Assembly: GCA_947589095.1 (NCBI GenBank)
Contig: CANQBX010000033.1
Coordinates: 1-40,009, forward strand
Source of the DNA: an uncultured Lachnospiraceae bacterium
GTDB taxonomy: Bacteria > Bacillota > Clostridia > Lachnospirales > Lachnospiraceae
DNA length: 40,009 nt
Direction: 5' to 3'
Shown here: positions 1 to 40,009 of the stretch, in pieces
How the letters are laid out: every line of letters begins with the position of its first letter
Position numbering within the stretch: the stretch's first letter is position 1
Program-made: the position numbers and the translations under genes
Notes under the pieces: model-generated
Seen by the model: only the letters and a program-made list of their open reading frames with translations
Databases searched by the model: none
Told to the model about the DNA's origin: nothing

Positions 1-51
1 GGCGTCGCTGGACTCCAGGGTGCCGGCCATGGCGGCCTTCTTAACTTCCAT
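1..51 (-). CDS. citD: Citrate lyase acyl carrier protein (gamma subunit), N-terminal fragment
   Basis: Partial gene: it begins at the ATG at 51-49 and leaves the window at base 1. The 17 visible residues are MEVKKAAMAGTLESSDA. The segment AMAGTLESSD closely matches the start of CitD (AVAGTLESGD in the E. coli protein, from memory). A strong ribosome site (AAGGAGG) lies just upstream at about 58-66. CitD carries the phosphoribosyl-dephospho-CoA arm of citrate lyase, which splits citrate into acetate and oxaloacetate in anaerobes; citE and citF usually follow and would lie to the left. The aconitase-family gene upstream on the same strand fits a tricarboxylate setting. The fragment is short, so the call rests on one motif plus the start signals. 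Confidence 0.8.
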   Translation of the reverse strand, partial: MEVKKAAMAGTLESSDA

Positions 52-109
52 ACTGCGTCCTCCTTCTTCTTTTCTGGGCATATCGCTACAAAATGTGCGC
101 CAGAAATAA

Positions 110-129
110 TTAAAAATTATCATTTTTAA
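110..129. repeat. AT-rich perfect inverted repeat upstream of citD
   Basis: Arms TTAAAAAT (110-117) and ATTTTTAA (122-129) with a 4-base loop, between the predicted citD promoter and the gene. A second inverted repeat, ATCATT/AATGAT, lies at 133-149. Either could be an operator or simply reflect AT-rich leader DNA. No regulator is assigned. Confidence 0.35.
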
Positions 130-199
130 TACGTTTAATCTATCATTTTCTTAATGATTATTCAAATACATAAATACTTATAACATCTATAAGGCAGAT

Positions 200-208
200 A
201 TTATAGCA
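200..208 (-). promoter_or_regulatory. Extended -10 promoter for citD
   Basis: Read on the minus strand, TATAAT (200-205) is preceded by TG one base further upstream (207-208), giving the extended -10 TGCTATAAT. There is no good -35 at 16-18 bases, as is usual for extended -10 promoters. It sits in an AT-rich stretch about 150 bases before the citD start, so the citD leader would be long. Seen directly; activity is inferred. Confidence 0.55.
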
Positions 209-325
209 TTTTCCACGAAACATAATTTGTGAATTATCCTTGGCCGTTTTCGCGCACAAGACGTCCGGGTCCGCGGAAAAGCAGATCTGCTCCTCTCGGT
301 AACCTGACTGCGGCATAACGTACAC

Positions 326-429
326 AGAAGCCAGGACAACCTGACTTCTCCCAATTACACGGAAAAGGCCGCCTTCCGGCAGCCTTTCCGCTATCCATGC
401 AAACAGAGCGCCGGTGACGCCCTGCTTGC
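326..429 (-). terminator. Three tandem stem-loops after the hydratase gene
   Basis: The 411-base gap between the hydratase and citD holds three strong minus-strand hairpins. At 399-429, two 12-base arms pair fully if G-U pairs are allowed (loop 411-417). At 360-390 a CGGAAAGGC/GCCTTTTCCG stem has one bulged base. At 326-349, 10-base arms enclose the loop TTGT. None is followed by a clear run of U. The first begins 34 bases after the hydratase stop, so a termination or 3'-end stabilising role is the simplest reading. A structured small RNA is an alternative. The rest of the gap is the AT-rich citD promoter and leader (52-233). Confidence 0.45.
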
Positions 430-462
430 ATTACTATATTTTAGAGGCAGTTCATGGATTGA

Positions 463-2769
463 TCACTTGTTCTTCCGGTTCCGGTTGAAGTTGATCAGGC
501 AGCCGGCCTTGACGATGTCCCGCTCGTTCTCGGTCATTTCCTTGCAGTACAGGCTGATCGGAAGGGCCTTGCCGCCCTTGATCACATAGGCCGTGATGTC
601 ATCGAGACGGTCGTCGGTCAGAGCCTGGCGGATGCCCGGTACATAGATGTAATCGTCGACGTCGAACATCGTGGGCTCGCCCTTCAGATGGAAGGGAAGC
701 ATACCCCAGTTCATCACGTTGGAGCGGTACCGCTTGGTGGCGTAGTCCTGGGTGATATTGGCCAGCGCGCCGATGACTCTCTGGCAGGAAGCGGCCTGCT
801 CGCGGGCGGAACCGTCGCCGGGCTTATTGGCGTAGATCGTGGAACCGATCTCCGTCTCTTCCATTTTCACGTTCTCCTGTCCGGGGATCGTGTTGATCAC
901 GCGGAAGAGCTCGGTAAGCTCCGGGGCCATGGCGGCGATATCTTCGCCCTTCTCCCTTGCGACCTCCAGGGCGTCCACGGCCTTCGTCTTGCCCACATAG
1001 GCCGGATCGCGGCGGGACAGGGTGAACTCGGCCAGTCCCAGCGGATTGGAACGGTAGGAGGAGGTCTCGCCGGACGGGATCAGCTCGTCGGTGGTGGTCA
1101 CCTCGTCCAGGATCTTGGAGCAGACCTTCAAAAGGATATTCTCGCCAAGAGGCGCTCTCTCCGGCCAGTCCTTGATATTCGGTCCGTAGAACAGCGGCTC
1201 CTCCGGATTCGCCTTGCCGAAGCCCTGGTAGACTCTCGCGTCGTAGGACTCGCGGCTGAAATGGTACGCAGGCACATTGCCGAAGGCCTCGGCGTACTGC
1301 TCCGCGGAGGTCAGAACGCCGCCGTTTGCCGCCGTCGCGGCGATGGAACGGGCGTCCATTAAGGCGACCGCGGCCATCTGGCCGTTGCCGGGCTTTGAGC
1401 CCTCGCGGTTCGGGAAGTTGCGGGTCGTATGGCGGATGGACAGACCGTTGTGGTTGGGCGTGTCGCCCGCGCCGAAGCACGGTCCGCAGAACGCGGTCTT
1501 CACAACCGCGCCGGCGTTCATCAGATCGCCGATGATCCCCTTGTTCGCCAGGTCCACATAGACCGGCATGGAGGACGGATAGACCGACAATGTGAACTCG
1601 CCCGCGCCGATCATTCTGCCCTTCAGCAGATTATTGGCTTCCACCACGTTGGTGTAGTTGCCGCCCGCGCAGCCGGCGATGATTCCCTGCTGCACATGGA
1701 GCTTTCCGTCCTTCACCTTGTCAAGCAGCGTGTAGGGAGCACGGCCCTGGGCCACCTCCTCGGCCGCCTTCTCCGTCTCGCGGAGAATGTCTTCCAGATT
1801 CTCGTAAAGAGCGTCGATCTCGTATGCGTTGGACGGATGGAACGGAAGGGCGATCATGGGCTTTACGGTGGATAGGTCGATATAGACACAGCCGTCATAG
1901 TAAGCCACCTCCGCCGGGTTCAGCTCCCTGTATGCTTCGCTTCTGCCGTGTTCGGTCAAAAACGCCTTCGTGTCCTCGTCGGTTCTCCAGATGGAGGACA
2001 GGCAGGTGGTCTCAGTAGTCATAACGTCCACGCCGTTGCGGTAGTCGGTGGTCATGGAGGAAACGCCGGGGCCGACGAACTCCATTACTTTATTTTTCAC
2101 ATAGCCGTTCTTGTAGACAGCGCCGCAGATAGCCAGGGCGATGTCGTGGGGACCGACCCAGGGATTGGGTTTGTCGGTCAGATAGATCGCGATGACGCCC
2201 GGATAGCTGCTGTCCCAGGTGTCGCCCAGGATCTGCTTATCCAGCTCGCCGCCGCCTTCGCCGACCGCCATGGTACCCAGGGCGCCGTAGCGGGTGTGGG
2301 AATCGGAACCCAGGATCATCCTGCCGCAGCCCGCGTACATTTCACGCATGAACTGATGGATGACCGCCACATGCGGGGGAACGAAAATACCGCCGTACTT
2401 CTTCGCGGAAGTCAGACCGAACATGTGGTCATCCTCGTTGATGGTTCCGCCTACCGCGTTTAAGGAGTTGTGGCAGCAGGTCAGCACGTAGGGCATCGGG
2501 AATTTATCCATGCCGGACGCTCTCGCCGTCTGGATGATGCCTACGTATGTAATGTCGTGGGATGTCAGGGCGTCGAACTTGATCTGGAGATTCTCCATAT
2601 CACCGCTCTGATTGTGATCCTTCAGGATCCCGTAGGCGATGGTGCCCTTCTTCGCTTCCTCCCTGCTCACGCTTTTGCCGGTCAGCGCGGTCACCTTCGC
2701 GGCCTCACTCTCCGGTACTATCTCTGTCCCGTTCACCAGATAGACGCCGCCGTCGTACAACTTAACCAT
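463..2769 (-). CDS. Aconitase-family hydratase, YbhJ-like
   Basis: A 768-residue cytoplasmic protein of the aconitase superfamily, close in length to E. coli YbhJ (about 750) and shorter than AcnA (about 890). Iron-sulfur ligand candidates are the Cys in [13 protein letters not shown] and the pair in [10 protein letters not shown], as in aconitases. [10 protein letters not shown], near the second site, matches the substrate-binding RNF region, and an aconitase-like NGG segment follows. The family isomerises or hydrates tricarboxylates; the substrate of the YbhJ branch is not established, so I do not call it citrate aconitase. The ATG at 2769 follows a good AGGAGG at about 8 bases. It lies upstream of citD on the same strand but with its own promoter and 3' hairpins, so it is probably a single-gene unit in a citrate-related neighbourhood. 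Confidence 0.85.
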
Positions 2770-2827
2770 GAAAATACCTCCTGCTTTGTTTTTTCGAGTA
2801 ACTTTGCGTTATCTCTTTGTTGTATCC

Positions 2828-2856
2828 ATCATATCACAGGCTCTTTATATTGTAAA
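2828..2856 (-). promoter_or_regulatory. Sigma-A type promoter of the hydratase gene
   Basis: Minus-strand -35 TTTACA (2851-2856), 17-base spacer, -10 TATGAT (2828-2833). The predicted start is near 2821, giving a leader of about 50 bases before the ATG at 2769. Spacing is ideal and both boxes match 5 of 6 consensus bases. Confidence 0.7.
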
Positions 2857-2878
2857 ATACTATATTTATGATGATAGC

Positions 2879-2895
2879 AATAGGAAAATCCTATT
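2879..2895. promoter_or_regulatory. Palindromic operator candidate with T-N11-A (LysR-type)
   Basis: Perfect inverted repeat AATAGGA/TCCTATT with a 3-base centre, containing T-N11-A at 2881-2893. Its centre is about 66 bases upstream of the predicted start, the usual place for a LysR-type recognition site. CcpC, a LysR-type regulator, controls aconitase genes in other Firmicutes. No LysR gene is in this window, so assignment to any protein is inference. Confidence 0.45.
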
Positions 2896-2954
2896 TATTC
2901 TCGGAACAAAATCTGCCGCCGGCCCTTCGCGGCCCGTACACGGAAGCAGCAAAT

Positions 2955-3004
2955 AACCGGCGTTCCCATGGTTTACCAGATCATAACCCATAGGAACGCC
3001 GGTT
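2955..3004 (-). terminator. Terminator hairpin after the GH3 gene
   Basis: Perfect 12-base arms AACCGGCGTTCC (2955-2966) and GGAACGCCGGTT (2993-3004), with further pairing in the loop, starting 16 bases after the GH3 stop. The downstream side on the minus strand is ATTTGCTG, so the U-tract is weak. Probable end of the xylan-oligosaccharide operon. Confidence 0.6.
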
Positions 3005-3020
3005 CCGACAGTCGTTCCGA

Positions 3021-5357
3021 TTATAAACCGATCTCAAATTCTATGGTTTCTTTTCCCGTCAGTTCTTTTGTCCGGGCATCCGGCTGGCCCAGACCGACGC
3101 TCAGCCGGAAACGATGACCGTCCTGCCTGCGCGTACCGCTTTCATCCACGATCGTAAACGCCTCTTTATCCAGCGTGATTTCCGCATTTCCGGTCTCGCC
3201 GCCCTTTAAGAAGACCCTCTTAAACGCGCAGAGCCTGCCGTTTGTCGGAGAGAATGCGGATTCCGTGTCTTTTATGTAGACCTGGACCACTTCTTCTGTG
3301 GCGACGGCGCTCCGGTTGGTAAGGCGGACGGTCAGCGTGACCTCTTTATCCATCTGAACAGTGATCGTCTTCTCCGCGTCTCCATCTGCCTGCATGACCG
3401 ACATACCGGCAACGGTTTTCCCGGCCGCTGGTTTATCCGATACGCCGTCCGCATGCGCTGCACCTTCTTCTGCCTGCATACCTGACATACCGGCAGAAAT
3501 CTTCCCAGCCGCCGATTTATCCGATACGCCGTCAACATGCGCTTCCGCCACACCGTCGGCCCATTCCGCATCCGCGGAAAATGTCTTCCCGCCGCAGCTT
3601 ACGGATTCCACCCGCACGTCGCCGTAAGTCAGACCGTATCCGAAGGGATACAAAGGCGTCCCCTCAAAGTACCGGTAAGTTCTCCCCTTCATGGAGTAAT
3701 CCTCAAACGCCGGCAGATCGTCCGCGCTGTTATAGAACGTAACCGGCAGTTTCCCGGACGGAGACAGTTCCCCGAACAAAATCCTGGCTACAGTCCTTCC
3801 TCCCCTTGCGCCCGGATACCAGACCTGCATCACCGTGCCGGCGTGTTCCTGCTCATAGCGCAGGTCCATGGCGCTTCCGGTCATATTTAACACCACCGCC
3901 GGTTTCCCGGTCTCAAGCACCGCCCGGATCAGCTCTCTCTGGGGCTTAGGAAGCAGAAGGTCATTCTTGTCGCCGGAAGCGTAGCTGTTGCCGGTATCGC
4001 CTTCCTCTCCCTCCAGCGTCTCGTCAAGTCCCACGCAGAGAATGACCACATCGCTCTGCTCCGCCACGTTTATGGCCTCGCTGATCCGGTCCTGCGGATG
4101 CGCCAGGCTCTCCACCTTATCCTTGTAAAGGTGGCAGCCTTCGGAATAATACACCCGGATCCCGGCGGCTTCCGCCTCGTCCTGGATGCCTTCCAGCACG
4201 GTGATATATCTGGAAGACGTTCCATGGTAATTCCCGATCAGGGCGGCCCTGCTGTTGGCGTTGGGGCCGACCACCCCGATGGACTTTAACTGGTCCTTCT
4301 TAAGCGGAAGGATTCCGTCATTCTTCAGAAGCACCACGCTCTCCGCCGTGGCCCGGTCCGCCATCTTAAGATGCTCTTCGCATTCGATCCGGTCATAGCC
4401 GATCTTATCGTACTCCGTCTCGTCGAAAAGCCCCAGCAGGAACCTGGTGGTAAACAGCCTCTCCGCCGCCGCGGTGATCTCCTCCTCCGTCACAAGTCCA
4501 TCCTGATACGCCTTTAAGACATGCAGATAAGTACTTCCGCAGTTTACGTCGCAGCCGTTTTTCAGCGCCAGCGCCGCGGATTCCTCCGCCGTGGCCGTCA
4601 CCATATGCCTTGTGTGGAAATCCCGGATTGCCCAGCAGTCCGAGACGAAATGCCCCTGGAAATTCCATTTTCCGCGCAGGATCTCCTGAATCAGCGTCCT
4701 GCTGCCGCAGCACGGCTCCCCGTTGGTCCGGTTGTAAGCACCCATGACCGCCTCTACGCCGGCTTCAGTCACAAGCTTTTCAAACGCCGGCAGGTACGTC
4801 TCATACAGGTCTTTATCGGATACCTCCGCGTCGAACTCGTGCCGCAGCGCCTCCGGCCCGGAATGCACCGCGAAATGCTTGGCGCAGGCGGCCGCTGACA
4901 GGTACTCTCCGTCACCCTGCAGGCCGTTCACGAACGCCTTGCCCAGCTCGCCGGACAGATACGGGTCCTCCCCGTAGGTCTCCTGGCCGCGACCCCATCT
5001 GGGATCGCGGAAAATGTTGACGTTGGGCGACCAGAACGTGAGGCCCTTATAGATATCGCGGTCGCCTTTTTTGCTGGCCGCGTTGTATTTGGCCCTGCCT
5101 TCCACTGCGACCACCTTTCCGGCCTCGCCGAGAAGCTCCGTGTCGAAGGACGCCGCCATGCCTACCGCCTGCGGAAAGCTGGTGGCCACGCCGGCCCTCG
5201 CCACGCCGTGGAGCGCCTCGTTCCACCAGTTGTACGCCGGCACGTTAAGCCTCGGGATTGCCGGCGCGTCGAATTTCAGCTGGGACGCCTTCTCCTCCAG
5301 GGTCATACGGCTCACCAGCTCGTGCGCTCTCTGTTTTGCTTTTTCTCTGTCTCTCAT
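3021..5357 (-). CDS. GH3 beta-glycosidase, probable beta-xylosidase
   Basis: A 778-residue glycoside hydrolase family 3 enzyme. The N-terminal barrel shows PNVNIFRDPRWGRGQETYGED (about 111-131), the Lys-His pair KHFAVHSGPE (160-169) and the nucleophile region VSDCWAI with Asp240. A second alpha/beta domain spans about 340-560, and a fibronectin-III-like domain ends the protein. Sequence around the active site resembles the xylan 1,4-beta-xylosidase branch, but GH3 specificity cannot be fixed by eye. There is no signal peptide, so it should act in the cytoplasm on imported xylo-oligosaccharides. The ATG at 5357 follows AAGGAG at 8 bases, 19 bases after the GH43 stop. It is the last gene before a terminator. 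A duplicated 28-residue low-complexity segment is inserted before the C-terminal domain. Confidence 0.9.
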   Translation of the reverse strand: MRDREKAKQRAHELVSRMTLEEKASQLKFDAPAIPRLNVPAYNWWNEALHGVARAGVATSFPQAVGMAASFDTELLGEAGKVVAVEGRAKYNAASKKGDRDIYKGLTFWSPNVNIFRDPRWGRGQETYGEDPYLSGELGKAFVNGLQGDGEYLSAAACAKHFAVHSGPEALRHEFDAEVSDKDLYETYLPAFEKLVTEAGVEAVMGAYNRTNGEPCCGSRTLIQEILRGKWNFQGHFVSDCWAIRDFHTRHMVTATAEESAALALKNGCDVNCGSTYLHVLKAYQDGLVTEEEITAAAERLFTTRFLLGLFDETEYDKIGYDRIECEEHLKMADRATAESVVLLKNDGILPLKKDQLKSIGVVGPNANSRAALIGNYHGTSSRYITVLEGIQDEAEAAGIRVYYSEGCHLYKDKVESLAHPQDRISEAINVAEQSDVVILCVGLDETLEGEEGDTGNSYASGDKNDLLLPKPQRELIRAVLETGKPAVVLNMTGSAMDLRYEQEHAGTVMQVWYPGARGGRTVARILFGELSPSGKLPVTFYNSADDLPAFEDYSMKGRTYRYFEGTPLYPFGYGLTYGDVRVESVSCGGKTFSADAEWADGVAEAHVDGVSDKSAAGKISAGMSGMQAEEGAAHADGVSDKPAAGKTVAGMSVMQADGDAEKTITVQMDKEVTLTVRLTNRSAVATEEVVQVYIKDTESAFSPTNGRLCAFKRVFLKGGETGNAEITLDKEAFTIVDESGTRRQDGHRFRLSVGLGQPDARTKELTGKETIEFEIGL
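3385..3552. repeat. 84-bp tandem duplication inside the GH3 gene
   Basis: Two adjacent 84-bp copies (3385-3468 and 3469-3552) keep the frame and encode related 28-residue segments around HVDGVSDKSAAGK and HADGVSDKPAAGK. They sit between the second catalytic-core domain and the C-terminal fibronectin-like domain. They look like a recently duplicated linker. Confidence 0.8.
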
Positions 5358-5376
5358 ATTCGGTCTCCTTGCAAGT

Positions 5377-7452
5377 TTACTTTTTTGGACGCTTCACGAC
5401 CAGACGCGTCCGTACCGTGCGGAATTCCTCCGCCACGTCCATATCTTCCGTCATATCCAGCACCGGCTCTCCGTCGATCCCGAAATGCACCCGCCGTATC
5501 CCGCTGCTGCGCGCTCCGTCGACGCCGGGTCTGGCGTGATAGGTGTTCCATACATTTCCGTCCTCATCCGTCACATAGGCGTTATGCCCGGTGCCGAATT
5601 CTCCTTCCACGCTTCTGGAGGTCAGGATCGGATAATTGGCTTTCCTCCAGCTGCCCGGCTGCAGGGGATCGTCGTTTTCCTTAAGCGTCAGCAGACCGAC
5701 CACATAGGAGGTATCCACCGCCGCGCTGGAAAATGTCAGGTACAGCCTGCCTTTTCTTATCAGCGCAAATGGTCCCTCGTCCACGAAGGTATGGTTGTTG
5801 GCCCAGCCATACTCCGGCTTGGACAGGACCACCGGCTCGGTCAGAAGCCGCCATGGTTCCTCCGGATCCAGTCCGGCAATATAGAGCCACGCGCCTAAGT
5901 CCTTCGGCAGGAACTGTCTCTGGGACCAGACGGCGTACCATTTCCCCTGCCATTCAAAACAGGTCATGTCCAGCGTGATCTCTTTGCCGGCTTCGCAGAT
6001 GTCGCTGCCGTCCGCCTTCACCACGCGCCTGGGAGCCGACCAGTCTTCACGGCAGACCGGGTCTCCGCCCTCCCAAAGCATCATCACATGGCTCTCCTCG
6101 CAGAAAAATGGTCCCGGCGTGGCCGCGTGGAAGATCGCGAGCCTCCCGCCGATCTCGTGGAACTCCGGCGCCCACAGAAGGCCGCCGATACCCGGATAGG
6201 TGGCGCTGTCCAGAAGCAGATGCTCCTCCGCCGTCACCAGTCCGGCAAGTGTATCCGCCGCCCGGATGTAGAGGGTGTGGTTGCCGTCGGCGTCATTGGT
6301 GGCGATGAAATAATATTTGCCTTTCCAGCGGCAGACGCAGGGGTCGGCCCGGTTCTCCGCCACCGGGAACGTGAAATGCTCCTGGTGTATCCGGCCTGTT
6401 ATGGGATAGACGCCTTCCTTCCCGAAATCCACCTGCGTAAGATCCCAGTCTATCCGCCTGGACGCGAAGGTGCCGTCACTGTAATGCGCGGTGGCACGGT
6501 ACGATTCCAGGTCTTCCGGGGAAGAAACTTCCACTGTCTCCAAGAATCTGATCCCGGTATTATAAGGAGTCAGCAGCTTGTTCCGCAGGCGGCCGGCTAT
6601 GTTCTTCGGAATCTCGAGGACATTGTGGGGAATAGCGCCCTCGATCCCGGATATGTCCGGGATTTCGTCAAGTGTATGGTTTCCGCACATCTTCGCTGCA
6701 CTGCCTGATACATGCTCTTCGCATGACTCCACGACACCGCCAACTGCCGGGGCTCCACATGACTTCGCAGCATTACTGACTGCCGGGGCTCCATACGCCT
6801 CCGAAGCATCACTGACTGTCCGGCCGCATGAACCCGCGACATCATCGCTCATGAAGTTTCCGCACGTCTCCGCGCTATTATCGTTTGCGAAGTTTTCGCA
6901 CGCTCCTGTAAGAACACTGCTCTCGAAGTTTCCACACACCTCCGGCACCCTGCCAAGCACCAGCCCGCCGTCCGCAGACAGCCGCCAGGCATTTCCCGGC
7001 ACTGACGAGGCATAACAGCCGCCGTCCCGCTCCTGCCAGGTAACGACAATATCACCGATACCCGCATCGCATCTGCACCGCACCTTTTCCACATAATCCG
7101 TTCCCAGCTTCAGAAGCCCCAGCTCCTCATAGCTTAACAGGTCGTCGGACCGGAAACAGAGCACGCATCCTCTGCTCTCCTCATCGTCCTCTCCGTCTCC
7201 GCCTGTGCGGACAGCAGCGACTCCGAAACTGCCGTCCGGCAGCCGGAACAGCCACGGGTTCTTCATGCTTTTCGGATTTAAGGAACCGTCCGCGTTCTCC
7301 GTCGCCTTCGCGAACAGCACGCCGCTGTTATGGTTCAGCGCCCTGTAATGATTTCCGTCCTCGCTGAGCGCCAGATGCATGCTGAAAGCCAGCTTCGGAT
7401 CATACAGCACCTCATTGACCGGCGCTCGCGTATAATTCAATAAATATGCCAT
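5377..7452 (-). CDS. GH43 glycosidase with N-terminal module and Ig-like domain
   Basis: A 691-residue protein from the preferred ATG at 7452 (GGAAGGA about 9 bases upstream; the ATG at 7470 has no ribosome site). Order: an N-terminal GH43-like module (about 1-165), a repetitive Cys/Gly/Ser-rich linker (172-262), a Big_4-like Ig domain (about 300-360), then a GH43 five-blade propeller. Catalytic candidates are Asp370 (NRADP), Asp495 (TLDMT) and Glu559 (VDEGPF). The pattern resembles alpha-L-arabinofuranosidases of the LbAraf43 type, so removal of arabinose from imported arabinoxylo-oligosaccharides is likely; beta-xylosidase is possible. No signal peptide, so cytoplasmic. It is a paralogue of the gene at 7570-9411 and is followed 19 bases later by GH3. 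Confidence 0.86.
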   Translation of the reverse strand: MAYLLNYTRAPVNEVLYDPKLAFSMHLALSEDGNHYRALNHNSGVLFAKATENADGSLNPKSMKNPWLFRLPDGSFGVAAVRTGGDGEDDEESRGCVLCFRSDDLLSYEELGLLKLGTDYVEKVRCRCDAGIGDIVVTWQERDGGCYASSVPGNAWRLSADGGLVLGRVPEVCGNFESSVLTGACENFANDNSAETCGNFMSDDVAGSCGRTVSDASEAYGAPAVSNAAKSCGAPAVGGVVESCEEHVSGSAAKMCGNHTLDEIPDISGIEGAIPHNVLEIPKNIAGRLRNKLLTPYNTGIRFLETVEVSSPEDLESYRATAHYSDGTFASRRIDWDLTQVDFGKEGVYPITGRIHQEHFTFPVAENRADPCVCRWKGKYYFIATNDADGNHTLYIRAADTLAGLVTAEEHLLLDSATYPGIGGLLWAPEFHEIGGRLAIFHAATPGPFFCEESHVMMLWEGGDPVCREDWSAPRRVVKADGSDICEAGKEITLDMTCFEWQGKWYAVWSQRQFLPKDLGAWLYIAGLDPEEPWRLLTEPVVLSKPEYGWANNHTFVDEGPFALIRKGRLYLTFSSAAVDTSYVVGLLTLKENDDPLQPGSWRKANYPILTSRSVEGEFGTGHNAYVTDEDGNVWNTYHARPGVDGARSSGIRRVHFGIDGEPVLDMTEDMDVAEEFRTVRTRLVVKRPKK
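6667..6939. repeat. Imperfect 11-14 residue repeats in the GH43 linker
   Basis: Encodes about eight degenerate units recurring around CGN, CGAP or SCG motifs (residues about 172-262 of the GH43 protein). Neither flanking domain shows this composition. The paralogue at 7570-9411 has an unrelated linker at the same place. Confidence 0.65.
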
Positions 7453-7569
7453 CCTCGAAATTCCTTCCATATCATTCTTTATAATCGTTCTTCCATACCA
7501 TCAATGGAACCACTCTCACCATTCTGACACCTATCGATGCGGTATATTCTCTGACGAAATAATGCCATG

Positions 7570-9411
7570 CTATACGATAACTTTCATATGCACCCGTTTA
7601 AGCGCCGGATCCAGATCCCGGTCGGCGGACAGGTCGAATCTTGGCCTTCCCTCCGCGTCAAAATGCACCCGCCGGATCCCCACGCACCGCAAATGGCCGT
7701 CGATACTGGTCTCGCCATGGTAAGCGATCATCAGATTCCCGTCCTCATCGGTATAAAAGGAGTTATGCCCGGGCCCATATACCCCTTCCACGGAGTAATA
7801 CGAAAGCACCGGATAACCGTTCTTTGTCCAGTTGGCCATATCTAAAAGGTCGTCGTCCGCGTTCGCGGTCAGAAGCCCCAGCACATAAGTGTAAGCGTTC
7901 GCGGAACCGCCGGAATAGGTCAGATAGACTTTGCCGTCCGCCTGGAACGCATAGGGGCCTTCGTTATTAATGGTGCCGTCCACATTTTCCCAGCCGTAAA
8001 GGGGTCTGGTAAGAAGCACCGGCTCGCTGGTCAGCTGCCATGGCGTCCTCTCATCGGTTTCCGCGATGTAAAGCATGGAACCGGTGTCCATCGGACTGCC
8101 GATATGCCGCCTGTAGGACCAGACCAGATAGGAACGCCCGCCCGCTTTCAGATAAGTCATATCCAGCGTGATGCCGTCCTCCGAAAGCCAGCTTCCGTCC
8201 TTTCGCCGCACCCGGACCGGATCCGTCCAGCTGTCGGGATCCGTGATGCTTCCGCCATTTTTCAGCCGCATCATGTGGCACTGAGGCCCCCATACGCGGC
8301 CGCTGACCGCGAACAGAATGTAAAGCTCGCCGCCGATCAGATGGAATTCCGGGGCCCAGAAGGTCTGGTGCAGATTACGCTTCTCGTCCTCTCCGAGAAT
8401 CAGATGCTCCGTGATCCCCTCCGCGAACAGGCCATCCACGGTCGGCGCCTCTCTTACATACAGGCCGATGTCGTTCTTATTGTCGTTGGTCGCGATATAA
8501 TACTTTCTGCCTTCCCAGAACAGGATCACCGGATCGCCATAGCCCTCCGCCAGTGGGAATGGATAGCGAATCTCCTGTACCGTACCTGATATCTCATAGA
8601 TTCCGCTCCGTCCAAAATTGACGGTGGAAATGTCCCACGCCACCCGCCGCAGCGTCCGGGAGCCGTCGGAATAGGTCAGGGTCGCTTTTACATCCGCAAG
8701 CGCCTCCGGCGAATCTGTCTCCACCGTTTCCGGCACGGATACGCCGCAGTTGTAAACGCGGCTCCAGTATTGCTTCATGCGGTTGTATAACTGTTCATCA
8801 ATGCTCACAACACTGCCGGTAACGGTCTCGCCGGATTCCAAAGTAAATCCGGAAACAATGGCCTGTGACGCTGTACCTCCCTCATCGCGGACTTCGCCTA
8901 ATTTCTGCATAGATCCGAAAACAGCCGCCTGTGACACAGAACCGAAATCTGCATTCTTTGGAACAACTCTCCCGAATCTAACGGCTTCAGCTTCAGCTTT
9001 CGCCCCACTGCCGGAGTTTTCCTGTCCGGCCTCAGCCGCACTCTCCCCTGCATCCAGCGGTTCTTCTTCCCGGAAGTTAATAAAATCCTCCGTCGTCCAG
9101 TAGGACATTTTCCCGGCCATCTCTTCATCCGTACTTCCATCCTCGTTGACGGAAACAGCCGCGATCCCATACCTTCCTTCCCCGATAGAAAACACCCGCG
9201 GCTCCTTCACTCCCTTCGGATGGATCGTGTCGTCCGCCCGGATCGTGCCCTGCGCAAACACGACGCCGTAATTCTGGTTCAGCGGCCGGAAATGAACGCC
9301 GTCCCCGCTTACGGCCAGATGGACGCTCTGCGCCAGGCCCGCAGGATATTCTCCCTGAACCGGCGTACGCGTATAGACCATGACCGAAAATCCGGTATTT
9401 TCCTGGCTCAT
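7570..9411 (-). CDS. GH43 glycosidase, alpha-L-arabinofuranosidase-like
   Basis: A 613-residue protein with the same layout as its neighbour: N-terminal module (about 1-118) containing VHLAVSGDGVHFRPLNQNYG, low-complexity linker (about 120-205), Big_4-like domain (about 225-280) and C-terminal GH43 propeller. Catalytic candidates are Asp293 (YGDPV), Asp417 (TLDMT) and Glu484 (NNEGPY). VEGVYGPGHNSF near the end is typical of LbAraf43-like GH43 enzymes. There is no signal peptide, so it acts on imported oligosaccharides. The ATG at 9411 lies 3 bases after the esterase stop, indicating translational coupling. The 117 bases between its stop and the next GH43 start hold no feature I can name. Exact substrate is uncertain. 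Confidence 0.86.
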   Translation of the reverse strand: MSQENTGFSVMVYTRTPVQGEYPAGLAQSVHLAVSGDGVHFRPLNQNYGVVFAQGTIRADDTIHPKGVKEPRVFSIGEGRYGIAAVSVNEDGSTDEEMAGKMSYWTTEDFINFREEEPLDAGESAAEAGQENSGSGAKAEAEAVRFGRVVPKNADFGSVSQAAVFGSMQKLGEVRDEGGTASQAIVSGFTLESGETVTGSVVSIDEQLYNRMKQYWSRVYNCGVSVPETVETDSPEALADVKATLTYSDGSRTLRRVAWDISTVNFGRSGIYEISGTVQEIRYPFPLAEGYGDPVILFWEGRKYYIATNDNKNDIGLYVREAPTVDGLFAEGITEHLILGEDEKRNLHQTFWAPEFHLIGGELYILFAVSGRVWGPQCHMMRLKNGGSITDPDSWTDPVRVRRKDGSWLSEDGITLDMTYLKAGGRSYLVWSYRRHIGSPMDTGSMLYIAETDERTPWQLTSEPVLLTRPLYGWENVDGTINNEGPYAFQADGKVYLTYSGGSANAYTYVLGLLTANADDDLLDMANWTKNGYPVLSYYSVEGVYGPGHNSFYTDEDGNLMIAYHGETSIDGHLRCVGIRRVHFDAEGRPRFDLSADRDLDPALKRVHMKVIV

Positions 9412-9414
9412 GCG

Positions 9415-10947
9415 TTATGCCTCTCCTTTCATGCGTTTCCCGGTCATATCGATGAGAAATCTCATAAACAGTTTCTCCGGCTCCGTCACCGGCGCCGCGC
9501 CGTCGTGACCGAACACCATGTCGCAGGGCGTTTCCTCCGTATAGGGCAGCCACTCCGGCATCGGGGTGCCGTCCGCGTCCGGGCCATTGGGATCGCCGGT
9601 CTTGATGAAATTGGCCCAATAATTGCACATCTGCCTGGCCAGGTCGTAATGCTTTCCCACGAAGGGCCGCCAGCATTTGGCCAGCGTCTCGAAGAAGAAC
9701 CATAGATCCACCGAATGGAAGGTTCCCGGATGATCCCAGCCCGGGATCTCCCCATCGAATCGGTAGTAGTAATAATCATTGGCGCTTCCGAGCCGTTTCT
9801 TCTCCAGGAACAGGCTCTTGGCCGTACACTCGATGCCCGCAGCCTTCGCGTAAAGTCCCGGCTGCTCAGCCCTGCGAGCCTCTTCAAACGCGAGGAATTC
9901 CTGCGCCCGCTCCCCGAAGGCCGCTTCCGCCTTCTGCTTCAGCTCTTCCTCCGATTCCGCCTGAAGGAAATTGGGGAATTCGTCGCTGGTGTTGCCGGCC
10001 ATAATCGGCACGTCTACACATTTTCCCGCAAGGATCAGCGCGAGCGGCTCGCCGACGCAGAACCGGCCGTCCTCCACCGTGAACATCCGGCGGTGACTCT
10101 GAGCGTACTCGCTGTATTTATGTAAGATCTCGAAAGCGTCCAGCTTCCGGGCCTCCGCAAGCGACGAAACGCCGAGGAACGCGAAGAAATCCTCCCCGTT
10201 CTTCTCCGCCGACGCCAGCGGCTCCGGCGTCCCGATCCCTCCGCCGCCGTAGGGGCTTCGGATCATACCGCTCATGACCACCGCCTTCTGGAACAGCCCC
10301 TTATTCGCGGGGCACGCAATCTGGCTTAGGACGCTGCCGCCTCCCGCCGACTGGCCAGCGATCGTGATATTGTCCGGATCGCCGCCGAAAGCCGCAATGT
10401 TGCGGACCACCCACTTAAGACCCGCCTGCTGATCCAGATTGCCGAAATTCGCCGGCACGTCCGGCTGCTCGGCGGTAATCTGGGGATGAGCCAGGAAGCC
10501 GAACACATTGATCCGGTAATTCACCGTCACCACGACCACGCCGCGCCTTGCCAGGCGCTCGCCGTCAAATTCCATCTCCGCAGGGTACCCCCACTGCAGG
10601 CCGCCGCCGAAGAACCATACCAGAACCGGCTGCTTTTCGTCCGCGCTCTTCGCGCCTGTCCAGATATTTAAGTACAAACAGTCCTCGCCCATGGCGATAT
10701 CCGGATCCACATGCCACTCGCGACAGTAGATGTCGGTTCCCACTCCGGGCCTGTCCTGCACGGAAATGGGTGCGAAGCGGTAAGCGTCGCGGATGCCCTC
10801 CCAGTCGGCGCAGGGCTGGGGCGCGCGCCAGCGGTTCTCTCCGATGGGCGGCGCGGCAAAGGGTACGCCCTTAAACGCCGTGATCCGCGGGTCCGCGGCT
10901 TCGATTCCCCTTACCAGTCCGTTTTCCGTTCTCGCGATTCTGATCAT
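9415..10947 (-). CDS. Type-B carboxylesterase
   Basis: A 510-residue alpha/beta hydrolase of the carboxylesterase type-B family. Visible features are the oxyanion loop FFGGGLQWG (about 112-120), the nucleophile elbow GQSAGG with Ser200, Glu323 in GNTSDEF and His411 in PGTFHSVDL, a complete triad in the normal order. EDCLYLNIW (about 88-96) is the second family signature. There is no signal peptide, so the enzyme is probably cytoplasmic. Its place between GH8 and two GH43 genes suggests removal of acetyl or feruloyl groups from imported xylo-oligosaccharides, but the family is broad and this is inference. The start at 10947 is supported by a GGAGG-type site. Confidence 0.88.
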   Translation of the reverse strand: MIRIARTENGLVRGIEAADPRITAFKGVPFAAPPIGENRWRAPQPCADWEGIRDAYRFAPISVQDRPGVGTDIYCREWHVDPDIAMGEDCLYLNIWTGAKSADEKQPVLVWFFGGGLQWGYPAEMEFDGERLARRGVVVVTVNYRINVFGFLAHPQITAEQPDVPANFGNLDQQAGLKWVVRNIAAFGGDPDNITIAGQSAGGGSVLSQIACPANKGLFQKAVVMSGMIRSPYGGGGIGTPEPLASAEKNGEDFFAFLGVSSLAEARKLDAFEILHKYSEYAQSHRRMFTVEDGRFCVGEPLALILAGKCVDVPIMAGNTSDEFPNFLQAESEEELKQKAEAAFGERAQEFLAFEEARRAEQPGLYAKAAGIECTAKSLFLEKKRLGSANDYYYYRFDGEIPGWDHPGTFHSVDLWFFFETLAKCWRPFVGKHYDLARQMCNYWANFIKTGDPNGPDADGTPMPEWLPYTEETPCDMVFGHDGAAPVTEPEKLFMRFLIDMTGKRMKGEA

Positions 10948-10996
10948 GCCTTCCTACCTCCATACACTTTTTATCTTAAATAACATTTCTGCTATC

Positions 10997-12169
10997 TCAC
11001 CAGATTCTGTACCTTCCGCTCAGCGCCAGGAACGCGAAAAAATACAGGCAGTTATCGTAATACCGCCGTTTTCCCTTCCGCATCGGCAGTTCCCAGAAAT
11101 GTTCCACCCACATGCGGGCGATCCGGGCGCGTTCGGAAAGACCAGCTCCGCCTCTTCCATCCAGTCTCTCCGGCACCGCCAGCGCTCCCTGGGCGGCCGT
11201 GGACGTGATCGCGATCGGATGCAGGGCCGCGTTCGGGATCGGCGTTCCGTCCACCTCGTAGATGCAGAACGGTTCCGCCGCCCGCTCGACTCCGAGATAA
11301 TGCTGCAGCCGTTCCGCCGCGATCCATTGCCCCTCATCGACGCCCCACCATTCACAGTCCAGCCCGATATTGGCAACGGTCCGGTAGGAATCGCTGAAGA
11401 ACCAGTCGTGCCGGTCCTTCGTCCAGGGGATCCGCTTCACCGGGCTTCCGTCGAACTCCGCGTACTCCGCCGACATTCCGGTTACCGGATGGCAGGCGAT
11501 CGACAGATATTTCCGGCTGGCCTGCGCCGCCTCCTTCCAGAAGGGCCGGTCCTCCTCATACGCCCAAAGGGCAAATAACTCATAAAAATGCGGCAGATGA
11601 TAGGACGGATCCGTAAACGGACTGCCCGGCACGAACAGGATCAGATGGTTGTCCCGGTTCCACATCGCGTGTCCCGGCCTGCCGTTCTCCCCTTTGTGCA
11701 GGCACGCCCGCAGGATCTCCTTCGCCTCCCTCTCGTAATTGAAAATCCCCTCGCTGTTCCCCCAGCGGTGGGCTGCGAAGAAGAGCGCCATCGCGAAAAA
11801 CTCCTCTCCGTCCGGCGCCGGGCCATAGGCGTTCTTCTTCCCGTCCGGCGCGCAGGACCAGGCAAAATACCCCTCATTCGAGCCTTCGTCCATCCACATA
11901 TAAGTCTTGGCCCATTTCCAGATGCGGTCGAACTCTTCCTTCATGTCCAGCTGGACGCTCATCATCATTCCGTAGGACATGCCCTCGGTCCGGGCGTCCA
12001 CATTTCCGGTATCCTCGATATAAGCCATATCGTCCCCCACCGGGAAATAGACCCTGTCTTCTTCGTCATAGAAAAATGTATGTACGATCTCCCTGAGTCT
12101 CTTTGCGATCTCTGCCTCGCTTTTGCCGATCTCGGCAAATACGTTGCGGTATTCTTTCTTTAATTCCAT
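10997..12169 (-). CDS. GH8 reducing-end xylose-releasing exo-oligoxylanase (Rex-type)
   Basis: A 390-residue family 8 glycosidase. It matches the Rex type (such as BH2105 of Bacillus halodurans) in length and motifs: catalytic acid Glu62 in RTEGMSYGMM, general base Asp260 in FFSDSYRTVANIGLD, and His317 in ALHPIAIT, a position linked to reducing-end specificity in Rex enzymes. Such enzymes take single xylose units from the reducing end of short xylo-oligosaccharides. No signal peptide, so cytoplasmic. The ATG at 12169 lies two bases after the stop of the exporter ATPase, and its ribosome site (GAAGGAG) lies inside that ATPase gene, so the two are co-transcribed and probably coupled. Confidence 0.93.
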   Translation of the reverse strand: MELKKEYRNVFAEIGKSEAEIAKRLREIVHTFFYDEEDRVYFPVGDDMAYIEDTGNVDARTEGMSYGMMMSVQLDMKEEFDRIWKWAKTYMWMDEGSNEGYFAWSCAPDGKKNAYGPAPDGEEFFAMALFFAAHRWGNSEGIFNYEREAKEILRACLHKGENGRPGHAMWNRDNHLILFVPGSPFTDPSYHLPHFYELFALWAYEEDRPFWKEAAQASRKYLSIACHPVTGMSAEYAEFDGSPVKRIPWTKDRHDWFFSDSYRTVANIGLDCEWWGVDEGQWIAAERLQHYLGVERAAEPFCIYEVDGTPIPNAALHPIAITSTAAQGALAVPERLDGRGGAGLSERARIARMWVEHFWELPMRKGKRRYYDNCLYFFAFLALSGRYRIW

Positions 12170-12171
12170 AA

Positions 12172-13059
12172 TTACTCCTTCTCCGGCGCGGACAGTACTA
12201 CCTCACCGTCACGGACCTGAACGCGCACTTTGGAATCGTTCAGTTTCAGTTCGTCCAGCATTTCCCGCGGGATCTGCACCCGCCCGGCCTTATCCAGGAT
12301 CGCGTATTCCTCCTGGGTGTCCTCCCCTCGCCAGTCGATATCGCTTTCTTTTAAGCGCTCCGCGTAACTCTCCCGCAGGATGCGCTCACTGCTGATCTTG
12401 CCGTCGCGGATCGCGACCACCCGCTTCACCTTCTTGGACAGCGCCACGTCGTGGGTCACGATGAGCACCGTCTGTCCCTGACTGTTCAATTCCCGGAAAA
12501 TATCGAAAATGTAATCCGCCGTCCGCGCGTCCACGCTTCCCGTCGGTTCATCCGCCAGCAGCAGCTTCGGCGAATTGGCCAGGGCGATCGCGATGGCCAC
12601 CCGCTGCTGCTCGCCGCCGGATAAGGTGTTCATGCGGCTGTGCTTCTTGTCCGGCAGTCCCACCAGTTCCAGCAGTTCCAATGCCCGTGCTTTCCGCTTC
12701 CCGGCGTGGGCGAACTGCATGGGCAGCATGATATTTTCCAGGACGGACAGATACGGCACCAGGTTCCGGCCGTTGTTCTGCCACACAAAGCCCACGGTGT
12801 CACGCTTGTAGCGGGTCAGTTCCTTCGTGGTCATCGTGAACAGGTTCCGGCCGTCCACCTCCAGCTTCCCGGCGCTGGGCCGGTCCAGCCCGCCAATCAT
12901 GTTCAGGAATGTGGATTTGCCGCTGCCGCTGTTGCCGATGATGGCCGTCAGTTCCCCGGTCTCCACCGTGAGATCCAGCCCCTGCAGGGCAAGAACCTCA
13001 GTTTCTCTGGTCTTGTAGATCTTCACGAGACCATCCGCCTGTACCATTGCCTCAGACAT
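12172..13059 (-). CDS. LolD/MacB-type ABC ATPase with AbrB-like C-terminal domain
   Basis: A 295-residue ATPase from the preferred ATG at 13059 (GGGAGG 8 bases upstream; a GTG at 13068 is less likely). Walker [10 protein letters not shown] (42-50), Q-loop Gln94, signature LSGGE (146-150), Walker B LLLADE (166-171) and H-loop His203 are all present, so it should hydrolyse ATP. After the usual end (about 235) comes a tail of some 45 residues (252-291) with the AbrB/SpoVT swapped-hairpin pattern: [17 protein letters not shown] followed by a beta strand. This could dimerise the ATPase or bind DNA; neither is known. It overlaps the preceding ATPase by 8 bases and probably pairs with it on the single FtsX-type permease. 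Confidence 0.88.
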
Positions 13060-13768
13060 GGGATGCACCTCCCTCTTCTGCGGCGCCCTTCATCGTCACC
13101 CCGACCTGCCGTCCGTTCTCCAGTTCAATGATCATATCCCCGGCGTCCATCAGGCCCGTATCGTGGGTTGTCATGAGAATGGTAATGCCTTCCTTTCTGG
13201 TCAGTTCCTGCAGAAGCTGCGTGATATGCGCCGCCATCGCGCTGTCCAGCTCCGCCGTCGGCTCATCCGCCAGAAGGATCCGCGGCCGGTGGGCGATGGC
13301 CCTGGCGATGGCTACCCTCTGCTGCTCGCCGCCGGACATTTCCGCCGGCATATGCTTCGCGCGGTTCGCAAGCCCCACAAGGCTTAAGCATTCCTCCACC
13401 CGCTCTTTGCGTCCCTTTCGGACGCCGGCCAGGCGCAGGGAAAACTCCACATTCTGATAGGCCGTCAGCGATGGGATCAGCGATACCGCCTGGAACACGA
13501 AGCCCATCTGTACGCGGCGCAGATCGTCCCGCTCCCGCTCGCTTAAGGCTCCCAGGTCCTGGCCGCCGATCAGCACGCTGCCGGAGGTCGGCGCATCCAG
13601 CGCTCCGATGATGTTCAGAAGCGTGGTCTTGCCCGAGCCGGAACGCCCTTTGAGGATCGTAAATTTGCCTTCCGGTATGACCGCGTTCACATCCTTCAAG
13701 GCTTCGAAAAAGCCTCCCGCGGCCGGAAATTTCCTGCCTACGCGGCAGATCTCGATATCGGAACCCAT
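13052..13768 (-). CDS. LolD/MacB-type ABC ATPase
   Basis: A 238-residue ATP-binding subunit of the MacB/LolD class. Walker A GRSGSGKTT (41-49), Q-loop Gln93, signature MSGGE (144-148), Walker B ILLADE (about 164-169) and H-loop His202 are intact. FQAVSLIPSLTAYQNVE is typical of this class. It differs from the next ATPase in lacking the C-terminal AbrB-like tail, so the exporter could use a heterodimer. The ATG at 13768 has a rather distant purine-rich site. It is separated from the permease gene by 180 bases holding only a short direct repeat. Confidence 0.9.
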   Translation of the reverse strand: MGSDIEICRVGRKFPAAGGFFEALKDVNAVIPEGKFTILKGRSGSGKTTLLNIIGALDAPTSGSVLIGGQDLGALSERERDDLRRVQMGFVFQAVSLIPSLTAYQNVEFSLRLAGVRKGRKERVEECLSLVGLANRAKHMPAEMSGGEQQRVAIARAIAHRPRILLADEPTAELDSAMAAHITQLLQELTRKEGITILMTTHDTGLMDAGDMIIELENGRQVGVTMKGAAEEGGASHV

Positions 13769-13818
13769 TTTCTTCTCGCCCGGTCTCCTTTCCTTATATT
13801 GTCGCGCTCCTGCAAAAC

Positions 13819-13845
13819 CAGACTTTCCAATTCAGACTTTCCAAT
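13819..13845. repeat. Short direct repeat between permease and ATPase genes
   Basis: CAGACTTTCCAAT occurs twice, 14 bases apart (13819-13831 and 13833-13845), and GTCTG follows at once, allowing a small stem. This is the only structure I see in the 180-base gap 13769-13948. No convincing promoter was found there. Confidence 0.5.
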
Positions 13846-13948
13846 GTCTGCCCGACCCCTATGCCATAAACACCGTCAGTCAACATTCTGCAGCAATTTT
13901 ACTGTCTCAGCACCTATTCATTTTCTCAATCCGATGCACTATCTTCTA

Positions 13949-16900
13949 TCATTCTTCCCCTAGCTTCAAGGCCTTCGCCACATCCAGCTTCCGCACCAGC
14001 ACCACCAGCACGATCAGGCAGACGAGAAGCATCACGCCGATCACGCCGTAGAGCCGCACCATATCCTGCCGCTGGGTGATCAGCCTTAGCGGCAGCACCT
14101 GGTTGGACGCCGCGTAGGCGGTCTGCAGGATCGGCACGAACATTTTCGAAGAAAGCAGGCCCGTAAATGTCCCGGCCAGCACCGCGAATCCGCCGCAGAA
14201 GATCTGCTCATTGATCAGAATGTGGAAGATCTCGCCCCGGTGCATGCCGTTCGCCCTGAGAATTCCGAAGACCAGCTCCCGCGAGCGGATCGACAGGATC
14301 CAGTAGATCAGATAGCCCGCCGCGCAGAGGATCATCGTCATCAGAAATCCCATGGTCAGAATCCCGTTGGTGCCCTGCAGAAGCGGATCCTCGGCCGCAG
14401 CCTCGATGTCGTCCCGGCGGTTCACATATTTGGCCAGACGCACATTCTCCGCATCCATCCATTCGGAAAATGTGGCTGCTGCGCCTGCGTTCGCCGCACC
14501 GCCCACAGCATTGTCTCCATCACTGACTGCCGCTGCTGCATCTCCGGCAGAACCTTCTCCGCCTTCCGCCGCGTCCGTCACCCACACCTCATACGGCACG
14601 ACGCCCCACTCTTTATTCAAACTATCAATATTTGCAATGATCAGATACCGCGCCGTGACCGCCACCGTCCCGTCCGGATTCTGCGTCATAACGGACGGCG
14701 CGTAGCCCGGCCAGTAATCCACGAAATCCAGTACCGTGCATTCCATCCGCATCCGATCCCCGTTCGAGAAGGAGACCTTATCCCCGACCTGATACCCGAG
14801 AAGATCCCGGAAATTCGCCGACAGAAGCGCTCCCTCCGGGTCCGCCGCCAGCTCGTTCAGATACTCGTAGTAATGCTTCTCCATAAGCCCCTGGGGCATG
14901 ACCGTATTCTCGCCGAACTCCTTCGTATGGATCCCGCAGATCGTCAGCTTCTGCCCGTTATGTTCCCCGCCGGATAGCGCACCGTTCTCTTCATAAATCA
15001 CCTTCGTCCAGGACGCCGCCCCCGGCAGCCGGGCGTATTTTTCATAATCCGGCTCAAAGTACTGCAGCCGGGTCACTTCTCCGTCAAAGTTCATGCCGGA
15101 ATTGTCCCGCCAGATCTCCTTCACGATCCGGTCCGCGCCGTCAAGGTATGCCGTATTTTCCCGCGCGTTCTGCAGGATCGTCCGGGCCGTCACCGAGTGG
15201 AAGATCCCGAGGGAGATGGAAATGATCAGAAACAGCATGATGAACTGCTGCTTCCGCCCGTTCTTCGCATTTTCCATGAAGGAAATGTAGGACGCCGGTC
15301 CCCAGAACCGCTTTCCGATCCGGTAAATGAGTCCCACCAGAAGCGGCTGCAGCCGGATCAGCAGAAGCCCCAGCCCGACGATGAACAGCGACGAACTGAT
15401 ATAAAGCAAAGGCTCCATCGGCTCACCCAGAAATGCGTTCGCCTCAATCTCCGGCATTTTCCCGGAAAAAATATAATATTCATAAAGAGAAATTCCCAGC
15501 AGGATCAGGTCCAGGAAGCACATCTCCCACCAGGACCGCCTTCGGGTAACCTTCTGCTGCTTGAGACCGACAATGGACAGGCGGCTGTGCTTTAACGCCG
15601 GTATCGTGATCACCAGCACACACCCGGCCATCGCGGCCAGGCCGTAGACAAACGCCTCTCTCGTATAAGACACGGAAAGCATCCGCCCCGAACGGAATTC
15701 CAGAAAACTCCCCGCCGCGCCCAGCGCTTTCGCGAACAGCCGCCCCAGCGGCAGTCCGGCCGCCGCGCCCAGAATCACCAGGAATACGCTCTGGTAGAGG
15801 TAAAGCAGGAAGATCTGCAGTCCGGAACTTCCGCGGCTTTTCATGACCGAGATCTCGTTCCGCTCCAGATCGTACATCTGGGACGAGATCATGAACAGAA
15901 ACGCAGCCAGCAGGATCCACACCGGAGTCTGCAAAAGGAACAGTGCCGCGTCAATCCGCACCTGCTTTCTCCGGAAGCTTTCCAGAACCGGCAGATACGG
16001 AGGGTCGGAAAATGTATTCCGGTAAGGACTTTCCTCGATATAGTAACGGGTCTCGCGGATCACACGGTCCACATCCCCGGCCTTCAATTCCCGATAATCC
16101 CACAAAGGATAATAAATGCACTGCAGCGTCACCCGCGCGGCCTGTTCGCCGGTGAAATATTTCCGGAACAGATCCTCGCGGATCATGCAGTTATTATGCA
16201 GGCTCTCCGGACTTATCTGCCAGTAATCCCTGCCCAGAGCGTCAGTGCAGCTGCCGGCTGTGCCATCAGCCGAAGTGACTGCGCTCGAAGCGTTTCCATC
16301 TGCCGCCACACTTTCCCCGGAGCCGCCAGCCGCACTATCCGCCGTACCGCCCGCCCAGTCCGCTGCATCATCCGATGCCTCAAACACGCCCACGACCCGC
16401 AGACGAACAGGCTCGCCCGCCGGGTCCTTCAAGTAGACGAAATCTACCGTCTCTCCCAACAGCAGCCCAGTCTCCACCATACAGGCCTCGCTGATGACCG
16501 CCTCCAGACAGCCGTCTTCCGAAATCCCGGAATCCGAATACATTTCCCCGGATTTCAGGCTCACATGCCGGTCCAGCTCCGTCATATAGGAAATACGGAG
16601 TTTGAAACTGTCCACGTCGTCCCGGTTCATCTCCGACACGGCTTCCTGCTCGCCTACGGCGTAATATTGGATCACCGCCCGCTCCGTCACGCCCAGACGC
16701 TCATGGATCTCGTCCATCAGCCCTTCCATACGGCCGATGCTGGTGCCGCCCCGCTCCTTCTTGGACGTCAGCGAAAGCCGGTTTTTGGCCGGCCAGCTGC
16801 CGTTCTCCGCCAGATACTGATCAAATTCATCCTGTAGCATACGGTCATAGGCCGCCCCCCGATACATCGGGAAGCTTACCGTCGTCGCGATCAGAAGCGC

Positions 16901-16969
16901 GATGCCGACGAAAAGAGCCAGTCCCATCCGGCGTTTGTGCCGCAGCTTCTGAAGCATTACTTTAAGCAT
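13949..16969 (-). CDS. FtsX/MacB-type ABC exporter permease
   Basis: A 1006-residue membrane protein. An N-terminal transmembrane segment (about 15-35) precedes a large extracytoplasmic domain. A first FtsX-like four-helix region lies near 345-480, further helices near 515-640, a second extracytoplasmic region, and a C-terminal FtsX-like region (about 885-1000) with the typical RSRELVFGILRANGM. It has no ATPase; the two ATPase genes follow. The ATG at 16969 overlaps the adaptor gene by 13 bases, so the parts are made together. Two Ala/Gly/Ser/Asp-rich stretches (about 213-260 and 790-830) interrupt the extracytoplasmic domains and look inserted. By family it exports a substrate or acts mechanically on an envelope component; the cargo cannot be read from sequence. 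Confidence 0.86.
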   Translation of the reverse strand: MLKVMLQKLRHKRRMGLALFVGIALLIATTVSFPMYRGAAYDRMLQDEFDQYLAENGSWPAKNRLSLTSKKERGGTSIGRMEGLMDEIHERLGVTERAVIQYYAVGEQEAVSEMNRDDVDSFKLRISYMTELDRHVSLKSGEMYSDSGISEDGCLEAVISEACMVETGLLLGETVDFVYLKDPAGEPVRLRVVGVFEASDDAADWAGGTADSAAGGSGESVAADGNASSAVTSADGTAGSCTDALGRDYWQISPESLHNNCMIREDLFRKYFTGEQAARVTLQCIYYPLWDYRELKAGDVDRVIRETRYYIEESPYRNTFSDPPYLPVLESFRRKQVRIDAALFLLQTPVWILLAAFLFMISSQMYDLERNEISVMKSRGSSGLQIFLLYLYQSVFLVILGAAAGLPLGRLFAKALGAAGSFLEFRSGRMLSVSYTREAFVYGLAAMAGCVLVITIPALKHSRLSIVGLKQQKVTRRRSWWEMCFLDLILLGISLYEYYIFSGKMPEIEANAFLGEPMEPLLYISSSLFIVGLGLLLIRLQPLLVGLIYRIGKRFWGPASYISFMENAKNGRKQQFIMLFLIISISLGIFHSVTARTILQNARENTAYLDGADRIVKEIWRDNSGMNFDGEVTRLQYFEPDYEKYARLPGAASWTKVIYEENGALSGGEHNGQKLTICGIHTKEFGENTVMPQGLMEKHYYEYLNELAADPEGALLSANFRDLLGYQVGDKVSFSNGDRMRMECTVLDFVDYWPGYAPSVMTQNPDGTVAVTARYLIIANIDSLNKEWGVVPYEVWVTDAAEGGEGSAGDAAAAVSDGDNAVGGAANAGAAATFSEWMDAENVRLAKYVNRRDDIEAAAEDPLLQGTNGILTMGFLMTMILCAAGYLIYWILSIRSRELVFGILRANGMHRGEIFHILINEQIFCGGFAVLAGTFTGLLSSKMFVPILQTAYAASNQVLPLRLITQRQDMVRLYGVIGVMLLVCLIVLVVLVRKLDVAKALKLGEE

Positions 16970-19317
16970 AGCACCATCCCTTCCGTCAGGCCTTCCGCCG
17001 CCCAGTAATACCGGGAATCGCTGCCGCCCGCCACGAAGCTGACCGCCTTTTTCTGCCCGTTTTCATCGATCACCGTCACATAGTTCTGTCCGCGCTGGCT
17101 GGTGACCGCAGCCTTGGGCACCAGAAGCACATCTTCCATCTGCCTGGCGGATCCCTCCACCGTAAACCGCATCTGGATATTCCACTCCGAATCGTTTTCA
17201 GCGGCGGCCGCCATCTCGCTGACCGCTTCCTCCGGCACGCGCAGAAGCGCGTAGTCCGAGGCAAGCGCGCCGCTTAATGCAGAAGCGGACACATTTGCCA
17301 CAACGCCTTCGGCGCTCAACTCCCCGCCATTGCGGCTTTCATAGGTGACCGTCAGTTTATTGCCATAGTTCAGAAGCTGACCCTTATTCTCCACGATCAC
17401 ATAGCAGTTGTCCTGCCGGGCGATGACTGCCATCAGCTCGTCGGTCCGCAGCAGATCTTCCTTCTTATGCTCCGCCAGTTCCGTCACGATCCCGTCGTGG
17501 GTCGCCACGATCGCTTCCGTATCAAAATCCTCATTCATCGAGGCGATCTCTTCCTTCACACCGGCGATCTCCTCCCGCCGGGCTGCAAGAACGTCCTCGT
17601 CCTTCTCGCCGCTGCGGATCAGGTCATTTAAGCGCTCTTCCAGACGTTTCAGCTTCGTCTCGCTGCGCCTTAAGGCCACCTCGTCTTTCTCGACCCGCAC
17701 CGTGGCGATCACATCGCCTTTCTTTACCGGCTGATAACGGGTCACCTCATAGTTCTGAAAATAGACCGTTCCGTGGCTGACCGGATCCGTCACGCGGTAG
17801 GTACACGGATAATAAAATACTCCGCTGCCGGTGAAATCCGCGGCGAAATCTCCCCGCGTCACCGCCGTCTGTTCCGTGCCGGACGCAGTAAGGCTCGTAC
17901 TCTTTACGAGCACCTGATCCCCCTCCGCAAGTCCCGAACGGATCTCCGTATAGACGTCGTCGCTCATACCGGTGGTCACAGGGGTCTTCACCGACTTCTC
18001 CCCGTCCTTCACATAGACATAATGCTGCAGCCCGCTGCGGCTGACCGCGTCGGCCGGAACCGCGAGGACCTCTCGACGGCAGTCTTCAATGACTACGACG
18101 ACCGCGAAATCGCCCACGGCCACATCGCCGTCATCCTCAATCTCAAACGTGGAGCAGACCGTCTCGCCCAGATTGGTCAGGCGGGTGTACTCCCCCGCGC
18201 CCAACGGGATATTGCAGATCTCGCGGCGTTTGCCGCGGATCACCGCGTAGACAGCATCCGCCCCATTTAAGACGGACTGAGAAATGTATTCGCATTTCAG
18301 ATATTTCCGGGACAGGTCGCCTACGGCAATGACATTACGCTCCGCGCCGATCCGGTCGCCGCCTGTCATCATTCCGTACGCCACCACGTCTCCGGCCATG
18401 TCAGACTTCAGCAGGTACTGTTCCTGCTGGTCTTTTCGTTTCTCCAGCTGATCCAGCTGATAGGCGTGATCCAGCTCATAGAGCTGCGTCCGCTGGGTAA
18501 GCTTGCGGCGAAGAGTGTCGTTCTGCTGCAGAAGTATCCGGTAGTCGCCTTCGGCGGAATCAGCAGCAGTACCACCTGCCTCAGCTGCATTGCCCGAATT
18601 CCCGGCTTCAGCTGCGATTTGCGCGGACTGCGCATCTGGCGCCTGTGTCGCTTGCGCGGCCGACTGGCCTGCCTGTGCCGTCCGTACTGCCTGAGCATCT
18701 GCTTGTATACCTTGTGCAGCTTGAACTGCCTGAGCATCTGCCTTGGTCATCTGCATAGCAGTTTGTGCCGCCTGCGTCGCGGCCGCCTGCAATTCCGCGG
18801 CTTCCGCGTCTGCCTCAGCGATCTTCTCCAACATATCTTCCCGGTAGCCCGCGAATTCCTCTTCCATCGTCCGGATCTTCTCTTCCAGATCCTCGACGGA
18901 CTGGTCGATCTGCTCCCTGTTCAATTCCGCAAGCAGACTTCCCTCCTCCACCGTATCTCCCGGATAAGCGCCGAACTCTTCCAGCGTACCGCCGACCGGG
19001 AACGCGTATTCCGTCACCTCCGGAACCACGGCCGCCGCGAAGATCTGCGAATCGTAGAGGTTCCGATATGCTGCCGCCTCCCAGGTCTGCGTCAGCTGTA
19101 CCGGCTCGATCAGTTCGATCCCCGCCTGATCTTCCGTCTTCTGCCCGGAGTACAGATCGGAACGTCCGAAAGCTTCCGCGCTGTCAGACGACGCCGCGCC
19201 GCAGCCCGCAAGTTCCAGAACCGCGCACAGAAATACGCACAGCGCCAGCATCGCCGGTGCCGGGCGGCGCAGATATTTCCCTGTGAACTTTTCTCTTCTG
19301 TTCCGTCTCGCCGTCAT
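16957..19317 (-). CDS. Double-module HlyD/MacA-like adaptor lipoprotein
   Basis: A 786-residue lipoprotein with signal peptide and lipobox LELAGC (Cys39). Two adaptor-like modules follow in tandem. The first has a lipoyl-like half GGTLEEFGAYPGDTVEEGS, a coiled coil (about 139-195), an Ala/Gln-rich stretch (about 180-260) and a barrel with LAEGDQVLVKS. The second repeats the pattern: PVKKGDVIATVRVEKDE, a coiled coil, then a barrel ending near the C-terminus in AEGLTEGM. Single MacA-type adaptors are usually 350-450 residues, so this is about twice normal. It probably sits outside the membrane and couples to the FtsX-type permease, which it overlaps by 13 bases. The start at 19317 follows AAGGAAGG. 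Confidence 0.82.
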   Translation of the reverse strand: MTARRNRREKFTGKYLRRPAPAMLALCVFLCAVLELAGCGAASSDSAEAFGRSDLYSGQKTEDQAGIELIEPVQLTQTWEAAAYRNLYDSQIFAAAVVPEVTEYAFPVGGTLEEFGAYPGDTVEEGSLLAELNREQIDQSVEDLEEKIRTMEEEFAGYREDMLEKIAEADAEAAELQAAATQAAQTAMQMTKADAQAVQAAQGIQADAQAVRTAQAGQSAAQATQAPDAQSAQIAAEAGNSGNAAEAGGTAADSAEGDYRILLQQNDTLRRKLTQRTQLYELDHAYQLDQLEKRKDQQEQYLLKSDMAGDVVAYGMMTGGDRIGAERNVIAVGDLSRKYLKCEYISQSVLNGADAVYAVIRGKRREICNIPLGAGEYTRLTNLGETVCSTFEIEDDGDVAVGDFAVVVVIEDCRREVLAVPADAVSRSGLQHYVYVKDGEKSVKTPVTTGMSDDVYTEIRSGLAEGDQVLVKSTSLTASGTEQTAVTRGDFAADFTGSGVFYYPCTYRVTDPVSHGTVYFQNYEVTRYQPVKKGDVIATVRVEKDEVALRRSETKLKRLEERLNDLIRSGEKDEDVLAARREEIAGVKEEIASMNEDFDTEAIVATHDGIVTELAEHKKEDLLRTDELMAVIARQDNCYVIVENKGQLLNYGNKLTVTYESRNGGELSAEGVVANVSASALSGALASDYALLRVPEEAVSEMAAAAENDSEWNIQMRFTVEGSARQMEDVLLVPKAAVTSQRGQNYVTVIDENGQKKAVSFVAGGSDSRYYWAAEGLTEGMVLCLK

Positions 19318-19359
19318 CGATCTATGACCTTCCTTACCCCAAAACTCTTTCCGGTCCTG

Positions 19360-20544
19360 TTATCGCAGGATAACCGTCTCCCCCTCCGCAAGCCCGGATA
19401 TGATCTCGGTGCTGTCGTCGCCGTGCAGACCTGTCTCCACCCAGCGGATCTCCCGCATTCCATCTTCGCCCAGGCAATACACGAAAGACTTCCCGTCCGC
19501 CGTATGCACCGCCCGCGGCGGCACATGCAGCACGTCCTCGCGTTTATCCGTAACTACGGTAATGGTTCCCGACGTGCCCATTTCCACCGTAACCCCGTAT
19601 TCCTCGGCAAATGTGAACAGAAGCCTTCCTTCGCTCTCCCAGGTGTCCATCTGCCGCGGCAAGAGCTTGTAATCGCCTCGGGCCGGACCGACGCTGATCC
19701 GCAGATCCACCGGCTCGCCTTCATGGAAAATGTCCGCCTGCGTCATGTCCGATACTGTGAACAGGCATTCGGAGCCGTCCACAATCCGCATAACCGGCGT
19801 ATCTTTTACGGAAGTCGAGCCTTCCAGATTCGAGGCGATCCACGACACCGTGCCGTCAATTCCGGCATAAATCTGGCTGTCCGCCATTTCTTTCTTCAGA
19901 CTCTCCAGTTCCAGACTGTCCAGCGAGATCGCGTCCGCCAGATCTTCCTGCTCATAGCCGTACCTCTGCTGAACGGCTTCCATCGACGAGGCCGCCGCCT
20001 GCGCTTCCGCCTCCGTATGACCGGAGCGGTACTCGTACTGCAGCCGGATCGCTTCGATCTCGCTCTGCTCGTTTTCACGGCTGTGGGCAAGAAGCAGACG
20101 GTTTCTGGCGATCTGGTATTCTAACTCTTCGATTCGGTCACCGGCGCCGTTATCTCCCAACCGAGCCAGAACCTGGCCCTTCTCGACCACATCATCCAAT
20201 GATACGCAGACCTCCGAGACCCGTTTTCCGCTGACCGCGAAGCTGACATCCTGCTCCTCAAGCTGCTTATAGGAACAGGAGACGTCGCGGGTCTTGATCA
20301 CATCTCCACGCTCCGCAATTGCCAGCGTATAGACGCTTTCCGCCTCCGTCTGGTCTACCACGATCAGTTCTTCCGGCTCCTGTTCCGGCGCGCAGCCGGA
20401 CAGAAGCGCCGCCTGGACGGTCAATACGGCCAGAAATGAAGCAGCCAGGAAGGCGGATGTGTGCCGCTGAAGCACTCGCAGAGCCGTCTTATGACGACTC
20501 TCCGCAAAACCTCTTTTGCTTTTCAGCAGCTTTATCACGTCCAC
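19360..20544 (-). CDS. MacA/HlyD-like adaptor lipoprotein
   Basis: A 394-residue protein from the preferred GTG at 20544, which has AAGGAG 10 bases upstream. A TTG at 20592 would add 16 residues but lacks a ribosome site. The long basic N-region leads into a hydrophobic segment and lipobox LLSGC (Cys51). Next come a lipoyl-like half with VSLDDVVEKGQVLARLGD, a helical hairpin, the second lipoyl half (SQIYAGIDGTVSWIASN) and a barrel ending in ISGLAEGETVILR. It is the single-module partner of the next gene, 42 bases downstream. In a Gram-positive envelope it would be tethered outside the membrane. The 187-base gap before it (20545-20731) holds no convincing promoter, so it may be read through from the U32-like pair. 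Confidence 0.82.
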   Translation of the reverse strand: MDVIKLLKSKRGFAESRHKTALRVLQRHTSAFLAASFLAVLTVQAALLSGCAPEQEPEELIVVDQTEAESVYTLAIAERGDVIKTRDVSCSYKQLEEQDVSFAVSGKRVSEVCVSLDDVVEKGQVLARLGDNGAGDRIEELEYQIARNRLLLAHSRENEQSEIEAIRLQYEYRSGHTEAEAQAAASSMEAVQQRYGYEQEDLADAISLDSLELESLKKEMADSQIYAGIDGTVSWIASNLEGSTSVKDTPVMRIVDGSECLFTVSDMTQADIFHEGEPVDLRISVGPARGDYKLLPRQMDTWESEGRLLFTFAEEYGVTVEMGTSGTITVVTDKREDVLHVPPRAVHTADGKSFVYCLGEDGMREIRWVETGLHGDDSTEIISGLAEGETVILR

Positions 20545-20731
20545 TCTTGCCTGACTCCTTATCTTCGTCTCTTGCACAGATTCGATCCGCAAGCTCTATT
20601 TCTATTCACATCCACCAGCCGGTTTTCTTCTGTCCACAGCTATCCGCTGCTTTCTCCTGCCTACGCCTGGCTATCAGTTTTTCTTCCATATCATAACTAT
20701 CATTCGGGCTGCCGTTTTCGGCCTAACACAG

Positions 20732-21751
20732 CTATCTCTTCTTCCCGCCCTTCGGCATATGCCCCGATAGCGGTCTTCCTCCCAGCGGTCCGCCCGCCGG
20801 TCTTCCGCCGACCGGTCTGCCCATAGGAACAGCGCCTCCCGGAACTCCTCCGGCAGCCGTTCCCCGCAGATCCGCCAGGGTCCTTTCTATCTTCCCGCGG
20901 ATAAAATCCCGCTCCTTATCCTTCACCAGATAATACAGATAGGATTCCTTCACCAGTTCTTCCGGCAACCCCCGGCCCACCAGCTTGAAATTCACAAATC
21001 CTCTCTCCGCGTAGGATTCGATCTCATCCTTCCCGATAAATCCGGCCCGCTTCCGGCATTCCGCAAATGACCGGTTCTCCTGGATGCGGTTCGGGCACCG
21101 GAAGGCCGACTCCTTATCAAATTCCAGCTGCATCCGGGATTCCTCCCGGTAATGTTCCGCCCGCATCTTACAGCCCGGCTGGCAGATCTCATCCACCAAA
21201 ATCTCCACCTTGCCGGCGTAAGGCTCGATCATATTCAGTACTTCCTCATTGTGGTTCAGATCATAGTCCAGCACCACCAGAAAATAGTCCTTCGAAAGCT
21301 CATTTTTCAGCGTCTCCGGATCCAGCATCCGCTTGGTAGTGGAAGAGATAATCTTAAATCCGGGATACTCCCGGCGGACATATTCCTCTAACACCTGGGT
21401 GTTGGCCAGCACCTGGTTCATTCCGTTGTCCGCCAGCTGCATGATCAGATTGCAGTAGGTATCGTTCACATGCTTCTCCGTCAGCAGGGAATTGGTCCAG
21501 GTGAAGCGCACCGGGACGCCCCTGCTGTTATAGATCTGCAGGATTTTCTTTATATCGGTCTTCGTGGCCGTGCCGAACACAGCCCTGCCGCCGTTCCAGA
21601 TGGCACCCGGAAACGTACCGTAGACGGAACCGATCTTATAGCCGTCCCGGAACCGCTCCGGATAGTCCTTCATCAGATTCAAAAGCACCTGATTCAGCAG
21701 CCGGAAATAGCAGAATCCCGGCAGGTGCCAGTATGTTTCTCTCGTCATCAT
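20732..21751 (-). CDS. Peptidase U32-related protein, function unknown (copy 2)
   Basis: A 339-residue protein paralogous to the gene just upstream. Shared landmarks are HLPG near the start, a conserved LSKDYFLVVLDYDLNH, the Cys pair in DEICQPGCKMRAEHY, and GFVNFKLVGRG, which matches the K(I/L)EGR region of the U32 family with Val for Glu. Two later cysteines (FRCPN and AECRK) could complete a metal site. U32-family proteins are barrel-like and several bind iron-sulfur clusters for RNA or quinone modification; the role here is unknown. It ends in a Gly/Pro/Arg-rich tail. I chose the ATG at 21751, which overlaps the previous stop as ATGA; an in-frame GTG at 21760 is possible. No signal peptide. 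Confidence 0.7.
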   Translation of the reverse strand: MMTRETYWHLPGFCYFRLLNQVLLNLMKDYPERFRDGYKIGSVYGTFPGAIWNGGRAVFGTATKTDIKKILQIYNSRGVPVRFTWTNSLLTEKHVNDTYCNLIMQLADNGMNQVLANTQVLEEYVRREYPGFKIISSTTKRMLDPETLKNELSKDYFLVVLDYDLNHNEEVLNMIEPYAGKVEILVDEICQPGCKMRAEHYREESRMQLEFDKESAFRCPNRIQENRSFAECRKRAGFIGKDEIESYAERGFVNFKLVGRGLPEELVKESYLYYLVKDKERDFIRGKIERTLADLRGTAAGGVPGGAVPMGRPVGGRPAGGPLGGRPLSGHMPKGGKKR

Positions 21752-22707
21752 CCGTTCCACATCGCCTTTCTGGGCCTCCCCACCGTGATCACCTTGCTGC
21801 TCTGCAGATTGCTGATCAGTTCCAGCCGCCCCTCGTCCCGCCGTTCCGGCTTCATCAGATAGAGACAGTAGGTGTCAATAAGCTGGAACAGGTTGGCCGT
21901 CCTTCCCTCGATCTTAAACTCATGGAAGCCCATGGGAATGTATTTCTCCCAGATGGCCTCCGGAGAGATGAATGTACTGTATTTCTGAATCGTATAGATA
22001 TTATTTTTCTCCCCGTATTCGCAGTTCCAGCCGGGAACCGGCATCTGCCTGTCCGGGGGATTCTTTCGGTTTAAGAGGGTAATGCGGTTCTCCCGGCCGA
22101 TCGTGCTGTAATGCATCCCCCGCCTGGGACAGTTGGGGATACAGCAGGAATTCACCAGAAGCTCGCATTTGTCCTTGCGGGTGATCTTTTCAAGAAGTTC
22201 AAAATGGTTGTTCAAATTGTAGTCCAGGACTACCAGATAGTAATCCTTTGAAAGTTCTTCATTCAGGGCGTCAATGTCCCTTATCTCCTTACAGGTAGAA
22301 CTGTTGATCTTAAAGCCCGGATATCTCTTCCGGATGTAGTCCTCCAGGAGCGGGGATACTACCAGCACCTGGTTTTTGTCATTGTCGGCCACCCGCATGC
22401 AGAAATTGCAGTACGGATCCGACATATCCCGCTCCGTCAGCGACGGATTGGTAAAGGTATAGCGGATCGGGATCCCGCGGGAATTAATGGTTTTCACCAC
22501 GCTGCGGATGAAATTCCCGTCGCACTGGTCGTCATAGCAGAAGCGCCCGCCTCCCCACAAAGACGTGGGGAATTCCCCGAAAAAGGACGCGATCTCCACG
22601 CCTTCCCGGAAATACTCCGGGAACTTCTTCATCATATCCAGGGTCATCATATTCAGCGGAAAATTATATCGAAGCCCCGGAAGATGAAATCTGGCTGTAT
22701 TTTCCAT
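21748..22707 (-). CDS. Peptidase U32-related protein, function unknown (copy 1)
   Basis: A 319-residue protein from the ATG at 22707, preceded by AGGAGGAGG. An upstream ATG at 22860 would add 51 Arg-rich residues unlike its paralogue and lies beyond the predicted promoter, so I reject it. Landmarks: HLPGLRY, LSKDYYLVVLDYNLNN, the Cys cluster NSCCIPNCPRRGMHY, a further Cys in PGWNCEYG, and GFHEFKIEGRT, which matches the K(I/L)EGR signature near the end of U32-family domains. This supports a U32-related fold with a possible iron-sulfur site, but not a reaction. It overlaps copy 2 by 4 bases, so the two are translationally coupled and may form a heterodimer, as UbiU/UbiV do. Confidence 0.72.
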   Translation of the reverse strand: MENTARFHLPGLRYNFPLNMMTLDMMKKFPEYFREGVEIASFFGEFPTSLWGGGRFCYDDQCDGNFIRSVVKTINSRGIPIRYTFTNPSLTERDMSDPYCNFCMRVADNDKNQVLVVSPLLEDYIRKRYPGFKINSSTCKEIRDIDALNEELSKDYYLVVLDYNLNNHFELLEKITRKDKCELLVNSCCIPNCPRRGMHYSTIGRENRITLLNRKNPPDRQMPVPGWNCEYGEKNNIYTIQKYSTFISPEAIWEKYIPMGFHEFKIEGRTANLFQLIDTYCLYLMKPERRDEGRLELISNLQSSKVITVGRPRKAMWNG

Positions 22708-22773
22708 AAACTGCCTCCTCCTGTCACGCCTTCCGCGCGGTCCGCGCCGCCGGCAATCTCGCTGTCCTTCTTC

Positions 22774-22802
22774 ATCATACCAGTTTTTCCAGCGCCTGTC
22801 TA
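22774..22802 (-). promoter_or_regulatory. Promoter of the U32-like pair
   Basis: Minus-strand -35 TAGACA (22797-22802), 17-base spacer, -10 TATGAT (22774-22779) preceded by TGG (extended -10). The predicted start near 22767 gives a 60-base leader to the ATG at 22707. Both boxes match 5 of 6 consensus bases. Confidence 0.7.
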
Positions 22803-22897
22803 TGTATCTTTGCACCGACAGGCACGGCTGCATACCCGGAAAGACGCGGCCGCGCTTCACGGCACCGGGATTCTGGATTTTGCGGTAACTGCAGAGG

Positions 22898-22924
22898 AAG
22901 GGCGGTCACATACGCGCCGCCCTT
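22898..22924 (-). terminator. Stem-loop ending the importer operon
   Basis: Perfect arms AAGGGCGG (22898-22905) and CCGCCCTT (22917-22924) with an 11-base loop, between the repeat array and the U32-pair promoter. No U-tract follows on the minus strand, so termination is inferred from position and stem strength. Confidence 0.5.
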
Positions 22925-23025
22925 TCTCCGCTATAAGCTTATTCTGTCATGCCAGACTGCTTATCCTGTTCATACGTCCAGCTTCAGAAAATGCGGTTTC
23001 CTGCAGCTGAACTCTAATTTGCCGC

Positions 23026-23310
23026 CTGGGCTTCTGAAACTCAGCCTTTCGAAACCTGGTCATCCGAAGCCCAGCCTTCCAAAGCTCAGTCATCCGAAAC
23101 TCAGTTTTCTGAAGCTTGGTCTTCCGAAATTCAGCCTTCCGAAGCTTGGTCATCCGAAACTCAGTCTTACGAAACTCAGCCTTCCGAAACTCAGTCTTAC
23201 GAAGCTTGGTTTCCCGAAACCCAGCCTTCCGAAGCTCAGTTTTCCGAAACTCAGCCTTCCGAAGCTTCGCCTTCTGCAGCCTCGCCCTCTGCTGCTTCGC
23301 CTTCCGCGGC
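23026..23310. repeat. 15-bp tandem repeat array crossing the end of a binding-protein gene
   Basis: Sixteen consecutive 15-bp units fill 23026-23265; a typical minus-strand unit is GCTTCGGAAGGCTGA. Three degenerate units (23266-23310) continue into the coding region in the same register, encoding Glu/Ala/Gly pentapeptides. The binding-protein stop (TGA, 23251-23253) is the last codon of the first clear unit, and most later units carry the same in-frame TGA. Units vary at a few fixed positions (GCT/GTT, GAA/GAT, GGC/AAC/GAC, TGA/TGG/CAA). The units share a TTCGGAA core. With the 100 bases to the next stem-loop, this fills most of the gap down to 22861. Confidence 0.95.
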
Positions 23311-24864
23311 GGTCTCTTCCGCCTCAGCAGCGAGCATCGCATCCAGCTCTTCCTGGCTGATATCGCCGTTGGCCTTCGCAATGTAAGCGTTCCAGGTATT
23401 GCGGATCGCCTCAGCCTGCTGTGCCGGCGTATTGTTGTCGTTGATGGACCACAGGAACTGGCTGCCCAGATCCAGGCCGCCGATCAGGCTGTGATAGGTC
23501 ACGCGGCCGTTCTTTACCAGACGGGCAATGGTCAGATCCACGGATTCCATATCGCGGAAGTTGCTGTAGTAGCTGTTGACCATGCTGGACTCATCCTCGA
23601 ATCCGGGCGTAGGCTCCGTATACAGATCGTAAACGAAAGCGATCTTCCAGGCTCTGTCCGCGTCATAGCAGCCGGGGATCGAGTAAATATTGTCCTCGTA
23701 AATGTTGGTGTAATCGGTAGCGTTCGGTCCCATCGGGAAGCAGACAAAGCCGAAATCGTCTTCCATGGCGCAGAACTTATGGCTGCTGTTTTCCGGATCA
23801 TAAGCGCCGGCGTTGTAAGCCTGATCCGCCAGGAACACAGCCTCGCCGTTGATGAAGCCTGTATAGCTGTAATCCCAGGCAGCATCCGCCGGATCGGGCT
23901 TGCGGTATTTCTTGAGGATTCTCTCCGCCCAGTTCTGAGCGTCCAGAGTCGCCTGGCTCTCCAGCTCGTTCACATACTTGCCGTCCTTCATGCCCACATA
24001 GTTGGCGTTGTTGGACCAGGTCGCTTCGTTCTTAAACTGGGTGTTATCCGTGATGATCGGCCAGCGGTCGATCTCGCCGTCGTTATCGGTATCAGCATAA
24101 ATCTGCTCGCAGATCTCTTCAAATTTATCCCAGGTCCACTCCATGCTCTCCTGCAGGTTATAGATCTCTTCCGGATCGATGCCGGCCTCCTTCAGCAGTC
24201 TCTTGTTAAAGAACATTCCGCCGCGGGGCTCAGGCTCCTCGCCTCTCATGCCGTAGATCTTTCCGTTCTTGGTATACAACTCATGAACCTTGCTCCCCCA
24301 CTTGGGTTCGGAGAAGTCCAGGCAGTCCAGGGTGGACAGATCATACATCAGATCTGCGTCCATAGCCGCCACAAACTCGGCGCCCGCGCGAAGCACGAAG
24401 ATATAGTTGGTGTCGTCGCCGGCCGTCGCATAGTTTACGAAATCCGTGGGAACGTCAGCCCAGGTGCTGATCGCCTGTCTCTTCACGGTAAAGTTATAGG
24501 TCTCCTGGATCCAGTCCAGATATTCCTCTCTCGCCTCGTCCATCGCGTTCTGCGGCTCGGAATCCGTCCAGTACCAGTCGCGGATAATGACCTCCATGCC
24601 GTCCAGATCATAGACATTGCCGTTCTCGTCGGTCCGCACCGTGTAGGAACCCAGATCCTCCGGTTCCGCCTCTGTGGTCTCAGCCGCCGTTGTGGTCTCC
24701 TCGGAGCCGCCTGCAGCCGCTGTGGTCTCGGGAGCTGCCGTGGTGCCGGGCGCCGCCGTAGTCTCCGCCGCGCCTCCGCCGTTACCGCCGCATCCGGCCA
24801 TGCTGACTACCATACCTGCAGCCAGGGCAGACGCCATTACCTGGGTCAATTTTCTTCTTCTCAT
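23251..24864 (-). CDS. Carbohydrate ABC importer solute-binding lipoprotein
   Basis: A 537-residue family-1-type extracellular binding protein. The signal peptide ends in lipobox SMAGC (Cys25), followed by a Thr/Ala/Glu-rich tether (about 30-70) and a two-lobed binding domain with typical elements such as GKIYGMRGE, FFNKRLLKEAGI and FINGEAVFLADQAYNAG. It would sit on the outer face of the membrane and deliver sugar to the permeases encoded just upstream. The ATG at 24864 follows AAGGAGG. It is the last gene of the operon. The C-terminus is a short Glu/Ala/Gly repeat (AEGEAAEGEASEG) that merges with the 15-bp array. Ligand unknown; the context suggests xylan-derived oligosaccharides. Confidence 0.88.
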   Translation of the reverse strand: MRRRKLTQVMASALAAGMVVSMAGCGGNGGGAAETTAAPGTTAAPETTAAAGGSEETTTAAETTEAEPEDLGSYTVRTDENGNVYDLDGMEVIIRDWYWTDSEPQNAMDEAREEYLDWIQETYNFTVKRQAISTWADVPTDFVNYATAGDDTNYIFVLRAGAEFVAAMDADLMYDLSTLDCLDFSEPKWGSKVHELYTKNGKIYGMRGEEPEPRGGMFFNKRLLKEAGIDPEEIYNLQESMEWTWDKFEEICEQIYADTDNDGEIDRWPIITDNTQFKNEATWSNNANYVGMKDGKYVNELESQATLDAQNWAERILKKYRKPDPADAAWDYSYTGFINGEAVFLADQAYNAGAYDPENSSHKFCAMEDDFGFVCFPMGPNATDYTNIYEDNIYSIPGCYDADRAWKIAFVYDLYTEPTPGFEDESSMVNSYYSNFRDMESVDLTIARLVKNGRVTYHSLIGGLDLGSQFLWSINDNNTPAQQAEAIRNTWNAYIAKANGDISQEELDAMLAAEAEETAAEGEAAEGEAAEGEASEG

Positions 24865-24903
24865 CTTGTTCCTCCTTTTTTAATGAGTATTTTTTTATTT
24901 TCG

Positions 24904-24940
24904 CGGCGCCTTTACAACAGGCATGACAGTGTCGGCGCCG
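24904..24940 (-). promoter_or_regulatory. Intercistronic stem-loop before the binding-protein gene
   Basis: Arms CGGCGCC (24904-24910) and GGCGCCG (24934-24940) lie in the 86-base gap between the MalG-type permease and the binding-protein gene. The flank after the hairpin on the minus strand is A-rich, not U-rich. Such stems often protect the downstream mRNA so that binding protein outnumbers permease. Role inferred. Confidence 0.5.
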
Positions 24941-24950
24941 GGAAGATACA

Positions 24951-25958
24951 TTACATTTTTATTCCCGAACTGCTCAGACTCTCTACGAAGCCCTTCTGGA
25001 CGAAGAGGTAGAGGATGAGCAGGGGGGCGATCACCATCAGGGTGCCGGTGGCGACGATGCAGTTGGTGTAGCCGATGCTGGCGCCGCCCTGGATCTTAAG
25101 CACATTCTGGAAATACTGTCCCAACCGGTCCGCGATCCTCGTCAGCTGGATGGAGAGCAGTTCCACATTTCCCAAAAACATCGAGGAATAGAAGCCGTCA
25201 GTCCACTGCCATACGAAGGCGAACAGGAAGCAGGATGTCAGGATCGGCTTCGCGTCCGGGAGCATGATGCTGAAAAATGTCCGGAGCGTTCCGCAGCCGT
25301 CCACGTAAGCCGCCTCCTCCAGTTCAAACGGAATATTGCGGAAGAACTGGCGGATCAGGAAGATATACAGCCCGTTCTTCAGTCCCATGCAGCCCGCGCT
25401 CATCATGTAGTACGGAAGCACCGAACCGCGCAGGTTCAGCGTGGATCCCGTCGTCGCCTTGAAGATTCCCAGGATATCGAAGAACCGGAAATGCAGATGC
25501 AGCGAGGTGGCGACGGTCTGCGGCGGGATCACGATCATGAGCAGCACGCAGGCAAACCAGAAATTCTTAAGCGGGAACTTAAAGCGCGCAAAGCCGTAGC
25601 CCACCAGCGTGCAGACCGCGATCTGAAGAAACGCGATCGACAGCGAGATGAACAGGGTGTTCATAAACGCCTTCCCGTATCCCATGAAATCCGCGGCCAG
25701 CTGGTAATTCGCCGCGGTCACATGCAGCGGCACGTTCACGACCAGCGGGTTATACAGATCGCTCTCCTTCATCAGGCTGATGGACAGCTTGTTCAGGATC
25801 GGCTGCAGGATCAGGAAGCACATTCCGAACAGCAGGAAGGCCCGAATGATCCGCACGCAGATGCCCATGACCGTCTTCTTAAGCAGATAGCCTTCGGACA
25901 TGCGGTTGCGCTCCCAGAAATTGTTGTTCTTCTTAATCTTACCTGCCGCTTTACTCAT
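24951..25958 (-). CDS. Sugar ABC importer permease, MalG type
   Basis: A 335-residue membrane protein with about six transmembrane segments and the ATPase-contact EAA loop EEAAYVDGCGTLRTFFSIMLP in its C-terminal half, which defines the MalG/LacG class. It pairs with the MalF-type permease upstream; the ATG at 25958 overlaps that gene by 8 bases. The pair moves a sugar delivered by the lipoprotein encoded next. No ATPase gene is near, so a shared MsmK-like ATPase encoded elsewhere probably drives it. The extracytoplasmic segment after the first helix is fairly long. Confidence 0.88.
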   Translation of the reverse strand: MSKAAGKIKKNNNFWERNRMSEGYLLKKTVMGICVRIIRAFLLFGMCFLILQPILNKLSISLMKESDLYNPLVVNVPLHVTAANYQLAADFMGYGKAFMNTLFISLSIAFLQIAVCTLVGYGFARFKFPLKNFWFACVLLMIVIPPQTVATSLHLHFRFFDILGIFKATTGSTLNLRGSVLPYYMMSAGCMGLKNGLYIFLIRQFFRNIPFELEEAAYVDGCGTLRTFFSIMLPDAKPILTSCFLFAFVWQWTDGFYSSMFLGNVELLSIQLTRIADRLGQYFQNVLKIQGGASIGYTNCIVATGTLMVIAPLLILYLFVQKGFVESLSSSGIKM

Positions 25959-26883
25959 AGTAATACACCACCTTCGACAAGAATAACGCGCATAGGCCGA
26001 TCGCCGCGCCGACGATCACAAAATAGATCCAGGCCATTGCGGAGGAGAAACCGTAGTCCAGATACAAAGTCATCTGTTCCGTGATCATCTCCATGACCTC
26101 ACTGTCGGTCCGCATACAGAAGTCGACGATCGTATAAACCACATTGACTAAAAGCATGGAGCTGATCATCGGGAAGGTGATCTTCCAGAGGCTCTCCCAT
26201 GCGGTACAGCCCTCAATATCCGCCGCCTCATACATACTCTCGGAGATCGTCTGCAGGGCCGAGAGGAAGATCAGGATCTGGATGCCGGAGGAGATGGCCA
26301 CGTCGTAAATGCCGTCCACGACCTCGAATACGGTCTCGAAGACCCTGCTTCCCACGCCGCTGGTCACCAGGATGTTCTCGATCGCGGCGGTAATGCTGGT
26401 GTCGCTGTTGGCGCTCTGCTGGATCGTCTCCTGCAGGCCGGCCAGCAGCGTATTGTCATATTCCACGCCCAGGATGACGCCGGAGGAAATGATCACCGGC
26501 AGGAAGAACACGGCTCGTACAAATGCCCTCCCCCTGAACTTCTGGTTCAGGATCAGCGCCACGAAGAAGCTGAATACCAGAACCGCTATGGTATTGACCA
26601 CCATCTTCCCCAGCTCCTCCGTCAGGAGCCGGTTGAAATCCGGATCGATCAGAAACGCCTTTTTGTAGTTCTCGATCCCGTTAAAGACCGGCTGAAAGCC
26701 GCTTGTGCTGACATTGACCGTACTGAGGCTCATATACAGCGACTGGAACAGAGGTTTCACCATAAAGAGCAGAAAGCCTACAATAAACGGGCTTATGAAC
26801 AGATAACCGGATATGGCTTTCCGTTTCTGAAGACCTGCCGGTTTTTTCTTCTTCTTCATATTCTTCACCGTTCCTTTCTCCAT
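25951..26883 (-). CDS. Sugar ABC importer permease, MalF type, with enlarged outer loop
   Basis: A 310-residue permease with a Lys-rich N-terminus, about six transmembrane helices and the EAA loop YEAADIEGCTAWESLWKITFP. Between the helix near AVFFLPVIISSGVILGV and the next helix lies an unusual segment of about 55 residues, including ANSDTSITAAIENILVTSG, larger than the outer loop of most MalF/UgpA-type subunits. It starts 4 bases after the DUF5696 gene stop and overlaps the MalG-type gene. An alternative start at Met9 is possible. It forms the channel with the MalG-type partner; the enlarged loop may contact the membrane-bound protein encoded upstream (inference). Confidence 0.85.
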   Translation of the reverse strand: MEKGTVKNMKKKKKPAGLQKRKAISGYLFISPFIVGFLLFMVKPLFQSLYMSLSTVNVSTSGFQPVFNGIENYKKAFLIDPDFNRLLTEELGKMVVNTIAVLVFSFFVALILNQKFRGRAFVRAVFFLPVIISSGVILGVEYDNTLLAGLQETIQQSANSDTSITAAIENILVTSGVGSRVFETVFEVVDGIYDVAISSGIQILIFLSALQTISESMYEAADIEGCTAWESLWKITFPMISSMLLVNVVYTIVDFCMRTDSEVMEMITEQMTLYLDYGFSSAMAWIYFVIVGAAIGLCALFLSKVVYYYE

Positions 26884-26887
26884 CCGT

Positions 26888-29491
26888 TTATTGTCTCACC
26901 GCTACGTAATCCCTGGCCGGAACGTTCGTGCCGTCCTCCGCCCGGTAATCTTCATAGCTGTAGTTCACATAGACCTTCGTGCCGTCCTCGTAGGAGGTGC
27001 AGGTCACCATATCCGTCAGGTACTTATGATCCGTCATCCTCTGGTTAAAGGTGTGGCCGAGTTCGCTGTTATAGCGGTTATAGATCTCCGCTGCCTTATC
27101 TTTCCAGGAATCGTAACCGGCGCCGAAATACTTCGTGTAGTTCGTCGACTGGATCGCGAAGGCGGTCTCCTTCATGAAGGTAAATGCCAGCCCCGCGCCG
27201 TATTCCGCCGATTTCAGCAGTTCGTTCTCGTAATCCTGCACCAGGTTCAGAGGCTCGCCGGTGTAATTGGCGAAGCCGTGGACCGCCAGCTGGTAGAACG
27301 GCACCATCCGGTCAAGGATCGTGTACTCTGAGCCGCCCAGGTCCATGTTCGTGATCATGTCGGCGTAAGGCATCGCGTAGTCATTTCCCTCGTTGATCAT
27401 GATGCCCTCTCCCGCCTGCTTCGCCTTCTCGAACTTGCTGACCTGCACGGCCACCTGCTTCTGCCTGGTCTGCAGGTCCGTCTCATCGAAATCGGAGGAG
27501 ACCTCGCTTCCCATATTCCGGAAGGATACGCCGGCGCCGTTTGCCGCCGCGTAGCCGATCAGGTTATCCGCCATCTTGTCAATGTTCTCATGGCTCAGCA
27601 GGTAGTAAGGATCTTCGTAATCCATCTGTCCGAAGGTGATCTTCGAATAATCGTAAAGCTCCACCCTCTCCTGGCTCGCCAGACGCGCCGCGTCCGTAAA
27701 TACGATGAAGCCGTTCAGGATATTGCTGTTATAGGCGTAGTCGGTGACGCCGTCCAGATAAAGCTCCACGCCGTTATCTTTCGCGTAGCTGATCAGCGAC
27801 TTCAGCGCTTTCGTGCCGCCCAGCGCGGAGACCGGTTTGATCTTCGTAAACAGCTTCTGCTTTATGCCGCCGTTGGCCCAGCCGGAAAGCTTGACGTACA
27901 GATTCCCGAAGCCGGCGTTCTGCAGATTGGAAAGGATCTCCTGCGCCTCCGTAAAGCTGGTGAGTTTGATCGGCTTATCGACCGGGACGCCAAGAACCTG
28001 CTCCACCTTATCCACCGCGCCCAACAGTTCGATCGCGGCCGGCGCGCTGCCGTCCGCCAGAGGCGTAAACTGCTCCGGATGCTTCGCGGCCAGATAATCG
28101 TGGTAGACATCCGCCAGTTCCACATAGCTGCCGGTATCCGCGAAGCGGTAGCGCTGCACCAGACTTTCATCCGGAAGCTCCTCCTCGTAGACGAACATCA
28201 TGCCGTTATAGCGGTCGCCCACGTCGTACTGCTCGCGGTGGCTCATGCTGTAGACCGCGTTCACGTAATTATAGCTGTTCGTCTTGCCGCTCACGTCCGC
28301 CTGAATGGATGCGTAGGCTGCGCCGTCCTCCAGCATGCAGAGGAAGGAATTGTCTCCCTTGCTGACGCCGAACACGCCGTAATACGCCATCGTGTCATGT
28401 ACCAGCGCCTTGCGGTTGGTCGCCATATCCCAGCCGTAGAGGTTCGCGTAGTAGTTGCTCTGCGCGATCTTGCCGTTGTTGAAATTGATCAGCGCGCCGC
28501 CGCCTTCCGGCACCAGCAGATAGCCCTGCTCATCGACGCCGCCCGCCCCGAAATACGGCAGGATCGTCATCGTGTAGATCGGATAGTCGCTTAAGAACTC
28601 GATATCGCCCATGGGGACCTCGACCACCAGGTCGTCGCCCTCCAGCCGGTAGATCATGCTGATATTGAAAACTGCCTGCTTGCGCGTGCTGCCGGCGCTG
28701 CCCAGTTCCCTGTCCTCCAGATACTCCTCGTAGGTATAGCCGACCGATTCAAAGATCTGCTGCATCTTATTGCGGATATTCTCCGTCGCGTTCTCGCGGA
28801 TCACATAGCAGACCTGCGTTTCCAAGATCGGATAGCTGGCCAGAAGTTCATCCTTCTTCTCCTGATCGCGCTTGCTTAAATTGTTGATGTCATATTCCTT
28901 ATAGTACTGGTTCACCATGACTGCGTCGGATTTGCTCATCAGCGCCTGATAGGCTTCCATCCGCTCCTTCGGGATCACCGGCGGGATAACGAATTCCTTC
29001 TCCAGCTTGCCGATGGTGTAGTTGACGCGGATGGAGTCGGCCGACGGCTCAATCTCGTAGATCTGGTTCTCCATACTGTAATCATAGTTGTTAAAGATCG
29101 TATCGACGCCGTTCGTTGTACTGTAGACCATCATCAGCGTGGACTGCAGGTTTCCCTTCTCCAGCGTCAGCGCCTTCGGGTCGTCGGCCGCGTCCGGCGG
29201 ATTCGAATACCAGACCATGCCCGTATCCTTCACCGTCAGCGAAAACTGGGTCGTCGCCGAATCCATCACGAACTTCAGCCGGTCATTCTCCAGTACGATC
29301 TCCTGTTCTTCGCCCTCATAGGCGTTGGCCCGGATGATCTCTTCCTCCTCCGGCGTCTCCTGGTAGAGCATGATATACGCGAAGAGGCCACCAATGACTA
29401 AGAGGATCAGGAAGGGACCGATCAGGCTTTTCAGCCGGCTTACAACGGCTTCCTTCAGCTCTGCATTCTTGACTGCTTTGTCTTTCTTCAT
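26888..29491 (-). CDS. DUF5696-type membrane-anchored protein, possible glycosidase-like fold
   Basis: An 867-residue protein with a single N-terminal transmembrane segment (about 22-44) and a large outer part. The first half is beta-rich (YGVFGVSKGDNSFLCMLEDG). The second half reads as alternating strands and helices of a barrel: NLYVKLSGWANGG, GVELYLDGVTDYAY, GAGVSFRNMGSEV and GIMINEGNDYAMPYADMITN. Acidic residues after these strands would suit a catalytic or sugar-binding site. I recognise it as the uncharacterised DUF5696 type that occurs with sugar ABC genes; the hydrolase-like fold is inference. It starts 16 bases after the Yip1-family gene and precedes the second permease pair. A role in trimming or presenting glycans to the importers is plausible but unproven. 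Confidence 0.72.
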   Translation of the reverse strand: MKKDKAVKNAELKEAVVSRLKSLIGPFLILLVIGGLFAYIMLYQETPEEEEIIRANAYEGEEQEIVLENDRLKFVMDSATTQFSLTVKDTGMVWYSNPPDAADDPKALTLEKGNLQSTLMMVYSTTNGVDTIFNNYDYSMENQIYEIEPSADSIRVNYTIGKLEKEFVIPPVIPKERMEAYQALMSKSDAVMVNQYYKEYDINNLSKRDQEKKDELLASYPILETQVCYVIRENATENIRNKMQQIFESVGYTYEEYLEDRELGSAGSTRKQAVFNISMIYRLEGDDLVVEVPMGDIEFLSDYPIYTMTILPYFGAGGVDEQGYLLVPEGGGALINFNNGKIAQSNYYANLYGWDMATNRKALVHDTMAYYGVFGVSKGDNSFLCMLEDGAAYASIQADVSGKTNSYNYVNAVYSMSHREQYDVGDRYNGMMFVYEEELPDESLVQRYRFADTGSYVELADVYHDYLAAKHPEQFTPLADGSAPAAIELLGAVDKVEQVLGVPVDKPIKLTSFTEAQEILSNLQNAGFGNLYVKLSGWANGGIKQKLFTKIKPVSALGGTKALKSLISYAKDNGVELYLDGVTDYAYNSNILNGFIVFTDAARLASQERVELYDYSKITFGQMDYEDPYYLLSHENIDKMADNLIGYAAANGAGVSFRNMGSEVSSDFDETDLQTRQKQVAVQVSKFEKAKQAGEGIMINEGNDYAMPYADMITNMDLGGSEYTILDRMVPFYQLAVHGFANYTGEPLNLVQDYENELLKSAEYGAGLAFTFMKETAFAIQSTNYTKYFGAGYDSWKDKAAEIYNRYNSELGHTFNQRMTDHKYLTDMVTCTSYEDGTKVYVNYSYEDYRAEDGTNVPARDYVAVRQ

Positions 29492-29507
29492 GGTTCTCCC
29501 CTCCCCG

Positions 29508-30164
29508 TCACATTCGGAACAAGATTTCCCGTCCGATGGAAATGAAATACACGACGCCGGAACTGATCATGCTGAAGAACAAAAGCAGGATGAACACCAT
29601 CACCAGCATGGCGACGATCGTAGCGAACGAAAACCCGATGGTCTTCGCCAATGTGTACTCATGGATCTCCATCATCGCGCATATGAACAAAGCCACCGCC
29701 CATACCAGGGAAAGCGTACTTAACACCGTGTAGAACTCCGCCTCTTCCACCGTGACCATATTGCTGAAAACGATCAGCGGAAACTGGACCAGCGGGTAAG
29801 GCGTCATCGCGTAGCAGGACGCCATATAGATCTGCGACAGCCGCCCTTTTCCGTCGAACAGCGTCGTCAGGCCCCAGTTTCCTACGCACCACAGGGCCAG
29901 CGGGAACAGGATGCTGGCGATGTAGAGGAAAATATTGATGCGGTCCCAGTTCACCCGCACAAAGATGAAGCTGGTAAACTGAAGCTGCATGATCCGCGCC
30001 AGCACCGTCAGAAACAGGATCGTGTTGGCCGCCGCGATCGACCCGCGCTTCTCATGGGTCAGGTCCCAGAACCCGTCCAGAGGATGGGTACAGCAGTACA
30101 ATGCGAAGCGCAGCGTTGACAGATAATGATTCGAATGGATTTTCTCTTTCAGCGTCGCTATCAT
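29508..30164 (-). CDS. Yip1-family multispanning membrane protein
   Basis: A 218-residue protein with a short hydrophilic N-terminus containing CCTHPLDGFWDLTHEKRG and about five transmembrane helices, typical of bacterial Yip1-domain proteins. No enzyme motif is visible. Its start overlaps the stop of the NHL/TPR gene by 4 bases (ATGA), and the DUF5696 gene follows 16 bases later, so all three are made together. By position it may be a membrane scaffold for the two large anchored proteins. Function unknown. Confidence 0.78.
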   Translation of the reverse strand: MIATLKEKIHSNHYLSTLRFALYCCTHPLDGFWDLTHEKRGSIAAANTILFLTVLARIMQLQFTSFIFVRVNWDRINIFLYIASILFPLALWCVGNWGLTTLFDGKGRLSQIYMASCYAMTPYPLVQFPLIVFSNMVTVEEAEFYTVLSTLSLVWAVALFICAMMEIHEYTLAKTIGFSFATIVAMLVMVFILLLFFSMISSGVVYFISIGREILFRM

Positions 30165-31672
30165 GACTGCCTCCCTTTCTTTAACTCGAAGTAATCCGAA
30201 GTGTCGATCTCGTGCTTAATCTTCCGGATCCGTCCGACCAGAAGCGGTACGCACAGAACCGCGAACAACAACAGGAAGATGATCAGGATATGTTCCTCCA
30301 CCCACTGCTTGCGGTACTGCTTGAACGCCTTGGAATAGTTGTCTTCGTCGTATTTTAACTTGAAGTAGTCCATGGCTTCCTTATACCGTCCCTGCCGCAG
30401 AAGCGAGCGGCCGATGCCGATGTAGGCCAGGTCGCAGTTGCCGTTTAAGTCCATGACCTTCTGCCAGGACTCGCCGGACTCCGTATAGTATCCGTCCTGG
30501 AACTGCTCGATGGCCTGATAGATCAGGCTGCCGTACTCCGTGGGCGTGAACAGGGTCAGGCTGGCGTCGATGGAATCCAGTACCAGCAGATCGTGTCCCA
30601 TATGTTCGAGTGCCGCCGGCTGGCGGAAATAGCCGTCCATATTGCCGGCGCCGCCGAAGGCGTAGAGCATCCGGCCCTGATCGTCGTAGGCGAAAAGCCG
30701 GCCTCTGGTCTTATCCAGACCCACGTAGACCTTGTTATCCAGTGCCGTGATATCCACGAAGAGCGACGGACCGTTATAGCCGCCCGCGTCGTCCCACTCG
30801 ATATCGCCGATCACGTACCAGTCGCCGTTCTCGATCAGGATATCGTTGCCCAGCATATTCAGACGCCGGATGGGATCGGCCGCGCCGGAATCCAGATCGT
30901 CCTCATTCACGTTCATCGTGCAGACGAAGACGAAGCCTTCCGGATCGATATAGACATTGTCATACTCCGTGGGCACGAAGGATTCCATCTGCGCCCTCTG
31001 TTCCTGGGTCGCCAGCCTCTTCCAGATGTAGTCCGTCCAGTCGTAGATGACCTTGGTGGCTCCCACGAATCCGGAGAACTGGCCGTCATTTTCAAATTTG
31101 ATCAGGCCCTGGTTCACATTGGTGGCGATGCAGTAGACGCGCCCCGCCGTATCCACGGAAAGCTTGGTCGGCGTAAAGACGTCCTTGTTGCTGAAGTTGG
31201 AATCGTCCGGCTTCGTGAATTCCATGATGTAGTTCAGATCCATATCCAGCTTCAGGATCCTCTGGTTGCCGCCGTCGCAGATGAACATGTAGCCGTCGTC
31301 CGTCACATCCACATCCGTGGGGCCGGAAAATGTATTCGGCTCCGCCCCGTTGAAACTGTCTATTACACGGGACAGCTCGATCGTATCCTGGTTCACGCGC
31401 TTCAGTTCCAGGATCCGGTTGTTGCCGGTATCGCAGATGTAGATCATATCGCCGATCACGTTCAGTCCCTGAGGGCTCTGAAGCCTTCCCTCAAGTCCCA
31501 TATCCACGGCGGTATACACCTTTTCAACCGTATAAGCGTCGGGAGAATACTGCACATCCCCCCAGTAATCGTAATTGTAGGTATAGCCCTCGTCCGCAAG
31601 CGCCGTCATGGCGGAGGCCAGGGTGAGAAGCATACCGATCAGTAACGCGCCAAATCGTCTTGTCTTCTTCAT
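30161..31672 (-). CDS. Surface NHL-propeller/TPR protein with C-terminal membrane anchor
   Basis: A 503-residue protein. A signal peptide (about 1-26, ending TALADEG) leads to an NHL-type beta-propeller (about 60-380) with repeated GL-VIGDMIYICDTGNNRI-like blades, for example VDVTDDGYMFICDGGNQRI. Next come TPR-like helices (about 385-445; YIGIGRSLLRQGRYKEAMDYF) and a transmembrane helix (about 462-480) with a basic cytoplasmic tail. It should face outward. NHL propellers bind proteins, RNA or glycans, and TPR helices bind proteins, so a binding or assembly role fits best. The gene starts 12 bases after the MalG-type permease stop and overlaps the Yip1-family gene. Confidence 0.8.
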   Translation of the reverse strand: MKKTRRFGALLIGMLLTLASAMTALADEGYTYNYDYWGDVQYSPDAYTVEKVYTAVDMGLEGRLQSPQGLNVIGDMIYICDTGNNRILELKRVNQDTIELSRVIDSFNGAEPNTFSGPTDVDVTDDGYMFICDGGNQRILKLDMDLNYIMEFTKPDDSNFSNKDVFTPTKLSVDTAGRVYCIATNVNQGLIKFENDGQFSGFVGATKVIYDWTDYIWKRLATQEQRAQMESFVPTEYDNVYIDPEGFVFVCTMNVNEDDLDSGAADPIRRLNMLGNDILIENGDWYVIGDIEWDDAGGYNGPSLFVDITALDNKVYVGLDKTRGRLFAYDDQGRMLYAFGGAGNMDGYFRQPAALEHMGHDLLVLDSIDASLTLFTPTEYGSLIYQAIEQFQDGYYTESGESWQKVMDLNGNCDLAYIGIGRSLLRQGRYKEAMDYFKLKYDEDNYSKAFKQYRKQWVEEHILIIFLLLFAVLCVPLLVGRIRKIKHEIDTSDYFELKKGRQS

Positions 31673-31684
31673 CTTCCACCTCCG

Positions 31685-32590
31685 TCATTCCTTCAGTCCG
31701 GAGCTGGCCATGGTCTCCAGGGTCTGGCTCTCGGAAAGAATGAAGGTTATGATCGGTACGATCATAACGACCACAGTGACAGCCGCCGCCTGCCCGGTAC
31801 GGGCGATACCGCCGCTCTGGATCTGCTGCAGCGCGTAGACCAGGGTCTTCTTCTCCTCGGAGTAGATGAAGGTCGCCGCCCGGTTGTTCCACAGGCTCTG
31901 CACGGAGAAGATGATCAGGGTCAGCCACGCGGGCTTGACGTTCGGCATAACGATCGTAATGAAAATCTTCCACAGGCTGGCGCCGTCGATCTGCGCCGCC
32001 TCGATCAGCGACATCGGAAGTCCCTCCATGAACTGCTTCATCAGGAAGAGTCCGATCGGCGCCGCGAAGGCCGGAACGATGATTGCCCAGTAGGTATCCA
32101 CCCAGCCAAGGGCGTTGATGATCAGGTAGTTGGGGATCGCCGTTACATAGCCGTTGAACATCAGGGCCACGACGACCACATTGAAAAATGTCTTCCCGCC
32201 CGGGAAATCGTACTTGGCCAGCACGAAGGCTCCCATGGAACAGATGATCAGATGGCCGGCCGTACCGACTACCGTGATAAATACGGTGTTGAACGCGTAC
32301 CTGGAGAAGGTCACCCAGGACTTGCCCATCGTCACGAACAGATCCGAGAAGTTGTCGAGCGTCGGGTTCTGCGCGAACAGCTTCGGCGGGAACATAAACA
32401 GCTCATCCAGGGGCTTTAAGGCGCTGTTGACCGCGAACACCAGCGGGAATACCATGGCCAGCGCGACCAGCACCAGGAACAGGTAGACAAAGAAATCTCC
32501 CCAGATCGAACGGTTCGGTTTTCTGCGCTTTAATACTTTCTTATGTACCTGCTGTTTTGTCTCTTTGATCTCTTTATTCTTCTTCGCCAT
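31685..32590 (-). CDS. Sugar ABC importer permease, MalG type
   Basis: A 301-residue permease with about six transmembrane helices, a Lys/Arg-rich N-terminus and the EAA loop IEAAQIDGASLWKIFITIVMP. The end TLETMASSGLKE is typical of MalG/LacG-class subunits. It begins one base after the MalF-type stop. It pairs with the 312-residue permease and is probably served by the 982-residue binding protein at the head of the operon. No ATPase gene is present. Confidence 0.9.
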   Translation of the reverse strand: MAKKNKEIKETKQQVHKKVLKRRKPNRSIWGDFFVYLFLVLVALAMVFPLVFAVNSALKPLDELFMFPPKLFAQNPTLDNFSDLFVTMGKSWVTFSRYAFNTVFITVVGTAGHLIICSMGAFVLAKYDFPGGKTFFNVVVVALMFNGYVTAIPNYLIINALGWVDTYWAIIVPAFAAPIGLFLMKQFMEGLPMSLIEAAQIDGASLWKIFITIVMPNVKPAWLTLIIFSVQSLWNNRAATFIYSEEKKTLVYALQQIQSGGIARTGQAAAVTVVVMIVPIITFILSESQTLETMASSGLKE

Positions 32591-32591
32591 G

Positions 32592-33530
32592 TCACGTTCC
32601 CACCCTTCTTAACAGTCCCTGTACGGCCTTCTTGCAAAGGATCATCACCAGAAATAACAGCGTCGCGATGGCTGAAGCGTAGCCCATCTCGAACCGGGAG
32701 TAACCGTAGTCAAACAGGTGGGTCACGACGGTACGGGCCGCGTAATCCGTGCTGGGGTAGCCGCACAGCGCCATGGTCACGTCGCAGACGCCGAAGGCCT
32801 GAGTGATCGCCATGACCGCGCCGAACAGAAGCATGGGCTTCATGTTGGGCAGGGTGATGTACCACAGCTCCTGCCAGCGGTTCTTCACGCCGTCCATGTA
32901 GCCCGCCTCGAACTGGGAGGAATCCACGCCCTGAAGGCCGGCCACGAAGGAAAGGAACCCGGTGCCGAGGCTCATCCAGAGGATGACGATCATACAGATC
33001 GGAAGCATATATTTGGGATCCACCAGCCACAGGATCGGGGCGTCGATGATGCCCGCGTTCATCAGGAAGGCGTTGACGTATCCGTAAGCGTCTCCACGGA
33101 AGAAAATGGAGAAGATCATGAACACGTTGCCTGCGATGGACGGCGCGTAGAACACGACGACCGCGATGGCCCGCAGGTAGCGGGGCAGTTCATTGATCAG
33201 CCAGGCGAACAGGAAGGACAGGATGTATCCCAACGGCCCGGTGATCACGGCGATCATGAAGGTGTTCTTCACGCCTGTCAGGAAGATATCGTCCTGAAGG
33301 ATCAGGCTGATGTAGTTCTGAAGGCCCACGAAGCGGGGCGGCTCCAGGATATTGTAGTAGGTAAAGCTGAAGAAGATGGAGGTCCCTACCGGCAGGATAT
33401 AAAACATAAAGAACAGGATCGCGTACGGGGCCAGGAAGAAATAGCACATCTTACTCTTCTTTGCTTTTTTCAGCGCCACCTGCAGATTATGGCGGCGAAG
33501 CTCGAAATATTTTCTGATATACTCTGTCAT
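32592..33530 (-). CDS. Sugar ABC importer permease, MalF type
   Basis: A 312-residue permease with about six transmembrane helices, beginning near FFLAPYAILFFMFYILPVG. The EAA-loop equivalent is FEAGYMDGVKNRWQELWYITLP, diverged from the usual EAAxxDG but in the right place. It follows the binding-protein gene by 19 bases and abuts the MalG-type gene, the normal binding protein, MalF, MalG order of sugar importers in Firmicutes. Confidence 0.9.
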   Translation of the reverse strand: MTEYIRKYFELRRHNLQVALKKAKKSKMCYFFLAPYAILFFMFYILPVGTSIFFSFTYYNILEPPRFVGLQNYISLILQDDIFLTGVKNTFMIAVITGPLGYILSFLFAWLINELPRYLRAIAVVVFYAPSIAGNVFMIFSIFFRGDAYGYVNAFLMNAGIIDAPILWLVDPKYMLPICMIVILWMSLGTGFLSFVAGLQGVDSSQFEAGYMDGVKNRWQELWYITLPNMKPMLLFGAVMAITQAFGVCDVTMALCGYPSTDYAARTVVTHLFDYGYSRFEMGYASAIATLLFLVMILCKKAVQGLLRRVGT

Positions 33531-33549
33531 GTTTCCTCTCCTTCCCTTC

Positions 33550-36498
33550 CTATTCTAACGGCAGGCCGAACTCGTTCCGCTTCTTGACGATCTCTTCATC
33601 AATGGTAATCGCGTAATCCAGGATCGTCTCCCTGGGATCCTCCTTCTCATTGATGACCTTGCGGATGGCGTTGGTGATGTGGCGTCCCGTATAGTATCCG
33701 CCGGGCACCTCCCGGATGCCCTTTGTCTGCGCCCACTGCTCTGTCAGGACTTCGATGTCATCCGCGCTCCAGGACAGCTGGTTGAACGCGTCGTAATTGG
33801 CGGTGGCGTACCGGGCGGAGGATCCGAGCAATGCCTCCAGTTCCCGTCCGAAGCGGACCTGGGTGTCGGCGTCTGCCCACCATTTCATAAACTCCCAGGA
33901 GTTATTGCGCAGCGCGTCGTTCTCCGTCTTGATCATCATTGTCGCGCTGCCGGTGATGAAATCCGACCGGTCGATGTAGGTGCTTCCGTCCGCGGCCGTC
34001 TTCTCCGTACCCGGTATCAGCGTGAAGTCCCAGAGTCCCCGGATCTCCGGAGCGGAAACCGTCAGCGTGTTGTAGATCGTATAGTTGGTGATGCCGATGG
34101 GCATCTCGCCGGAACGGAACCGGCTGACGAAATCGTAGATCGTCGGAATGCCGTAATCCGTGAAATACTTGGTGTATTCCGCGAAAGCTTCCACCGCGCT
34201 GTCGTCATTTACCGTAGTTTTCGTTCCCGCTTCATTATAAAGATCCCCGCCGTTCTGGAACAGAAGGCTGAAATACATGGTCAGATCCGGCGTATTGGAC
34301 GCGACGCTGGTGCTGGCGCTGGCAGAGCCGCTGCTGCCCGCCGCCGTGGGGATGCCCACGCTTAAGTTGTTGCCCTGGATCGTCGGAAGCATCTCGATCA
34401 GCTCCTGCCAGGTCTGAGGCGGTTCCAGTCCCAGTTCCTGAAGCACATCCTCGCGGTAGAACATGACGTTGAACTGCTGGGTCTCCGGGATTGCGTAGAT
34501 CTGATCGTCCAGACGGTACTGCTCATAGGAGCTCTCCGTATAGGAAGAAAGCACGTCTTTCAGATCGGGGAACTGGCTCAGATCCTCCACCGCTCCGCGC
34601 AGCGCGTAATTGACAGGCTGGTCGGCGCCTACGGAAAGCACCACGTTGGGGCCCCTTCCGGCCACGACGGCGCTTAAGAGCGCGTCCGCCGCCACGATCT
34701 CCACGTTGACCTTAATACCGGTCTCGGGAGTGAAGGTATCGTCCACCATGGTCTTAAGGATGGTGCCCTGGTCACGTCCGGTCAGGACCCACACCTTGAC
34801 CACTTCGTCGCCGTCCGCGTACACATCGCCGACCGCGTCGTAGTCTACGATGAAGGAAGCGCCGAAGGATTTGATCTCATGCAGAGCCTGCATCAGGAAA
34901 TTGGCCTTATCCTTCTCCACCTTCCCTTCCGTGCCGCTGACCACCAGATAGTCGATATCCAGCTTGGTCTCGCTCATGGAAAGGAGCGCGGTGCCGAGGG
35001 CGGTGATATTGTCCTTAAATGTCGTAAATTCCACCGTGATCTTGTTGGGCTGCTCCACAAACCGCTCCAACTGCTGGGCCAGAGTCTGGGCCGTGGCGAT
35101 CCGATCCGCCTTCTGTCCGGAATAGGCCACCATATCGTCCACGATCTTATAAAGACGCTTGGACTCCAATGACATGGCGTCGATGATCTCCGGATAGACC
35201 TGATGGATGTTATAGTCGCGGTACTGGTCCGGATTGGCGCCCGTGTAGATCAGGATCCGGCGGTAGATCTGGTTCAGACGGAAGGTGGAATCCTCCAGCG
35301 CCTCCAGGATGCTGCCCATGCTGCCCAGGGTCGCTTCCAGGCGGATCGTATGCTCTCCCGCGTCCAGATAGATATCGTAGGGTACGCCCGCATCGTCCGC
35401 CAGGGTCAGGCAGTCCCAGTCGTTCGCGTACTCGAAGGAGACTTCTTTCAGTTCCTCAAAGGGAACCTCTCCGTCTATGTACACCATGCGGCTGGACACG
35501 CTGCCGCGCGCGTAATTCTGACGGCCCTTGATCGTGATATTGTAATATCCGTTCTCCGGAACCGTGAATTTCCACTCGATCCACTGTCCGGCGCTGCTCC
35601 AGGCCTCGCCGCCCACATAGTTGAGCACGGTCCGCATCACGGTGTTCGGCTCCGTCGTAGGGGAAGAACGGTCGTATTTGGCGTAAAGGGAAGATTCAGA
35701 ACGGAAGGTAGACGTCTCGCCCTGGACCTTCTCCACATAGCCGAGGCCTTCTCCGGAAGCTGCCCTGCCGGCGTTGGCCGCCTTATACTGCTCGTAGGTA
35801 ATGGGCTGCTCCACGGCCGCCAGCGTCAGCCTGCGCAGTACCACGGGCTCATTCTCGGCTTTCAGGGTCAGGGTGTTGTCTCCCTTCTCAAAATAGAACC
35901 GGTAGGGTTCGGTCACATAGCCCATATCGTCGCGGCAGTAAGCGCTCTGCCACTCATACTCTTCCACCTGGGTTGGGCGGATCTCATTGCCCTGATTATC
36001 CACCTTCACCGGGCCGCCGTCCTTCCAGATCCGCAGGAAGGTAACGTTGGCGGCTTTCTCAAAGGGAAGCTCATCATTGATATACACGGAACGCTCGATC
36101 GGAACGCCTCTGGACTCCACCGTCATGTACTCCAGATAAAGGTTATAGAAACCGGCTTCCGGCACGTTCACATTCCAGGTCACCGTGGAGGCTGGGCCCG
36201 TATACAGGACCTGGGCTTCTCCCGCGTAGTCCGTCTGCACTTCCACGTCCTCGCCGGATACATAGCCCGCCAGATCCACGTCCACGCTCTGGGACGGGAC
36301 CGCCGCGTCCGGATGCGCCTGCAGATAGAGGGTATAGGTTCCCTCCCTTACGGCTCCTTCCACGTCGGTGGTCAGATCGTATCCCTCGTATTTCTCATGG
36401 AAATCCACTTCCCGAAAGAGACCTGGAATCAGGATAAGTCCAAGGACCACGACTATGACGCCAGCTGCAATAAGCAACTTTTTAACAGAATCTTTCAT
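33550..36498 (-). CDS. Membrane-anchored solute-binding protein with two CBM-like modules
   Basis: A 982-residue protein from the ATG at 36498, placed right after a perfect GGAGGTGAT site; an ATG four codons earlier overlaps that site and is unlikely. An N-terminal transmembrane anchor with no lipobox (about 8-28) is followed by two related beta-sandwich modules (about 86-228 and 258-391) sharing ERSVYINDELPFE and SRMVYIDGEVPFE, a helical linker, then a binding-protein domain of about 400 residues (from about 590) with ALRGAVEDLSQFPDLKDVL and FSLLFQNGGDLYNEAG. Ordinary sugar-binding lipoproteins have about 430-550 residues, so roughly 500 are extra. The modules probably bind carbohydrate at the surface. 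First gene of the operon. Confidence 0.82.
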   Translation of the reverse strand: MKDSVKKLLIAAGVIVVVLGLILIPGLFREVDFHEKYEGYDLTTDVEGAVREGTYTLYLQAHPDAAVPSQSVDVDLAGYVSGEDVEVQTDYAGEAQVLYTGPASTVTWNVNVPEAGFYNLYLEYMTVESRGVPIERSVYINDELPFEKAANVTFLRIWKDGGPVKVDNQGNEIRPTQVEEYEWQSAYCRDDMGYVTEPYRFYFEKGDNTLTLKAENEPVVLRRLTLAAVEQPITYEQYKAANAGRAASGEGLGYVEKVQGETSTFRSESSLYAKYDRSSPTTEPNTVMRTVLNYVGGEAWSSAGQWIEWKFTVPENGYYNITIKGRQNYARGSVSSRMVYIDGEVPFEELKEVSFEYANDWDCLTLADDAGVPYDIYLDAGEHTIRLEATLGSMGSILEALEDSTFRLNQIYRRILIYTGANPDQYRDYNIHQVYPEIIDAMSLESKRLYKIVDDMVAYSGQKADRIATAQTLAQQLERFVEQPNKITVEFTTFKDNITALGTALLSMSETKLDIDYLVVSGTEGKVEKDKANFLMQALHEIKSFGASFIVDYDAVGDVYADGDEVVKVWVLTGRDQGTILKTMVDDTFTPETGIKVNVEIVAADALLSAVVAGRGPNVVLSVGADQPVNYALRGAVEDLSQFPDLKDVLSSYTESSYEQYRLDDQIYAIPETQQFNVMFYREDVLQELGLEPPQTWQELIEMLPTIQGNNLSVGIPTAAGSSGSASASTSVASNTPDLTMYFSLLFQNGGDLYNEAGTKTTVNDDSAVEAFAEYTKYFTDYGIPTIYDFVSRFRSGEMPIGITNYTIYNTLTVSAPEIRGLWDFTLIPGTEKTAADGSTYIDRSDFITGSATMMIKTENDALRNNSWEFMKWWADADTQVRFGRELEALLGSSARYATANYDAFNQLSWSADDIEVLTEQWAQTKGIREVPGGYYTGRHITNAIRKVINEKEDPRETILDYAITIDEEIVKKRNEFGLPLE

Positions 36499-36522
36499 AA
36501 TCACCTCCATGGTTTATTGACC

Positions 36523-36571
36523 CAATTGAACAGTTTGAACAACCTGCAGCGCATGCAGGTCCCTTCAATTG
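36523..36571 (-). promoter_or_regulatory. Nested inverted repeats at the operon start
   Basis: Outer arms CAATTGAA (36523-36530) and TTCAATTG (36564-36571) enclose inner arms ACCTGCA (36542-36548) and TGCAGGT (36554-36560). The predicted transcript start is near 36575, so the structure occupies about the first 50 bases of the mRNA, ending just upstream of the ribosome site. It could be a 5' protective stem, an RNA switch or an operator. Confidence 0.6.
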
Positions 36572-36581
36572 TAGAATATGT

Positions 36582-36609
36582 TTTATTTTATCATACTGCT
36601 TTCTGTCAA
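36582..36609 (-). promoter_or_regulatory. Promoter of the nine-gene importer operon
   Basis: Minus-strand -35 TTGACA (36604-36609, perfect), 16-base spacer, -10 AATAAA (36582-36587, 4 of 6). The predicted start is near 36575. The weak -10 beside a perfect -35 suggests dependence on an activator. Confidence 0.55.
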
Positions 36610-36649
36610 ACTACTCGATTATTGCTAAACTCTCCCCACATCTTGCTCA

Positions 36650-36698
36650 TTTTCGCGAAAAAACGCATATTCATGCAGCTTTGGAGGCGATTATGCAG
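36650..36698. promoter_or_regulatory. Upstream operator candidates
   Basis: A 12-base perfect palindrome TTTTCGCGAAAA (36650-36661) is centred about 80 bases before the predicted start. Two ATGCAG direct repeats (36673-36678 and 36693-36698) lie exactly 20 bases apart, a spacing common for AraC-type sites. The rest of the gap 36499-36772 holds the promoter, leader and terminator listed separately. Confidence 0.35.
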
Positions 36699-36717
36699 GG
36701 AAAAAATGATATAAATT

Positions 36718-36745
36718 AAAAAAGCACAGACCGTGTGATCTGTGC
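36718..36745 (-). terminator. Intrinsic terminator of the GH43-GH10 unit
   Basis: Perfect 7-base arms (36724-36730 and 36739-36745, GCACAGA/TCTGTGC) with an 8-base loop, followed on the minus strand by six T (36718-36723). It begins 27 bases after the GH10 stop. The clearest intrinsic terminator in the window. Confidence 0.9.
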
Positions 36746-36772
36746 CTTCCTGTGTCATTTTTTCTATCTGTC

Positions 36773-38410
36773 TTATTTGCGCCTGCGGAGATTACGGATT
36801 ATAAACGCTCCGAACAATACGTAAATAAGAAGCGAGAGTATCGTCCCCGCGAGCTGGCCGACCCGCGCGGCTTCCTCTTCCGTGTCAACGATATTATCCG
36901 CTTCCGGCGCTTCGGACGCAGCCGGGGGTTCTGCCGTCTCGCCCGCCGCCGTCAAGGTCTCTATCCCGGCTTCCGTCTCAGCCTCTGTCTCTGCCTCTGT
37001 TTCTTCCTCAGCCACGGTCTCTGCCTCGGTTTCTGCCTCCGCCTCAACCTCCTTCAGCTTCCCTTCCGAAGTCAGCCGCGACGCGTCCGCGAAGACCCAG
37101 AACGAAGGCTTGGGCTCGTAATTATCATCGAACAGAAGCGGGCACTGGGGCTTGACCTTGCTGCTTCCGCCGCCCACGGTGGAACGTCCCTGCAGCCATG
37201 AATATTTGTCCACCACGCCCCAGAACGTGATGCCGCCCACGGTTACGCCGGGCTTGTCCGCCGCCTTCTTAAGCAAGTTGTAGAGCAGGCGGTAGCGGGC
37301 CGCGTGGCGGGCGTATTCGTCTTCTCTCGTGGCGTCCGTGCCGTCATAGCTGTCGCTGGACTGCAGATCAAACTCCGTGATCTGCACCTTACCCACGACT
37401 TCGCAGTAGGTCTCGATCGCCAGGGAGAAGGCGTCGAACGCGGGATCTGTAAGGCTGTAATGTCCCTGCATCCCCATAGCGTCGATCCGGGTGCCCTCTC
37501 CCGGCGCGCCTTCCTCCGCCTTCACCGCCTTCAGAAGTTCCTTGATCCCCACCCGCTTGATATCATTGCACTCGCCGTAATCGTTATAGTACAGTTCCAC
37601 CGAGGCCGGCGCGTACTGGTTGGCGTAGCGGAACGCGTTGATAATATACTCGTTGCTCTGGTACACATGCCACCAGCTGGAATTGCTGCCGTGGGTATCC
37701 TGGGACAGATCCTCGTTCGGATCCTCCGCGTCGGTCCGGTAAGTATTGCCGCTGACAGCCTCGTTCACCACGTCCCAGCCGTAGAACATCCCTGCATAAG
37801 GGCTGTCTTCTCCCGTGAAATGCGTCAGCACCGTCTTAATGTACCATTTCTGGCGCTTATCCATGGTCTCCTTGTCCACATAAGGCTTCGTCTTGTCGTA
37901 ATCCTCGTGGAAGAACCACTCCGGCGTCTGGCTGTGCCATACCAGCACATGGCCCCGCACCAGGATCGTCCGGTCCGGATTCTCATCGTTCCAGGCCTTC
38001 ACCTTGTCAAGCATCCGCTCCACCCGGCTGAAATCCATCACCGGCACCGTGATCATTTCTCCGTCCAGTTCCTCCTCCTTCGTGCCGGGACATCTGCCGT
38101 TGCTGTAGCCGAACAGCGCGTCCGGCTTCAGCTCGTTGCCGAAGGTAACGGTGCTGAAATGAGTGGTCACCAGATCCCACAGCTTCGGATCGTTCATCTC
38201 CCCTTCCGTGATCCCCGCTCCGAAGATCGGGCAAAGCTCCTCTCCTACCACGTCCCGCAGGATCGGGAGCGTTCCGCCGTCATTCTGGCTCATCTCCGCC
38301 GCCTCCGCTTTCTTTATAAATGGATTGCCTGCCATGACGCCGCAGGCGGTCACGACCGCCAGCGCGCCGGCGCATATTCTGTAACTCCGTTTTGCGTTTT
38401 TTCTGCGCAT
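36773..38410 (-). CDS. Cell-surface GH10 endo-1,4-beta-xylanase, membrane-anchored
   Basis: A 545-residue xylanase. Signal peptide about 1-38 (ends AEAAEM), then a GH10 barrel (about 55-445). Acid/base Glu217 in GWDVVNEAVSG, nucleophile Glu346 in VQITEFDLQ, and GHVLVWHSQTPEWF and TFWGVVDKYSWL are all standard GH10 signatures. After the barrel comes a Glu/Ala/Thr stalk (about 455-505) and a transmembrane helix with basic tail (about 518-545), so the enzyme stays on the membrane instead of using a sortase motif, dockerin or binding module. It should cut xylan backbones outside the cell and feed oligosaccharides to the importers. The start at 38410 has a GAGGAGG site. It is 74 bases after the GH43 gene. 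Confidence 0.95.
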   Translation of the reverse strand: MRRKNAKRSYRICAGALAVVTACGVMAGNPFIKKAEAAEMSQNDGGTLPILRDVVGEELCPIFGAGITEGEMNDPKLWDLVTTHFSTVTFGNELKPDALFGYSNGRCPGTKEEELDGEMITVPVMDFSRVERMLDKVKAWNDENPDRTILVRGHVLVWHSQTPEWFFHEDYDKTKPYVDKETMDKRQKWYIKTVLTHFTGEDSPYAGMFYGWDVVNEAVSGNTYRTDAEDPNEDLSQDTHGSNSSWWHVYQSNEYIINAFRYANQYAPASVELYYNDYGECNDIKRVGIKELLKAVKAEEGAPGEGTRIDAMGMQGHYSLTDPAFDAFSLAIETYCEVVGKVQITEFDLQSSDSYDGTDATREDEYARHAARYRLLYNLLKKAADKPGVTVGGITFWGVVDKYSWLQGRSTVGGGSSKVKPQCPLLFDDNYEPKPSFWVFADASRLTSEGKLKEVEAEAETEAETVAEEETEAETEAETEAGIETLTAAGETAEPPAASEAPEADNIVDTEEEAARVGQLAGTILSLLIYVLFGAFIIRNLRRRK

Positions 38411-38484
38411 GTCCCCTCATCCTCCTCTTCATTTATAAAACTCCGACATTCCTGCCGGCAACCGCTCCAACCACAGATACTGCC

Positions 38485-39885
38485 CTACTCCAGCCAAAAC
38501 GACCGCAGATGCAGATTCCCGCCGCCCCGGTATGTCAGGTAAATGGCCTGCACGCCGTCCGGCACCTTCACAGGGACGCCGTATTCCTCCCATACATTGG
38601 AGTTCACCACCGGGATCTCCGCCAGAACCTGGCCGTCCCAGGCGGTCCGCACCTCGAATGTGCCGTCCCCATAGCCTCTGACCGCGATCCCGATCTCCTT
38701 CACGCCCCGGCAGTCGAAATATTTGAATCCCATCGTCGCCGAGTTCTGGATATTGCCGATATAGCCCGGCTCCTCGTCCCCGTCCCGGCCGTCCTGCATC
38801 ACCTTCGGGAAGCGGTCGCCGCCTACATAGGCGGACGGCGTGTCCGTAAACAGGTTGCAGACGATATAGGCCGGATATTCTCCCTTTCCTTCAAGAGGGC
38901 CTCCGTTCAGTCCGCAGGAGGTGACCTCCGCCTGCGGGATGCTTCCGTCCGGAAGGATCGTCAGCTTCTCCGCGCAGCCCTGCCGGCTGTACCAGGTGCC
39001 GTTGGTGTGGCGGTGATAGAAAATATACCACTCGCCGCCGATCTCCACCATGCTTCCATGGTTATTGGCCCCGTAAGCCGCCGGCATGTCAGCCGGTTTG
39101 TAGCTGTCAATATACAGGTCGCAGTTGCTGACCAGCACGCCGCCGTAGGTGAAGCCGCGGGTCGGTTCTTTGCTGACCGCATAGCACAGCTCGTGCATCA
39201 CGACCGAAGAATAGATGAAATAATAGGTATCTCCCCGCTTCCGGATCGACGGCGCCTCGAAGAATTCATGGCCCTCAAACCCGGTGCCCGCGCCGTACTC
39301 GCATCCGGGCGCCACAAATACCGGCGCTTCCGCGACCGTCACCATGTCCGGCTTCAGCACCGTGACCATGGCGCCAGTCCTGGACTTGTCTCCCCGCCCG
39401 CAGAAGCCGGTATACAGATAGGTCTTCTCCCCTTCCGTCAGCACGCCGGGATCGAACTGAGGCTCGTCGCCTTCCCGCTCACCGAGGCGCGTTCCATCCT
39501 CATAATGGACGTACCCGCAGAACTCATACCGGCCCGCCGGCGTGTCGCAGACCGCCACGGAAACGACCGATACCTTGTCCAGCACATAGTACAGATAATA
39601 CCTGCCGTCAGGCCCAATCGTCACATCCGGCGCGTACAGGCACATTTTCCCGTCCTTATTCAGCGGGTCCTCATTGCGCGGATAGATCACGCCCTCATAT
39701 CTCCAGTCTGAAAGGTCGTTCACCGGCGCGGACCAGCAGACGTAATCTCCCATGCAGAACACATATCCGTTGTAGAAATCGTGGGAGCCGTACACATAGA
39801 CCCGGTCTCCGAAGACATAAGGCTCTCCGTCCGGTATATATTCCCAGGACGGAAGATACGGGTTAAATGCCTGTTTCTTCTTCAT
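38485..39885 (-). CDS. GH43 glycosidase with C-terminal beta-sandwich module
   Basis: A 466-residue protein from the ATG at 39885, which has AAGGAG 9 bases upstream; in-frame ATGs at 39891 and 39915 are less well placed. The N-terminal propeller shows NPYLPSWEYIPDGEP with probable base Asp19, FDPGVL with Asp145, and FFEAPSI with general acid Glu210. The C-terminal 120 residues look like a CBM6-type sandwich (EIGIAVRGYGDGTFEVR, YLTYRGGGNLHLRSFWLE). There is no signal peptide, so it is probably cytoplasmic. Likely activity is beta-xylosidase or alpha-L-arabinofuranosidase. It shares little beyond the fold with the two GH43 genes at 5377-9411. First gene of the unit with GH10. Confidence 0.9.
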   Translation of the reverse strand: MKKKQAFNPYLPSWEYIPDGEPYVFGDRVYVYGSHDFYNGYVFCMGDYVCWSAPVNDLSDWRYEGVIYPRNEDPLNKDGKMCLYAPDVTIGPDGRYYLYYVLDKVSVVSVAVCDTPAGRYEFCGYVHYEDGTRLGEREGDEPQFDPGVLTEGEKTYLYTGFCGRGDKSRTGAMVTVLKPDMVTVAEAPVFVAPGCEYGAGTGFEGHEFFEAPSIRKRGDTYYFIYSSVVMHELCYAVSKEPTRGFTYGGVLVSNCDLYIDSYKPADMPAAYGANNHGSMVEIGGEWYIFYHRHTNGTWYSRQGCAEKLTILPDGSIPQAEVTSCGLNGGPLEGKGEYPAYIVCNLFTDTPSAYVGGDRFPKVMQDGRDGDEEPGYIGNIQNSATMGFKYFDCRGVKEIGIAVRGYGDGTFEVRTAWDGQVLAEIPVVNSNVWEEYGVPVKVPDGVQAIYLTYRGGGNLHLRSFWLE

Positions 39886-39905
39886 TGCCATTCTCTCCTT
39901 TTTTC

Positions 39906-39926
39906 TTCCCGCCACGCGGGGCGGAA
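39906..39926 (-). promoter_or_regulatory. Leader hairpin before the GH43 ribosome site
   Basis: Minus-strand TTCCGCC (39920-39926) pairs with GGCGGGAA (39906-39913) and ends about 6 bases before AAGGAG. It could modulate translation or mark a cleaved 5' end. Short, so low weight. Confidence 0.35.
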
Positions 39927-39951
39927 CAGATCATTTACTCAAACTTCCCAT

Positions 39952-39979
39952 ATTAAAAATGGGGTTCGCACCTTGAAAA
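39952..39979 (-). promoter_or_regulatory. Probable promoter of the GH43-GH10 unit
   Basis: Minus-strand -10 TTTAAT (39952-39957, 5 of 6), 16-base spacer, -35 TTTTCA (39974-39979, 4 of 6). An inverted repeat CCCAT/ATGGG (39947-39951 and 39959-39963) straddles the -10 and could be an operator. The remaining 30 bases to the window edge show no gene. Confidence 0.4.
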
Positions 39980-40009
39980 ATCAATACTTTAGCTCATAAA
40001 AAAGCATCA

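Follow-up and report, generated by a model that had tools for sequence, protein, structure and literature searches.

How bacteria with a single membrane that live by degrading plant fibre capture large glycan fragments and hand them over to their importers is largely open. We address this question through a run of nine genes in a 40,009-nt stretch of DNA (the window) from an uncultured Lachnospiraceae bacterium (contig CANQBX010000033.1 of assembly GCA_947589095.1, positions 1–40,009), in which three membrane-associated proteins are encoded between two sets of sugar-importer genes. Our analysis asks whether these parts belong together and what they might do, and the cassette seems to represent a hitherto undescribed type of uptake system for plant-fibre sugars.

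A compact gene run in a putative xylan locus

All nine genes lie on the minus strand in the order SBP1-PA1-PA2-NHL/TPR-Yip1-DUF5696-PB1-PB2-SBP2, and are listed here from upstream to downstream together with their upstream neighbours:

38485..39915, minus strand: GH43 protein upstream of the cassette, with a weak C-terminal CBM6-like match under the cut-off
36773..38410, minus strand: GH10 xylanase-family protein upstream of the cassette, with a C-terminal hydrophobic segment
36718..36751, minus strand: candidate terminator-like hairpin between GH10 and SBP1, 15 pairs and a T run
33550..36510 (or from an ATG at 36498), minus strand: SBP1, 986-aa solute-binding protein (SBP_bac_8, 8e-26)
32592..33530, minus strand: PA1, first-pair permease, UgpA-like, EAA motif present
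31685..32590, minus strand: PA2, first-pair permease, UgpE-like, EAA motif present
30161..31672, minus strand: NHL/TPR protein with a leader, NHL propeller, TPR hairpins and a C-terminal hydrophobic helix (462–480)
29508..30164, minus strand: Yip1-family multi-span membrane protein (Pfam Yip1, 3e-11)
26888..29491, minus strand: DUF5696 protein, GH129-like, with an N-terminal hydrophobic anchor (23–41; Pfam E 1e-190)
25951..26883, minus strand: PB1, second-pair permease
24951..25958, minus strand: PB2, second-pair permease, UgpE/MalG-like
23251..24864, minus strand: SBP2, solute-binding protein with the lipobox MAGC in its leader

Coordinates and Pfam matches agree with the initial annotation in the place, order and families of these nine co-directional genes. 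Its description of genes mostly overlapping or less than 20 bases apart holds in general (SBP1-PA1 19, PA1-PA2 1, PA2-NHL/TPR 12 and DUF5696-PB1 4 bases; PB1-PB2 8-base overlap) with the single exception of PB2-SBP2 at 86 bases, and the 4-base overlap of NHL/TPR with Yip1 and the 16-base gap from Yip1 to DUF5696 tie the three middle genes together as it had said. The hairpin may separate or attenuate the GH10 and SBP1 units; it is a candidate only, because the window holds 14 such sites against 12.3 expected.

With genes for GH10, GH43, GH8, GH3 and an esterase, the window resembles a xylan locus, and its GH10 gene, lying ahead of the cassette, gives a hint of the substrate. A GH10 resembling that of the window was found in 12 of 121 surveyed regions, which include the best 80 of at least 586 matches. 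The cassette locus of Butyrivibrio fibrisolvens includes a GH43 gene; a plasmid cassette of Paenibacillus cellulosilyticus is surrounded by flavin oxidoreductases instead. Judged from neighbouring genes, the substrate would be xylan or arabinoxylan fragments.

Cassette parts travel together across Bacillota and Treponema bins

We surveyed 121 regions and counted 119 after dropping two (L099 and L125) as copies of others (L012 and L020). The set combines 40 fetched regions (L006–L045; four from the genome itself and 36 from others, with 48 over-cut-off places listed by the profile search) and L046–L125, in which near kin are over-represented because they are the best 80 of at least 586 confirmed matches to the window DUF5696 protein. 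Throughout this set, again including those best 80 of at least 586 matches, 116 of 119 regions hold NHL/TPR and Yip1 alongside DUF5696 and the remaining three are all cut by contig ends, a result opposite to the mostly separate homologues that the initial annotation had named as its refutation. PB1-PB2 directly follows DUF5696 in 113 of the 119, the other six being cut at contig ends, and SBP2 is labelled in 101, with several copies in some. NHL/TPR and Yip1 form one fused protein in 42 of the 119 regions and are split in 74. The first arm, SBP1-PA1-PA2, is not essential everywhere: 21 regions lack it directly upstream, not counting those with a contig cut there or a split gene call.

Genome-wide co-occurrence gives the same picture. 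Full NHL(-Yip1) proteins and full-length DUF5696 share exactly the same 16 of 199 genomes in a phylum sample and exactly the same 43 of 200 in a family sample, which together with the fusions bears out the earlier claim that the three middle genes belong with one another and with the importers. We scored at most six DUF5696 and five NHL-Yip1 candidates per genome; in the family sample 59 of 200 genomes exceeded the Pfam DUF5696 cut-off, and we counted the 43 with a best match of at least 310 bits, leaving out 16 with partial matches only (best 172.8 bits). Six weak DUF5696 matches in the phylum sample were rejected, two as DUF6259 proteins and four as members of the alpha-amylase family. We inspected all 11 DUF5696 places that at first had no scored NHL match (8 of 48 in the phylum sample and 3 of 77 in the family sample). 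NHL with Yip1 adjoins DUF5696 in six of them (L016, L031, L038, L160, L161 and L162); at L158 the contig opens with the end of Yip1, which a 270-aa frame separates from DUF5696; and at L157, L159 and L164 the contig end falls inside DUF5696. One place, L163 (G359:C36), clearly carries Yip1-DUF5696-PB1-PB2 without NHL, which is replaced, directly before Yip1, by a two-component regulator pair whose kinase is apparently cut short. Three genomes (G080, G104 and G154) hold SBP1-PA1 without DUF5696, but neither support nor refute linkage because their contigs of 3.1 to 4.3 kb end within PA1 or PA2.

Pairwise distances of the eight parts correlate at 0.86–0.95 over 82 complete cassettes. Across Bacillota, and in termite-gut-type Treponema bins, the parts remain together; cassette contigs are titled Lachnospiraceae, Oscillospiraceae, Paenibacillus, Bacillus, Caldicoprobacter and Treponema. 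The genome of the window has five DUF5696 genes. Carriers include many gut, rumen, soil and termite-gut bacteria.

DUF5696 is by homology a remote GH129 relative

Profile–profile comparison aligns DUF5696 with GH129-like sequences at E 4.8e-16 over 461 columns, and the DUF5696 profile matches the structures 5wzn (alpha-N-acetylgalactosaminidase) and 5opq (3,6-anhydro-D-galactosidase). This homology to the GH129 catalytic domain identifies DUF5696 as a remote GH129 homologue, and by alignment the window protein has other residues in place of both catalytic acids. We mapped the catalytic positions from residues of NagBb that we take to be the nucleophile (D435) and the acid/base (E478), an assignment on which the mapping rests; the window protein has asparagine at both (N659 and N700) and so neither of the two GH129 residues. 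Among 120 aligned DUF5696 proteins (keeping the copies L099 and L125, leaving out the 570-aa L112, and including the best 80 of at least 586 matches), position 659 is Asp in 60, position 700 is Glu in 14, and the two occur together in 3. Half of these proteins retain the Asp, so that part of an active site could persist in some members. The initial annotation had cast DUF5696 as a glycan-processing unit, a role that the two asparagines of the window protein, and the lack of conservation at these positions across the family, leave unsupported. Comparison with GH129-like sequences from family genomes likewise lowered the case for an active GH129 enzyme; the GH129 Pfam model matched nothing in 199 genomes, a negative that is uninformative because controls were also unmatched. 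From these residues, DUF5696 is apparently a retired sugar-cutting enzyme.

One alternative is that DUF5696 has diverged yet still works as a surface glycosidase, trimming oligosaccharides just before import by means of other acids. D667 (109 of 120), D727 (110 of 120) and E763 (118 of 120) are indeed kept, the homology extends over 461 columns, and five of eight GH129-like genes from family genomes (L139, L142, L143, L145 and L148) have sugar-permease homologues in their stretch. Set against the loss of the canonical pair in nearly all members, these observations leave a working enzyme unlikely.

A predicted propeller and TPR hairpins tied to a membrane Yip1 domain

Domain searches show the NHL/TPR-Yip1 unit as a predicted propeller and TPR region tied to a membrane Yip1 domain. 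The window protein matches NHL (Pfam 7e-7); TPR_2 scores 19.8 bits, under the cut-off of 27, in the window protein and 27.4 bits, just over it, in a Caldicoprobacter homologue, and the family profile matches solved TPR proteins. The window Yip1 protein reaches 43.9 bits against a cut-off of 28.6 for Pfam Yip1 (PF04893) and has four hydrophobic segments, compared with five in 45 of 75 separate homologues; domain score and multi-span topology both place it in the Yip1 family, and comparison with solved structures gave no believable match.

A Yip1-family protein of Bacillus, YknW, modulates assembly of an ABC exporter (PMC4887032), and NHL/TPR-Yip1 could similarly be an assembly or membrane-insertion factor only, acting as YknW does for YknXYZ and capturing no glycan. 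The gene fusions and the 4-base overlap, which bind the propeller to Yip1, fit such a role. A large conserved propeller with TPR hairpins would nevertheless seem to exceed the needs of such a factor, making assembly as the sole function improbable.

A further possibility is that NHL/TPR-Yip1 and DUF5696 are a glycan sensor that signals to regulators and not a set of transport subunits. A histidine kinase and response regulator adjoin the Butyrivibrio cassette, the response-regulator and histidine-kinase genes of L163 directly precede Yip1, LacI-type regulators occur in 3 of 100 sampled flanks, and an NHL propeller is part of the kinase PknD (profile match 1rwi). Pfam finds no signalling domain in the three middle proteins of the window, and the eight NHL and Yip1 homologues scanned gave none either, with one weak Reg_prop match under the cut-off. 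These proteins have the PB permease as their close partner. A sensor is accordingly quite doubtful.

Importer components include a permease subfamily seen only with the module in a phylum sample

All four window permeases carry the EAA motif (strict pattern), the loop through which such permeases touch an ATPase, as expected of CUT1 permeases, and among labelled permeases of at least 270 aa it is found in 96 of 96 PA1, 90 of 94 PA2, 91 of 114 PB1 and 105 of 112 PB2 proteins. In a PB1 profile search of the 199 phylum-sample genomes (at most 11 candidates scored per genome), every match of at least 250 bits lies in the 16 module genomes and the next score is 168.0; within this sample PB1 is thus a subfamily confined to genomes that carry the module. 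For exclusivity of the second pair, PB1 was searched and PB2 is linked by gene order. PB1 has three solved relatives, AlgM1 among them. Relatives of the first pair, PA1-PA2, occur in another family, where they lack the module and have MalK-type ATPases of their own next to them, as might be expected of two ordinary importers sharing an operon by chance with three unrelated genes; such hitchhiking is, as far as the genomes show, ruled out by the survey because of the exact co-occurrence in two samples, linkage, fusion, correlated distances and spread as a unit, and we consider it extremely improbable.

Both binding proteins exceed their Pfam cut-offs, consistent with CUT1 binding proteins. In its N-terminal part SBP1 has a hydrophobic segment and two CBM35-like domains that are related to each other (domain repeat E 2e-11; CBM_35 match 26.6 bits, just under the cut-off of 28). 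A lipobox is present in 6 of 88 SBP1 homologues longer than 850 aa, and the pattern in 60 of 110 SBP2 homologues longer than 380 aa.

The initial annotation had called the importer sets complete; Pfam scans found no MalK/UgpC-type ATPase in the window, and the sets are to that extent incomplete. Such an ATPase is often not encoded with CUT1 permeases in Bacillota. No UgpC-like ATPase was found at E<1e-60 in the 121 regions (including the best 80 of at least 586 matches); in the plasmid cassette of P. cellulosilyticus, ugpC lies directly before SBP1. Elsewhere, the genome of the window encodes UgpC-type ATPases of 491 and 453 bits (NCBIfam cut-off 432). Two ABC ATPases at 12172–13768 were set aside as partners because neither a TOBE nor an OB domain was found in them at E 0.001. 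The window also contains a separate FtsX/ABC unit at 12172–20592.

A model for oligosaccharide uptake

Taken together, the sequence evidence suggests that the cassette probably evolved as a single system that takes up oligosaccharides from plant cell walls and has extra membrane subunits dedicated to it. It would be a CUT1-type importer for xylo-oligosaccharides, the extra subunits being a propeller/TPR/Yip1 receptor-assembly protein and an anchored pseudo-GH129 protein. With propeller and TPR facing outward, the NHL/TPR-Yip1 protein would catch long glycans or binding proteins at the surface and, by analogy with YknW, assemble the dedicated PB1-PB2 permease. DUF5696 would bind and orient glycan chains, making no cut; substrate would then pass to SBP1 or SBP2 and from there into the permeases, with a shared UgpC-type ATPase encoded elsewhere supplying the power. 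Of the surface complex originally proposed, the association of the three genes with the importers is supported and the glycan-processing unit is not.

The nearly strict composition of the gene set, present in several copies in some genomes, offers defined subunits for study. The model would propose roles in sugar import for DUF5696 and for a Yip1-family protein, and would add an example in which a glycosidase fold has become a non-catalytic component of a transporter. More tentatively, the eight conserved proteins may form one supercomplex, with two ABC importers around a propeller/TPR-Yip1 receptor and an anchored pseudo-GH129 whose task would be to thread or present long xylan chains. In that case monoderms would take in glycans through an ATP-driven machine that is functionally comparable to SusCD and would have reached Treponema inner membranes by transfer; in this machine a glycosidase fold would have been recycled as a transport subunit.

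Comparison with known systems

We found no description of the cassette system in open-licence PMC papers: DUF5696 is named in none of those searched, the gene set was not found in literature on termite Treponema and two-permease systems, and the available part of PMC6298952 holds nothing on it. Two annotated records, from B. fibrisolvens and P. cellulosilyticus, label the genes just 'YIP1 family', 'NHL repeat-containing' and 'DUF5696 domain-containing'.

YknWXYZ of Bacillus pairs a membrane protein of the Yip1 family with an ABC transporter, as is proposed for the cassette; it is a MacB-like exporter for which the available part of PMC4887032 mentions no propeller, binding proteins or GH129-like protein. 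Its partners (membrane-fusion protein, ABC ATPase and MacB-like permease) are absent from the cassette by Pfam. DUF5696 shares alignable sequence with GH129 (5wzn, 5opq) and differs in its N-terminal anchor and unconserved catalytic acids. The SusC/SusD systems of Bacteroidota couple surface glycan capture to import; the inferred surface capture and import of the cassette allow a functional comparison only, and no SusC or SusD homologue is among the Pfam matches of the scanned window proteins. The Sphingomonas alginate importer takes up glycans by ABC transport, as is proposed for the cassette, and its AlgM1 (PDB 4tqu) is a solved relative of PB1; to our knowledge it has no propeller/Yip1 or pseudo-glycosidase partner. 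With CUT1-type importers (MalFGK/UgpABCE-like) the cassette shares two-permease sets carrying the EAA motif, extracellular binding proteins and a UgpC-type ATPase outside the operon; it differs from them by two co-inherited permease pairs, one of them a dedicated subfamily, and by three extra membrane proteins.

Gene order around DUF5696

The initial annotation proposed that three genes, encoding NHL/TPR, Yip1-family and DUF5696-type proteins (here the module), form a linked unit between two sugar-importer sets. In the window, they lie within a cassette of nine co-directional genes, comprising two solute-binding proteins (SBP1 and SBP2), a first permease pair (PA1, PA2), the module and a second permease pair (PB1, PB2), with spacings from SBP1 to SBP2 of 19, 1, 12, −4, 16, 4, −8 and 86 bases by gene-call coordinates.

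Features of the window
463-12169, minus strand: aconitase-family gene, GH3, two GH43 with Big_4 domains, carboxylesterase and GH8, downstream of the cassette (Pfam)
12172-20592, minus strand: ABC efflux-like unit of two ABC ATPases, an FtsX-type permease (1006 aa) and two membrane-fusion-like proteins, downstream of the cassette
20732-22860, minus strand: two adjoining genes, 342 and 370 aa, without Pfam family
23251-36510, minus strand: SBP1, PA1, PA2, NHL/TPR, Yip1, DUF5696, PB1, PB2, SBP2 (gene calls and Pfam)
36773-38410, minus strand: GH10, upstream of the cassette (Pfam)
38485-39915, minus strand: GH43, upstream of the cassette (Pfam)

The genome of the window carries five DUF5696 genes. 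We surveyed 40 regions around DUF5696 matches of the phylum sample together with 80 named contigs, the best 80 of at least 586 confirmed matches to the window protein, in which near kin are over-represented. Using part profiles built from the fetched regions themselves, we detected DUF5696 in 121/121 regions (by design), Yip1 in 119/121 and NHL/TPR in 118/121. After removal of two duplicates, the survey upheld the proposed three-gene linkage: NHL/TPR and Yip1 stand beside DUF5696 in 116/119 regions, as two genes in 74 and as one fused gene in 42, the other three being cut by contig ends. Yip1 or the fused gene lies directly upstream of DUF5696 in 116/119 regions, the exceptions being L040, where it is relocated behind PB2, and two cut contigs. 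A 4-base overlap is the commonest NHL-Yip1 spacing (40 of 74 split cases). PB1-PB2 directly follows DUF5696 in 113/119 regions, and contig ends cut the other six.

SBP1-PA1-PA2, the first arm, directly precedes NHL in 86 of 115 assessable regions. Among the remaining 29, contig ends truncate seven, PA2 is split between two calls in one (L035) and the set is missing from that position in 21; of these 21, L025 and L039 carry it downstream instead, as L020 does with a PA pair. Genomes G040, G062, G082, G135 and G165 each hold many cassettes, several without this arm, and one PA arm might be shared in trans among several reduced cassettes. Downstream of PB2 in regions L012 and L015 come five or six frames labelled as whole or partial binding proteins, a pattern that would suit a single permease supplied with several substrates.

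Co-occurrence across genomes

In the phylum sample, DUF5696 scored above cut-off in 16 of 199 genomes, and strong NHL-Yip1 profile matches occurred in exactly the same 16, drawn from eight families (NHL part at least 462 bits, separate Yip1 parts at least 179 bits, everything else at most 73.7 bits). A genome can lack both although another of its genus has them (G120 beside G085). In the family to which the window belongs, 200 genomes were sampled, and full-form DUF5696 and NHL-Yip1 were found in the same 43. Chance figures computed for this co-occurrence take no account of kinship and are not to be read as probabilities. DUF5696 lay within 4 kb on the same strand for all 74 counted NHL places in the family sample and for 40 of 43 in the phylum sample, with the remaining three likewise once fetched.

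We inspected each of 11 DUF5696 places without a scored NHL match. Six do have NHL-Yip1, one sits on a contig that opens with the end of Yip1 and three are cut by contig ends. The last, L163 (G359:C36), is the one clear exception to the linkage: it reads Yip1-DUF5696-PB1-PB2, and where NHL would stand it has a response regulator and a histidine kinase that looks truncated. Deletion or misassembly could explain this absence. DUF5696 is named in no open-licence PMC paper searched, and we found no account of this gene set in that literature.

Permeases and energy supply

A PB1 profile reached 250 bits or more in the same 16 genomes only; the next score was 168.0 bits, and no other genome exceeded 150.7 (at most 11 candidates scored per genome). 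The profiles of PA1 and SBP1 discriminated less sharply. Four module-less genomes of one other family (G007, G054, G093 and G127) contain strong PA1 relatives, at 384 to 390 bits; in the two that were opened, PA1-PA2 is followed by two ABC ATPase genes, and three of these four ATPases carry a MalK OB domain (E 1e-6). Three further genomes have SBP1 and PA1 on contigs too short to show presence or absence of the module. Because strong PB1 matches are exclusive to module genomes in this sample and PA1 relatives occur without the module, the second permease is probably dedicated to it and the first arm looks recruited.

No UgpC-type ATPase was present among the window genes scanned, and no UgpC-like protein was found at E<1e-60 in the 121 regions; UgpC-type genes above the curated cut-off lie elsewhere in the window's genome. 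Bacillota sugar importers habitually share an ATPase, a habit that the lack of one in the cassette would fit.

Protein architecture and substrate

The NHL/TPR protein comprises a leader, a propeller, TPR hairpins and a C-terminal hydrophobic helix; solved NHL relatives of the propeller are the designed 'Pizza' proteins and PknD. Each of the 42 fused proteins contains between six and eight hydrophobic segments, which would fit an outward-facing head on a Yip1 membrane base. SBP1 starts with an N-terminal hydrophobic segment, followed by two CBM35-like domains that are related to each other (E 2e-11) and then by the binding-protein fold. Its CBM35 or CBM6 matches fall around or under cut-off and are absent in several of ten homologues scanned.

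The DUF5696 profile matches the GH129 structures 5wzn and 5opq in the PDB, and also 8rzg. Eight GH129-like proteins from the family genomes (set A9) align with DUF5696 over 461 columns (E 4.8e-16). Their invariant D434 (within YLDVFTCNE) and E477 (within SSEE) fit NagBb D435 and E478, which we take to be the catalytic pair. In the sequence-profile register, these residues face N659 and N700 of the window protein. Of 120 DUF5696 proteins, 60 have Asp at position 659; at position 700, 14 have Glu and 19 have Asp. The two positions together read Asp and Glu in three and Asp and Asp in 16. Judged from the alignment, the register is anchored by R676, which is kept in 119/120 and faces invariant R453 of A9. 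Moving position 700 by one or two columns would leave the result unchanged, since acidic residues are not the rule in columns 696-704. The Pfam DUF5696 model also picks up GH129-like, leaderless-looking proteins (L139 and L142-L148; called lengths of 630-719 aa) in which the catalytic-pair motifs are retained; 5/8 have sugar-permease homologues nearby.

The GH10, GH43, GH8, GH3 and carboxylesterase families give the window the look of a xylan or arabinoxylan locus. Among 100 flanking genes scanned, out of 353 collected around the surveyed cassettes, matches included GH3 (8), GH10 (6), GH130 (3) and GH5 (3). The ABC efflux-like unit sits within the glycosidase locus, and its two putative membrane-fusion proteins (410 and 786 aa) give weak biotin-lipoyl matches. 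The neighbouring 342- and 370-aa products resemble each other by eye, and the latter has only a very weak Peptidase_U32 match.

Inheritance and transfer

For 82 complete cassettes, correlations between the distance matrices of eight parts range from 0.86 to 0.95. In a quick DUF5696 tree, 18 sequences from Spirochaetota, every one bearing a Treponema title, cluster together with support 97; this cluster is nested in a larger Bacillota set, and two sequences with Clostridia titles branch closest to it. This placement suggests transfer of the cassette into Treponema, a direction that stays tentative because the tree is midpoint-rooted; isolate names point to a termite-gut origin of these bins. 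Plasmids also carry the cassette. On one from Butyrivibrio fibrisolvens it is preceded by GH43, with a histidine kinase and response regulator near. One from Paenibacillus cellulosilyticus (L150) reads ugpC, SBP1, two permeases, a 'YIP1 family protein' of fused length, DUF5696 and two permeases. Four LLM-class flavin oxidoreductases follow, with no glycosidase in the stretch shown, and the substrate may for this reason be quite different in some cases.

Comparison with known systems

Yip1 proteins are present in bacteriocin clusters with ABC transporters, according to two reports (PMC11580447, PMC10707071). In Bacillus, the Yip1-family protein YknW of YknWXYZ is described as modulating ABC transporter assembly through a composite interface, and so offers a precedent for a Yip1 protein partnering an ABC transporter (PMC4887032).
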